Positions 1 through 44,194 of a stretch of DNA of 44,194 nt are shown piece after piece; position 1 is the stretch's first letter; every line of letters starts with the position of its first letter. Origin of the DNA: Paludibacter sp. (GTDB lineage Bacteria; Bacteroidota; Bacteroidia; Bacteroidales; Paludibacteraceae); assembly GCA_030653695.1 (NCBI GenBank), contig JAURYY010000241.1, forward strand, positions 1-44,194, in the 5' to 3' direction. Under the pieces are notes generated by a model. It saw nothing but the letters and a program-made list of their open reading frames with translations, had not been told where the DNA came from and searched no databases. Made by a program: the position numbers and the translations under genes.

Positions 1-1459
1 GTATTTCGTTGTTGGTAATTTTCAGTACCGAACTTATCAACTTGCTCTTATTGTATGCATCCAACATGGGGTGATATAGATTTGTACGCCGCAATTCATC
101 ATTTTTTGCATAATAGGTCAATGCGAAATTGCGTTCGTTCACCACATCGGTATATTTATCCTGAACACTACCCCGCCTTGAATCACCATATTTCGATTCA
201 TTCTGATTATCATCAATATTTTGGGTTATAAACCGGTTAAACAGTTCAGTCTTTCGACTCGAATTACTTTTTGGGGCATCTGTAGCTATTTTATTGTCGG
301 CATTCAAAATTTCCTGTTTTCGTTTCAGATGATCTTTGTTTTTCTCCATGTCATAAGCCAATTGCCGGTATCTGAATGCTTCCTTTTTATTTCCCAAACC
401 GTCATACGATTCAGCAAGACCCATAAAAGCGGGAATGAAGTATGGATATTTTTTTAAAATAATATTATAATCATTGATAGCAAAACGATATTGTCCGAGT
501 GTGTTTTCGAGCATTGCTCTACGGAAACGCGCCTCAACATTGGTTGAGTCAATTTCGAGCACCATTGATAAGTCGGATAATGCGTTGTTATTATCGCCCA
601 GATTAGCACGTAGTAAACCACGGTTGTAGTATGCCAAATCATTCCTTTTATCAAGTTTTATAGCATAATCGTAATCGCTTAATGCTTGACGAAAATTCTT
701 TTTCTGAACATTAATAATACCACGATTTATGTAATCGCCTATATATGTTGAGTTTAACTTAATTGCTTTTGAATAATCACTGTACGCTCCATCCAATTCT
801 TTTTTTTGCATTCGCAACAAACCCCTGGCACTCCAACCCAAACTATTGGTGCTGTCCATCCGAATAAATTGATTGAAGGTTTTTTCTGCTTCCAACGTAT
901 CTTTCAGCGCAAGTTGTAAACGTCCTTTTTCGTAAAACAAACCGAATGTTTTCGGGCTCATTTTCATATATTCGTCCAAATCTTTCATTGCCCCCTTGAA
1001 GTCTTGCAATCTTTCGAGCGCATCCATTCTACTCATCAGCATGTTCATATTGTTCGGACTGAATTCGAGTGCTTTTGAAAAGTCGGAAGCTGCATCGGTG
1101 AATTTTTCCATTTTACGCCTTGCAAAACCACGAACGTAATAAGCCTGAGGTACAAACGGATTACGTTCCACTGCCTCGCTTGCATCAAGTTCAGCTCCCT
1201 GAAAATCGCCAAGTTGAATTTTAGCAATAGCCCTATACATGTAGGGTTCAGCCAAATATGGTTTTATCTTGATAACCTGATTAAAGTACTGAATAGATAA
1301 TACGTAATCTTCGAAATAAAGCGCATTGCGACCTATGGTGAGGATGCGATCGGTGTTCCATTGAGCAAAGCTGAACAGAGGCACTGCTGAAAATATTATA
1401 ATAAGAAGTATTTTTTTCAAAATTGCGGATTTGTGTACGTTTAAAATTACAAAAAACAT
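1..1459 (-). CDS. secreted TPR-repeat protein (3' end outside window)
   Basis: The minus-strand frame is open from an ATG at 1459 to the window edge, so the C-terminus is missing. About 486 codons are visible. The N-terminus has lysines followed by a hydrophobic stretch ending in FSFAQ, a typical signal peptide, so the protein is probably periplasmic or outer-membrane associated. The body is made of successive roughly 34-residue units with TPR spacing (for example a Tyr-Tyr-x-Arg-Gly turn followed by Ala-x-x-Asp-Phe-x-x-Ala). The last visible 150 residues are polar and charged and lack TPR pattern. A TTG at 1420 directly before the Lys-Lys of the signal peptide is an alternative start. TPR proteins are scaffolds; no specific partner can be named. 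It lies downstream of the penicillin-binding protein gene on the same strand, with a hairpin between them. Confidence 0.82.
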   Translation of the reverse strand, partial: MFFVILNVHKSAILKKILLIIIFSAVPLFSFAQWNTDRILTIGRNALYFEDYVLSIQYFNQVIKIKPYLAEPYMYRAIAKIQLGDFQGAELDASEAVERNPFVPQAYYVRGFARRKMEKFTDAASDFSKALEFSPNNMNMLMSRMDALERLQDFKGAMKDLDEYMKMSPKTFGLFYEKGRLQLALKDTLEAEKTFNQFIRMDSTNSLGWSARGLLRMQKKELDGAYSDYSKAIKLNSTYIGDYINRGIINVQKKNFRQALSDYDYAIKLDKRNDLAYYNRGLLRANLGDNNNALSDLSMVLEIDSTNVEARFRRAMLENTLGQYRFAINDYNIILKKYPYFIPAFMGLAESYDGLGNKKEAFRYRQLAYDMEKNKDHLKRKQEILNADNKIATDAPKSNSSRKTELFNRFITQNIDDNQNESKYGDSRRGSVQDKYTDVVNERNFALTYYAKNDELRRTNLYHPMLDAYNKSKLISSVLKITNNEI

Positions 1460-1485
1460 ACCGTTCTGTTAATAACGATACAAAG

Positions 1486-1524
1486 AACGCAAATAATCAG
1501 TTTTCACTTTCAATTATTTGCGTT
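1486..1524 (-). terminator. inverted repeat between PBP and TPR genes
   Basis: Perfect 12-bp arms (AACGCAAATAAT at 1486-1497 and its complement at 1513-1524) enclose a 15-nt loop. It lies 27 bp after the stop codon of the penicillin-binding protein gene and 27 bp before the TPR gene. No U-tract follows on the minus strand, so it may be an attenuating hairpin rather than a full terminator. Confidence 0.45.
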
Positions 1525-1550
1525 TGTTTGTGTTATTTGCATTTTTTCAA

Positions 1551-3866
1551 CTATTCATCAAACGGATTGGCTTCACATCCCTCGTTTATATTAAAAGAAG
1601 CGGGTATATCGAAGGTTTCGCTTGAAGCATATCCCAAGGTAGAATCGGAAAGTACTTTTTTCATATACAATGCCCAAATTGGCAATGCCATACTTGCTCC
1701 TTGTCCTTCGGCAATATTATCAAAATGAATTGAACGCTCCTCGCCGCCAACCCACACGCCCGATACAAGCGAAGGTGTGAATCCCATAAACCAACCATCC
1801 GAATTGTTTTGAGTTGTTCCGGTTTTACCGCCCATTTGCATGTTTAGTCCGTAACGGCTGCGAATGCGCCCTCCGGTTCCTCCATCAACAACACTGCGCA
1901 ACATGTAAATCATTTTGTAAGCGGTAGTCTCGCTGAAAATTTCGTGCATTTTCGGGTTAAATATTGCAATAACATTATTGTTAAAATCTTCGATACGAGT
2001 AACATAAGCCTGTTCTACGCGAATACCTTTGTTGGGAAATGCAGTATAAGCATCAACCATTTCGGCAACTGAAATTTCAGAAGGTCCCAGACAAAGTGAT
2101 ACAACAGGATCTAACTGCCCTCCCACGCCGAACGAACGCATCAGTTTAACCAACGATTCGGGCGTAAACAAGCTCATTAAATAAGCCGAAATCCAGTTGT
2201 TTGAATTTGCCAAACCCCAGCGCAAGGTTACTGTTTCACCCATTTTTGATTTTGATGAGTTGCGTGGTGTCCAGGGTCTACCTGCTCCATCAAGTAAAGT
2301 TATGGGTCTGTTCACGGTTTTATCACAGGGCCACATACCTTCTTCCATTGCCAATGTATATAAATATGGTTTAATGGTCGAGCCAACTTGACGCCTTCCC
2401 ACATTCACCATGTCATATTGAAAATGGGTAAAATCTGGACCTCCCACATACGCTTTTACATAACCGCTTTTAGCATCAATCGACATAAATCCGCAGCGCA
2501 GAAAATGCTTATGATATTTTATGGAATCTAAGGGTGACATCACTTTATCAACCATGCCATCGTAAGAAAAAACCTGCATTGCAACGGGTTTTTTGAATGA
2601 TTCTTCCATCTCGGCTGCTGAATAACCGGCTGCTTTCATTCTATAATAACGATCCGATTGTTTCATCGCCCGATTCATTATCGTATTCAATTCTTCCTGA
2701 TTAATATTCTTAGAAAAGGGTGCATAAGATCTTCCTTTTTTCTCGTTGAAAAACGCTTTTTGTAAAGATTTAATGTGTTCATTCACGGCATCTTCGGCGT
2801 ATTGTTGCATTCTCGAATCGATGGTTGTATAAATTTTCAATCCATCAACATATATATTGTATGGAGTACCATCAGGTTTTCTGTTTTTTTCGCAAAATCC
2901 GAAAAGAGGATTGTTTTGCCATTGCCATACATCATCTTTGAATTTCTGTTCCTGCCAGCTCGCATAATTGCTTCGCACCGGTTCTTTTGCTGTTAACAGC
3001 ATGCGTAAATATTCTCTAAAATAAGGAGCTAAACCGTTTTTATGGTCGGCTTTCTGGTACTTTAATGTTAACGGAAGATTTTTTAACGAGTCAAATTGCT
3101 CATCAGTAATGAAGTCGGATTTACGCATTTGATTTAACACTACGTTTCGTCTGTTTTTTGTACGTTCATTATACCTGACAGGATTAAACAAAGAAGGATT
3201 TTTACACATGCCGACCAAGGTAGCAGCTTCTTCAATTTTAAGATTCGCAGGAGTTGTACTAAAATATATCTGAGCTGCCGATTTGATACCTACTGCATTA
3301 TTCAGAAAACTAAACTGATTGAGATACAAAGTGATGATCTCTTCTTTGGTATATAGTTTTTCGAGTTGTACCGAAATAACCCATTCAATAGGCTTTTGTA
3401 ACGCACGTTCGATAATGTTTTCGGCATCGGGAGAGTATAATTGCTTTGCAAGTTGCTGTGTAATGGTGCTACCGCCTCCCGAACTTTTGCGCTGTAAAAT
3501 ACCACGCAGAATTACAACACGTGTCAGTGCCATGCCATCTATTCCCGAGTGATCGTAAAACCGGACATCTTCGGTGGCAATAAGCGCATTGATTACATGT
3601 TCCGAAATCTGATTATAATCTGATTTTACGCGGTTTTCATTACTTTTTGAAAACCTGCCCAACAACTGCAAATCGGAAGAGTAAATTTCGGTAGCATACT
3701 TATTGATGGGATTCTGTAATTGGTCAATTGGAGGTAAATAACCGATCCATCCTAAAGTAATAAAAGTAAACATTAATACTAAAATAATAATAACTGAACC
3801 GAAAATCAGCCAAAACCATTTGGAGAATTTTGAGCGAAACGTACTTTTTTGTGATGATTTTGCCAT
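1551..3866 (-). CDS. mrcA: class A penicillin-binding protein (PBP1A type)
   Basis: Bifunctional peptidoglycan synthase of the inner membrane: glycosyltransferase plus transpeptidase. Numbered from an upstream ATG at 3896, the sequence shows a basic N-terminus and one membrane anchor (about 27-48). The GT51 domain follows, with the E-D-x-x-F-x-x-H-x-G motif (109-118) and GGSTITQQLAKQLY (141-154). The transpeptidase domain has the catalytic S-T-I-K (506-509), S-N-N (565-567) and K-T-G-T (691-694). All catalytic motifs are present and the length (771-781 aa) is normal for the family. I place the start at the second ATG (3866) because the -7 promoter box at 3894-3901 overlaps the first. It shares strand with hemW upstream and the TPR gene downstream; functional coupling is not evident. 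Confidence 0.95.
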   Translation of the reverse strand: MAKSSQKSTFRSKFSKWFWLIFGSVIIILVLMFTFITLGWIGYLPPIDQLQNPINKYATEIYSSDLQLLGRFSKSNENRVKSDYNQISEHVINALIATEDVRFYDHSGIDGMALTRVVILRGILQRKSSGGGSTITQQLAKQLYSPDAENIIERALQKPIEWVISVQLEKLYTKEEIITLYLNQFSFLNNAVGIKSAAQIYFSTTPANLKIEEAATLVGMCKNPSLFNPVRYNERTKNRRNVVLNQMRKSDFITDEQFDSLKNLPLTLKYQKADHKNGLAPYFREYLRMLLTAKEPVRSNYASWQEQKFKDDVWQWQNNPLFGFCEKNRKPDGTPYNIYVDGLKIYTTIDSRMQQYAEDAVNEHIKSLQKAFFNEKKGRSYAPFSKNINQEELNTIMNRAMKQSDRYYRMKAAGYSAAEMEESFKKPVAMQVFSYDGMVDKVMSPLDSIKYHKHFLRCGFMSIDAKSGYVKAYVGGPDFTHFQYDMVNVGRRQVGSTIKPYLYTLAMEEGMWPCDKTVNRPITLLDGAGRPWTPRNSSKSKMGETVTLRWGLANSNNWISAYLMSLFTPESLVKLMRSFGVGGQLDPVVSLCLGPSEISVAEMVDAYTAFPNKGIRVEQAYVTRIEDFNNNVIAIFNPKMHEIFSETTAYKMIYMLRSVVDGGTGGRIRSRYGLNMQMGGKTGTTQNNSDGWFMGFTPSLVSGVWVGGEERSIHFDNIAEGQGASMALPIWALYMKKVLSDSTLGYASSETFDIPASFNINEGCEANPFDE

Positions 3867-3893
3867 AAATCGAATATTTGCTGTTTTATGACG

Positions 3894-3901
3894 CAAATTT
3901 A
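3894..3901 (-). promoter_or_regulatory. Bacteroidota -7 box (TAAATTTG) of the PBP gene
   Basis: On the minus strand the sequence reads TAAATTTG, matching the Bacteroidota primary-sigma box TAnnTTTG, about 28 bp upstream of the ATG at 3866. No clear -33 TTTG is seen. It overlaps the more upstream candidate start codon (3896) and so argues for the shorter protein. Confidence 0.55.
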
Positions 3902-3978
3902 CAATTTTTTTTCTGAAGGAATGCTGTTATAAAAACTTTTAAAAGTAAAGTTATATTAATCGACCTATATTTTGAAAT

Positions 3979-5103
3979 TTACACTTTCATTAATGCGCTG
4001 ATTATCATATTAGAAATATTAATTCCTGTTTCCGTTAAACGATATCTGTTATTGATAACATTCATCTGACCTAACGGTATAAATTGATTCAATGACTTTA
4101 AAAAGAAATTTTTATATGTTTTTCCGAAAACTTCTTCGATGAAATTCGAATCAGCTCCTTCGGCTGTTCGAAGCGAAACCAATATATAATCGTTGTACCT
4201 ATCATTAAGCGATAATATTTCCTTTTCGTAAAACAGATCATTATTCTGTAATGCTTTTAAGTATTGTTGAATTGACGACACATTCCACTGCCGCGACACT
4301 CCATCGAAAGAGTGAGCAGACGGTCCTATGCCCAGATAAGGTTCAAATTTCCAGTACGAACTGTTGTGGTGCGAACGGAAACCGATTTTAGAAAAGTTAG
4401 AAATTTCATACGCTTCGAAATCGTTGCTTTTCATTTTTTGCAGCATGAAAGCATACATTTTGTTCATTGTTTCATCATCAATTTCTGATACAATGCCTTC
4501 ATTGCGATGTTTCCACAGCGGAGTTCCTTCTTCATAAGTCAAACCATACGCCGAAATATGTTGAATTTTCAGTTCAAATGCATTAGAAAGTTGTTCATTC
4601 CATTTCTCTAAAGTCTGAAAAGGCAATCCGTAAATTAAATCAATGCTGATATTTGTGAATCCGGATTTTTGTGCGTTTCTTACAGCCTCGAAAGCCTGAG
4701 CGGAAGTATGTCGCCGGTTCAAACGTTTTAAATCTTCATCATCGAATGATTGCACACCAATACTTAATCGGTTCAATCGCAAATTACTGATTTGAACAAG
4801 GTAATCTTCAGATAAATCATCAGGATTTGCTTCCAAGGTAATTTCAGCATCATTTTCAACACTAAAAATTGAATAAACCGAATTTAAAATTTCACCTAAT
4901 TGCGCCGCGGAAAGTAAACTTGGAGTTCCACCACCAAAATAAACAGATGAAACTGAATCTGTTATATAATTCTTTCTTAGTTCCAACTCCTGTTTCAAAG
5001 CATCGATATAAGTTGGAATATATTGAGGAGCAACTTGGGTATAGAAGTCGCAATACGTGCAACGCTGCTTGCAAAACGGAATATGAATATAAATGCCTGC
5101 CAT
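3979..5103 (-). CDS. hemW: HemW-type radical SAM protein
   Basis: Coproporphyrinogen-oxidase-like radical SAM protein. HemW proteins are thought to bind heme and act as heme chaperones rather than as coproporphyrinogen oxidases. The sequence shows the 4Fe-4S cluster motif C11-x3-C15-x2-C18 inside HIPFCKQRCTYCDFY, the GGGTPS SAM-binding loop (57-62), and a C-terminal HemN_C-like winged-helix part. Length (374 aa) is normal for HemW and shorter than true HemN (about 450 aa), which together with the CxxxCxxC spacing favours HemW. The ATG at 5103 lies only 7 nt below a TATCTTTG box, so the transcript may be nearly leaderless. It is separated from the PBP gene downstream by 112 bp. Confidence 0.93.
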   Translation of the reverse strand: MAGIYIHIPFCKQRCTYCDFYTQVAPQYIPTYIDALKQELELRKNYITDSVSSVYFGGGTPSLLSAAQLGEILNSVYSIFSVENDAEITLEANPDDLSEDYLVQISNLRLNRLSIGVQSFDDEDLKRLNRRHTSAQAFEAVRNAQKSGFTNISIDLIYGLPFQTLEKWNEQLSNAFELKIQHISAYGLTYEEGTPLWKHRNEGIVSEIDDETMNKMYAFMLQKMKSNDFEAYEISNFSKIGFRSHHNSSYWKFEPYLGIGPSAHSFDGVSRQWNVSSIQQYLKALQNNDLFYEKEILSLNDRYNDYILVSLRTAEGADSNFIEEVFGKTYKNFFLKSLNQFIPLGQMNVINNRYRLTETGINISNMIISALMKV

Positions 5104-5110
5104 ATAAATT

Positions 5111-5118
5111 CAAAGATA
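5111..5118 (-). promoter_or_regulatory. -7 box (TATCTTTG) of hemW
   Basis: Minus-strand TATCTTTG is identical to the box before the two plus-strand tRNAs of this window. Only 7 nt separate its final G from the hemW ATG, so transcription would start almost at the start codon. A -33 TTTG is not apparent. Confidence 0.5.
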
Positions 5119-5240
5119 AAATAAATTTCTTGTTAAAAAAATTATTTTAATTTAGTTTTTCAATATCAAAGTGATATAAAGCAACTTATGAAATATAAAC
5201 ATTAAATTAAAAAATAATATAATTAAATTTCGAGTTTTAA

Positions 5241-5272
5241 TTTTGCGGATAAGAAAAATAAGCCTATCTTTG
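5241..5272 (+). promoter_or_regulatory. promoter of tRNA-Pro(UGG)
   Basis: TTTTG at 5241-5245, a 19-bp spacer, then TATCTTTG at 5265-5272 match the Bacteroidota primary promoter (-33 TTTG, -7 TAnnTTTG). The tRNA starts 35 bp further on. The tRNA-Cys promoter at 12738 has the same two boxes with the same spacing. Confidence 0.8.
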
Positions 5273-5306
5273 CAGCCGTTTTGAGAGAGACTTTTCAGAG
5301 ATATTT

Positions 5307-5381
5307 CGGGGTGTAGCGCAGTCCGGTTAGCGCACCTGCTTTGGGAGCAGGGGGTCGTGGGTTCGAATCCCGCTACCCCGA
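5307..5381 (+). tRNA. tRNA-Pro (anticodon UGG)
   Basis: A complete cloverleaf can be drawn. The acceptor stem is CGGGGTG paired with TACCCCG (one G-T), the anticodon loop TTTGGGA gives UGG, the T loop is GTTCGAATC and the discriminator is A. CCA is not encoded. It has its own promoter upstream and a hairpin terminator directly downstream. Confidence 0.96.
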
Positions 5382-5387
5382 CAATTT

Positions 5388-5431
5388 AAAATCAGCTATT
5401 TACAAGTAATTTTGTAGGTAGCTGATTTTTT
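5388..5431 (+). terminator. terminator of tRNA-Pro(UGG)
   Basis: Arms AAATCAGCTA and TAGCTGATTT enclose about 20 nt and are followed by a run of T. It starts 7 nt after the tRNA. Just beyond are two direct copies of GCAACAAACAT (5434-5456). Confidence 0.8.
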
Positions 5432-5513
5432 ATTGCAACAAACATGCAACAAACATTAAGGGTCAAAGTGCCATTTTAAACAATAAAAAAAGAAGTCTTT
5501 ATAGTTTTTATTT

Positions 5514-6200
5514 TTACTTAACCCAGCGTAAATCTCCTGCTACTCCTTTTCCTGCAAAAGTATAGTCTTTAATTGTAAAGTTACCTAAAATAGGGTCGTT
5601 CCACAAGGTTGTTGAAGCTACAGGGTAAGCAGTCATAAAATTTTTAATCGAATACGATGTAACTACATTTACCGGATCGTCCACATAATCGGTTGTAAAA
5701 TAAGACCCTGTAATGGATAAATCAACACCGGTTGCTCGGCGAACTCCATTAGCACCCATGGCGGCACCTGCACTTCCAAAAATTGTATTTCGGATGGTAA
5801 TTCCGTTCGTTATGGTCGTATTATTGGCATCAATTAAATACCTTGCTGTACCGGCATCCTGCATACCTTGATTGATGGTACAGTTTGTCACGCTAATTGT
5901 TCCCATTGTGGCAACTACGGGTGCAGCCACTGTGCGTAAAACCAACGAACCTTTAAAATTATAAATGGTACAATAATTAAAATAAATATTGTTGATATAA
6001 TCGGCCGAATTACTGTTTACTATGGCATAAGTACTTGAAAACCCTACATCATAAATTGTACACCCGTTAAATGCCAAAGTATCAATAACCTGACTTGTAG
6101 AGGCTTGAATTCGCACGGGCGTATTACCATAATTATGCAAATTACAATTGGTAAATGTCAGGTTTTTAACTGAAGTTTGGTATCTGAGAAAATACAGATT
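5514..6200 (-). pseudogene. 5'-truncated DUF5123-like beta-helix protein
   Basis: About 228 codons survive. The only start-like codon near the beginning is a TTG at 6140. The reading frame is open for 20 codons above it, and those codons (encoding VKNLTFTNCNLHNYG) continue the repeat pattern, so they belonged to a longer protein. The frame then meets a TAA at 6201-6203. The visible part has the Asn/Thr/Ile-rich rungs of a right-handed parallel beta-helix (repeated N-C-T-I-Y turns) and ends in GDLRWVK, like the C-termini of DUF4957/DUF5123 surface polysaccharide-associated proteins. The signal peptide and N-terminal domains are missing. I read it as a gene fragment left by a rearrangement between the two proline tRNA genes. 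The exact family is uncertain. Confidence 0.65.
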
Positions 6201-6295
6201 TTATTCAGCAAGATTTAAAAGAATGGCTCTATTCTAAGGAACGGTTGGTGGTTTATTATTAGGTTTAGAGACTGTTTGCTAAAAAAGTGAGAGAG

Positions 6296-6480
6296 AATAG
6301 AACGCTGATTTACATGGATTAAGCTGATTTACACTGATTTTTATATTCAATAACGGATTTAAAATTGACTTTGTCAATTGATTTTGAAGAAAAATCATTC
6401 CGATTTATCGGAATTCTTATCCGTCCCGATTCCCGATAGCTATCGGGAATCGGGATTATCCGTTAAATCTGCGTTCTATT
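6296..6480. repeat. 185-bp element with imperfect 17-bp terminal inverted repeats
   Basis: The left end (6296-6312) and right end (6464-6480) are inverted copies with one mismatch (core AGAACGC-GATTTA). Inside are two near-direct copies of a GCTGATTTACA-type motif and a 32-bp perfect palindrome at 6424-6455. It has no coding capacity. It resembles the non-autonomous intergenic repeats that are common in Bacteroidota. Confidence 0.6.
6424..6455. repeat. 32-bp perfect palindrome (copy 1 of 3)
   Basis: Perfectly self-complementary over 32 bp with the core CCCGATAGCTATCGGG. The same core recurs at 7531-7564 and 10146-10163. Confidence 0.9.
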
Positions 6481-6663
6481 GATATTAATATGGAATCCTA
6501 ATGTACTTTTTTTAGAATATACAAACTGTCAACCACGTTTTAGAATTGAGCCAAAAGAATTAGCGACTTAAACACAATCATTGATGAGATTGTAAACGAA
6601 TTAAAAAAAGATGTTTAACTTCAAAATCCTTACCAGACAAAAGGGAGGATTAAAAAAAACAAT

Positions 6664-7065
6664 ATGATAATGACAACAAAAGAAAAATTTGAGCAACTGA
6701 AAGAGTTGGAACTAAAGGCAAAAACCAAAAAGGAGCTTGACAGTATCCAGTTAGAGTTTGACCAATTGGCAACAGCAGACCCCGATGGGTTTGAAGATGC
6801 TTTTATCGAAAGTGCAAAACAAACACTCAAAGCCGTAAAACAGCTAAAGGTAAAAGAGCAGATAAAAGAAATGCAGGAAATTGTATCGATGTCGTTTATT
6901 GCAAAAACTTACTTCAGAAAAACAAAAAGCTGGATGAGCCAACGAATAAATGAACTGAATGTAAACGGAAAGCCCGCACAGTTTACCCCTGAAGAAATAA
7001 ATACCCTAAACGAAGCGTTTAAGGACATTTCCAAAAAAGTAGGTGAGTTTCGCATTTCGTATTAA
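6664..7065 (+). CDS. DUF5053-like protein
   Basis: Small soluble protein (133 aa) of unknown function. The N-terminal half is a charged helix or coiled coil (residues 4-75, E/K/L-rich, with a DPDGFEDAF segment). The C-terminal half contains an SFIAKTYFRKTKSWMSQRIN segment followed by NGKPAQFT, recognisable from the Bacteroidales DUF5053 family, where it reads like a helix-turn-helix; genes of this family are frequent in mobile or accessory regions. A GGGAGG lies 15 nt before the first ATG; a third ATG at 6670 is an equally possible start. It stands alone between remnants and ends in a strong terminator. I infer that it is accessory cargo with possible DNA binding. Confidence 0.72.
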   Translation: MIMTTKEKFEQLKELELKAKTKKELDSIQLEFDQLATADPDGFEDAFIESAKQTLKAVKQLKVKEQIKEMQEIVSMSFIAKTYFRKTKSWMSQRINELNVNGKPAQFTPEEINTLNEAFKDISKKVGEFRISY

Positions 7066-7085
7066 ATTCAATACTTATTTCAACC

Positions 7086-7117
7086 GCCCCGGTATTAGTT
7101 TATCGGGGCTTTTTTTT
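7086..7117 (+). terminator. terminator of the DUF5053 gene
   Basis: GCCCCG (7086-7091) and CGGGGC (7104-7109) form a 6-bp GC stem with a 12-nt loop, followed by eight T. It lies 20 nt after the stop codon. Confidence 0.88.
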
Positions 7118-7286
7118 GATGTACTGAAATTTTTTAAATCTTCTAAAACGCCTCAGCATATAGTCAATTACCTTGCTGTTTGCTTCATCCACCTTTTTTG
7201 TCATTAAAATGATTGAAATAATTGATATAAATTAGAAAAAACCTATATAATGCGGGAAACCACAATAATATAGGCTTTTTCAACAG

Positions 7287-7362
7287 TCGGGATGACAAGA
7301 TTCGAACTTGCGACCACTCGCCCCCCAGACGAGTACTCTAAACCGGGCTGAGCTACATCCCG
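7287..7362 (-). tRNA. tRNA-Pro (anticodon GGG)
   Basis: Read on the minus strand, the acceptor CGGGATG pairs with CATCCCG. The anticodon stem CTCGT/GCGAG holds the loop CTGGGGG, giving GGG. The T loop is GTTCGAATC and the discriminator is A. It is the second proline isoacceptor within 2 kb, on the opposite strand from tRNA-Pro(UGG). Confidence 0.95.
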
Positions 7363-7530
7363 CTCATTTTTTGGTGGCACAAAATTATAAAAAATTTCCT
7401 GTTTGCGAAATAAGTTACTCCGTTTTTTGTTTAAAAAATTCAACTTAATTACGTTAGCAAAATAATTTAGTCAATTTTAAGACTTACATTGCTGGATAAC
7501 AATCAATTGACTCTAAAACCTTTCAATCCC

Positions 7531-7564
7531 GTCCCGATTCCCGATAGCTATCGGGAATCGGGAC
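7531..7564. repeat. 34-bp palindrome (copy 2 of 3) with poly(CAAACTTT) tail
   Basis: Same palindrome as at 6424, extended by one G/C pair at each end. It is followed by degenerate TTCAAAC repeats (7565-7600), the same kind of tract found before purM at 27381-27420. The 7363-7624 gap holds nothing else that I can recognise. Confidence 0.88.
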
Positions 7565-7624
7565 AAACTTTCAAACCTTCAAACTTTTCAAACCTTACTT
7601 TTACGTAATCGGAGAAATCATTTT

Positions 7625-9049
7625 TTACACCAGCGGACTAAATAGCCGTGTAATTGACTCTTTTAATTTTTGACTTCTTTTTCTGTTATTCCAGCTTTCA
7701 AGTGTTATTTCTTTACAAAATTCAGAATCGCCGAAGTAAAGATTTTTTAATTGAATTGCAGTTTCGGAGTCATATACAAATGCATTGACTTCGAAATTGG
7801 AAGTAAAACTTCGCTCGTCCATATTTGCGGAGCCAACAATTGAAATAAAATCATCGATGACTATGGCTTTACTGTGCAAAAAACCTTTTTCGTACCTGAA
7901 AACCCTGACACCTGCTTCTAAAATCTCGCCCAAATAACTCGAAGTACAACCATCGGAAAGTCTCGAGTCGGATTTAACCGGTACCATTAACCGAACATCT
8001 ACCCCGCTCAGGGCAGCAATTTGAATTGTATTCAATATCACATCAGGTGGAACAAAATAAGGTGTTTGAATATAAATATATTTTGTTGCTGACATTATTG
8101 CCGCAGCCATTCCTTGCATAATCGACTCCCAGTCAGTGTCGGGTCCGCTGCTTACAATCTGCACAAGATTATCGTTGAATTTTTGAGGTTCGGGAAAGTA
8201 TTTCGAATCGCTTATTAACTTGCGTTCCACAAAATACCAGTCGTTCAGAAAAAGCAGTTGCAGCCCATGAACTGCCGCACCTTCGAACCGCACAAAGGTA
8301 TCGCGCCATTTACCTAAAGCATTTCCGTAGATATATCTGTCGGCAACGTTCAGTCCACCGGTAAAACCAATTTTACCATCCACAACCAATATTTTTCGGT
8401 GGTTTCGGAAGTTAATTTTACTGCGTCCTAATCTCAATTTGAAAGGTAAAAAAGGGCGCGCATAAACTCCTGCCTTTTTCAACGAATAAAGATAACGTTT
8501 TGATAAAAACCAGCTTCCGATAAAATCATAAATCATTCGTACACGAACGCCTTCATTGGCTTTGCTGATTAATAATTCGCGCATTTGATTCGAAATCTTA
8601 TCATCCTCGAATATAAAAAACTCAATATGAATATGTTCTTTTGCATTTTTTATGGACTCGAACATAGACCTAAAAGTAGAATTACCATCCGAAAGTATTT
8701 CAATTTTATTGTCAGTATATCCTGTGGCTTCACTGTTTTTGAAAAGCAGCTTAACCAGATTAATATGATTTCCTCTTATTTTATTCGTATTGAGCAACTC
8801 GGTATCATGCGAAGCAACAGGTCTTTCGCTGATTCGGCGAATACTCTTTTTCGAAATTATTTTCTCTTTCCTGAAGTTTTGTCCTAAAAGCAGATAAAAA
8901 AACAAACCAAAAAAAGGCAGAAGTATTAAAACCAAAATCCATGACAATGATTTAACGGGATTCCGGTTTTCGAGCAAAACGACCGAAATGGTGCTTATAA
9001 GCGTATAGACATAAAGAACGATAAAAAATATGGCTAATATGCGTGTCAT
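7625..9049 (-). CDS. cls: cardiolipin synthase
   Basis: Membrane phospholipase-D-superfamily enzyme that condenses phosphatidylglycerol into cardiolipin. Two N-terminal transmembrane helices (about 1-25 and 36-56) precede two PLD domains with intact HKD motifs: H217-x-K219-x4-D224 in NHRKILVVDGKIGFTGG, and H392-x-K394-x4-D399 in LHSKAIVIDD followed by GSANMDERS. Length (474 aa) is usual for bacterial Cls. Its ATG overlaps the ribD stop codon in an ATGA, so the two are probably translated together. No specific link between riboflavin and lipid synthesis is implied. Confidence 0.95.
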   Translation of the reverse strand: MTRILAIFFIVLYVYTLISTISVVLLENRNPVKSLSWILVLILLPFFGLFFYLLLGQNFRKEKIISKKSIRRISERPVASHDTELLNTNKIRGNHINLVKLLFKNSEATGYTDNKIEILSDGNSTFRSMFESIKNAKEHIHIEFFIFEDDKISNQMRELLISKANEGVRVRMIYDFIGSWFLSKRYLYSLKKAGVYARPFLPFKLRLGRSKINFRNHRKILVVDGKIGFTGGLNVADRYIYGNALGKWRDTFVRFEGAAVHGLQLLFLNDWYFVERKLISDSKYFPEPQKFNDNLVQIVSSGPDTDWESIMQGMAAAIMSATKYIYIQTPYFVPPDVILNTIQIAALSGVDVRLMVPVKSDSRLSDGCTSSYLGEILEAGVRVFRYEKGFLHSKAIVIDDFISIVGSANMDERSFTSNFEVNAFVYDSETAIQLKNLYFGDSEFCKEITLESWNNRKRSQKLKESITRLFSPLV

Positions 9050-10119
9050 TTCAATTGATGATTAGTTAAGTTAAAACCACACAGATTTTTGTAATATAAA
9101 TATTTATGATTTTCGATTATTTTAAAATCGCAAGGGAGATTGTTAATATTGGGTGCTGCAATTCCATTTCCAATCAGTTGGTCTGAAACTTCTACCTGAG
9201 CTTCGTCCCACAAACCTAAACAAATAAAACTATTTAACAACTTGGCTCCTCCCTCAACTAAAACAGAGTGGATATTTCTTGCATAAATCTGTTGTAAAAT
9301 ATATGCCGGATGTACTGTTTCAAAATCAGCTTTCACATATTCAATTTTTTGCGTATTTGGTTTTGGATTGGCAGTAAAAATTATAGTCTGAACTTTTTGA
9401 TCCATTACATTATAACCCACAGGTATATTTCCCAACCGGTTTAAAATGATGCGAACCGGCGATTTTCCCGACCAGTTACGAACTGTTAATGACGGATTGT
9501 CGAGCATTACAGTGTTCGAACCAATTAGAATTGACTGGTTTTCGGAACGGATTTTATGTGTCAGTTGTCTTGTTATCGTATTTGAAATCTGCAATGGCAA
9601 AACAGTATTATCCTTCCTTTTAATATCAATAAAACCATCCTGTGTTTGAGCCCATTTAAGAAAAACGTAAGGACGTTTTTTTTCGTGAAAAACAAAAAAA
9701 CGTTTATTTAATTCCCTGTTTTCTTTTTCGAGCACACCCGTTTCGACTTCAATTCCGGCATCGAGTAAAATTTTTACGCCTTTCCCCGACACTTTCGGGT
9801 TGGGGTCATGGGTTCCGACAACAACCCTGGGGATGCCCGAACGGACAATTAAATTGGCACAGGGTGGTGTATTTCCATAATGTGAACAAGGCTCAAGATT
9901 AACGTAAAGCGTTGAATTTTTCAGAACATCTTTGTCCTTCACCGAATTTATTGCATAAGGTTCAGCATGCGATTCTCCATACCGATGATGGAAACCTTCG
10001 CCCACAATTTTGTCTTCATGTACCAAAACAGCTCCCACCATTGGATTTGGCGACACATATCCTTCGGCTATTTTTGCAAGCTGAAGGCAACGAAACATAT
10101 ATTTCTCTTCGATTTTCAT
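9046..10119 (-). CDS. ribD: bifunctional riboflavin deaminase/reductase RibD
   Basis: Carries out two successive steps of riboflavin synthesis: deamination of the pyrimidine intermediate and reduction of its ribosyl chain. The N-terminal cytidine-deaminase-like zinc domain has H51-A-E53 and the PCSHYGNTPPC segment with C78 and C87. The C-terminal RibD reductase domain starts near residue 147 (KWAQTQDGF) and ends with VLVEGGAKLLNSF. Length is 357 aa, as in the family. The ATG at 10119 is the first in frame. No other rib genes are nearby. It is the first gene of the ribD-cls pair. Confidence 0.95.
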   Translation of the reverse strand: MKIEEKYMFRCLQLAKIAEGYVSPNPMVGAVLVHEDKIVGEGFHHRYGESHAEPYAINSVKDKDVLKNSTLYVNLEPCSHYGNTPPCANLIVRSGIPRVVVGTHDPNPKVSGKGVKILLDAGIEVETGVLEKENRELNKRFFVFHEKKRPYVFLKWAQTQDGFIDIKRKDNTVLPLQISNTITRQLTHKIRSENQSILIGSNTVMLDNPSLTVRNWSGKSPVRIILNRLGNIPVGYNVMDQKVQTIIFTANPKPNTQKIEYVKADFETVHPAYILQQIYARNIHSVLVEGGAKLLNSFICLGLWDEAQVEVSDQLIGNGIAAPNINNLPCDFKIIENHKYLYYKNLCGFNLTNHQLK

Positions 10120-10145
10120 AATTAGTTATAAGTTGCGAGTTACAA

Positions 10146-10163
10146 TCCCGATAGCTATCGGGA
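10146..10163. repeat. 18-bp palindrome (copy 3 of 3)
   Basis: TCCCGATAGCTATCGGGA lies in the ribD-prmC divergent gap, between two copies of an AGTTGCGAGTTAC/AGTTACAAGTTACGAG-like direct repeat. Confidence 0.85.
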
Positions 10164-10289
10164 GAGTTACAAGTTACGAGTATGTATTTCTGAAAGTTAT
10201 TGCAATTTAAAAATATAATCAATAATTGATGTAAATTGTATTTCAGTAAAAATCAAAAATTTTAAACCGCGTTTTTATCATAAATAAAT

Positions 10290-10297
10290 TATCTTTG
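10290..10297 (+). promoter_or_regulatory. -7 box (TATCTTTG) of prmC, near-leaderless
   Basis: TATCTTTG ends four bases before the prmC ATG at 10302, so the start of transcription should coincide with the start codon. No good -33 element is seen. Confidence 0.5.
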
Positions 10298-10301
10298 CAA
10301 T

Positions 10302-11141
10302 ATGCAAACAGAATTTGATTATACCCGCGAACAACTTCAGGATGTATATACTGAAAATGAAATACGCAGCTTTTATTTATTGATGAGTGAAAATATTACC
10401 GGACTTTCGCGCACCGAATTAAGATTAAACAAAAATACAATTTTTTCGAATGAACAACGCAATAAGTTATATACTTTTATCGAAAAATTAAAAAATTTCG
10501 AACCTATACAGTATATTTTGGGTGAAACTGAATTTTGCGGACTTAAATTCAACGTTGATACCACCGTACTTATTCCCCGACCCGAAACAGAAGAATTGGT
10601 GGAATGGATTAAGCGCGATCAGATGACAACAGCAAATTTACGAATACTCGATATAGGAACCGGAAGCGGCTGCATTGCCATTAGTATAAAATATTTATTG
10701 CAAAATGCCGAAGTCAGTGCATTCGATATCTCGGAAGAAGCTTTAGAAACAGCACGCAAAAATGCAGCACAGAACAAACAAAATGTGATATTTGAACAGA
10801 TTGATATTTTAAACTCAAATGAATTTTATGAAAAATGGGACATAATTGTAAGCAATCCGCCTTATGTTCCATTAAGCGAAAAGACTGAAATACAACCTAA
10901 TGTACTGAATTACGAACCACACGTAGCATTATTTGTCCCCACTGACAATTCGCTAATTTTTTATAGAAAAATTGCTGATTTTGCATTAGATCACTTACAG
11001 CCTGAGGGTAAACTTTATTTCGAAATTCATCGCGATGCAGGACAAAATTGTATTAAAATGTTGATTGAATCAGGTTTTAAAAATGTTGAATTACGAAAAG
11101 ATGTGTCGGGAAACGACAGAATGATCAGGGCTGAAAAATAA
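10302..11141 (+). CDS. prmC: release factor glutamine methyltransferase PrmC
   Basis: SAM-dependent N5-glutamine methyltransferase that modifies the GGQ motif of peptide-chain release factors. A helical N-terminal domain (1-80) is followed by a Rossmann-type MTase with DIGTGSGCIA (117-126) and the NPPYVP signature (185-190), specific for the PrmC/HemK family. The IPRPETEELV segment (91-100) is also typical. Length (279 aa) is usual. It is divergent from ribD and runs toward the ECF sigma factor gene. Confidence 0.95.
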   Translation: MQTEFDYTREQLQDVYTENEIRSFYLLMSENITGLSRTELRLNKNTIFSNEQRNKLYTFIEKLKNFEPIQYILGETEFCGLKFNVDTTVLIPRPETEELVEWIKRDQMTTANLRILDIGTGSGCIAISIKYLLQNAEVSAFDISEEALETARKNAAQNKQNVIFEQIDILNSNEFYEKWDIIVSNPPYVPLSEKTEIQPNVLNYEPHVALFVPTDNSLIFYRKIADFALDHLQPEGKLYFEIHRDAGQNCIKMLIESGFKNVELRKDVSGNDRMIRAEK

Positions 11142-11243
11142 AACATGCCTTTCAAAAAAAAAATAAATTATTGTTTTAACATTAAACTATCTGCTCCATT
11201 TTATGTCTGTAAAGTAATTATAAATGAATTTACCGGTAAAATT

Positions 11244-11801
11244 ATGAATGATTCCGAAGCAGAATTACTACTTCAACTGAGTCAACCCGCAAAAAGGGCG
11301 AAGGCATTTTCGACCATTGTGCGCACTTATCAGGAGCGGCTTTACTGGCATATCCGCAAAATGGTACTATCGCACGACGATGCCAATGATATATTACAAA
11401 ATACATTTATCAAGGCATGGAACGCAATAGAAAACTTTCGGGGCGATTCGCAAATCTCAACCTGGTTTTACCGCATTGCAACTAACGAAACACTCACTTT
11501 TTTGACCAACAAAAGAATGAGGTCGTTTTCGGGCATTGATGAAGTGGAAGATACATTGTTGAGAAATTTGCAATCGGACACCTATTTTTGCGGCAACGAA
11601 GCCGAAATGAAACTGCAAAAAGCCATTTTAACACTTCCCGAAAAACAACGATTGGTATTTAATATGAAATATTTTGACGATCTCACTTACAACGAAATGG
11701 AAACAATACTCGGCACTTCGACCGGTGCCCTGAAAGCATCTTATCATCACGCCGTAAAAAAAATTGAAAAATTTTTAAACGAAGAAGATTTTGTTGATTG
11801 A
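11244..11801 (+). CDS. ECF-type RNA polymerase sigma factor
   Basis: Extracytoplasmic-function sigma factor of about 185 aa. Region 2 reads YQERLYWHIRKMV, then DANDILQNTFIKAWNAIENF and STWFYRIATNETL. Region 4 reads LPEKQRLVFNMKYFDDLTYNEM and contains a helix-turn-helix (ETILGTSTGALKASYHHAVKKI). The frame is open upstream to an ATG at 11145, but the added 33 residues are not sigma-like, so I start at MNDSEAELLL. It is followed by a small single-pass membrane protein and a Spy/CpxP-like periplasmic protein, suggesting an envelope-stress unit. The exact stimulus is unknown. Confidence 0.9.
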   Translation: MNDSEAELLLQLSQPAKRAKAFSTIVRTYQERLYWHIRKMVLSHDDANDILQNTFIKAWNAIENFRGDSQISTWFYRIATNETLTFLTNKRMRSFSGIDEVEDTLLRNLQSDTYFCGNEAEMKLQKAILTLPEKQRLVFNMKYFDDLTYNEMETILGTSTGALKASYHHAVKKIEKFLNEEDFVD

Positions 11802-11898
11802 CACTTCAAATAATACAAAAACAGACATTTACATACAATCAATAGTTAAATTTATCATCAACAATTAAACCTCTTGTACATTTTAAAGTCAAAAAAAC

Positions 11899-12219
11899 AT
11901 GAAAGAAAACAAACACCTATCACTTGATAAAATAGGGAATAAAATACCGTTTACAGTACCCGACAATTATTTCGATGAGTTTGCACTTCAAATGGAGAGT
12001 CAGACTGATGTGGTTGCCGTCCCTGTTAAAAAACTTTTGAAACCATGGATGTACATGGCGGCTATGTTTATTGGCATTTTATTATTATCCAATGTGGCAT
12101 ACACAGTGTATAATGGCAACATTAACAAGAATAAGGAAAATTATGAAATGTATGTTTATTCACAATTAGACGAATCGGTAATTTTTGATTACTATTTAAA
12201 TGATTCCAATGCTAAGTAA
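11899..12219 (+). CDS. small single-pass membrane protein, putative anti-sigma factor
   Basis: 106-aa protein with a cytoplasmic N-terminus (IPFTVPDNYFDEF, a short motif common in Bacteroidota proteins encoded after ECF sigma genes), one transmembrane helix at about 50-70 and a short acidic periplasmic tail. It lies 97 bp after the sigma factor gene and 24 bp before the CpxP-like gene. By position and topology it is likely to hold the sigma factor inactive at the membrane. No known anti-sigma zinc motif is visible, so this is inference. Confidence 0.7.
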   Translation: MKENKHLSLDKIGNKIPFTVPDNYFDEFALQMESQTDVVAVPVKKLLKPWMYMAAMFIGILLLSNVAYTVYNGNINKNKENYEMYVYSQLDESVIFDYYLNDSNAK

Positions 12220-12243
12220 AATTCAATTTGAAAAATTATCATT

Positions 12244-12696
12244 ATGAAAAAAAATATATTACTATCCTTGTTGTTTGTGGCAATGGTTTTACAGGCACAG
12301 GAACAAAATGACAGACCCGGAATAAACGAAATGCACACCCGAAAATGGGAATTCATTGTCGAAAAAGCAAATTTAACGGCTCAAGATGCCGAGAAAGTGC
12401 AACCTATTTTCACACAATACGAAAAGGAGGTTTGGAAACTTATGGAGAAAAACAGAGCGTTTTTTATGGGAAAAAAGAATTTCGCCGATAATAAAAAGCC
12501 CAATTTCGAAGAAATGAATAATCGGTTCATCAACACTGAAATTGAAAAAGCGCAACTGCTTAAAACTTATTATCAAAAACTTAGAAAAGTAGTTTCCGAT
12601 GAAACAATTTTCAAAATTGGCGAAGCAGATCGTTCATTCCGAAAAGAGTTGATACGTAATTGGCAGGGTAATCGCAAACAAAGAAATTTACCCTAA
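12244..12696 (+). CDS. Spy/CpxP-like periplasmic protein
   Basis: 150-aa secreted protein. It has a signal peptide (residues 1-19, ending LQAQ), then an all-helical body with the pattern of LTxxF/Y-helix repeats (TRKWEFIVEKANLTAQDAEK, then FTQYEKEVWKLMEKNR) and a basic C-terminus. Proteins like this (heavy-metal-resistor/Spy superfamily) bind misfolded periplasmic proteins or metals. It is the third gene of the sigma/anti-sigma cluster, so it is probably part of the response. Confidence in the family is moderate. Confidence 0.68.
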   Translation: MKKNILLSLLFVAMVLQAQEQNDRPGINEMHTRKWEFIVEKANLTAQDAEKVQPIFTQYEKEVWKLMEKNRAFFMGKKNFADNKKPNFEEMNNRFINTEIEKAQLLKTYYQKLRKVVSDETIFKIGEADRSFRKELIRNWQGNRKQRNLP

Positions 12697-12737
12697 TCAA
12701 TTTCTTCATTAAAATTTGAGTTTTCGCTGAATTAACC

Positions 12738-12768
12738 TTTGGATTAACCCAAAATTATACTATCTTTG
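12738..12768 (+). promoter_or_regulatory. promoter of tRNA-Cys
   Basis: TTTG at 12738-12741, a 19-bp spacer and TATCTTTG at 12761-12768: the same two boxes and spacing as the tRNA-Pro(UGG) promoter. The tRNA begins 14 bp later. Confidence 0.82.
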
Positions 12769-12781
12769 CAGACCGAAAAAT

Positions 12782-12852
12782 GGTTCGTTGGCCGAGTGGT
12801 TAGGCACCGGTCTGCAAAACCGACTACGGCGGTTCGAATCCGCCACGAACCT
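12782..12852 (+). tRNA. tRNA-Cys (anticodon GCA)
   Basis: The acceptor GGTTCGT pairs with ACGAACC. The anticodon loop gives GCA, and the discriminator is U, the usual identity element of tRNA-Cys. The T loop is GTTCGAATC. It marks the left side of the defence island. A second copy of its 3' end, as expected for a right attachment site, was not found near 24.2-24.5 kb. Confidence 0.96.
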
Positions 12853-12857
12853 CTCTC

Positions 12858-12893
12858 CAAAAAGCTCACAGTCTTATGGCTGTGAGCTTTTCT
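12858..12893 (+). terminator. terminator of tRNA-Cys
   Basis: AAAAGCTCACAG and CTGTGAGCTTTT form a 12-bp stem with an 8-nt loop, followed by a short T-rich tail. The A-rich left side would let it also act on the minus strand, where the defence-island transcript ends. Confidence 0.88.
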
Positions 12894-12909
12894 ATTATTA
12901 ATTTATCAA

Positions 12910-13062
12910 TTAGTTACAACTAGTATTGAATCTGGTATAGTGATGAAAACTTGCAATAAAATTAAAGAATTTGAAAAACTCTTTACTGTCTTTATGTTTC
13001 CAACTTCGGTGTAATAGCTCATCAATAGTGAACTTATCGGTAATATGAGAATCTGTTTCCAT
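12910..13062 (-). pseudogene. truncated 50-codon ORF at island edge
   Basis: ATG at 13062, stop at 12910-12912. The peptide contains HRSWKHKDSKEFFKFFNFIASFHHYTRFNTS. It reads like the beginning of a much longer protein (the K-x-x-FF-KFF-x-FI-x-F-x-x-Y-x-x-FN pattern reminds me of the N-terminus of ArdC- or ImmA/IrrE-associated proteins of mobile elements), but it stops abruptly after Asn-Thr. I treat it as the 5' remnant of a gene deleted or interrupted at the boundary. It has the same upstream 14-bp motif as the RloA-like gene. Family assignment is tentative. Confidence 0.5.
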
Positions 13063-13088
13063 GCTCAACTATCTTTGTTTTTCGATCT

Positions 13089-13102
13089 AAATAACGCATA
13101 AA
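13089..13102 (-). repeat. 14-bp upstream motif, copy 1
   Basis: AAATAACGCATAAA on the plus strand, identical to 16155-16168. Both copies lie roughly 27-35 bp upstream of a minus-strand ATG (13062 and 16120), a position suited to a shared promoter or operator. Confidence 0.6.
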
Positions 13103-13115
13103 CTAAAGTGCAATC

Positions 13116-13751
13116 TTAAGCTATCTCTACTTTCAACCCAAGTTTCAACCTTTCAGATATTTCGTCCAATTGTTGTTTTTTCTTTACTGTAGCTGAATGG
13201 CTTACAATTAAATAACCACCTGATAATTCGTGTTGATTGTAGAAATCGTCTTTAATCTTTGAAACTAAATTCAAACCTAAATGTTTTAACTGAAGATTTT
13301 CTACTTTGGTTATACCGACACGTTTTACCACATCGATTAATGTTTCATAGGCATATCGATTTGATATTACAGTACCATCAGGAAAAGTAACCGCCAAACC
13401 TGTTTTTGACGATTTTGGTGCGGAAGTTATGGTTTTATCAGTCTTTTTCTCTTTGTCTTTGCTTTTGGGAGCAAGCGAGTACTGTTTGGTTTCTGTTTCA
13501 TCGGTTATAACTCGTTTACGGGTAAGTCGGACACTCAATGACTCATTGGGAATATAATCGACCACCAATACAATTGGACGTTGTATTTGGGTTATAATGG
13601 CTTCTATGCTCTCCGATAAACGAGGAATGATTTCATTTTTAATTAATTCTTCTTCCAGATTATCTACTGCTTTCAGCGTTTCTTCGTGTAAGGGCAAACC
13701 TAATTCTTTAAGGTTGGCAATGGATTGATAGAGTTTTTCGAGGTTAGTCAT
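13116..13751 (-). CDS. unrecognised two-domain protein of defence cluster
   Basis: 211-aa protein. Residues 1-60 are a predicted helical bundle or coiled coil. A polar Lys/Ser/Thr linker (about 85-117) leads to a compact C-terminal domain starting GLAVTFPDGTVISNRYAYET. That domain has a strand-turn-strand with a DG turn, a Val/Ile helix (IDVVKRVGITKVENL), then GGYLIVSHSATVKKKQQLDE and a final helix ending LGLKVEI. I have an impression of similar C-terminal domains in proteins encoded beside restriction-modification genes, but I know no defined function. It is the last gene of the defence operon, 12 bp after the DprA-like gene, and no catalytic motif is evident. It could be a DNA-reading or adaptor subunit; this is inference. 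Confidence 0.75.
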   Translation of the reverse strand: MTNLEKLYQSIANLKELGLPLHEETLKAVDNLEEELIKNEIIPRLSESIEAIITQIQRPIVLVVDYIPNESLSVRLTRKRVITDETETKQYSLAPKSKDKEKKTDKTITSAPKSSKTGLAVTFPDGTVISNRYAYETLIDVVKRVGITKVENLQLKHLGLNLVSKIKDDFYNQHELSGGYLIVSHSATVKKKQQLDEISERLKLGLKVEIA

Positions 13752-13763
13752 GGGATAAATATT

Positions 13764-14222
13764 TTATAGAGTTTGAATCTTCTTCATTCCTTTTTGTTCT
13801 AAATACAATTGATAAAGATTTCCACCCTCATCCAATGAGCCAAAAACAACTTCATCAGCATTATCAATAATATATTTATTTCTTATTAAAGCCGTATTTA
13901 CTGACTGACGGTTTATTGTTTGTGAAACCACCGAAACAATCAATAATCTATCTTCTTTCAATGGATTAATTAATTCCTCCGGAATCTGTTTGTATAATGA
14001 ACGACCTAAAACAAGGATTAATGGTTGCGCTCCTTTTAGTAAAAAATGTAATACATCTTTTTCGAGCTGACTATGAAAACCACTGATAACACATCGTCTT
14101 GCATCGCGCTGTTTAGTAGCCCAATCGTAACAAGCCATTACCGATTGTGGCGAAATGTTTCTACTACTTAAAAATGCAGTTTTGGGCAATTTAAGTAAAT
14201 CTTCATTGCCTATATATTCCAT
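13764..14222 (-). CDS. DprA/Smf-like Rossmann-fold protein
   Basis: 152-aa protein resembling the core of DprA/Smf (SLOG superfamily). It has KTAFLSSR at the first strand, CVISGFHSQLEKD (44-56) in the place of the nucleotide-binding S-G-x-x-x-G-I-D loop, a LILVLGRSL strand, and RNKYIIDNADEVVFGSLDEG (114-133), equivalent to the RN-x-I-I-A-x-x-S/A-D-x-V-V segment of DprA. It lacks the SAM-like N-terminal and winged-helix domains of housekeeping DprA (about 360 aa), so it is a stand-alone version. Known DprA loads RecA on single-stranded DNA; SLOG domains in defence loci may sense nucleotides. It lies 12 bp after the RloB-like gene and 12 bp before the last gene. Confidence 0.75.
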   Translation of the reverse strand: MEYIGNEDLLKLPKTAFLSSRNISPQSVMACYDWATKQRDARRCVISGFHSQLEKDVLHFLLKGAQPLILVLGRSLYKQIPEELINPLKEDRLLIVSVVSQTINRQSVNTALIRNKYIIDNADEVVFGSLDEGGNLYQLYLEQKGMKKIQTL

Positions 14223-14234
14223 ACGCTTACATCA

Positions 14235-14846
14235 TTATTTTTTATCATCCAGTTTTTCGACAACACCAATTTCCTCAAAAAAATGAACCATCTCAGAATA
14301 TGTGTAATTTCTGTCATCTGTATCTTTGGAATCTATTGATCTGCGCCCATTAGCAACAGCAGTATCAAAATTACCCCCACATTTAATGATATGTTGATGT
14401 GTACAAAAGGGTGATTTCTTTTCATAACCAGGTATTTTTCTTTCAAGTTGCCTTTTTAATTCCGGCTCGAACAATCCAAATTCACTGGTTGTATATTGAA
14501 AATGGTAATAAAACCACAATTCTGTACAAGGGTGTGTTTCGTAGAAAATAACTTTTTTACTTTTACGGTATTTTTGCTTTAATTTCTGATACTCTGTCAT
14601 TTCTTTCGAATCTCTCAACTTAGTATCCATATCAACAACACACATTACCTTATCATAGTCTATATTTGCCTCAATTAGCTTTTTCAATTCAGCAACAGAA
14701 GAATGTTTTGGTATGAGTGGCTTAGGCTTATATCCCAATAGTTTATCCTTAAAAGCATCTTTTAAAGAATCAACATAAATAGATTCTGTTTTGCCATCAC
14801 CAATAATAACAATCTGTTTACGTACGGGTTGTTTAGGTCTTGCCAT
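14235..14846 (-). CDS. rloB: RloB/AbiLii-like TOPRIM-type protein
   Basis: 203-aa protein of the RloB family. The N-terminal strand VIIGDGKTES carries the conserved acidic E21 and leads to V-V-D-M-D (71-74), with D72 and D74 in a TOPRIM-like metal site. PCTELWFYYHF (107-117) is the family's second signature. Genes of this family are paired with an AAA15-type ATPase in RloAB, AbiL and related abortive-infection loci, where the TOPRIM partner is the likely nuclease or toxin. It follows the ATPase gene by 5 bp, indicating translational coupling. The target is unknown. Confidence 0.85.
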   Translation of the reverse strand: MARPKQPVRKQIVIIGDGKTESIYVDSLKDAFKDKLLGYKPKPLIPKHSSVAELKKLIEANIDYDKVMCVVDMDTKLRDSKEMTEYQKLKQKYRKSKKVIFYETHPCTELWFYYHFQYTTSEFGLFEPELKRQLERKIPGYEKKSPFCTHQHIIKCGGNFDTAVANGRRSIDSKDTDDRNYTYSEMVHFFEEIGVVEKLDDKK

Positions 14847-14851
14847 ACAAA

Positions 14852-16120
14852 TCAGTTTTCTGAATTATCAATTAAAGTAGAACCCAACTCTGGTTTTGCT
14901 CCTAACTTACCAATTTTATAGGCATTAAACAACGACAGTTTCTTATGTAATTTAAAATCTGAAGCTGAAAACAGTTGACTTTCTGCAGTTTCATGTGATT
15001 TCTCAACCAACTTTACCATATCACGACGAATAAAGTCTTCGTCTAATAATTGCTGATTGTGAATTGAAATAATCAATTGTGAATGTTTACTGTTGCGAAC
15101 AAACCGTAGTAACTCGTTTATCATCAAATCATAATGCAAACTATCCTCAAATTCATCTATTAAATAAATACAATCCGAATATATTAAATCATACATCTTT
15201 CGGCTCAGACGGAAGTATTCAACTGTTCCCAATGATTCGTCTTCTAATTTCAATAAAAAATCACCACGATGGGTAGAATGTGTAAATTGAATTTTCTTTA
15301 CTAATCTCTTGTAAAGGTTGCTTAATTTTTCTTCGGATAAAATATTAGAGTTTACAATTCGTTCATTCAATTCTAATGGATTATCTTCAAGTTCTTCAAT
15401 TATTTCAAAATCAGTGATATTAAAATCTGAACTTTTAAGTGCATCTGCAATAAATTCTTTCAACCTGATGTCTTCCTGTGCTTCTAATGCAATATTAATC
15501 GATTTGCCATGTTCACCAGTTTTATGCATTTTTTGTTCTATCCATTGAAATAACTTTTCAAAAACTGTATTCTCATCTTCAATAATTACTTTCGAAAACG
15601 TTGACAATACAGTATGATTCATCAATGTGTTGGATATTATTGTTTTAACCGAACTTTTTGACAAACCTACCGTAGTTCCAAATATAATCTTTTTATCTTC
15701 AGTCCGTTCATAAATCGTTGCCCTTCTCAATCCATTAACATATTCAAGTTTCTCTGATATAATTGAAGTCTCGTTATACTTTACTTCATAAATATATTTT
15801 ACATCACGTATATAAAATATAATACCAAAAACAGTAGGTTCACCTTTTCTTAATGCAAAAGGTTTATATTGGGTTACTGATTTACTTTTGATGTCCCTTG
15901 GTGTAATCAGTAAATGCCACAAGGTTTCAATTGCAAATAGTAAATTAGATTTACCAGAAGCATTAGCTCCATACAAAATAGCAGTCTTTAGTAGTCGTAC
16001 TCCGGGCTTTACTTCTACGGTTAGTTCATCGAGGTATGTTTTATCGCTGGTTGCCTCAAAGGATACATATTGCCGATCTCCAAACGACATGAAGTTTTCG
16101 ACGTAAAATTCCTGAATCAT
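14852..16120 (-). CDS. rloA: RloA/AbiLi-like AAA15 (ABC/OLD-type) ATPase
   Basis: 422-aa ATPase. FYVENFMSFGDRQ at the N-terminus is the usual start of AAA15/OLD-like ABC ATPases. Walker A is GANASGKS (51-58), a signature-like DESLGTVEYFRL follows at about 294-305, Walker B is CIYLIDEFEDSLH (317-329) and the H-loop is ISIHNQQ (351-357). The central part (about 140-280) is a helical insertion. The family forms a sensor or scaffold with a RloB/TOPRIM partner, encoded next. PARIS (AriA/AriB) is an analogous pair that responds to phage anti-restriction proteins, and that makes the neighbouring restriction-like genes notable. It has a separate promoter-like box upstream (16152-16159). Confidence 0.88.
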   Translation of the reverse strand: MIQEFYVENFMSFGDRQYVSFEATSDKTYLDELTVEVKPGVRLLKTAILYGANASGKSNLLFAIETLWHLLITPRDIKSKSVTQYKPFALRKGEPTVFGIIFYIRDVKYIYEVKYNETSIISEKLEYVNGLRRATIYERTEDKKIIFGTTVGLSKSSVKTIISNTLMNHTVLSTFSKVIIEDENTVFEKLFQWIEQKMHKTGEHGKSINIALEAQEDIRLKEFIADALKSSDFNITDFEIIEELEDNPLELNERIVNSNILSEEKLSNLYKRLVKKIQFTHSTHRGDFLLKLEDESLGTVEYFRLSRKMYDLIYSDCIYLIDEFEDSLHYDLMINELLRFVRNSKHSQLIISIHNQQLLDEDFIRRDMVKLVEKSHETAESQLFSASDFKLHKKLSLFNAYKIGKLGAKPELGSTLIDNSEN

Positions 16121-16151
16121 ATTTTTATCTGTTTATTTGGGAAATTATTTC

Positions 16152-16168
16152 CAAAAATAACGCATAAA
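16152..16168 (-). promoter_or_regulatory. -7 box plus 14-bp motif upstream of rloA
   Basis: On the minus strand TATTTTTG (16152-16159) matches TAnnTTTG. It overlaps the 14-bp motif at 16155-16168, identical to 13089-13102. A TTTTG lies 23 bp upstream, at the limit of normal spacing. This suggests that the rloA-rloB-dprA-like-211aa group can be transcribed apart from the methyltransferase. Confidence 0.5.
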
Positions 16169-16256
16169 ATTCAAATATAGTTCAAAATAAGCGTTGTTTT
16201 AATGTATATTAACCTATACTCGTGCTGACTTTCACATTTTAGTCATATTGGCGACT

Positions 16257-19200
16257 TTACTCCCCTTCACCCTCCAACTCTTTACCCATACGGTACTTAA
16301 TATCGTAGTTGATAATAAAATCCAACTCCTCATCTGTAAAACCATAATGCTGCGCTAAGACTTTGTCGATTTCGTCGATAATGGGTTTGGATTTTTGTGG
16401 AAAGAACTGCATAAATTCAACATCACCAGTTTGGTATTTCGCTTTCTGCATTATTGAATTTTTCTCCATATCTGCCATTAAATCACCACATAATGATATA
16501 AGCCTGTTTTTTAAGGTGGAATCTATGAATTCTACATCAATTGGAAAGTCTTTTAAGTCGCTTGGATTATTAGTTCTTGCATCTGAATGCATTATATAAT
16601 ACCAGTAATATAGTGAACTATTAAGAACAGATATTGCAAGTTTTAGCGTATCATTATCACAGAGATATAAATAGCTTTCACGAGAGGATATTGATTTTAA
16701 ACCGTTTAAATAAAAGGTCGGTTGGAAATCGGTCATGATTTTCCAATACCGACCACCACTATTTCTATAATATAATACATTTAAACTCCTTGAACGAGTT
16801 GTATAAACTCCAATATTTTTTTGTACTTTTCTACATTTTGAAATAACAGACGATTCATTATTACAACTAATTTTGGGTACGATTCCATTTAATATTGTGT
16901 TTTTGGCATCGGAATATGATATATTGTCAAATAAAAAGTTTCTTGAAGTAGAATTCCATTTATAATAATAGGTTGAATTAATTCTATTTACATTTGTCTT
17001 AGATTGCTTTTGTAAAATAGAAATAGCTAAATTTCTTTCAGCTCCTTCAAACAATTTACTCGGTCTTTCGGCATAAAAGCTAATATAAATTTCAGAACAG
17101 TTTTCAAATTCAACTTTCTGAAAGGAAGCCATTCTATCTGTGCAATATGCACTTAATGGTATAATCATACCATTATATGACTTTTCTTTCTGAATCCTTA
17201 ATGATCTTTCAATTACAAATGAATAAAGATTACTCGAAGACAAACATTCATAATTTTTTAAAACATATTTCTTCTTTACGGTTGAGTATTCTACATACGG
17301 CGGATTCCCAATAATCACATCAAAGCCACCATTTCCTTTTATTATTTGGTAGAATTCAGCTAACCAATGAAAGGGTTGGTGAGAAGTGAGCCAATCTTCA
17401 TATTTCAAAGCACTTTGAGTGCTATATAATCTTCGATTTAATGTATTGTTTAGGTCTTTTAAGCGGGCTTGTAAGTCTGTTTTTGCCTGTTTAAAAATGG
17501 CCATATCGCTATGCTGATTGAGTTGAATTTCTTTAAAGCGTTGGTAAGTGAGTGCCACTTTATCCATGCCATCTTCTACCTTTTCTTTAAATTCGAGGTT
17601 TGCGAACATATCACCATAAGTCAGGTCGTGGTCGAGCTCCGCTTCGGTGGCATAACCCACCAGCGTATTTCCACAACGTATATTAAAATCAATATCGGGC
17701 AATGGGTCAAGCCCTAAGTTATCGGCACGTCGGTTTACATCCACCACCGCCACCATTTTCAAGAACAAGCGCAATTTGGCTATTTCAGTAGCTTCAGGCA
17801 TAATATCTACACCATAAAGGTTGCGTAGGATAATGCTTTTGTATATAAAATACTGAATGTTACTGCGGTATTTATTACTTATTTCGCCCAGTTCGTCTTT
17901 AAATAAGTTGGAGTTTTCACGGTTAAAATCCTCCATACGGGCAATACAGATTTCGTAGAGTGGTTCCAGGATATTCATTGCCGCAAATAGAAAAGCACCT
18001 GAACCGCACGTTGGATCAAGAATGGTAATTTTTAATAAGGCACGATAAAAATGGAGTACGAACAAATGGTCGGTAGTTCGTTCTAATAAGTCCTGTACGA
18101 AAGTGCGAATATCTAAGTTGTAGGTAATAAAATCATTGATTTGAGTAATTTCACCGTTGGCAATTTTGTTTATCAACTCATTACATCGCTGGCGACGTTC
18201 CACTGTTTCGCGCCAAATTTCGGTAGGTAATGCCATTGTTTCGTGCGTTGGTTCATTCCACCGGGCGCGTCGGTTTAATAAATTGGGCTGAGTTGTGTCA
18301 ATACCATTTTCAATATAATCGGGCAATGGCAGGTCCATACCTTTTTTTACTGCATTGTAAATATAGCGGTGGTCGCTGTTTTTTACCGTTTGCCAAACGT
18401 AACCTTCGGGCTTAAAATGCTTTTTCGAAGGCGATTTGGCTACTTCGTCCATCAAGTAAGGTATAATGCTGTTTTTACCGATATATTCGGTTATATCTTC
18501 TTTGGTGTAATATGCACCCATTTGAGCTCGGTCGTTGATATATTGTTCAAAAATATAACCCAACACATCGGGATTTATATCTTTGCCGGTAGCAGTAATG
18601 CGTGTGTCTAAGTGCCATCGCCATTTATCAAAAAAGTCGAATAGGGTTTCGAACGCTTTATCATCAATGTCAATAGCTGCGTATTGTTTTTCAAGCTGGT
18701 GTTCGTCAAACATACCGCCATTCAGATACGGAATGCGTCCGTACATTTTTTCAAAATCAAGGTCGTGTGTAGGATTATTCAACCCTCCCCGAAACAATAC
18801 AGTCAGGAATCCTTTGTAGAATGATGAGAAAAACTGATTTTCACCTTGTTGTTGCTGTGTCCAATTCAGTTTATTACGCAAATAATGTTCGTCGAAATTC
18901 AAAAAACCTTTCTTTTGAATAAAATAACAGAACATCAACCGATTTAGCATTACCGAAGCATACCATTGTTTATCACCCTCTACATCGATACCCTGAATAA
19001 AACTGACAAATGATTTGTGTTGTGTTTTGAAACCTGCATAAAAGTCTTTTGTTATTTTACCAGCGTTTACTTCAAATGCTTTGTGAATTCGGGTAGTAAC
19101 ATCCACGATAGTAACATCTTCGTCTATGTCAAAGCTAATATCGTGTAACTTTCCAAAAAGAAAATCGGCTTGAGCCGAAGTTGGATATTCAATAGTAACC

Positions 19201-19526
19201 AAATCGCGTTTCTCAACTGTTTTTACAGGAGTAATCCACAAATGGTGTTCGCAGTTTGTTTTTTTGAAAATAAGAATATAATCGTTGGAATATCGCCGTA
19301 ACTTGATGTCAATTTTCCTACACAGTGCATTTTGGGGTATAGAATCAACCATGCACTCGTAAATAATAAAACCACGTTTTTGAGCTACTGCCTGAAATTC
19401 AAATTCTATATCGTCAATGCTAATAGAGGTATCGAGCTGATGTCCTGCCCTATCCCAACCTAATTCATTGAAAAATTCGATAAACTGTGTAGCACTTAGA
19501 TATAGGTTAAATTGAGTACGATTCAT
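16257..19526 (-). CDS. Eco57I-type N6-adenine DNA methyltransferase
   Basis: Large (about 1,089 aa) DNA methyltransferase of the Eco57I/type IIG-like class. Numbered from the upstream TTG at 19547, an N-terminal region of about 320 aa precedes LGYIFEQYINDRAQMGAYYT (329-348). SAM motif I DPTCGSGAFL is at 511-520 and the catalytic motif IV NPPY at 748-751. A TaqI/Eco57I-like target-recognition region follows (LYSFVIERSLRIQ onward, with LNGLKSISS and LNSSLYYWYY). No PD-(D/E)xK nuclease motif is recognisable in it, so cleavage must come from another subunit, most likely the PLD-helicase encoded upstream. I choose the ATG at 19526 over the TTG at 19547. It probably marks self DNA and may supply specificity to the complex. 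Confidence 0.9.
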   Translation of the reverse strand: MNRTQFNLYLSATQFIEFFNELGWDRAGHQLDTSISIDDIEFEFQAVAQKRGFIIYECMVDSIPQNALCRKIDIKLRRYSNDYILIFKKTNCEHHLWITPVKTVEKRDLVTIEYPTSAQADFLFGKLHDISFDIDEDVTIVDVTTRIHKAFEVNAGKITKDFYAGFKTQHKSFVSFIQGIDVEGDKQWYASVMLNRLMFCYFIQKKGFLNFDEHYLRNKLNWTQQQQGENQFFSSFYKGFLTVLFRGGLNNPTHDLDFEKMYGRIPYLNGGMFDEHQLEKQYAAIDIDDKAFETLFDFFDKWRWHLDTRITATGKDINPDVLGYIFEQYINDRAQMGAYYTKEDITEYIGKNSIIPYLMDEVAKSPSKKHFKPEGYVWQTVKNSDHRYIYNAVKKGMDLPLPDYIENGIDTTQPNLLNRRARWNEPTHETMALPTEIWRETVERRQRCNELINKIANGEITQINDFITYNLDIRTFVQDLLERTTDHLFVLHFYRALLKITILDPTCGSGAFLFAAMNILEPLYEICIARMEDFNRENSNLFKDELGEISNKYRSNIQYFIYKSIILRNLYGVDIMPEATEIAKLRLFLKMVAVVDVNRRADNLGLDPLPDIDFNIRCGNTLVGYATEAELDHDLTYGDMFANLEFKEKVEDGMDKVALTYQRFKEIQLNQHSDMAIFKQAKTDLQARLKDLNNTLNRRLYSTQSALKYEDWLTSHQPFHWLAEFYQIIKGNGGFDVIIGNPPYVEYSTVKKKYVLKNYECLSSSNLYSFVIERSLRIQKEKSYNGMIIPLSAYCTDRMASFQKVEFENCSEIYISFYAERPSKLFEGAERNLAISILQKQSKTNVNRINSTYYYKWNSTSRNFLFDNISYSDAKNTILNGIVPKISCNNESSVISKCRKVQKNIGVYTTRSRSLNVLYYRNSGGRYWKIMTDFQPTFYLNGLKSISSRESYLYLCDNDTLKLAISVLNSSLYYWYYIMHSDARTNNPSDLKDFPIDVEFIDSTLKNRLISLCGDLMADMEKNSIMQKAKYQTGDVEFMQFFPQKSKPIIDEIDKVLAQHYGFTDEELDFIINYDIKYRMGKELEGEGE

Positions 19527-19615
19527 ATTTTTAGATTTTAGATTCAAGAGCCAAGATTCAAGACATTTTCAAATTCTTGGTTGCACCAAGCGGCAAAGCC
19601 GAGCGGGCATGTTGG

Positions 19616-20036
19616 TTAATATTTAATTGACTATCAGCTTTTGCACCCAATCTGATTTATTGATAGACCTTGTTGAGTTTTTTTAGAATAATATCTCTCA
19701 GAAATTGTTTGCAAAATAGAATATATAGTTGAAATTAACTAAATCAATAAGGTTTAGATTCATCGCATAACATCATTCTACTAAGGTTAAAAAAATAATC
19801 ACTACATTTTAAATTTGGATAAACTCCACACATTCAGCGATTATATTTGAATTTAAAACCTTATTTTCAATTTTGCAACCTTAGTAGAAAAAAAATAAAT
19901 AATAAAATCTAACCTTATTACCTTATTTTATTTTTTGATAAATTATTGATTTAAATTTACTATTTGCACAAACATAATTGGTTATTTCGCAATAATTCTA
20001 CCTTTGGGTGCAAAAGCTGATAGTCATTTAATATTT
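19616..20036. mobile_element. 403-bp non-autonomous (MITE-like) element with target duplication
   Basis: Perfect 23-bp inverted repeats at 19628-19650 and 20004-20026 (starting TGACTATCAGCTTTTGCACC) bound a non-coding AT-rich core. Outside them is an identical 9-bp direct repeat TTAATATTT (19616-19624 and 20028-20036), the expected target-site duplication. Nested inside is a second 13-bp perfect inverted repeat, TTCTACTAAGGTT (19776-19788) and its complement (19877-19889). It has no open frame of note. It starts 4 bp after the helicase stop codon and separates helicase from methyltransferase, so it may add a terminator or promoter to the operon. It explains the 500-bp gap before the methyltransferase gene. 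Confidence 0.85.
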
Positions 20037-20040
20037 TCAA

Positions 20041-23000
20041 TTAGTCTTCGTTTTTTAATCCCATTGAACAAATAATTTGCGGGTCTTTGTGCTTTGTATC
20101 ATCTTCATTAATAATGCATAGTTCATCATTTTTGCGAAGTTCAACCACTAACTCGGCTAATTCCATAACCGGAGCACCACGTTTAAGTTGTTGACCTAAA
20201 ATATACTTTGCATTTTCGAACAAAGGGTAGTTGTAAATGTCATCTACTGCTAACTTCAAATCGTCTGTTACAAACAAGGTGTTAAGATTGCTTTTACAAT
20301 AACCATCGAGTAGTGTAAACAAACGGTACTTAGTACTAAACCTACTCCCCAAAATACCACTTGTTTTTACATCTTGTTGTTGCATTAAGAGTATCGATTT
20401 CTCAACTAAGTCGTGGTGAGTTTCTAAAGGCTGTAAAGCTGATTCATCAATAGGGCAAGACAATGTATTTAAAATAATATGTTGAGATTGAGTAACAACT
20501 TCCTTTTTTGCATTCATCCAAGTCAACATATCGTTACCTTCCGGGGTTTTTGCATAGGTTATTACCCCTTCTTTCAAAGAGCTATCATTATTTTTCTTTG
20601 TCGAATAAACCACATTGCTCAAACTTGGTATAATAACTTTAAGCATTGGATTGGCTTCGGTGGCTGTTTTCCAAATCTGGAATGCTTGTGAAGCCAAATC
20701 AACTTCACCTTCATCCTCTTCGTCAATTGTTCCGGCTTTCTCATTGTACATATCCACCAAATTCTGCTCATTGCCTTCAAAGAAGATTTCATCGCCACCT
20801 ACAATATTGGCACTCTCGTTGATACGGTCATTCAATCTACGACGAAGATTGATTATCCGTTCAATACCTTCTGCCGGAAAAAAAGAATAACAATAAATTT
20901 GTTCGGCTTCCTGCCCGATGCGGTCAACACGTCCGGCACGCTGAATTAATCGGATGATTGCCCAAGGAAGGTCAAAATTTATAATGATATGTGCATCTTG
21001 CAAATTTTGTCCTTCGCTCAGAACATCGGTGGCTATCATAACCCTTGTTTGATGTTCGATTGGAATTTCAGTATTTGCCTGATTACTTACAGGTGAAAAT
21101 TTTTCAACAGCATGTGTTGGATTGTCGCTATCGCCAGTAACACATGCAATATGTGTTATTCCCCGCTTTTTTAATTGACTGAAAACATAATAAGCTGAGT
21201 CGGAAAATTGTGTGAATACAATCATCTTTTCATCTTTATGCGTTTTAGTAATCATTTCGGCTAAGGCATTCAGTTTCTGGTCGGTTTTAGGATTCCATGC
21301 TCCACAAAGCTCAATCATTTGAATTAGCGTGTCGCAATCTTTTTTCAATGCCAGTTTCAATGACCGTTTGAAGTAACGGCTATCAATCCAACTGATACGA
21401 CTTGTATTACTGCTAATAGTTTGATAATACTCTTTGGCTTTCTGAATATATGAATCAAATTCAGTTGAAAAGTTTATATGTTCATTTGTGGTTTGTTCAG
21501 AACCATTACCTTTTACACCTTCAAATAAAGTCCCCTCTAAATCGTCATCATCACTATATCCATCAGGTAAATTTCCTTCGTCGCCAATTGGCAATGGCAA
21601 CTTATTTTCTATGGCATAGATATAAAGTGAATTCCGTAATATATGCCGATAAAGCGAAATGAGAAATGATACACCACTACTGTCTAAGCGTTTATAGAAG
21701 TTAGTTCTACAAAAACCCATCATGCGTTCACCAGCACGTGATAAATTTTCTAACACCTGATTTTCAGTATCGTTTGCATTCTTGATCTTTTCAGGATCTA
21801 TATGCTTACTCAATCCATAACGAGGGAGTTTTAATCCGCTCATTAAATCAACCATCTCTTGTGAGTAAAGGCGATTGAATTGATCGTTATCTTCTGTTGG
21901 GAATTTAATGGCTCGTGGTAAACGTTCAGGAAAATAGGATCGTTTACCGTTGCTGAATTGAAGATATTTACGCCCATTACTTTCGTCTAATGGAGCATAG
22001 TTCTCTTTAATAAAAGTACGTGTACGACGTACTAAAAAAAGCCGCATTAATTCCCTCCAGTCGTCTGAATCTGAACTTCTTTCGAATGCTTTAATACTGC
22101 GGATATAATCTTCTGCATGTCTTTTAGAAAATTCACGTGTGCCACCTAATGTGCGAATATATCCTTCGGGCTGAATACCCAAGTCGGCATCTTCTCGGAT
22201 AAAGAGTTTTAGTTGGTTACTTAAATCGCTAAAATCTTTATTGTAAGGGGTAGCTGTCAATAATAACACCTTACTACTTTGGAATTCAATCAGTTCTCGT
22301 ATGTTTCTGTATCGTTGTCCTTCACTATTTCTAAGATTATGACTTTCATCAATAATAACCAACCGATAATACTTCATGTTTTTATAATCCAATCGTTTAG
22401 AAATGGAAACAACATCAGCTTTTAAATCGTATTTGATTACATGTTTTTTCCACATTTCCTGAAGATTAGCCGGACAAAGAATGAGTGTGCTACATGCATT
22501 CCTCATTTCATACACTTTTGCAACTGCGCAAGCTGTAATTGTTTTTCCTAATCCGACCACATCACCAATCATAGCACCACCTCTACGCTCAAGGTGCCGG
22601 GCTGCTAATTTTACGGCTGTTGATTGAAATTCAAATAATTCATTCTGAAACTCGGTAGGTAAATTATATTCACTGATACCATTTCTTGCCTCTTGACTAA
22701 GGTGGTAGGCAGTTTTCAAATAAATATAATAAGGTGGAGTTACGATTTCACTTGCCCAACTTTCATCAATAATTTCAATTAATTCTTTGCTTATATCAAT
22801 TGAAAGTCTGTCTTCCCAACGGTCGTTAAACCAATTCGCTAATTTTTCGGCACTATCACTATCTCCAAATTCTGCATTCAATTCACCTTGTCCGGTAAGC
22901 CCACTGTATGTAAGATTACTGCTGCCCATAATGGCTTGAATCTTATTGAAGTGATCGTCTGGTCTGTGAGCCAGATATAATTTTGCATGAAGTGGTTCTT

Positions 23001-23430
23001 TCAGATAAAGTTTTACGACTACACGCTCTTCTTTTAATTGAGCTGAAAGTCTGCGTAATGTCCATTCATCTTTTGAAGAAGGGATTCCTACTGTTAGCTG
23101 TTTGCGAAACTCTGCTGCGATTTGTCGCTTGCACCGTTTCACATCTTCACTGTCAGTCAGATTATTATCAAGTTTTGAATATAAACTTCGTATAATGTCC
23201 TCTGGAGGGCGGTGCATTCCAACTAAAAGTCGACAAATTCTAAAAATTCTTTCATCTTGCTCATAAATATATTCACCTTCAATTTTATCTACTTCATTTA
23301 AAACAAGATTCCATCCCCTCAAATTAAAATATCCCACACAAAAATCAAGGTGTTTTACACCGTGATTTGAAATTATATCGTGAAGACCTTTTGTGAATTT
23401 TAAATCAATATTGTCGTATATTCTGGCCAT
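20041..23430 (-). CDS. PLD-nuclease / SNF2-helicase fusion
   Basis: 1,129-aa protein. Residues 1-230 form a phospholipase-D-like domain: HAKLYLAHR (148-156) supplies the H-x-K part and GSSNLTYSGL (169-178) the following GSxN, as in PLD nucleases, with GELNAEF after it. Then comes an SF2/SNF2 motor: GDVVGLGKTITA (289-300, Walker A), DESHNLRN (361-368), LLTATPYN (390-397), TDVLSEGQNLQ (801-811) and QRAGRVDRIGQ (830-840). A long insertion of about 240 residues separates the two helicase lobes. The last 250 residues have no recognised motif. It is the likely translocating nuclease of a restriction-like system with the downstream methyltransferase. It starts 29 bp after the HhH-GPD-like gene. Confidence 0.9.
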   Translation of the reverse strand: MARIYDNIDLKFTKGLHDIISNHGVKHLDFCVGYFNLRGWNLVLNEVDKIEGEYIYEQDERIFRICRLLVGMHRPPEDIIRSLYSKLDNNLTDSEDVKRCKRQIAAEFRKQLTVGIPSSKDEWTLRRLSAQLKEERVVVKLYLKEPLHAKLYLAHRPDDHFNKIQAIMGSSNLTYSGLTGQGELNAEFGDSDSAEKLANWFNDRWEDRLSIDISKELIEIIDESWASEIVTPPYYIYLKTAYHLSQEARNGISEYNLPTEFQNELFEFQSTAVKLAARHLERRGGAMIGDVVGLGKTITACAVAKVYEMRNACSTLILCPANLQEMWKKHVIKYDLKADVVSISKRLDYKNMKYYRLVIIDESHNLRNSEGQRYRNIRELIEFQSSKVLLLTATPYNKDFSDLSNQLKLFIREDADLGIQPEGYIRTLGGTREFSKRHAEDYIRSIKAFERSSDSDDWRELMRLFLVRRTRTFIKENYAPLDESNGRKYLQFSNGKRSYFPERLPRAIKFPTEDNDQFNRLYSQEMVDLMSGLKLPRYGLSKHIDPEKIKNANDTENQVLENLSRAGERMMGFCRTNFYKRLDSSGVSFLISLYRHILRNSLYIYAIENKLPLPIGDEGNLPDGYSDDDDLEGTLFEGVKGNGSEQTTNEHINFSTEFDSYIQKAKEYYQTISSNTSRISWIDSRYFKRSLKLALKKDCDTLIQMIELCGAWNPKTDQKLNALAEMITKTHKDEKMIVFTQFSDSAYYVFSQLKKRGITHIACVTGDSDNPTHAVEKFSPVSNQANTEIPIEHQTRVMIATDVLSEGQNLQDAHIIINFDLPWAIIRLIQRAGRVDRIGQEAEQIYCYSFFPAEGIERIINLRRRLNDRINESANIVGGDEIFFEGNEQNLVDMYNEKAGTIDEEDEGEVDLASQAFQIWKTATEANPMLKVIIPSLSNVVYSTKKNNDSSLKEGVITYAKTPEGNDMLTWMNAKKEVVTQSQHIILNTLSCPIDESALQPLETHHDLVEKSILLMQQQDVKTSGILGSRFSTKYRLFTLLDGYCKSNLNTLFVTDDLKLAVDDIYNYPLFENAKYILGQQLKRGAPVMELAELVVELRKNDELCIINEDDTKHKDPQIICSMGLKNED

Positions 23431-23459
23431 AAAAATTGTTAGGAATAAAGAGTAATTTA

Positions 23460-24005
23460 TTAATAACCGTTTAGTTTTATGTCTTTGTTGAATTTCTTAT
23501 CCATTGCAAAAAATACTCTGTCTGCATTTTCAAATTCAACATTATATAGCTGGCAAGCCTCTTTCATTTTATCTAAATAGTCAGTATAAAGACAAATTTG
23601 CATATTAATGTCTTTTAAATCGTATTTTAGTTCCTTGCCAAATAAGAATCTATATACTCGCTGATCAATAATTTGATAAACTTTTGGATTTTTAAAACGA
23701 AGGATAGTTGAGACCATTGCTAAACGAATCCCCTTTTGAGAGTAATGAAGCAAGTGTAAAAATATCTCACCAAGTAATGCAATATCAATTTCTGTGTCTT
23801 TTTTGCTGATTCTATTAATTAATTTCATAGTTTCAACATCGATAGGAGCATATCTATTTACTTTCCATAGAACAATTTGATTGATAATTTCTTGATTAAA
23901 ATCTGTGTCAATTAAGTCTAATGCTTCAGTTTGTTCCGGTTGATATTTGTAATCATAAGAATTACAGTCAATGTCAGTAAGTGAAAATTCAAAGATTGTT
24001 TGCAT
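23460..24005 (-). CDS. HhH-GPD-like small protein heading the defence operon
   Basis: 181-aa protein with a segment resembling the helix-hairpin-helix of DNA glycosylases. KGIRLAMVSTILRFKNPKVY (91-110) stands in the place of the G-V-G-x-x-x-A-x-x-I-L-x-F hairpin. IIDQRVYRF (112-120) places an Asp (D114) where glycosylases keep the catalytic Asp of the V-D-T-H-V motif. The lysine used by bifunctional glycosylases and the Cys4 iron-sulfur loop are absent. LWKVNRYAP (46-54) is a further conserved-looking segment. It may recognise DNA structure or a modified base. It is the first gene after the operon promoter. Family assignment is by eye and moderately uncertain. Confidence 0.65.
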   Translation of the reverse strand: MQTIFEFSLTDIDCNSYDYKYQPEQTEALDLIDTDFNQEIINQIVLWKVNRYAPIDVETMKLINRISKKDTEIDIALLGEIFLHLLHYSQKGIRLAMVSTILRFKNPKVYQIIDQRVYRFLFGKELKYDLKDINMQICLYTDYLDKMKEACQLYNVEFENADRVFFAMDKKFNKDIKLNGY

Positions 24006-24045
24006 AGAAATATAATCTTAAATATGAATTGTTAATTTTCTCACA

Positions 24046-24076
24046 CAAAAATAGTCATTTACTTTAACTTTGCAAT
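24046..24076 (-). promoter_or_regulatory. promoter of the defence operon
   Basis: On the minus strand ATTG (24073-24076), a 19-bp spacer and TATTTTTG (24046-24053) match the Bacteroidota -33/-7 pattern. The transcript would have a leader of about 35 nt before the HhH-GPD-like ATG at 24005. The rest of 24077-24208 is AT-rich with no recognised feature. Confidence 0.68.
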
Positions 24077-24208
24077 CAAAAGAAAAAAATAAAGAGTTGA
24101 TTAATTTGATTTCTATTTTTATAAATCAATTATCGAATCCTAAATATTACAAAAATATGACTTAGTATTGGCAACTTATAACTATAAATATAATGGTATT
24201 TTTTTACA

Positions 24209-24487
24209 TCAAAGGTTGGTTGATTTTGCTAATTTCCTAATTGCTTTTCTGTAATTTACTCCCAGCAATTCTGTTACATCACTCATGAGGTAATAAATCT
24301 TGTACACGACAGTTGTATAAGAAATATAGCCTTCATTGCGCCAAGTTTGTGCGGTACGTTTACTAATATTTATTAATTGGATAAACTCTTGATTGTTGAG
24401 AAAAAAACCTTCTTGGTTTTGCTCAAAAGCAACCGTGAAGGTTTTTTCTTTTAAATCAGTTGCAGCATATTTTTCATCTGTCTTGAC
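24209..24487 (-). pseudogene. excisionase-like HTH protein, no start codon
   Basis: The minus-strand frame from 24487 to the stop at 24209-24211 encodes a typical small Bacteroidota helix-turn-helix protein of mobile elements: EGFFLNNQEFIQLINISKR, then TAQTWRNEGYISY, then KIYYLMSDVTELL. This is a DUF3853/MerR-like HTH with the wing predicted from the Ile-Tyr-Tyr-x-x-Ser-Asp-Val segment. No ATG, GTG or TTG occurs in frame before a stop at 24488-24490, and a strong hairpin overlaps its 5' part, so the start has probably been lost. It is probably the remnant of an integrative element at the right edge of the island. Confidence 0.6.
24402..24450. terminator. long two-part hairpin, bidirectional terminator-like
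   Basis: AAAAAACCTTC (24402-24412) pairs with GAAGGTTTTTT (24437-24447). Nested inside, GGTT plus GCT pair with AGCAACC. Runs of T follow on both strands. It lies between the island and the glucanotransferase gene and may insulate the two. Confidence 0.75.
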
Positions 24488-24509
24488 TTATGCGTTTTCA
24501 GTTGAATAT

Positions 24510-24517
24510 TATTTTTG
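24510..24517 (+). promoter_or_regulatory. -7 box (TATTTTTG) of malQ
   Basis: TATTTTTG matches TAnnTTTG, 28 bp upstream of the ATG at 24546. The nearest TTG upstream (24483-24485) is 24 bp away, slightly too far, so the -33 box is uncertain. Confidence 0.5.
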
Positions 24518-24545
24518 TACATTTGCAAACGTAAATAAAAAAAAC

Positions 24546-27218
24546 ATGAGAATCCGATTTGCTATAAACTTCAAAACCCAATGGGGGCAAACCATACAAC
24601 TTGTTTTGAATCGACCTGATGGCATAACAAATTATTACGATTTGGTTGTTAACAACTTATCAGAATGGTTTGTTGAAATTGAAACAGAAATAGAATTAAA
24701 AAAAATAAACTATCGATATTTTATCGTTAATAGCGATCAATCGAAAACCGCTGCCTACGGAGATTCACGAACAATAGAAATTCCTGAAGGCTCCGAACGG
24801 GTGAATGTTGTAGATTACTGGAGACTTCCGAATAATGACAGACCTTTTTCGTCAACAGTTTTCGCTGATTGTTTTTTCAATCGACAATCGACTGCAAAAC
24901 AAACATTTACCAAAAATGAAAATCTGATATTAAGCATTAACAGTCGGCATATCGAGCCCGATCGACATTTTGCTATTGTTGGAAATCAGCCGGCGTTAGG
25001 CAATTGGGATGTCAGCCACAAAGTGCGGCTCGATGAAACTGATTATCCGATTTGGAAAATTGCACTCGATACAACCGATTTTGTATTTCCATTAGAATAC
25101 AAGTATTTAATTGTTGAAACTTCGACCGATAAAGTATTGGCGTGGGGCGGCGGTCCGAACAGGAAATTAGAAAAAATAGATTTACAAACCGCCACCATTG
25201 TTCATGATGAGAATTTTTTGCGCACCATCCATTCGTGGAAAGGTGCTGGTGTAGCCATTCCGGTTTTTTCGCTGCGAAGTAAAAAAAGCTTTGGAACCGG
25301 CGAATTCAACGACTTGAAACTAATGATTGACTGGGCACTGAAAACCGGACAAAAACTAATTCAGACTTTACCCATTAACGACACCATTTTATATCATACC
25401 AACTACGATTCGTACCCCTATAATGCAGTTTCGGTCAATGCGCTTCATCCCATTTATCTTCATTTGGATACAATAGGAAAACTGAAAAATGCTGAGCGAA
25501 AAGCTTACTACGAGTCGAAAAAGAAAGAGTTGAACAAAAAATCATTCTCCGATTACCAAAACGTAATGAATGTAAAATGGGAGTTTTTCCGTGAAATATA
25601 TCCACTCGAAAGCAAAAAAATATTTTCTTCAGCAGCATATAAAGATTTTTTCAACAATAATCAGGAATGGCTAGTGCCGTATGCAGCCTTTTCGTATTTG
25701 CGCGACCTCTACGGCACACCTGAATTCAGAAGTTGGGCCGAACACAATTATTACAACAGCAAAGAAATAGAGGTTCTTGTATCGCCCGAAAATGAACATT
25801 ATCACGATATTGCGATATTCTACTTTCTTCAGTATTTACTACACGAACAGTTATCCGAAGTGCATGATTATGCCCGCTCAAAAGGCATTGTTATCAAAGG
25901 CGACATACCTATTGGCGTTAGTTCACGCAGTGTAGATGCTTGGGTCGAACCTCAATTATTCAATTTGAACGCACAAGCGGGAGCGCCCCCTGATGACTTT
26001 TCGGCAACGGGGCAGAACTGGGGATTTCCAACCTATAACTGGGAAACTATGGCGCAAGATGGTTTTCAGTGGTGGAAAAAACGTTTTCGAAAATTATCGG
26101 AATATTTTGACGCCTACCGCATCGACCATATTCTCGGTTTTTTTCGAATTTGGGAAATTCCCGAAAATGATGTTTGGGGACTTACGGGCTGTTTCAATCC
26201 ATCGCTCCCCTTGTCGAGAAACGAAATTGAAAGCCGCGGTATAATATGGGACGAAAACCGTTTTCTCAAACCATACATGAAAGAACATGTGTTGTATTCC
26301 ATTTTCGGAAAATATACCGACGATGTAATTCGTGAATACTTGTTGCAGGACGGCTGGCAAAACTATAAATTTAAACCCGAATACGATACACAAAAAAAGA
26401 TTGAAACCCATTTTGCGCGATTGGGTTATAGTTTCAGCAATAAAGATGTCTTGATTCGCGATGGATTGTATATGCTTCACTGCGAAGTGCTTTTCATACG
26501 CGACATTCGTCAGCCCGACAAATTTCATCCTCGCATTTCGATGTACAGTTCGGCTACATTCCGCGATTTATCGGAAAATACCCGAAAATTACTCGATAAA
26601 CTTTATATTGATTATTTTTATAAGCGGCACACCGAATTCTGGAAACAGGAGGCATTAAAAAAACTACCGGCACTCGTTTCATCAACAAAAATGTTGGTTT
26701 GCGGTGAGGATTTAGGAATGGTACCCGACTCGGTTCCCAATGTAATGAATGAACTCGAAATATTAAGTCTTGAAATTCAGCGAATGCCCAAAAAGCCCAA
26801 TACCGAATTTGCTATGCCTGCCGATGCACCCTATCTTTCGGTTTGCACCACTTCGACTCACGACATGAATCCGCTAAGAGCCTGGTGGGAAGAGGATGCA
26901 AACGTATCACAGCGATTTTATAACCGGGCGTTAGGAATGCAGGGAACAGCTCCCGAAAAATGTGAACAGTGGATTGCCGAAAGGATTGTAGAGCAACATC
27001 TTGAATCGAATGCAATGTGGATAATACTGCCTCTGCAGGACTGGATAGCAGTAGAATCAACCCTTTGCCTCGACCATCCTTATGCCGAAAGAATCAACGT
27101 GCCAAGCAATCCGCGCAATTTCTGGTGTTACCGCATGCATATTGCCCTTGAAAAACTATTGAAAGAAGAAAAATTCAATAATAAACTAAAAGAAATGATT
27201 GAAAAAGCGGGGAGATAA
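24546..27218 (+). CDS. malQ: 4-alpha-glucanotransferase with starch-binding modules
   Basis: GH77 amylomaltase that transfers maltooligosaccharide units during starch or glycogen breakdown. With the ATG at 24546 it is 890 aa. Two N-terminal CBM20-like modules (about 1-110 and 115-235; the second has HFAIVGNQPALGNWD) precede the GH77 domain (about 250-880). Catalytic residues are intact: nucleophile D527 in AYRIDHILGFFRIWE, acid/base E721 in GEDLGMVPDSVP, and D773 in STHDMNPLRAWWE. The frame is open 51 codons further upstream, but that extension runs through the hairpin and promoter, so I reject it. The two-CBM architecture is usual in Bacteroidota. No other glycogen genes are adjacent. Confidence 0.95.
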   Translation: MRIRFAINFKTQWGQTIQLVLNRPDGITNYYDLVVNNLSEWFVEIETEIELKKINYRYFIVNSDQSKTAAYGDSRTIEIPEGSERVNVVDYWRLPNNDRPFSSTVFADCFFNRQSTAKQTFTKNENLILSINSRHIEPDRHFAIVGNQPALGNWDVSHKVRLDETDYPIWKIALDTTDFVFPLEYKYLIVETSTDKVLAWGGGPNRKLEKIDLQTATIVHDENFLRTIHSWKGAGVAIPVFSLRSKKSFGTGEFNDLKLMIDWALKTGQKLIQTLPINDTILYHTNYDSYPYNAVSVNALHPIYLHLDTIGKLKNAERKAYYESKKKELNKKSFSDYQNVMNVKWEFFREIYPLESKKIFSSAAYKDFFNNNQEWLVPYAAFSYLRDLYGTPEFRSWAEHNYYNSKEIEVLVSPENEHYHDIAIFYFLQYLLHEQLSEVHDYARSKGIVIKGDIPIGVSSRSVDAWVEPQLFNLNAQAGAPPDDFSATGQNWGFPTYNWETMAQDGFQWWKKRFRKLSEYFDAYRIDHILGFFRIWEIPENDVWGLTGCFNPSLPLSRNEIESRGIIWDENRFLKPYMKEHVLYSIFGKYTDDVIREYLLQDGWQNYKFKPEYDTQKKIETHFARLGYSFSNKDVLIRDGLYMLHCEVLFIRDIRQPDKFHPRISMYSSATFRDLSENTRKLLDKLYIDYFYKRHTEFWKQEALKKLPALVSSTKMLVCGEDLGMVPDSVPNVMNELEILSLEIQRMPKKPNTEFAMPADAPYLSVCTTSTHDMNPLRAWWEEDANVSQRFYNRALGMQGTAPEKCEQWIAERIVEQHLESNAMWIILPLQDWIAVESTLCLDHPYAERINVPSNPRNFWCYRMHIALEKLLKEEKFNNKLKEMIEKAGR

Positions 27219-27291
27219 ACCAATGTGATAATAAGCCAATTTGCCAATGAGTCAATGTGATAATTTGAAAATGAGTCAACAACACAATTTG

Positions 27292-27361
27292 TCCCGTTAG
27301 CTTTTGGGAGTGCCATTTTTTTTAACGTAAAAGGCGAACCAACGGTCATCAGCTAACGGGA
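27292..27361. repeat. 11-bp inverted repeat upstream of purM
   Basis: TCCCGTTAGCT (27292-27302) and AGCTAACGGGA (27351-27361) enclose 48 nt. The rest of the 27219-27425 gap is low-complexity: CAATGTGATAA/GAGTCAA repeats on the left and TTCAAACTTT repeats on the right. It could be a dispersed repeat or a regulatory hairpin of purM. Confidence 0.55.
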
Positions 27362-27425
27362 GATAATCATAAAACGCGAAACTTTCAAACCTTTCAAACA
27401 ACAAACTTTTCAAACTATAAATTAA

Positions 27426-28592
27426 ATGAGCGATCAACGTTATAATTTAAGAGGCGTTTCAGCTTCGAAAGAAGATGTACACCAAGCGATTAAAAATATT
27501 GACAAAGGACTTTTTCCGAAAGCATTTTGCAAAATAATTCCCGATTTTTTGGGAAACGATCCTGAATACTGCAATATTATGCATGCCGATGGAGCAGGTA
27601 CAAAATCGTCATTAGCTTATATTTACTGGCGCGAGACAGGTGATTTATCAGTTTGGAAAGGCATTGCCCAGGATGCCCTTATCATGAATATTGATGATTT
27701 ATTGTGCGTTGGCGCAACGGATAACATTCTTCTATCGTCCACAATAGGCAGGAACAAGAACTGTATTCCGGGCGAAGTAATATCGGCAATAATAAACGGA
27801 ACGAATGAAATAGTGGAAGAACTCCGCGAAATGGGCGTGAACATTTACCCAACCGGAGGCGAAACAGCCGATGTAGGCGATTTGGTACGGACGATTATTG
27901 TTGACAGCACGGTAACCTGCCGCATGAAAAGAGCAGATGTGATTGATAATGCAAATATTAAAGCCGGCGATGTGATTGTAGGACTTTCGTCGTGCGGACA
28001 AGCAACGTACGAAAAAGAATATAACGGCGGTATGGGAAGCAATGGGTTGACCTCAGCCCGCCATGATGTTTTTGCCAATTATCTGGCTACAAAATATCCC
28101 GAGAGTTATAATCCCGATATACCACAAAATCTTGCATATTCCGGATCGTGCAAACTGACCGATGCTATTGAAGAATTGGGTATTAATGCCGGAAAATTAG
28201 TACTGTCACCCACACGCACATTCGCTCCCGTGGTGAAAAAAGTATTAGAAGAGTTGCGTCCGTATATTCACGGTATGGTGCATTGTTCGGGTGGAGCTCA
28301 AACAAAGGTATTGCATTTTATTGATAATCTGAAGGTTGTGAAAAACAATTTATTTCCTGTTCCTCCTTTATTTAAACTTATACAAAAAGAATCGGGTACC
28401 GACTGGAAAGAAATGTATAAAGTTTTTAATATGGGGCACCGGTTAGAAGTATATTTACCGGAAGAATTTGCAGGCAAAGTGATTGAAATTTCGAAATCGT
28501 TCAATATCGATGCTCAAGTTGTAGGTTATTGCGAAGAATCGACAAAAAAAGGATTACTGATTGAAAGCGAATTCGGGTGCTTTGAGTATTAA
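27426..28592 (+). CDS. purM: phosphoribosylformylglycinamidine cyclo-ligase (AIR synthase)
   Basis: ATP-dependent enzyme that closes the imidazole ring in purine synthesis (FGAM to AIR). The sequence is a PurM-like two-domain fold. The ATP/substrate-binding segments are MHADGAGTKSSLAY (about 53-66), QDALIMNIDDLLCVGA (about 82-97), PTGGETADVGDLV (about 141-153) and a Gly-rich YNGGMGSNGLTSARHD (about 199-214). The C-terminal domain contains GMVHCSGGAQTKV. Length is 388 aa, longer than E. coli PurM (345) as in other Bacteroidota. It is a single gene; its neighbours are unrelated. Confidence 0.92.
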   Translation: MSDQRYNLRGVSASKEDVHQAIKNIDKGLFPKAFCKIIPDFLGNDPEYCNIMHADGAGTKSSLAYIYWRETGDLSVWKGIAQDALIMNIDDLLCVGATDNILLSSTIGRNKNCIPGEVISAIINGTNEIVEELREMGVNIYPTGGETADVGDLVRTIIVDSTVTCRMKRADVIDNANIKAGDVIVGLSSCGQATYEKEYNGGMGSNGLTSARHDVFANYLATKYPESYNPDIPQNLAYSGSCKLTDAIEELGINAGKLVLSPTRTFAPVVKKVLEELRPYIHGMVHCSGGAQTKVLHFIDNLKVVKNNLFPVPPLFKLIQKESGTDWKEMYKVFNMGHRLEVYLPEEFAGKVIEISKSFNIDAQVVGYCEESTKKGLLIESEFGCFEY

Positions 28593-28706
28593 AAACCCGC
28601 TCAAAGGCATAGAGTGAACTTCAATAAATTTATTAATATCAAAATTGTATTGCAATGCAATGAAAGGTAAATCATGGACTAAGGATCGTCCTTCTTCTCA
28701 TACTTT

Positions 28707-28817
28707 TATCTTTGCAACGCCTTAGAAAATATACATGCAGGGACTTCCAATCCTGCCGGCTTAACATTAAGCCCGACAAAACATAAAATTCCTGCATCGT
28801 ACCCTTGTAGTTTTTTT
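28707..28817 (+). ncRNA. candidate structured non-coding RNA
   Basis: A TATCTTTG promoter box (28707-28714) is followed by about 95 nt with no ORF but several pairings. ATGCAGG (28735-28741) can pair with CCTGCAT (28791-28797) to close the whole domain, or its GCAGG part with the nearer CCTGC (28752-28756). GGCTT/AAGCC (28758-28762 with 28769-28773) makes an inner hairpin. A run of seven T (28811-28817) ends it. This looks like a small RNA gene between the convergent purM and dnaJ genes. I do not recognise it as SRP, 6S or tmRNA. Confidence 0.45.
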
Positions 28818-28826
28818 CTGTTTGGT

Positions 28827-29969
28827 TTACTCAAACATATTCCTGAAACGCGAAAAGAAATCGTGCGAATTTTTTGAATTTGGCTTTACATTTTCCGATT
28901 TCTCGAGTTTTTCTATCAGCATTTTTTCTTCCCTATTCAAATTTTCAGGAATATATACACCTAAATTAACCAACAAATCGCCTGTTCCATAACGGTTTAC
29001 ATTAGGCAAACCTTTTCCGCGTAATCGCAGCACTTTACCGGGTTGTGTTCCGGGTGCAATGTTTACTTTTACTTTTCCATCCACAGTAGGAACTTCGACT
29101 GATCCGCCGAGAACTGCCATGGGTAGTGTAAGCAATAAATTGTAAATCAAATCATTTTGATCACGAATTAATTCGGGATGAGCTTCCTCCTCAATTAACA
29201 CCAGCAAATCACCATTCACACCTCCGCGACGGGCTGCATTACCTTTGCCGCTCATCGAAAGTTGCATACCTTCCATTACCCCTGCCGGGATATTGATATT
29301 TATGACCTCATCTTCACGAACAATTCCCTCGCCATAACAGTATGAACATTTATCTTTAATAATTTTTCCATCTCCCTGGCAGGTAGGACATTCAGAGGCT
29401 GTTTGCATCTGTCCCAAAATAGTATTCTGCACGCGGGTAACACGTCCTGAACCATGACAAGTGGTACAGGTTACGGATTGGGATCCGTGCGCAGCTCCTG
29501 CTCCGTTGCAATGTGAACAAATAACTTGTTTCTTTACTTTTATTTTCTTTTCTACTCCGTTTGCAATTTCCGTAAGATTCAGTTTTACTTTTACTCTCAA
29601 ATCGGAACCCCGACGCACCCGTTGACCTCCACGACTTCCTCCACCGCCAAAACCTCCAAAATGTCCGCCGAAAATATCACCGAAATGAGAAAAAATATCG
29701 TCCATACTCATACCGCCACCACTGTAACCGCCATTATTAGCTCCGTTAACTCCGGCATGTCCAAACTGGTCGTAACGTTGCCGTTTTTGTTGATCGCTCA
29801 GCACTTCGTAAGCTTCGGCTGCTTCTTTGAACCTCTCTTCAGCCGCTTTATTTCCCGGATTTTTGTCGGGATGATGTTCAATTGCTTTCTTTCGGTAAGC
29901 TTTTTTAATTTCTTCAGCCGATGCCGATTTCGACACACCTAATATTTCGTAAAAATCTCTTTTGGACAT
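28827..29969 (-). CDS. dnaJ: chaperone DnaJ
   Basis: Hsp40 co-chaperone that stimulates DnaK. The J domain (1-70) has HPD at 33-35. It is followed by a Gly-rich linker (about 78-115) and four zinc-binding C-x-x-C-x-G-x-G repeats ([32 protein letters not shown]). The C-terminal substrate-binding domains include [16 protein letters not shown]. Length (380 aa) is standard type I. It lies 100 bp downstream of grpE on the same strand; the spacer is filled with low-complexity GTGTTGATGTG and AACTTGAAACTTG-type repeats. Confidence 0.97.
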
Positions 29970-30069
29970 ATTTTAATGTGATAATGTGTTGATGTGTTGA
30001 TTTGATAATTAAAAAACGCAAAACATGAAACTTGAAACTTGAAACCCAAAACATGAAACGCGAAATAAA

Positions 30070-30642
30070 TTACTCCCCAACTACTACTTTCGAAAACCTG
30101 ATTACTTTATCGTTTAGCGTGTAGCCTTTTGATATACAATCAATTATTATTCCTTTTAACTCTTCGGATGGTGCAGGAAATGTGGTTATTGCTTCATGTA
30201 AATCGGTGTTAAATAGCTCATTTTCAGTAGGTATTGACTTAACGCCGTTTTGTATAAGAAATGCTATGAATTTTGTATAAATCAAATCAATGCCCTCTTT
30301 AACTGACTTAACATCTTCCGAAATTTCCATTGCTTTCAGTGCTCTGTCGAAATCATCAATCAAAGGTAACATATTGACCAAAACACTTTCGCCCGCCGAT
30401 TTATAAAGTTCGGTTCGTTCTTTGAGTGTACGTTTACGATAATTATCAAATTCTGCCATCAAACGTAAATTTTTATCGTTCAATTCGGCACACTTCTGAG
30501 TCATTATTTCAAAATCATCAGCTATTTTATCTGCTTCCTGTTCCGCTGTTTCCTCGGGTTGAGGTGCTTCCTGTGTTTCAACTTCTTGTTTAATAACTTC
30601 TTTGTTTTCAGGGTTTACTTCGGTATGTTTATTTTTTCTCAT
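30070..30642 (-). CDS. grpE: nucleotide exchange factor GrpE
   Basis: Exchange factor for DnaK. The acidic N-terminal region (1-45, Glu-rich) leads into a long coiled coil (about 45-105, ending FDNYRKRTLKER), then the four-helix part and a beta-domain with the family signature KSIPTENELFNTDLHEAI and GYTLNDKVIRFSKVVVGE. Length 190 aa is typical. It is the first gene of grpE-dnaJ. No CIRCE element is visible upstream. Confidence 0.95.
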   Translation of the reverse strand: MRKNKHTEVNPENKEVIKQEVETQEAPQPEETAEQEADKIADDFEIMTQKCAELNDKNLRLMAEFDNYRKRTLKERTELYKSAGESVLVNMLPLIDDFDRALKAMEISEDVKSVKEGIDLIYTKFIAFLIQNGVKSIPTENELFNTDLHEAITTFPAPSEELKGIIIDCISKGYTLNDKVIRFSKVVVGE

Positions 30643-30824
30643 GTGTCAAATTTTATTTTTTTACTATTTTTCAAACAAAAGAACTCGCTATAAAAGTATG
30701 GTCTTTTTAAATTTGCCGGTTTTAAAGCTCGTTACATGTCAAAAAAACTAATTTTTCTCTTTATAACTTAAAATATATTTTAACATTTACTATTAGCTTT
30801 GATACATCAATTATTTTGCCAAAA

Positions 30825-30857
30825 CACCCTGAAACTGCTTTTGGCAGCATCAGGGTG
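30825..30857 (-). terminator. terminator of dsbD
   Basis: CACCCTGA (30825-30832) and TCAGGGTG (30850-30857) with an inner CTGC/GCAG pairing form a long stem. On the minus strand a TTTT run follows. It lies about 60 bp after the dsbD stop. The remaining part of 30643-30913 is AT-rich and without recognised features. Confidence 0.75.
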
Positions 30858-30913
30858 GCATATTGTCAGAAAAACAAATATCATAGATTTGAATTACGAC
30901 AAAAAAACAGTAT

Positions 30914-32890
30914 TTATTTTTCAGCGTTCTCTAACCATTTGATAAAATTATCGGCATTTTCATCAAAAGTGAATGCCTTATTCAATGGATTTCCTCCATT
31001 GTCTAATATGACATAAAATGGTTGAGCATTGGCACCAAATTTATAACGCTGAAGGTAACTCCATTTATCGCCGATGGTTTTTATGGTTCGTGTTTTTCCA
31101 TTTTCGGTAACACTGTAAGGTTTTGCAAGCGAGGTCTTGTCATCTACAAAAAGAGTTATTAGCACAAAATCATTTTCTAATAAATCTTTTACTTTCGGAT
31201 TTGTCCAAACCGAAGCTTCCATTTTGCGGCAATTCACGCAACCAAAACCCGAAAAATCTATAACTACAGGCAACCCTTTTTCGACAGCGTGTGCCATTCC
31301 TTTATCATAATCGGTATATGCTGCGTGTACTTCATTTTCGTACAGATTAAAATCCTGAGTATAAAGCGGTGGCGAAAATGCACTGATGGATTTCAATGGT
31401 GCGCCCCATAATCCCGGAACCATATAAAGTGCAAACGAAAGAGAAATAATTGCCAGAAACGTACCTAATACCGAGGTATGTTTGGCTTCATCATCGTGTG
31501 GAAATCTGATTTTTCCCAACAAATAGAACCCAAGTAAAGTAAAAATAACAATCCACAACACAAGAAATACTTCACGGTCGAGTATGCGCCAACCATAAGC
31601 CAAATCGGCAACAGACAGGAATTTAAGTGCCAGTGCCAATTCGAGAAAAGCTAAAACAATTTTTACTTTGTTGAGCCAACCTCCCGAACGGGGTAATGAT
31701 TTGAGCCACGAAGGAAATATGGCGAATAAAGTAAATGGAATGGCTAAGGCAACCGCAAATCCGGTCATACCAATAGCGGGGGCTAAAATAGAACCGCTTG
31801 ACGAAACTTCGACGAGCAAGGTTCCGATAATGGGTCCGGTACACGAAAACGAAACAAGCACCAGCGTAAATGCCATAAATAATATGCTAACAAAACCGGC
31901 AGTCGAATCGGCTTTTGCATCAAGTTTTGTTGACCACGAAGCAGGTAAGGTTATTTCGAAAGCACCAAAAAATGAAATGGCAAAAACTACAAGTAATGCA
32001 AAGAAAAGTAGATTGAAAACTGCATTGGTCGACATACTATTTAATGCACTGGCACCAAAAATAAGCGTAATAAGTATGCCAAGCGTTACATAAATAAAAA
32101 TAATAGCCAATCCATACAGAAACGCATCTCTCCTACCCTTTGCTTTGTTTTCTGAGCGTTTCAAAAAGAAACTGACTGTCATGGGAATTATTGGCCAAAC
32201 ACAAGGTGTAAATAATGCTAAAAAACCACCGACCAAACCGGCCAGAAAAACAAATAACAAAGCCATTGAACCACTTTTATCCTGAACATCGCCAAAACCT
32301 TTCAGTTCATTTATTACCGGCGTCCAATAATCGACTACAGTATTATTGCTTGTACCATCTGATAAAACAGGTGCAATTGCCTGAACAGTATCACCATTTA
32401 TTGCTTCGCTTACTTTTACGGTTGGGATATGAGCTGTTTTTGCTCCCAGTTCAAATTCTTCCTGAGTTGGAGGTAAACAACTTTCATCGTTACATACCAT
32501 AAACTCTACGTAGCCTTTCACTTTTACTTTCGATGCATCCGAAAATGTAATTTTTTGAATGAAAACCGCCTCATTGGCATACCAGTTTAACTTCATATCG
32601 AAATTCACATCAAAAGCTTCTTTCAATTTTGAAGTTGCCTGAAGTTCTCCGGCTTTTTTTGCATTTTCAATATTCTCGAAAACTATTTGTGTGGGTTTCG
32701 GACCATCTTTGGGAATTTTTAGTCCATATAAATGCCAGCCTTTGTCAATTGTTGCCCGCAAAATAATATCAGCCGAATTCTGTCCTGTGTTTTTTAGTTC
32801 AAAATTCCATTTAACGGGTTCGTAAATTTGTGAAAATAAAGCAATTGAAAAAAGCGTAGTCGTTAATAATAGAATGATTTTTTTTATCAT
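30914..32890 (-). CDS. dsbD: thiol:disulfide interchange protein DsbD
   Basis: Inner-membrane protein that passes reducing power from cytoplasmic thioredoxin to periplasmic partners. It has a signal peptide (1-21) and a periplasmic N-terminal domain (about 22-190) with C-x4-C (NDESCLPP). About eight transmembrane helices follow (about 205-500), with TPCVWPIIP and FSCTGPIIG carrying the membrane cysteines. The C-terminal thioredoxin-like domain has the C551-V-N-C554 redox pair in FGCVNCRKMEASVW. Length 658 aa fits the fused type. It is a single gene between grpE and sprA, with a -7 box TAATTTTG at 32909-32916 on the minus strand. Confidence 0.93.
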   Translation of the reverse strand: MIKKIILLLTTTLFSIALFSQIYEPVKWNFELKNTGQNSADIILRATIDKGWHLYGLKIPKDGPKPTQIVFENIENAKKAGELQATSKLKEAFDVNFDMKLNWYANEAVFIQKITFSDASKVKVKGYVEFMVCNDESCLPPTQEEFELGAKTAHIPTVKVSEAINGDTVQAIAPVLSDGTSNNTVVDYWTPVINELKGFGDVQDKSGSMALLFVFLAGLVGGFLALFTPCVWPIIPMTVSFFLKRSENKAKGRRDAFLYGLAIIFIYVTLGILITLIFGASALNSMSTNAVFNLLFFALLVVFAISFFGAFEITLPASWSTKLDAKADSTAGFVSILFMAFTLVLVSFSCTGPIIGTLLVEVSSSGSILAPAIGMTGFAVALAIPFTLFAIFPSWLKSLPRSGGWLNKVKIVLAFLELALALKFLSVADLAYGWRILDREVFLVLWIVIFTLLGFYLLGKIRFPHDDEAKHTSVLGTFLAIISLSFALYMVPGLWGAPLKSISAFSPPLYTQDFNLYENEVHAAYTDYDKGMAHAVEKGLPVVIDFSGFGCVNCRKMEASVWTNPKVKDLLENDFVLITLFVDDKTSLAKPYSVTENGKTRTIKTIGDKWSYLQRYKFGANAQPFYVILDNGGNPLNKAFTFDENADNFIKWLENAEK

Positions 32891-32959
32891 AATCTTTTAA
32901 TTTTATTGCAAAATTAGAACTTTGTATGAATATATGAATAACTATTCATTTATATTTTT

Positions 32960-32995
32960 AAATATTTAACATCTTTGATAAAATGTTAAATATTT
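32960..32995. terminator. 13-bp inverted repeat after sprA
   Basis: AAATATTTAACAT (32960-32972) and ATGTTAAATATTT (32983-32995), with a 10-nt loop, 10 bp past the sprA stop codon. It is AT-only apart from one pair and lacks a clear U-tract, so it may be a weak terminator. Confidence 0.5.
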
Positions 32996-33004
32996 GGTGT
33001 TTTT

Positions 33005-36000
33005 TTATCGCGTAAGCATAAATTTAAAGCTCATCCCGAAGTTGGTCGAAGAAACGGGGAAAGTGGATGAAATTAAAGGCATACTCATTTGTCGGTCGTA
33101 GAACAACTGAATATTTACCTTTGAACTGAAAACATAATCTGCTATAATTTTAAGCGTAAACAGTTTATTACCACTTGATGCCTGGGTCAGATTTTCATCA
33201 ATTTTTCGCAATAAAGTTTTAATATCCTTGTACGACAAATCGGCACTTAGTTTCAGGTCGTTTTTAATTCTCGATTGCTGATCCGATTTCAATTTTAGAA
33301 TAACATCGAAGTCTTTCACCAAATAACCCATCCCGACAACAAATTCATCGGATGCTGCATCGATAAGCTGGGTACTTGAAAGGTTCAACGCCAAATTCCG
33401 TTGTTTGCGGTATTCTAGTTTAGCGGTCATACTGTTTTTCATGGCAGCATTAATTCCGATTAAGGGACTAAACTGTTCGGTAAGCGATACACTTGAAATA
33501 TCGAATGGCGAAGAAGGAATCGGGTTATTAGACTGCACATCGCGAATATAACCCAATGCCGAATTATCGTCGCCCATAGCAACCCAGGTCGAATAAGATG
33601 TATAAGAACCAATGCTGTAACGACATGTGTAGGCATGAGTCAAGCTAATTGATCTAAAATTATCCTTAAACCACTGTATATGCGAAAGCCCATCGTAACT
33701 GACACGCCAGTTGGGCAAAACACTTAACAATGAAAGGAAAGGGTTTGTATCCATTTTGTTTGCATCCCTACCCGAATAGGCAGCCAGAAACGCCGGAATA
33801 AGCACATCTGAAGAATTTTGATTGTAAGTTCCCAACGTTGAATTATATTCCTTTCCTGCAATTTTTGGAATTTCGGAAAAGAAACCTGTAGTCGGATATT
33901 TTGTACCGTTGAGTTTTGAATTCAACCGATTGGCAATTATTTGCCTATTTTTCAAAAAATTATCAAAAACTTCGGAATAGTAATTATCTGTTGCACCTTT
34001 CATCGGTTTAAATGCTGTGGCAATAGCCACTTGAGTTATATTATAACTTCCGTTGAAAGTTTGCGGCATTCCATCAAACATATACTGAATGGTAGTATTG
34101 GAAGCCATATATCTTTTACCGTTCAAATCAATTTTTAATCCCGGAATCGGTTCGAGCGAAGCTTTAATATCCAAATCGGAAGTAAACGCCGTTGAAGCCG
34201 GATTGATGATTGAATCACTCATGAACAACCAATTGTTATCAATTGCATTATGAATTGTGTTATTATCATGAAAACCAAAAGTATAAGCAAACCCCGGAGC
34301 ATACATGCCGTTCGCTGTTTGTTTTTGTCCCATGAAACCCGCCTCAGGATAAAACCCTGGCAAAACCATGCTGTTCGATTCGCGATAAGTGATCGATGCT
34401 CTTCGTGTCATCATAGCCAAACGACTCACAAAATCAATAATTTCTCTTCCAATCGGACGATCATTCGGATTCACCGTAGCAATCGAAACATGAATACTGT
34501 CAGCACTATACTTTGGTGTAAAGACAATGGTTGTCGGATTAAGCGTTTTATACGACAGTTTAACAGGTTTGCCCGATTTATCGGTTGCTGTCAGTATAAT
34601 TTTTTCAGTACCAAGTCTGTGTTTCAAACTGTCAATCGTATTTTTATTGAAAGTAATTGTTTGTTTAAATGTTTTTGGTTGGAATTTTTGTTGGGCTTGA
34701 ACCATTTGAGTTCCAAATCTCCTGTTTACTTCTTTCAGGTATTTCGATTTATTATAAAAAGTCTCAAAATTCAAATTGGCATCAACTTGCCATGCACCCA
34801 TGCTTGTTGCAATATTTCCAATATTCGAAGCTCCTTGAATAGTTGCCGTCCGGTTCCAGTTATAAGTCGAGTTATATGATGCTGTTGCCGTTATCCAGTC
34901 AAATGCCGGAATTTTATTAACAGGAATCGTCCATGAAGCAGAAAACACTTGTTGATAAGCAAATGGAGACCCTAATTTTCTGATATTTGACCACACGGTA
35001 TCTCTCCATTGTTCATAATATTCTTTGCCAATTTCGGGTGTATAATAAGGTTCTTCAATATTTGCATTCATGGCAGTTTGCAAACTGAAACGCAATGATT
35101 TGGTCAAATCAAACTTCATATCGAACTGTCGGTTCCACATAAAATCTTTACTGAAGGTTAAATCAAGATTATTCCCTGCTACAACGGTATTATTAAAATC
35201 TCTCAGTTTGGTTTGCGAAAACTGACGGTTTAAATCGGTATTGAAACTTATGGACTGAGGCAAATAATACAGGTTAAAATCCCTAATGATAGCAAAAGCC
35301 GGTTTAGAGAATGATTTTACTTTTTTGAACGGTTCCCACGGTTTGGGATTAAATGAGAAATTATAATTTGCAGCAGCACGCTCCTGTTTATTTAAGTTTT
35401 TCTCAATTTCAGAAGTATGTTGACTTGTTTCGTTATATGCATAAGTAAATGAAAGGTTTGCTGGATCGTAGAACTGTGGATTTTTACTTCTGATATTCAC
35501 TCTTGCCGATGAAATATTGAAACTTTTTGAAGTCTGCACCATTTGCGAAATTAATTTTAACGAATCGCGTTCTGACTGGGAATTCATATTCTCAAGTGCA
35601 TCATTCAACAACACATCCTGATCAAGCGGATTGTATTTTGGGCTTATTGTTTCGTTGGTGTACGAAAAATAAGCCGGCAGCTGAATTTTTGCCTGTTCGG
35701 GTAAAAGCCTGCCCAATTCAAGTGACGTTGAGAAATTCATTTGGTATAAATCGTCCATTCTCCGATTCATAACATTGCTTTCAAGACTTCCGTAACCTGC
35801 AGTTTCAACTCTGCCCGAGAAATTTATTTTTCCAATATCCGAAAGCCCCACCGCAATGTTTGCCAAGGCTGCCCAACCCCCATCTTCATTAAATTCATTC
35901 ATTCTCAATTCGTTCACCCAAATTTCGCCCGATTTAATATTATTGGACGCATTCCGCACTCCAATCATTATATTCTGAACATCTGATATTGTAGGATTGC

Positions 36001-39000
36001 CTACGATGGTAATTTTGTTATGCGGCTTTTGTTCATCAAAAATAATATATGGTATCAGATTCGACACATTGGATGAGCCTCCTTTGGCTTTGTTTCTTTT
36101 CAGTTTTGCATTGGTAAGTGTTTCGAAACTGAAATCGAACATATTTTCGGGATACCAGACAGTTGCCTGATCTTTTTCGCTTTTTGAGCTGTAAACGCCA
36201 TGTGGTGTCAGTTTCAAAGGAATTTCGTACTCATAATAATTGTTTGTCATGTCGCTTCCCATCCGTACAAAACAAGTCAATTCATAGTCTTTCAGGTTTT
36301 GAATATCGCCTAACATTTGTTCGGCATGTACAAACATTTGCAAACGCTTGTACTGTCGCATGTCATACCCCGTAGTTTTGTACACTCCACGAGCATCGTT
36401 TGGTGCCAAATCATTTACGCGCAACACCATAGCTTGTTCATTTTGTTGTAATAACTGTGGTTGTCCCGGGTCCACTTCGCGGGTAACGCCCGGAGGTAAA
36501 ACATAATTTACAGGCGTTTTATCGGCATTTTCTTCAATATTTACAGCCTGAACATCAAGTTTTCCGACGGAAGAGGGCGTTTTACCAACAGGAAACAAAT
36601 CTTTTGTATAGCTTCTCCATTCACCGCGTACCAAATCGAGTGTTGCAAAGCGTAGGTGTGTTTCCTTTTCAAAATCACTGAGGAACAAACGTACAAAACG
36701 TATTGATTTAAAGTTACGGATACTACCTACTTTTTCCTGATATTCACGAATAGGGATTTTGAACTGATACCAGGTAACAGGTTCAACATTACCATTTACT
36801 AATTTCACATTGGAAGTGATTTTATCAGTAATATAATTGTCTCCGACAACCATTTTTTCGGGACGAAGCTGAATGCGGTACTGGAAGTATTTTTCGTATT
36901 CATTCAGTGTATTATCGCCATTAAGATCTTCAATATCGGGAAGTGATGTAGCAGTAGTAGTATACGTTTCCGATAAATTGGAAGCATCGGGCGAATTACC
37001 TTCTGTTCCATTGTATCGTTTATATCGTGTAAGAATATCAGCATTAATATCGTCATAATAAGTACTCCGATAGAACATGTAATTATCTCCGGCAGGATCG
37101 CTCAGTGTCGAAAGTGGATCGTTCAGCATACTTTGTTGCGAAGCTGTGTTGACTTTTGATTTGAACTGCTCGATGAATTTTTTATAAGTCGGAAATTCAA
37201 ACTCATCAGCAGTAGCAAGTCCGTTCAATCCTACATCCTGAAATTTTCGAGCTCCTACTGTATTGTCAAAAGCCGTAACTGTCGATTGCGATTTTGGAAC
37301 TCTTCCCCATACCGTTGTATCGGTTTTGGAGGTATTTCCATCGATGGGTAAACCATGTTCGAAAGATTTTTTACCATCTTTCAGTATATCTTCACTTAAA
37401 TCACCAAGATTAAAGTACAATTCGCCTCCCTTGTCGGTTCCCTGCTTGTTATAAATAAAGGGGTCCATGATCCAAAATTCGATATACTCAATATTTGAAG
37501 TTTCAAAATCGGTAACATCCAATTTTCGCATGATTCCTCCCCAGCGGTCGCGCGGATTTAGGAGTAAGCCATTATTGTTTATTCTTTCGGCATCTAAATT
37601 ATACGGACCACGTTCGGTAGGATAAAACGACAAATTCATGATGGTCATTCGTGTGGTTAAATTCGTGGGTGTTTCGCGGTTTGGAAATATCTCGGGAACA
37701 AAAACATTTCGTGTATAATGGTTTGATTGCGATTCAACATTATTTCGCAAATTTTTAGGCGTTGCCGAAACATTCTGATTTAATAGCGGATCAACATAAT
37801 ACCAATTCAGTAGTGCCCTGTTTTTTCCATATTCCACATCGTTACTTTTTTGCGATTCAGGAAATTTTGATGGCGTACTGGCCAAATACCAGTTAACGGG
37901 GTAATGTATATCAATGGTGGTTTTTGTCGATTCAAAATCGTCGAGATAGGCGAGTCCTGTTGATCCAACTACTTTATGATGACCAGGGATTAATTGTGCA
38001 AATTCGGCATTTAATGCAAAGGTTGAAGGTTGAGTTGCATTCACAAACGGAATTTTATCGAGCATATTTGTCAACCATTGCGATTCTTTTCTCCAGGCAG
38101 TATTCAACCCCCAAATGGTGTTTGATATGGGTTCGTTCCCGGTATTCACTTTGGTTGTCAAAGGCATTTCGGATAAGTGCATTACAGTTCCACCTAAGGT
38201 AAAATCTTTACTGAACTGATATTCGAGATGCGTTCCTACGAGCGATTTCCGTTGCATACTGAACATGGACTGATTTTCGAGTTTAACATCGATGTTAGTA
38301 CCCGACTCAAGAATAGACTGATTAAGTATTATAACCGAACCCATGGTGTAATCCACCGTATAATCCACATTTTCGGTAAGTGTTGCACCACCCGCAGTTA
38401 CAGTTACCGACCCACGCGGCACATTCATTGCATTTAGTCTGATTTCAGAACCGCTTGAAGCTTTGTACTCTCCTACAATCCTGAATTTATTTTTTTCGCT
38501 AAATTCCTGTGCTGCAATCAAAGTTGAATCATAAAGTTCTTGGTATATATATTTTGAAGCTATCCGGTCATTTCCAATCATTTTTTTAAGATGCGATCCG
38601 AAAGGTTCGAGTACGGGAAATATTATTCTGCCCGACGAGGACATGGTTGTAAAACCTTCGACAAAGTCAAATTTTCCATCTGGGTTGCCGTTGTTTTTCG
38701 AGTCCAATCGATCGAGATTCATAACACGCAACAACAACTGATTTTTTATATTTCCTTCCGTCAAATACTGCAAATCTGTTCCTATCGAATCGTTACGAAA
38801 CACAATATTCAGTTTAAAATTTTCTTTCTGAATTTGCATTGCACCTAACGAATATACATTTTTAAGCATCAAATCCCATAACGCTAATTGCGGCGAAAGG
38901 GCAGTTCCTTTGAGCAATTTTACCATCAATGCTTTAGGCGCTTCAACAGCATCGGTCGAAAACTCGCCAACCTGATACACTTTACCTCCATACGAATACT

Positions 39001-40423
39001 CGAAAGCTATACCAAGTACTTCATCGGGGTATAAAGTTGATTTTAATGAAATAATTCCAAGTGCAGGATTTAAGGTATATTCATTAGGATCTAAACGACG
39101 CGCACTTTCAATTTTTTCATAATCTTCACCACCGTTTATTCCAAAACTGCTGAACTGTTTTGAAAGTACTGAATTAGATTGCTGAATATCACGCACATTA
39201 GCAAGTGAATTTACTTCGCTGTAAAGTGTATTGGCTGTGTTTTGAGGCAAAAGTGAGGTGTTGCTTTGTTTCCAGTAATTGTTGTCGATGCGGGCAGTTT
39301 CACCCAAATCCATAAATGCTATAAGGTTACGCGCCTGATCGTAATTACCGCGCTTGTTGGTAATCCATACTTCAACGCGATTAATGGTAATACCCGACGA
39401 AATTAATGGCAGTTTACTCATTGCATTCTCATAATTATTTCTGAAATAATGGCTGAGAAAGAAGTGCCTGTTTTCATCATAATTATCTATACTTACTTCA
39501 AATTCAGTTGTTTGAGAACCGCCTTTTGAACTTACCGTTTTTGTTTCCGATTCCTGTTGCGATGCAATGGCCGAAACACTTAATTTTCCAAACTGCAGAT
39601 CGGTTTTAACACCAAACAACGCAGTACTACCTGTAATGAGCGAACTGTTGAGTTGCATACTTACATTCCCTGCCTGAATATTCTTAATTATATCATCTTC
39701 TTTGCCTTTATAAGCTAATTTTACAAGTTTTTGATCAAAATCGAAAGTAGATTCGGTATTATAATTTAATCCCAAACTCATTTTATCGCCCACCGAACCG
39801 GTAACGTTTAATTGAATTTTTTCATCAAAATCGAAAATAGTGTTTTTCCGCATTCGTTGGGTAAGTGCAGGATTCTCAATATTGTTGGTTTTTATTCCAA
39901 AAATAAGTTCAGCCGAACCTTGTGTTCTCACTTGAACTCCGCCCGGACCGAAAACTTTGTCGGCAGGTCCTATATTAAATTTCATATCGGTAACCGAAAA
40001 TTTTTCTTCGTTCCCTTTTTCAATTTTCGCGTTTTTTTCTTTCCAATACTTTGCAATATCGTTTTTAGCCGAAAAAACCTGATAATCTTCCGTAGTCATT
40101 GAGAAAGGCGTCGAAATTTCCATTTCGCCCACATAAGTGCGAAAAATATAATTACCTGATTTAGCATCATACTCAACAACTGATTTTACATTTTCAGGTT
40201 TGGGCGAGTCAAAAGGATAACCAATCACAATATCTTCGTAAGAATCTTGTGAATATTTTTTTACTATTATATCACTTTTTGATGTAGTTTGAGCAGTATT
40301 TTCTTTTTCTGGTTGTTGATATTCAGCAATATGAGTAGCATTTTGTAAAATAAATGCATACGCCGACCCGATAACAAAAACGCACAAAATTAAAACCGGT
40401 AAAATCTTTTTGGAATTTATCAT
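33005..40423 (-). CDS. sprA: cell-surface protein SprA (type IX secretion translocon)
   Basis: 2,472-aa outer-membrane beta-barrel that forms the exit pore of the type IX secretion system and is needed for gliding in motile species. It has a signal peptide (about 1-23), then an N-terminal plug/strand region starting near YDAKSGNYIFRTYVG. Alternating amphipathic strands run to the end, which closes with the aromatic-rich FGMSFKFMLTR typical of outer-membrane proteins. Length matches SprA (about 2,300-2,500 aa), and ruvA directly upstream is the conserved neighbour in Bacteroidota. Its presence implies that the cell exports T9SS cargo with C-terminal sorting domains; no such cargo is obvious in this window. 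Confidence 0.96.
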   Translation of the reverse strand: MINSKKILPVLILCVFVIGSAYAFILQNATHIAEYQQPEKENTAQTTSKSDIIVKKYSQDSYEDIVIGYPFDSPKPENVKSVVEYDAKSGNYIFRTYVGEMEISTPFSMTTEDYQVFSAKNDIAKYWKEKNAKIEKGNEEKFSVTDMKFNIGPADKVFGPGGVQVRTQGSAELIFGIKTNNIENPALTQRMRKNTIFDFDEKIQLNVTGSVGDKMSLGLNYNTESTFDFDQKLVKLAYKGKEDDIIKNIQAGNVSMQLNSSLITGSTALFGVKTDLQFGKLSVSAIASQQESETKTVSSKGGSQTTEFEVSIDNYDENRHFFLSHYFRNNYENAMSKLPLISSGITINRVEVWITNKRGNYDQARNLIAFMDLGETARIDNNYWKQSNTSLLPQNTANTLYSEVNSLANVRDIQQSNSVLSKQFSSFGINGGEDYEKIESARRLDPNEYTLNPALGIISLKSTLYPDEVLGIAFEYSYGGKVYQVGEFSTDAVEAPKALMVKLLKGTALSPQLALWDLMLKNVYSLGAMQIQKENFKLNIVFRNDSIGTDLQYLTEGNIKNQLLLRVMNLDRLDSKNNGNPDGKFDFVEGFTTMSSSGRIIFPVLEPFGSHLKKMIGNDRIASKYIYQELYDSTLIAAQEFSEKNKFRIVGEYKASSGSEIRLNAMNVPRGSVTVTAGGATLTENVDYTVDYTMGSVIILNQSILESGTNIDVKLENQSMFSMQRKSLVGTHLEYQFSKDFTLGGTVMHLSEMPLTTKVNTGNEPISNTIWGLNTAWRKESQWLTNMLDKIPFVNATQPSTFALNAEFAQLIPGHHKVVGSTGLAYLDDFESTKTTIDIHYPVNWYLASTPSKFPESQKSNDVEYGKNRALLNWYYVDPLLNQNVSATPKNLRNNVESQSNHYTRNVFVPEIFPNRETPTNLTTRMTIMNLSFYPTERGPYNLDAERINNNGLLLNPRDRWGGIMRKLDVTDFETSNIEYIEFWIMDPFIYNKQGTDKGGELYFNLGDLSEDILKDGKKSFEHGLPIDGNTSKTDTTVWGRVPKSQSTVTAFDNTVGARKFQDVGLNGLATADEFEFPTYKKFIEQFKSKVNTASQQSMLNDPLSTLSDPAGDNYMFYRSTYYDDINADILTRYKRYNGTEGNSPDASNLSETYTTTATSLPDIEDLNGDNTLNEYEKYFQYRIQLRPEKMVVGDNYITDKITSNVKLVNGNVEPVTWYQFKIPIREYQEKVGSIRNFKSIRFVRLFLSDFEKETHLRFATLDLVRGEWRSYTKDLFPVGKTPSSVGKLDVQAVNIEENADKTPVNYVLPPGVTREVDPGQPQLLQQNEQAMVLRVNDLAPNDARGVYKTTGYDMRQYKRLQMFVHAEQMLGDIQNLKDYELTCFVRMGSDMTNNYYEYEIPLKLTPHGVYSSKSEKDQATVWYPENMFDFSFETLTNAKLKRNKAKGGSSNVSNLIPYIIFDEQKPHNKITIVGNPTISDVQNIMIGVRNASNNIKSGEIWVNELRMNEFNEDGGWAALANIAVGLSDIGKINFSGRVETAGYGSLESNVMNRRMDDLYQMNFSTSLELGRLLPEQAKIQLPAYFSYTNETISPKYNPLDQDVLLNDALENMNSQSERDSLKLISQMVQTSKSFNISSARVNIRSKNPQFYDPANLSFTYAYNETSQHTSEIEKNLNKQERAAANYNFSFNPKPWEPFKKVKSFSKPAFAIIRDFNLYYLPQSISFNTDLNRQFSQTKLRDFNNTVVAGNNLDLTFSKDFMWNRQFDMKFDLTKSLRFSLQTAMNANIEEPYYTPEIGKEYYEQWRDTVWSNIRKLGSPFAYQQVFSASWTIPVNKIPAFDWITATASYNSTYNWNRTATIQGASNIGNIATSMGAWQVDANLNFETFYNKSKYLKEVNRRFGTQMVQAQQKFQPKTFKQTITFNKNTIDSLKHRLGTEKIILTATDKSGKPVKLSYKTLNPTTIVFTPKYSADSIHVSIATVNPNDRPIGREIIDFVSRLAMMTRRASITYRESNSMVLPGFYPEAGFMGQKQTANGMYAPGFAYTFGFHDNNTIHNAIDNNWLFMSDSIINPASTAFTSDLDIKASLEPIPGLKIDLNGKRYMASNTTIQYMFDGMPQTFNGSYNITQVAIATAFKPMKGATDNYYSEVFDNFLKNRQIIANRLNSKLNGTKYPTTGFFSEIPKIAGKEYNSTLGTYNQNSSDVLIPAFLAAYSGRDANKMDTNPFLSLLSVLPNWRVSYDGLSHIQWFKDNFRSISLTHAYTCRYSIGSYTSYSTWVAMGDDNSALGYIRDVQSNNPIPSSPFDISSVSLTEQFSPLIGINAAMKNSMTAKLEYRKQRNLALNLSSTQLIDAASDEFVVGMGYLVKDFDVILKLKSDQQSRIKNDLKLSADLSYKDIKTLLRKIDENLTQASSGNKLFTLKIIADYVFSSKVNIQLFYDRQMSMPLISSTFPVSSTNFGMSFKFMLTR

Positions 40424-40463
40424 AAATTTTCTATCAACTTTTTTAAGAATGTAGATCAGGAAA

Positions 40464-41057
40464 TTACAGCAATTTTAAAGCCTGTTTTATTAGCTGTTCA
40501 ACTTTTAATCCGGGGTGTTCTTTCATCACCTTGTCAACTGCCTTGTTAGCCGCAGTGGCAACGAAACCTAACATAACCAATGCACTGACAGCTTCTTCTT
40601 TTAGTTCGCTATTTATATTGATCAACGAATTTTGCATGTATGTTCCTCCACCAACAACCTTCAGAATTTTATCTTTTAAATCAACAATTATCCGTTGTGC
40701 TGTTTTGGTTCCGATGCCTTTAATGCTGCTTAGTGCCGAAGCATTGCCCGAAGCAATCATTTCTTGTATTTCCTGCGCCGAATACGATGACATAATCATA
40801 CGGGCTGTATTTGCACCTATCCCCGATACTGAAATCAACAATAAAAACAACTGACGTTCTGTCTGATTTACGAAACCGTATAATGTATGTGCATCTTCTC
40901 TGATAGACTCATAAACAAACAATTTAGTTTCAGTTTTTCCGGATAAAACAGTGTAAGTAGGTAATGAAATGTTCAGAAAATACCCTACACCTGCTGTTTC
41001 AATAACGGCACAAGTAGGTGTCAGTTCTGATATTTGACCTTTTATATAATCAATCAT
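40464..41057 (-). CDS. ruvA: Holliday junction helicase subunit RuvA
   Basis: Junction-binding subunit that loads RuvB motors. N-terminal OB fold (MIDYIKGQI... to about 65), then two helix-hairpin-helix motifs (SGIGANTARMIM and KGIGTKTAQRII). After a short linker comes the RuvB-contacting domain III (EEAVSALVMLGF onward). Length 197 aa is normal. The sprA ATG lies 40 bp downstream, so the two are probably co-transcribed. Confidence 0.96.
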   Translation of the reverse strand: MIDYIKGQISELTPTCAVIETAGVGYFLNISLPTYTVLSGKTETKLFVYESIREDAHTLYGFVNQTERQLFLLLISVSGIGANTARMIMSSYSAQEIQEMIASGNASALSSIKGIGTKTAQRIIVDLKDKILKVVGGGTYMQNSLININSELKEEAVSALVMLGFVATAANKAVDKVMKEHPGLKVEQLIKQALKLL

Positions 41058-41093
41058 AAGAGGGTTGGTAATATTTTTTTAGTAAACGACCTG

Positions 41094-41101
41094 CAAATAT
41101 A
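41094..41101 (-). promoter_or_regulatory. -7 box (TATATTTG) of ruvA-sprA
   Basis: Minus-strand TATATTTG, about 36 bp above the ruvA ATG. No clear -33 is seen. The rest of the 41058-41314 divergent gap is A-rich with no other recognised site. Confidence 0.5.
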
Positions 41102-41314
41102 CTTATTTATTTATAAGTTGAAAAATTTTAAAACCCATTTAAATACTGAAAAGATAAACGGTTTAGCGATATAAAAAGTACAATGACAATGTTAAAATGA
41201 CAATAAAAAATCATAATAAAAAAAATCGTTTAAAAAAAACTGCGTTTTCTGAAACAATTGTTCGTGTTGTGCGTTATTTATAAAATCAAATTATGAACTT
41301 CAAAATAAAAATTT

Positions 41315-41989
41315 ATGAAAAAACAAATTATCCTTTCAATCATCTTATTATCCAGCACTTTATTTTCTTTTGCTCAATTTTCACAGTCGCCATTACCTTT
41401 TAAATACAATGCGCTTGAACCTTTTATCGACAGTGTAACAATGTATATTCATTTCAACAATCACCATGCATCCTATGTAGCTAACCTGAACAAAGCACTC
41501 GAAAAATCACCCGACCTCAAAAACAAATCAATCGAGTATTTGCTTCAAAACCTTAGCAAATTACCTGCCGACATTCAAACAGTCGTACGTAACAACGGAG
41601 GCGGACATTATAATCATACTTTTTTCTGGACCATGCTTACTCCTGCCAACAAGAGTAAAATGTCGCCCAAACTCGAGTCGGTTTTAACCCAAAACTACGG
41701 AAGTGTCGAAAAATTTAAAACTGATTTCGAAAAAGTTGCCTTAAGCCGTTTTGGTTCGGGCTGGGCATGGCTAATTAAAAGTGAAGATGGTAAATTAAAA
41801 ATGTTTTCTACCCCCAATCAGGACAATTCGCTCATGGATATAATTAAAATTCCTGGTAAACCAATACTTGCACTCGATGTATGGGAACATGCCTATTATC
41901 TTAAATATCAATCAAAAAGAGCCGAATATATAAAAGCATTCTGGAACGTGGTCAATTGGGACTTGGTAGAAAAACTGATGACTGAATAA
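41315..41989 (+). CDS. sod: exported Fe/Mn superoxide dismutase
   Basis: Superoxide dismutase with an N-terminal signal peptide (1-20, ending FSFAQ), unusual for a family that is mostly cytoplasmic. Metal ligands are H46 (MYIHFNNHH), H101 (GGGHYNHTFFW), D188 and H192 (ALDVWEHAYYL). Asn-Gln-Asp at 168-170 in TPNQDNSLM and the RNNGGGHYNH segment are the residues found in manganese-type enzymes, so a Mn or cambialistic enzyme is likely. Mature length (about 204 aa) is normal. It is divergent from ruvA and ends before a strong bidirectional hairpin. Confidence 0.93.
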   Translation: MKKQIILSIILLSSTLFSFAQFSQSPLPFKYNALEPFIDSVTMYIHFNNHHASYVANLNKALEKSPDLKNKSIEYLLQNLSKLPADIQTVVRNNGGGHYNHTFFWTMLTPANKSKMSPKLESVLTQNYGSVEKFKTDFEKVALSRFGSGWAWLIKSEDGKLKMFSTPNQDNSLMDIIKIPGKPILALDVWEHAYYLKYQSKRAEYIKAFWNVVNWDLVEKLMTE

Positions 41990-42010
41990 GCGTAAATTGA
42001 ATTTTATAAA

Positions 42011-42050
42011 AAAAAACGTGAACAGCTCAAAAGTGTTCACGTTTTTTTTT
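42011..42050. terminator. bidirectional terminator after sod / tRNA-Thr
   Basis: AACGTGAACA (42015-42024) and TGTTCACGTT (42034-42043) form a 10-bp stem with a 9-nt loop, flanked by an A-run on the left and a T-run on the right. It can end sod on the plus strand and tRNA-Thr on the minus strand. Confidence 0.92.
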
Positions 42051-42051
42051 G

Positions 42052-42124
42052 AGCCTTTTTGGGGACTCGAACCCCAGACCTATTCATTACGAATGAATTG
42101 CTCTACCAGCTGAGCTAAAAAGGC
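42052..42124 (-). tRNA. tRNA-Thr (anticodon CGU)
   Basis: On the minus strand the acceptor GCCTTTT pairs with AAAAGGC. The anticodon stem ATTCA/TGAAT holds loop TTCGTAA, giving CGU. The T loop is GTTCGAGTC. No CCA is encoded. It sits between sod and the toxin-antitoxin module. Confidence 0.95.
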
Positions 42125-42304
42125 ATTTAATGTTTTTAATAGCTTATATTAAAATTTGATATACAGTGTTTTGATTAAATTTATCTTTTAATTGTATTTG
42201 TTTGAATTTAATTGTTTTTGTTTTTGCACATTGATTTTTGAGATCTATAAAGAGTGGCACAAACACAAAAAGCAATTCCGCAGGCCTTACCGATTGGAAA
42301 GAAA

Positions 42305-42334
42305 AAGCCCGATAAAACTATTTTTAGCGAGCTT
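42305..42334 (-). terminator. terminator overlapping the vapC-like stop
   Basis: On the minus strand GCTCG (42328-42332) and CGGGC (42307-42311) pair around a 16-nt loop that contains the stop codon, followed by TTTTTC. The remaining 42125-42304 stretch is AT-rich, with a conserved-looking GCACAAACACAAAAAGC segment and no gene. Confidence 0.65.
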
Positions 42335-42743
42335 TTTTATCGTTGTATATAAAGTCTAATGTTTTGTAGTGCTTAAATTTACCATCCGAACTGATTAGCG
42401 GAAGTTTTTCGGTTATGGCTTGCGATATGATTATTCGGTCGATAGGGTCGTTATGTCCTGATACTAAGGGTAACTTTGAAAAGGTTTCAAAATGTTCGGT
42501 TTTGGAATGGAGAAACTGAATATTGAACCCGGTTTTTATTGCTTTTAGAAATTCGCTAACATTTTTGAAAGATGTTTTTATCCTACCTGATTGGTACAAA
42601 TGTATTGCTTCAAAAACGCTTGAATAACTCACATAAATTGTATTTTCGTAATCGTTTAAAATTGAATACACATTTTTATCAATATAATACTCTTGATTAC
42701 TTAATGCAAATATCAATATGTTTGTATCTATCAAATATCTCAT
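42324..42743 (-). CDS. vapC: PIN-domain toxin (VapC-like)
   Basis: 139-aa PIN-domain RNase, the toxin of a type II toxin-antitoxin pair. The sequence has MRYLIDTNILIFAL at the N-terminus with the first catalytic Asp (D6). The central Glu lies in SVFEAIHLY, and HNDPIDRIIISQAI carries the D-x-x-D pair. The last conserved stretch is LISSDGKFKHYKTLDF. Length is usual for VapC. The start codon follows the upstream antitoxin gene by one base. Targets of the family include tRNA and rRNA; the target here is unknown, though a tRNA-Thr gene is 200 bp away. Confidence 0.9.
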   Translation of the reverse strand: MRYLIDTNILIFALSNQEYYIDKNVYSILNDYENTIYVSYSSVFEAIHLYQSGRIKTSFKNVSEFLKAIKTGFNIQFLHSKTEHFETFSKLPLVSGHNDPIDRIIISQAITEKLPLISSDGKFKHYKTLDFIYNDKKAR

Positions 42744-42744
42744 A

Positions 42745-42912
42745 TTATTTCATCACTGCCCTCATATCTATAATCTGTACAGTTCCTGCATATTTTCTCA
42801 TACCTTTTCCAAATGCAGATAATTTCTTTTCTGAAAATCCTTTTACTTCTGTGTTTTTTGTAGTTAAAACATTATTTCTTTTTAATGTTTTTTTTAGATT
42901 ACTTGTTTCCAT
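42745..42912 (-). CDS. short antitoxin paired with VapC
   Basis: 55-aa ORF. Begins METSNLKKTLKR, has SEKKLSAFGKGMRKY in the middle, and ends in IIDMRAVMK. It lies one base before vapC, the usual antitoxin-toxin order. Very basic N-terminus, no classical AbrB or RHH motif that I can name. A -7 box TATATTTG is at 42932-42939 on the minus strand. A close relative lies 62 bp upstream (42974-43138), which supports both being real genes. Confidence 0.8.
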   Translation of the reverse strand: METSNLKKTLKRNNVLTTKNTEVKGFSEKKLSAFGKGMRKYAGTVQIIDMRAVMK

Positions 42913-42973
42913 AACTTATTTATTTAAAATACAAATATAATACATTTTATTTCATTTGAAAAATATCTCATAA

Positions 42974-43138
42974 TTATTTCATTACTGCCAGCATGTCAAT
43001 AATAGTAACCATACCTCTATTTTCACGCATAAATTTTCCAGATGAAGATAGTCTCTTTTCTGGTACTGCATTAACTTCCGACTTTTTATTTGAGGTTTCA
43101 GTTCTTTTGGTTTTGTTTTTTAAATTACTTGTTTTCAT
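42974..43138 (-). CDS. second, paralogous antitoxin (orphan)
   Basis: 54-aa ORF starting MKTSNLKNKTKR and ending IIDMLAVMK, clearly a duplicate of the ORF at 42745-42912 (shared TSNLK start, EK-x-LS-x-x-GK-x-MR centre and IIDM-x-AVMK end). It has its own box TATATTTG at 43161-43168 and no toxin gene of its own: the next gene is the paralogous antitoxin. Its partner toxin may have been lost, or it may act on the same VapC. Confidence 0.75.
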   Translation of the reverse strand: MKTSNLKNKTKRTETSNKKSEVNAVPEKRLSSSGKFMRENRGMVTIIDMLAVMK

Positions 43139-43219
43139 ATCATTATTTTTTTTTACACTGCAAATATAAGCGTTTTTTAATCAATTTTGTTCAGATAAGA
43201 TAAATAAATAATTTTAAAA

Positions 43220-43256
43220 AAAAATGCCAGGAGAAGTTTACCGGGCTTTTTTTATA
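43220..43256 (-). terminator. terminator of the IS1-cut gene
   Basis: On the minus strand GCCCGG and CCTGGC pair (one mismatch) around a 9-nt loop, followed by nine T. It lies just after the stop at 43262. Confidence 0.7.
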
Positions 43257-43261
43257 TTATT

Positions 43262-43409
43262 CTACAAACTTGAAATAGTTAGCTTTTCATATTCTATTTC
43301 AACTTTCTTATCTGAATCAGACAATTTAATCAAACATTTTTCACGACTTTTTAATGCTTCAATCGTACCTTTTAAATAAATATTTGATGCTTTTGTTATT
43401 GAAAATTCT
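43262..43409 (-). pseudogene. C-terminal fragment of a gene cut by the IS1 element
   Basis: About 49 codons ending at the stop 43262-43264, encoding SITKASNIYLKGTIEAL, then KSREKCLIKLSDSDKKVEIE. The frame runs straight into the left end of the IS1 element (about 43410) and by chance stays open inside it. The upstream part of the gene should lie beyond the right end of the IS, outside the window. Function not recognisable. Confidence 0.6.
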
Positions 43410-44194
43410 GGTGGTGTTTTAAAAAGTATGATAATATAATATTCTTTGTGATAATACGTTAGTGTTCTTTTAAAGCCATATGAAGATAGAGATTACACTA
43501 AAATGTCCTGATTGCTTAGGGGAAAACATAGTAAAAAACGGAATAAAGAGTTATCAAGTCCAAAACTATATTTGTAAAAATTGTAATCGTCAGTTTATTG
43601 GAGACCATGCGTTGAAGTATAAGGGCTGTCGTTCAGGTTTGTATCATAAGATAGAATTGATGCTTGTTCGCAATGTTGGCATAAGAGATATCTCTGAAAT
43701 AGAAAACGTTAGCACTTCTACCGTTTTGTCTGTCTTGACAAAATCAGATAAAACGATTACTCCAAAACAAAAATACTATGATATTTTATAAGTGGATGAG
43801 TTTTGGATTTACGTTGGTAATAAAGACACAAAAGTCCGGCTTACTTATGCTTACCATAAGACGACGGGTGAAATTGCAGCTTGGGTATTTGGCAAAAGAG
43901 ATTATAAACCAGCAAAGACCTTAAGAGAAAAAATAACTAAATCAGGTCTTACTTTCGGTACGATTGCTACTGACAAATGGGATTCATTTTTAAAAGCATT
44001 CAGATCTGATAATCATATTGTTGGCAAGAAATATACGATTGGCATTGAAGGAAATAATTGCAGATTAAGACATCGGATTAGAAGAGCAGTAAGGAAAACT
44101 TGTTGCTTCTCTAAAATAATGTTCAATCATATAAAAGCATTCAGTTTAGCCTTTTTTTATATCAACTACGGATATGTCTAATCTATCATACTTT
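43410..44194 (+). mobile_element. IS1-family insertion sequence (right end outside window)
   Basis: The left end starts GGTGGTGTTTTAAAAAG at 43410, a GG start as in IS1 ends. AAAGTATGATA (43423-43433) is repeated in inverted orientation as the last 11 bases of the window (44184-44194), so about 13 more bases of the right repeat are expected outside. Total length would be near 800 bp, normal for IS1. The transposase frame carries a stop codon (see below). Confidence 0.8.
43480..44181 (+). pseudogene. IS1 transposase, single frame broken by a UAA
   Basis: Codons 1-103 are the InsA-like part: a Cys4 zinc finger (CPDC, then CKNC) and a helix-turn-helix (GIRDISEIENVSTSTVL). Then comes TAA (43789-43791), and in the same frame 129 codons of the InsB-like catalytic part: VDEFWIYVGNK, TDKWDSF, IEGNNCRLR. 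The D-D-E residues and the total length (233 codons, against 232 aa for E. coli InsAB') are conserved. So this is a one-ORF IS1 transposase with a single nonsense codon just before V-D-E, where relatives usually have Glu (a GAA or GAG to TAA change). Classical IS1 joins its two frames by -1 frameshifting; here no shift is needed. Activity would need readthrough. Confidence 0.85.

What the first reader, a model, noticed from the sequence alone, without database searches (positions are those of the whole stretch)
13116..24005. Seven-gene composite defence operon: split restriction-like machine plus RloAB/DprA-like module
On one strand and behind one good promoter lie an HhH-GPD-like protein, a PLD-SNF2 fusion, an Eco57I-type methyltransferase, an AAA15 ATPase, a RloB-type TOPRIM protein, a stand-alone DprA-like protein and an unrecognised protein. 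In type ISP enzymes nuclease, helicase, methyltransferase and target recognition are in one chain; here the nuclease/motor and the methyltransferase are separate, and the nuclease is PLD rather than PD-(D/E)xK. It does not match DISARM (no DrmA/DrmB), BREX (no PglZ/BrxL) or classical type I (no HsdS). The layout, with a restriction-type layer upstream and an abortive-type layer downstream, suggests a two-tier system. The individual families are known; the combination I have not seen described.
Basis: partly seen in the sequence, partly recalled or inferred. Interest (0 to 1): 0.85.

Follow-up and report, generated by a model that had tools for sequence, protein, structure and literature searches.

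The report
Restriction system with swappable defence slot
The seven bacterial genes do not look like one fixed machine: three of them form a widespread restriction-type defence system, and the gap between two of those three genes is a slot into which many different toxins and antiviral modules have been swapped, here the RloA-RloB pair.

Summary
The seven ORFs are real, on one strand, at the stated coordinates, but they are not a seven-gene system. Relatives show a conserved core (PLD-SNF2 helicase/nuclease, Eco57I/IIG-like methyltransferase, small DprA-like protein) whose methyltransferase/DprA junction is a hypervariable cargo slot. Of 49 relatives with enough flanking sequence, 45 have both PLD-SNF2 and DprA. 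The slot is empty (gap up to 100 bp) in 22 of 66 loci and over 300 bp in 42. Cargo in loci examined includes Gabija, DarTG, a PARIS-like pair, bSEFIR, YhcG, RhuM and toxin-antitoxin pairs. The 64 slot ORFs form 43 clusters, 33 singletons; of 19 pairs of loci with PLD-SNF2 at least 90% identical, 6 share slot state. In the window the cargo is RloA-RloB, found elsewhere mostly without this core and co-occurring with DprA no more than expected; one relative (L091) has RloAB nearby on the opposite strand. P0001 is a recurrent optional accessory; P0007 is probably unrelated. Defence genes embedded in restriction operons are known; my searches found no description of this chassis.

The parts
20041..23430 (-). 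Core gene 1 (P0006): N-terminal PLD/HKD nuclease domain fused to SNF2 helicase, 1129 aa
   Evidence: Pfam PLDc_2, SNF2-rel_dom, Helicase_C; PADLOC C3a139 HKD+Snf2 179.9 bits; HxK, GSSN, Walker A and DESH residues invariant in 77 aligned sequences
16257..19526 (-). Core gene 2 (P0005): Eco57I/IIG-like N6-adenine methyltransferase with C-terminal variable TRD; ATG at 19526 fits the homologues (TTG 19547 gives the longest ORF)
   Evidence: Pfam Eco57I 98.9 bits; PADLOC REase_MTase_IIG 944.5 bits over residues 8-1092; motif I and NPPY residues at 0.99-1.00 in 80 aligned sequences
13764..14222 (-). Core gene 3 (P0002): small DprA-like (SLOG-type) protein, 152 aa
   Evidence: DNA_processg_A E 3.7e-05, below cut-off; PADLOC PsyrA 38.2 bits; homologue after the MTase in 66 of 80 relatives
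14223..16256 (.). Hypervariable cargo slot between MTase stop and DprA-like start; here 2,034 nt filled by RloA-RloB
   Evidence: Gap and cargo comparison over 66 loci; pairwise DNA breaks at this junction
14852..16120 (-). Slot cargo (P0004): RloA/AbiLi-like AAA ATPase, 422 aa
   Evidence: AAA_21 78.4 bits; PADLOC AbiLi 207.8 bits
14235..14846 (-). Slot cargo (P0003): RloB/AbiLii-like protein, 203 aa
   Evidence: Pfam RloB 84.1 bits; PADLOC AbiLii 53.9 bits
13116..13751 (-). Optional accessory (P0001), no known family; 67% identical homologue directly after the MTase in genome G170
   Evidence: in the slot of 6 other loci, directly after DprA in 3 others
19623..20031 (.). MITE-like element (28-nt terminal inverted repeats) between core genes 1 and 2
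23460..24005 (-). P0007, 181 aa, no known family; adjacent gene, probably not part of the system

Best explanation
The locus is a three-gene restriction-modification-like core (PLD-SNF2, IIG-like methyltransferase, DprA-like) whose MTase/DprA junction is a recombination-prone slot for foreign defence and toxin modules; in this genome the slot holds the RloA-RloB (AbiL-type) pair. Shown: gene order, conservation, slot variability and cargo identity by profile. Inferred: the methyltransferase marks one adenine motif read by its C-terminal TRD on host DNA; the PLD-SNF2 protein translocates on unmarked DNA and cuts it with its HKD domain, probably as a dimer because only one HKD-type motif was recognised per chain; RloA-RloB acts as an independent second layer that stops growth when phage escapes restriction. 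The DprA-like protein serves the core (it stays when the slot is empty), most likely as a DNA- or nucleotide-sensing regulator. New cargo probably arrives by homologous recombination between conserved stretches at the 3' end of the MTase gene and in DprA.
For: PLD>MTase gap up to 100 bp in 67 of 75; MTase>DprA gap up to 100 bp in 22 of 66, over 300 in 42. Of 64 loci with both gaps, an insert over 300 bp lies only at MTase/DprA in 39, only at PLD/MTase in 1, at both in 2 (p 7e-11). 64 slot ORFs make 43 clusters, 33 singletons; of 19 (not independent) pairs with PLD-SNF2 at least 90% identical 6 share slot state. DNA alignments of seven close pairs break at the TRD in six and at the MTase/DprA junction where cargo differs. 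Known systems in slots: Gabija 564.7 + 424.8 bits (L196), DarT 203.9 + DarG 403.7 (L032), bSEFIR 254.2 (L109). Slot ORFs follow the core strand in 60 of 64, nearest upstream ORFs 42 of 64 (p 1e-4), nearest downstream 32 of 57 (p 1e-6). L067 and L091 carry extra MTase 3' fragments followed by a further DprA, as scars of exchange would.
Against: No activity was tested. Of 52 loci with at least 5 kb downstream, 5 lack DprA (L059, L088, L093, L096, L124). In the class survey L034 has a distant MTase and no DprA, L037 only a 20-residue DprA piece, and L039 (38% identical PLD-SNF2) neither MTase nor DprA. Of five plasmid loci read (of 31 records with a PLD-SNF2 match), three carry a close MTase, two a distant one, none DprA. 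Inserts also occur at PLD/MTase: a VapC-family toxin gene on pSYSX, the MITE-like element in the window. PADLOC contrast of slot against upstream genes is modest (143 against 75 families hit at 1e-10; members with any hit not counted), so the surroundings are defence-rich too. Two of 42 filled slots hold no separate ORF of 100 aa or more; many cargo ORFs have no known family. The sample leans to Bacteroidales MAGs.
Confidence: 0.75

Rival explanations
1. A true seven-gene two-tier system in which RloAB, DprA and P0001 co-evolved with the restriction half.
For: All seven lie on one strand with short gaps among the last four genes. One relative, L091, has RloAB near the core, though on the opposite strand and past the first DprA.
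Against: No other locus examined has RloAB in the slot. RloB and DprA-like co-occur in 3 of 393 genomes (2.7 expected), on different contigs in the two besides the window. The 26 further RloB loci (26 of the 51 genomes) show no core gene within flanks of up to 1.5 kb. DprA stays with the core without RloAB in the slot in 66 of 80.
Confidence: 0.05
2. Coupled slot: the DprA-like protein is the sensor or antitoxin that holds the cargo (RloAB here) in check and releases it when restriction is overrun, so core and cargo form one functional circuit with a changeable warhead.
For: P0002 matches the DprA part of PsyrA. PMC9122126 (passage read) describes a DprA + PRTase antiphage system, suggests that DprA senses phage DNA, and notes DprA homologues as antitoxins. 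The DprA-like gene also ends a type I RM operon with YhcG (L193, there fused to GIY-YIG) and another HKD/SNF2 + MTase operon with RhuM and AlbA (L200).
Against: 22 of 66 loci keep DprA with an empty slot. Some cargoes (DarTG, MqsRA-like) bring their own antitoxin by family.
Confidence: 0.2
3. The slot is only a neutral hotspot: operon transcription makes it a safe landing place, and cargo and core do not interact at all.
For: Cargo is highly diverse, including genes with no obvious defence role (trypsin-like, 23S IVP family), and the window's RloA has a promoter-like site of its own, though such sites are near chance.
Against: Inserts favour one of the two junctions 39 to 1 and keep the core's strand in 60 of 64 ORFs; neither shows interaction.
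Confidence: 0.4
4. The MTase itself is a complete type IIG enzyme with its own N-terminal nuclease, and the PLD-SNF2 protein is an accessory.
For: Full-length PADLOC REase_MTase_IIG match, 944.5 bits; predicted N-terminal strand-helix pattern.
Against: In the N-terminal columns examined there is no invariant PD-(D/E)xK-like set in 80 sequences (for example D80 0.89, K82 0.57), while the PLD residues are invariant in 77. No Foldseek match at E 0.001 or better.
Confidence: 0.1

Closest known systems
RloAB / AbiL (AbiLi-AbiLii)
   Same: P0004-P0003 are this pair by profile
   Different: The seven RloAB loci of this order read with wider context (L205-L211) have no PLD-SNF2/MTase core; here the pair is cargo in a restriction operon
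Type-2 BREX-related (BR) systems (PMC12839542, abstract and passages read)
   Same: HKD nuclease fused to Snf2 helicase plus separate N6-MTase; backup effectors embedded in core loci
   Different: BR type 2 has the DUF499 ATPase and DUF3780; neither is among the seven. 'DprA' has 0 occurrences in that paper's main text
Type I RM operons with embedded defence genes: PrrC in EcoprrI (PMC3874165, PMC3710099), TgvAB and, as cited there, RloF (PMC11411939), DarTG2 (PMC12255303); passages read
   Same: Toxin or defence module between restriction core genes
   Different: Different chassis: no HsdM/HsdS/HsdR here; slot lies between MTase and DprA
PADLOC C3a139 'HKD+Snf2' and NCBIfam NF042964 (phospholipase D-like antiphage protein)
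   Same: Same domain combination as P0006 (179.9 and 153.8 bits)
   Different: P0006 is far below the NF042964 cut-off (1100 bits); these single-protein models say nothing of MTase or DprA
DprA + phosphoribosyltransferase antiphage system / PsyrTA-type (PMC9122126, passage read)
   Same: DprA-like protein in a defence context
   Different: P0002 matches only positions 123-246 of the 398 of PADLOC's PsyrA

Membership tests
RloAB / AbiL | AAA ATPase with adjacent RloB-family protein | tested here: met
   AbiLi 207.8 bits, AbiLii 53.9 bits, Pfam RloB 84.1 bits
RloAB / AbiL | Abortive antiphage activity | not testable with these tools
   needs phage assay
Type IIG RM enzyme | MTase and TRD in one chain of the family | tested here: met
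   PDLC03628 aligned over 8-1092 of P0005; the variable region between close pairs lies where a C-terminal TRD is expected
Type IIG RM enzyme | Active nuclease domain in the same chain | tested here: inconclusive
   no invariant nuclease-like set in the N-terminal columns examined; fold search without a match at E 0.001 or better
Type I RM | HsdM, HsdS and HsdR | tested here: not met
   no Methylase_S, HsdM_N or HSDR_N hit among the seven
DISARM | DrmA and DrmB present | tested here: not met
   no DrmB hit shown among the seven (lists for P0005 and P0006 capped at 25); DrmA only as a helicase cross-hit of P0006 at 67.2 bits
BREX | PglZ and BrxC/PglY | tested here: not met
   no such Pfam hit among the seven or the ten neighbouring ORFs scanned; other window ORFs not scanned
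BREX-related type 2 (BR-2) | HKD-Snf2 helicase plus N6-MTase | tested here: met
   P0006, P0005
BREX-related type 2 (BR-2) | DUF499 ATPase and DUF3780 | tested here: not met
   no such Pfam hit among the seven or the ten neighbouring ORFs scanned
PsyrTA-like toxin-antitoxin | Antitoxin of PsyrA type over its length, plus toxin | tested here: not met
   only positions 123-246 of the 398 of PsyrA match; no other PADLOC PsyrTA hit shown among the seven
Restriction operon with embedded defence cargo | Independent defence module between core genes, absent or replaced in relatives | tested here: met

The most novel reading that the evidence does not exclude
A modular immune chassis: the conserved DprA-like protein is a general trigger that reads a product or failure of the PLD-SNF2/MTase restriction reaction and arms whatever module is recombined into the slot, so that one sensor-restriction core works with dozens of unrelated interchangeable warheads, with target specificity (TRD) and warhead exchanged independently.
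Probability: 0.15. Interest if true: 0.88.

Novelty: new variant of a known kind. Interest (0 to 1): 0.6.

Why it matters
The slot between MTase and DprA is easily recognised and occurs in many Bacteroidales genomes, by their titles often gut or rumen MAGs, and in some other phyla. Unknown genes found there become strong candidates for antiphage or toxin function ('guilt by embedding'): 33 of 43 cargo clusters here are singletons and many have no family. Two exchangeable cassettes (TRD and cargo) in one operon give a natural experiment on whether restriction and abortive layers are functionally coupled, and on what DprA-like proteins do outside transformation.

Tried and rejected
Seven-gene system: rejected on co-occurrence, with L091 told as the nearest thing to a second case. 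DISARM, BREX, type I and BR-2 membership: rejected on missing components. HhH-GPD for P0007: no support. P0007 matched 9 of 198 genomes at E 0.01, four of them strongly (G000, G104, G171, G029); the neighbours in the latter three, judged by eye from ORF heads, look unrelated. P0001 structure: low confidence (mean pLDDT 69.6), no fold match at E 0.001. MTase N-terminus as PD-(D/E)xK: inconclusive. PADLOC slot-versus-flank contrast: only modest (143 against 75 families). DprA-like on plasmids: no match. A methylation motif for the pSYSX homologue: not found in the passages read (PMC6560206), which concern another pSYSX methyltransferase; one search gave no paper with the recalled gene name. Single promoter: promoter-like sites are near chance (59 found, 52.6 expected; 7 against 3.74).

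The 30 cargo proteins and the cargo among the ten were chosen by eye as likely recognisable; searches scanned all 64 slot ORFs of 100 aa or more from the 66 loci. L031-L045 and L192-L211 are extra loci outside those 66 (L192 comes from the same genome as L101).
Full report
What is in the window. The contig is a 44,194-bp piece (contig C293) of a 3.69-Mb assembly of 383 contigs. Seven minus-strand ORFs occupy 13116-24005 between chromosomal genes: PrmC-like, sigma-70 and tRNA-Cys on one side; 4-alpha-glucanotransferase, an AIRS-family protein and DnaJ on the other. In transcription order they are P0007 (181 aa, no family), P0006 (PLD-SNF2), P0005 (Eco57I/IIG-like methyltransferase), P0004 (AAA_21/AbiLi-like), P0003 (RloB), P0002 (DprA-like) and P0001 (no family).

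The operon is interrupted. Between PLD-SNF2 and MTase lies a 409-bp element with 28-nt, 96% complementary ends. Its end sequence matches 58 places in the genome with up to two mismatches, 0 for the reversed control, and five further near-full-length copies are 81-88% identical. It looks like a MITE. RloA is preceded by a 136-nt gap with a promoter-like TTTG/TANNTTTG site, though such sites are not significantly enriched in the window (7 found, 3.74 expected). A single promoter for all seven is not supported.

Finding the core. A survey of 295 genomes of the class, the window's own included, found PLD-SNF2 homologues in 18 (E 1e-30 or better), RloB in 6 (1e-8) and P0001 in 2 (1e-3). Nine PLD-SNF2 loci of 38-62% identity were read with context (L031-L039). 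The MTase follows directly in six, a distant MTase (36%) follows in L034, L038 is cut by the contig end, and L039 (38%) has no MTase hit. In five of the six a 44-51% identical DprA-like gene lies 1.8-3.5 kb past the MTase with no RloAB in between; the sixth, L037, keeps only a 20-residue DprA piece. In genome G170 a 67% identical P0001 homologue follows the MTase. PLD-SNF2 lies upstream on the same strand in 75 of 80 (the other five MTases start within 544 bp of the locus end) and DprA-like downstream in 66 of 80. Of 52 loci with at least 5 kb downstream, 47 have DprA; of the 49 that also have 3.6 kb upstream, 45 have both genes. L059, L088, L093, L096 and L124 have PLD-SNF2 but no DprA, also by profile search.

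The slot. The PLD-SNF2/MTase gap is at most 100 bp in 67 of 75 loci (median 21). The MTase/DprA gap is at most 100 bp in 22 of 66, 101-300 in 2 and over 300 in 42 (median 765, maximum 4563). In the 64 loci with both gaps, an insert over 300 bp is found only at MTase/DprA in 39, only at PLD/MTase in 1 and at both in 2 (binomial p 7e-11). The 64 slot ORFs of 100 aa or more, from 40 of the 42 filled slots, form 43 clusters, 33 singletons; 60 of 64 lie on the core's strand, against 42 of 64 nearest upstream ORFs (p 1e-4) and 32 of 57 nearest downstream ORFs (p 1e-6). Pfam on all 64 at 1e-5 hits 33 families, of which 25 are shown: DUF1016 N-terminal domain 7 (YhcG nuclease 6), RhuM 4, DUF3644 2, KAP NTPase 2, Panacea antitoxin 2, Schlafen AlbA_2 2, and single AAA_15, DUF4435, PIN, RelB, TIR/SEFIR, NYN and DUF3368 hits, among others. 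Selected loci checked by PADLOC: GajA (564.7 bits) + GajB (424.8), i.e. Gabija, in L196; DarT (203.9) + DarG (403.7) in L032; bSEFIR (254.2) in L109; AriA/AriB-like (113 and 58.5) in L072; L196 and L032 are extra loci outside the 66. PADLOC families hit at 1e-10 number 143 for slot ORFs and 75 for upstream control ORFs. This contrast is modest, does not count members, and shows that the surroundings are defence-rich too.

Exchange is recent and local. Among 61 loci with full-length PLD-SNF2 and a DprA, 19 pairs (not independent) have PLD-SNF2 at least 90% identical; 6 of these pairs share slot state, 5 of them by a shared cargo family. Examples: L105/L072 (97.3% identical; trypsin-like + YhcG + AlbA-type against PARIS-like + AlbA, the last shared), L052/L101 (96.6%; empty against DUF3644), L062/L098 (94.6%; empty against YhcG). 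DNA alignments of seven close pairs run at about 76-90% identity through PLD-SNF2 and most of the MTase, break where the TRD is expected in six (not in L053/L081), and resume for the last roughly 90-150 bp of the MTase. They break again at the end of the MTase gene where cargo differs and resume in shared cargo or DprA in six (not in L075/L086). L067 and L091 carry extra MTase 3' fragments followed by a further DprA copy. These look like scars of recombination through the MTase 3' end and DprA. In L065 and L087 a 132-aa cargo is an in-frame extension of the MTase.

RloAB and the other neighbours. In 393 genomes of the order, RloB is found in 51 (1e-8) and the DprA-like protein in 21 (1e-8, including weak hits to longer ORFs that may be ordinary DprA). 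Both occur in 3 genomes (2.7 expected), on one contig only in the window. The 26 further RloB loci (26 of the 51 genomes) show RloA and mostly RloB but no PLD-SNF2, MTase or DprA within flanks of up to 1.5 kb (in L161 only RloA passed the cut-off there). The seven read with wide context also lack a core (L205-L211). Against this, one of the 80 core loci, L091, has a RloAB pair about 2 kb past its first DprA, on the opposite strand and before an MTase fragment and a second DprA; L081 has a 30% identical AAA gene on the opposite strand without RloB. P0001's family occurs in the slot of six other loci, right after DprA in three, and far from the core in L083. P0007 has no homologue in any of the other 95 loci scanned; the neighbours of its three close homologues look unrelated by eye.

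DprA from the other side. Fifteen genomes of the order have strong DprA-like hits (E 1e-22 or better). Thirteen were read with context (G438 and G524 were not). Eight carry the PLD-SNF2/MTase core or its MTase end (G000, G391, G170, G401, G591, G445, G584, G618; G391 is the genome of L101), one a type I RM with YhcG between HsdM and HsdS and DprA fused to GIY-YIG (G622), one a different HKD/SNF2 + MTase + RhuM + AlbA operon (G448), and three show no restriction gene in the stretch read (G319 near a contig end, G592, G378). The DprA-like protein thus tends to end restriction operons that carry cargo, across chassis types.

Likely mechanism. Invariant in 77 PLD-SNF2 sequences: HxK and GSSN of the HKD nuclease, the GLGKT of Walker A and DESH. 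At 0.99-1.00 in 80 MTases: motif I and NPPY. In the N-terminal MTase columns examined there is no invariant nuclease-like set and the predicted N-terminal domain has no confident fold match, so the PLD domain is the likely cutter. Inferred: methylation of a TRD-specified motif protects host DNA, PLD-SNF2 translocates on and cuts unmodified DNA, and RloAB is a second, growth-stopping layer. Because DprA is kept in 22 loci with an empty slot, it probably serves the core. Whether it also controls cargo is open; PMC9122126 (passage read) proposes DNA sensing by DprA and cites DprA homologues as antitoxins.

What is known. Toxin and defence genes embedded in restriction operons are established: PrrC in EcoprrI (PMC3874165 and PMC3710099, passages), TgvAB and, cited there, RloF of Campylobacter (PMC11411939, passages), DarTG2 in a type I system (PMC12255303, passages), and backup effectors in BREX and BREX-related systems, including a type 2 with HKD-Snf2 + MTase + DUF499 + DUF3780 (PMC12839542, abstract and passages). 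That the Rlo genes were named for linkage to type I restriction loci is recalled. Searches of the open-licence full-text library listed no paper that, by title, start of abstract or the passages I read, describes a PLD-SNF2 + MTase + DprA core or its slot. Longer hit lists were cut, most listed papers were not opened, and subscription papers and the Payne et al. preprint were not available. I therefore rate it a new variant of a known kind.

Limits. No function was tested. The 80 loci are the best-scoring ones and lean to Bacteroidales MAGs. ORF calls are mechanical. Contig ends hide some slots. Two of the 42 filled slots (L065, L106) have no separate ORF of 100 aa or more by the filter used.

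Noticed in passing
window 19623-20031 and genome-wide: MITE-like family with end TGACTATCAGCTTTTGCACCCAA: 58 end matches in G000 (up to 2 mismatches), 23 of them starting within 400 bp of a contig's first base, which may help explain the fragmented assembly.
   Followed up: partly
L067:17120-19687 and L091:18992-20045: Extra MTase 3' fragments followed by a further DprA copy downstream of the first slot; likely recombination scars or stored cassettes.
   Followed up: partly
L091:16581-18456, minus strand: A RloAB pair lies between the first and second DprA copies of this core locus, on the opposite strand: the nearest thing to a second RloAB-core association.
   Followed up: no
L212:15487-19434 (Synechocystis plasmid pSYSX): PLD-SNF2 and MTase homologues (46% and 43%) with a VapC-family toxin gene between them and no DprA hit: a second insertion point in cyanobacterial relatives.
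   Followed up: partly
L193:3236-13180: Type I RM operon with YhcG between HsdM and HsdS and a GIY-YIG-DprA fusion at its end.
   Followed up: partly
G000 C368 (L048) and C102 (L049): C-terminal fragments of the P0001 family elsewhere in the same genome; the first lies after an ORF that looks like a type I specificity subunit, the second near ORFs that look unrelated to restriction (by eye).
   Followed up: no
window 24209-24460, minus strand: HTH_17-like frame (Pfam E 3.9e-05, 24.3 bits, below the cut-off of 27) upstream of P0007, possibly a relic of a mobile element.
   Followed up: no
L065:13274-13672 and L087:8430-8828: A 132-aa cargo family is an in-frame extension of the MTase.
   Followed up: no
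window 33005-40423, minus strand: 2472-aa ORF outside the finding's coordinates, not examined.
   Followed up: no
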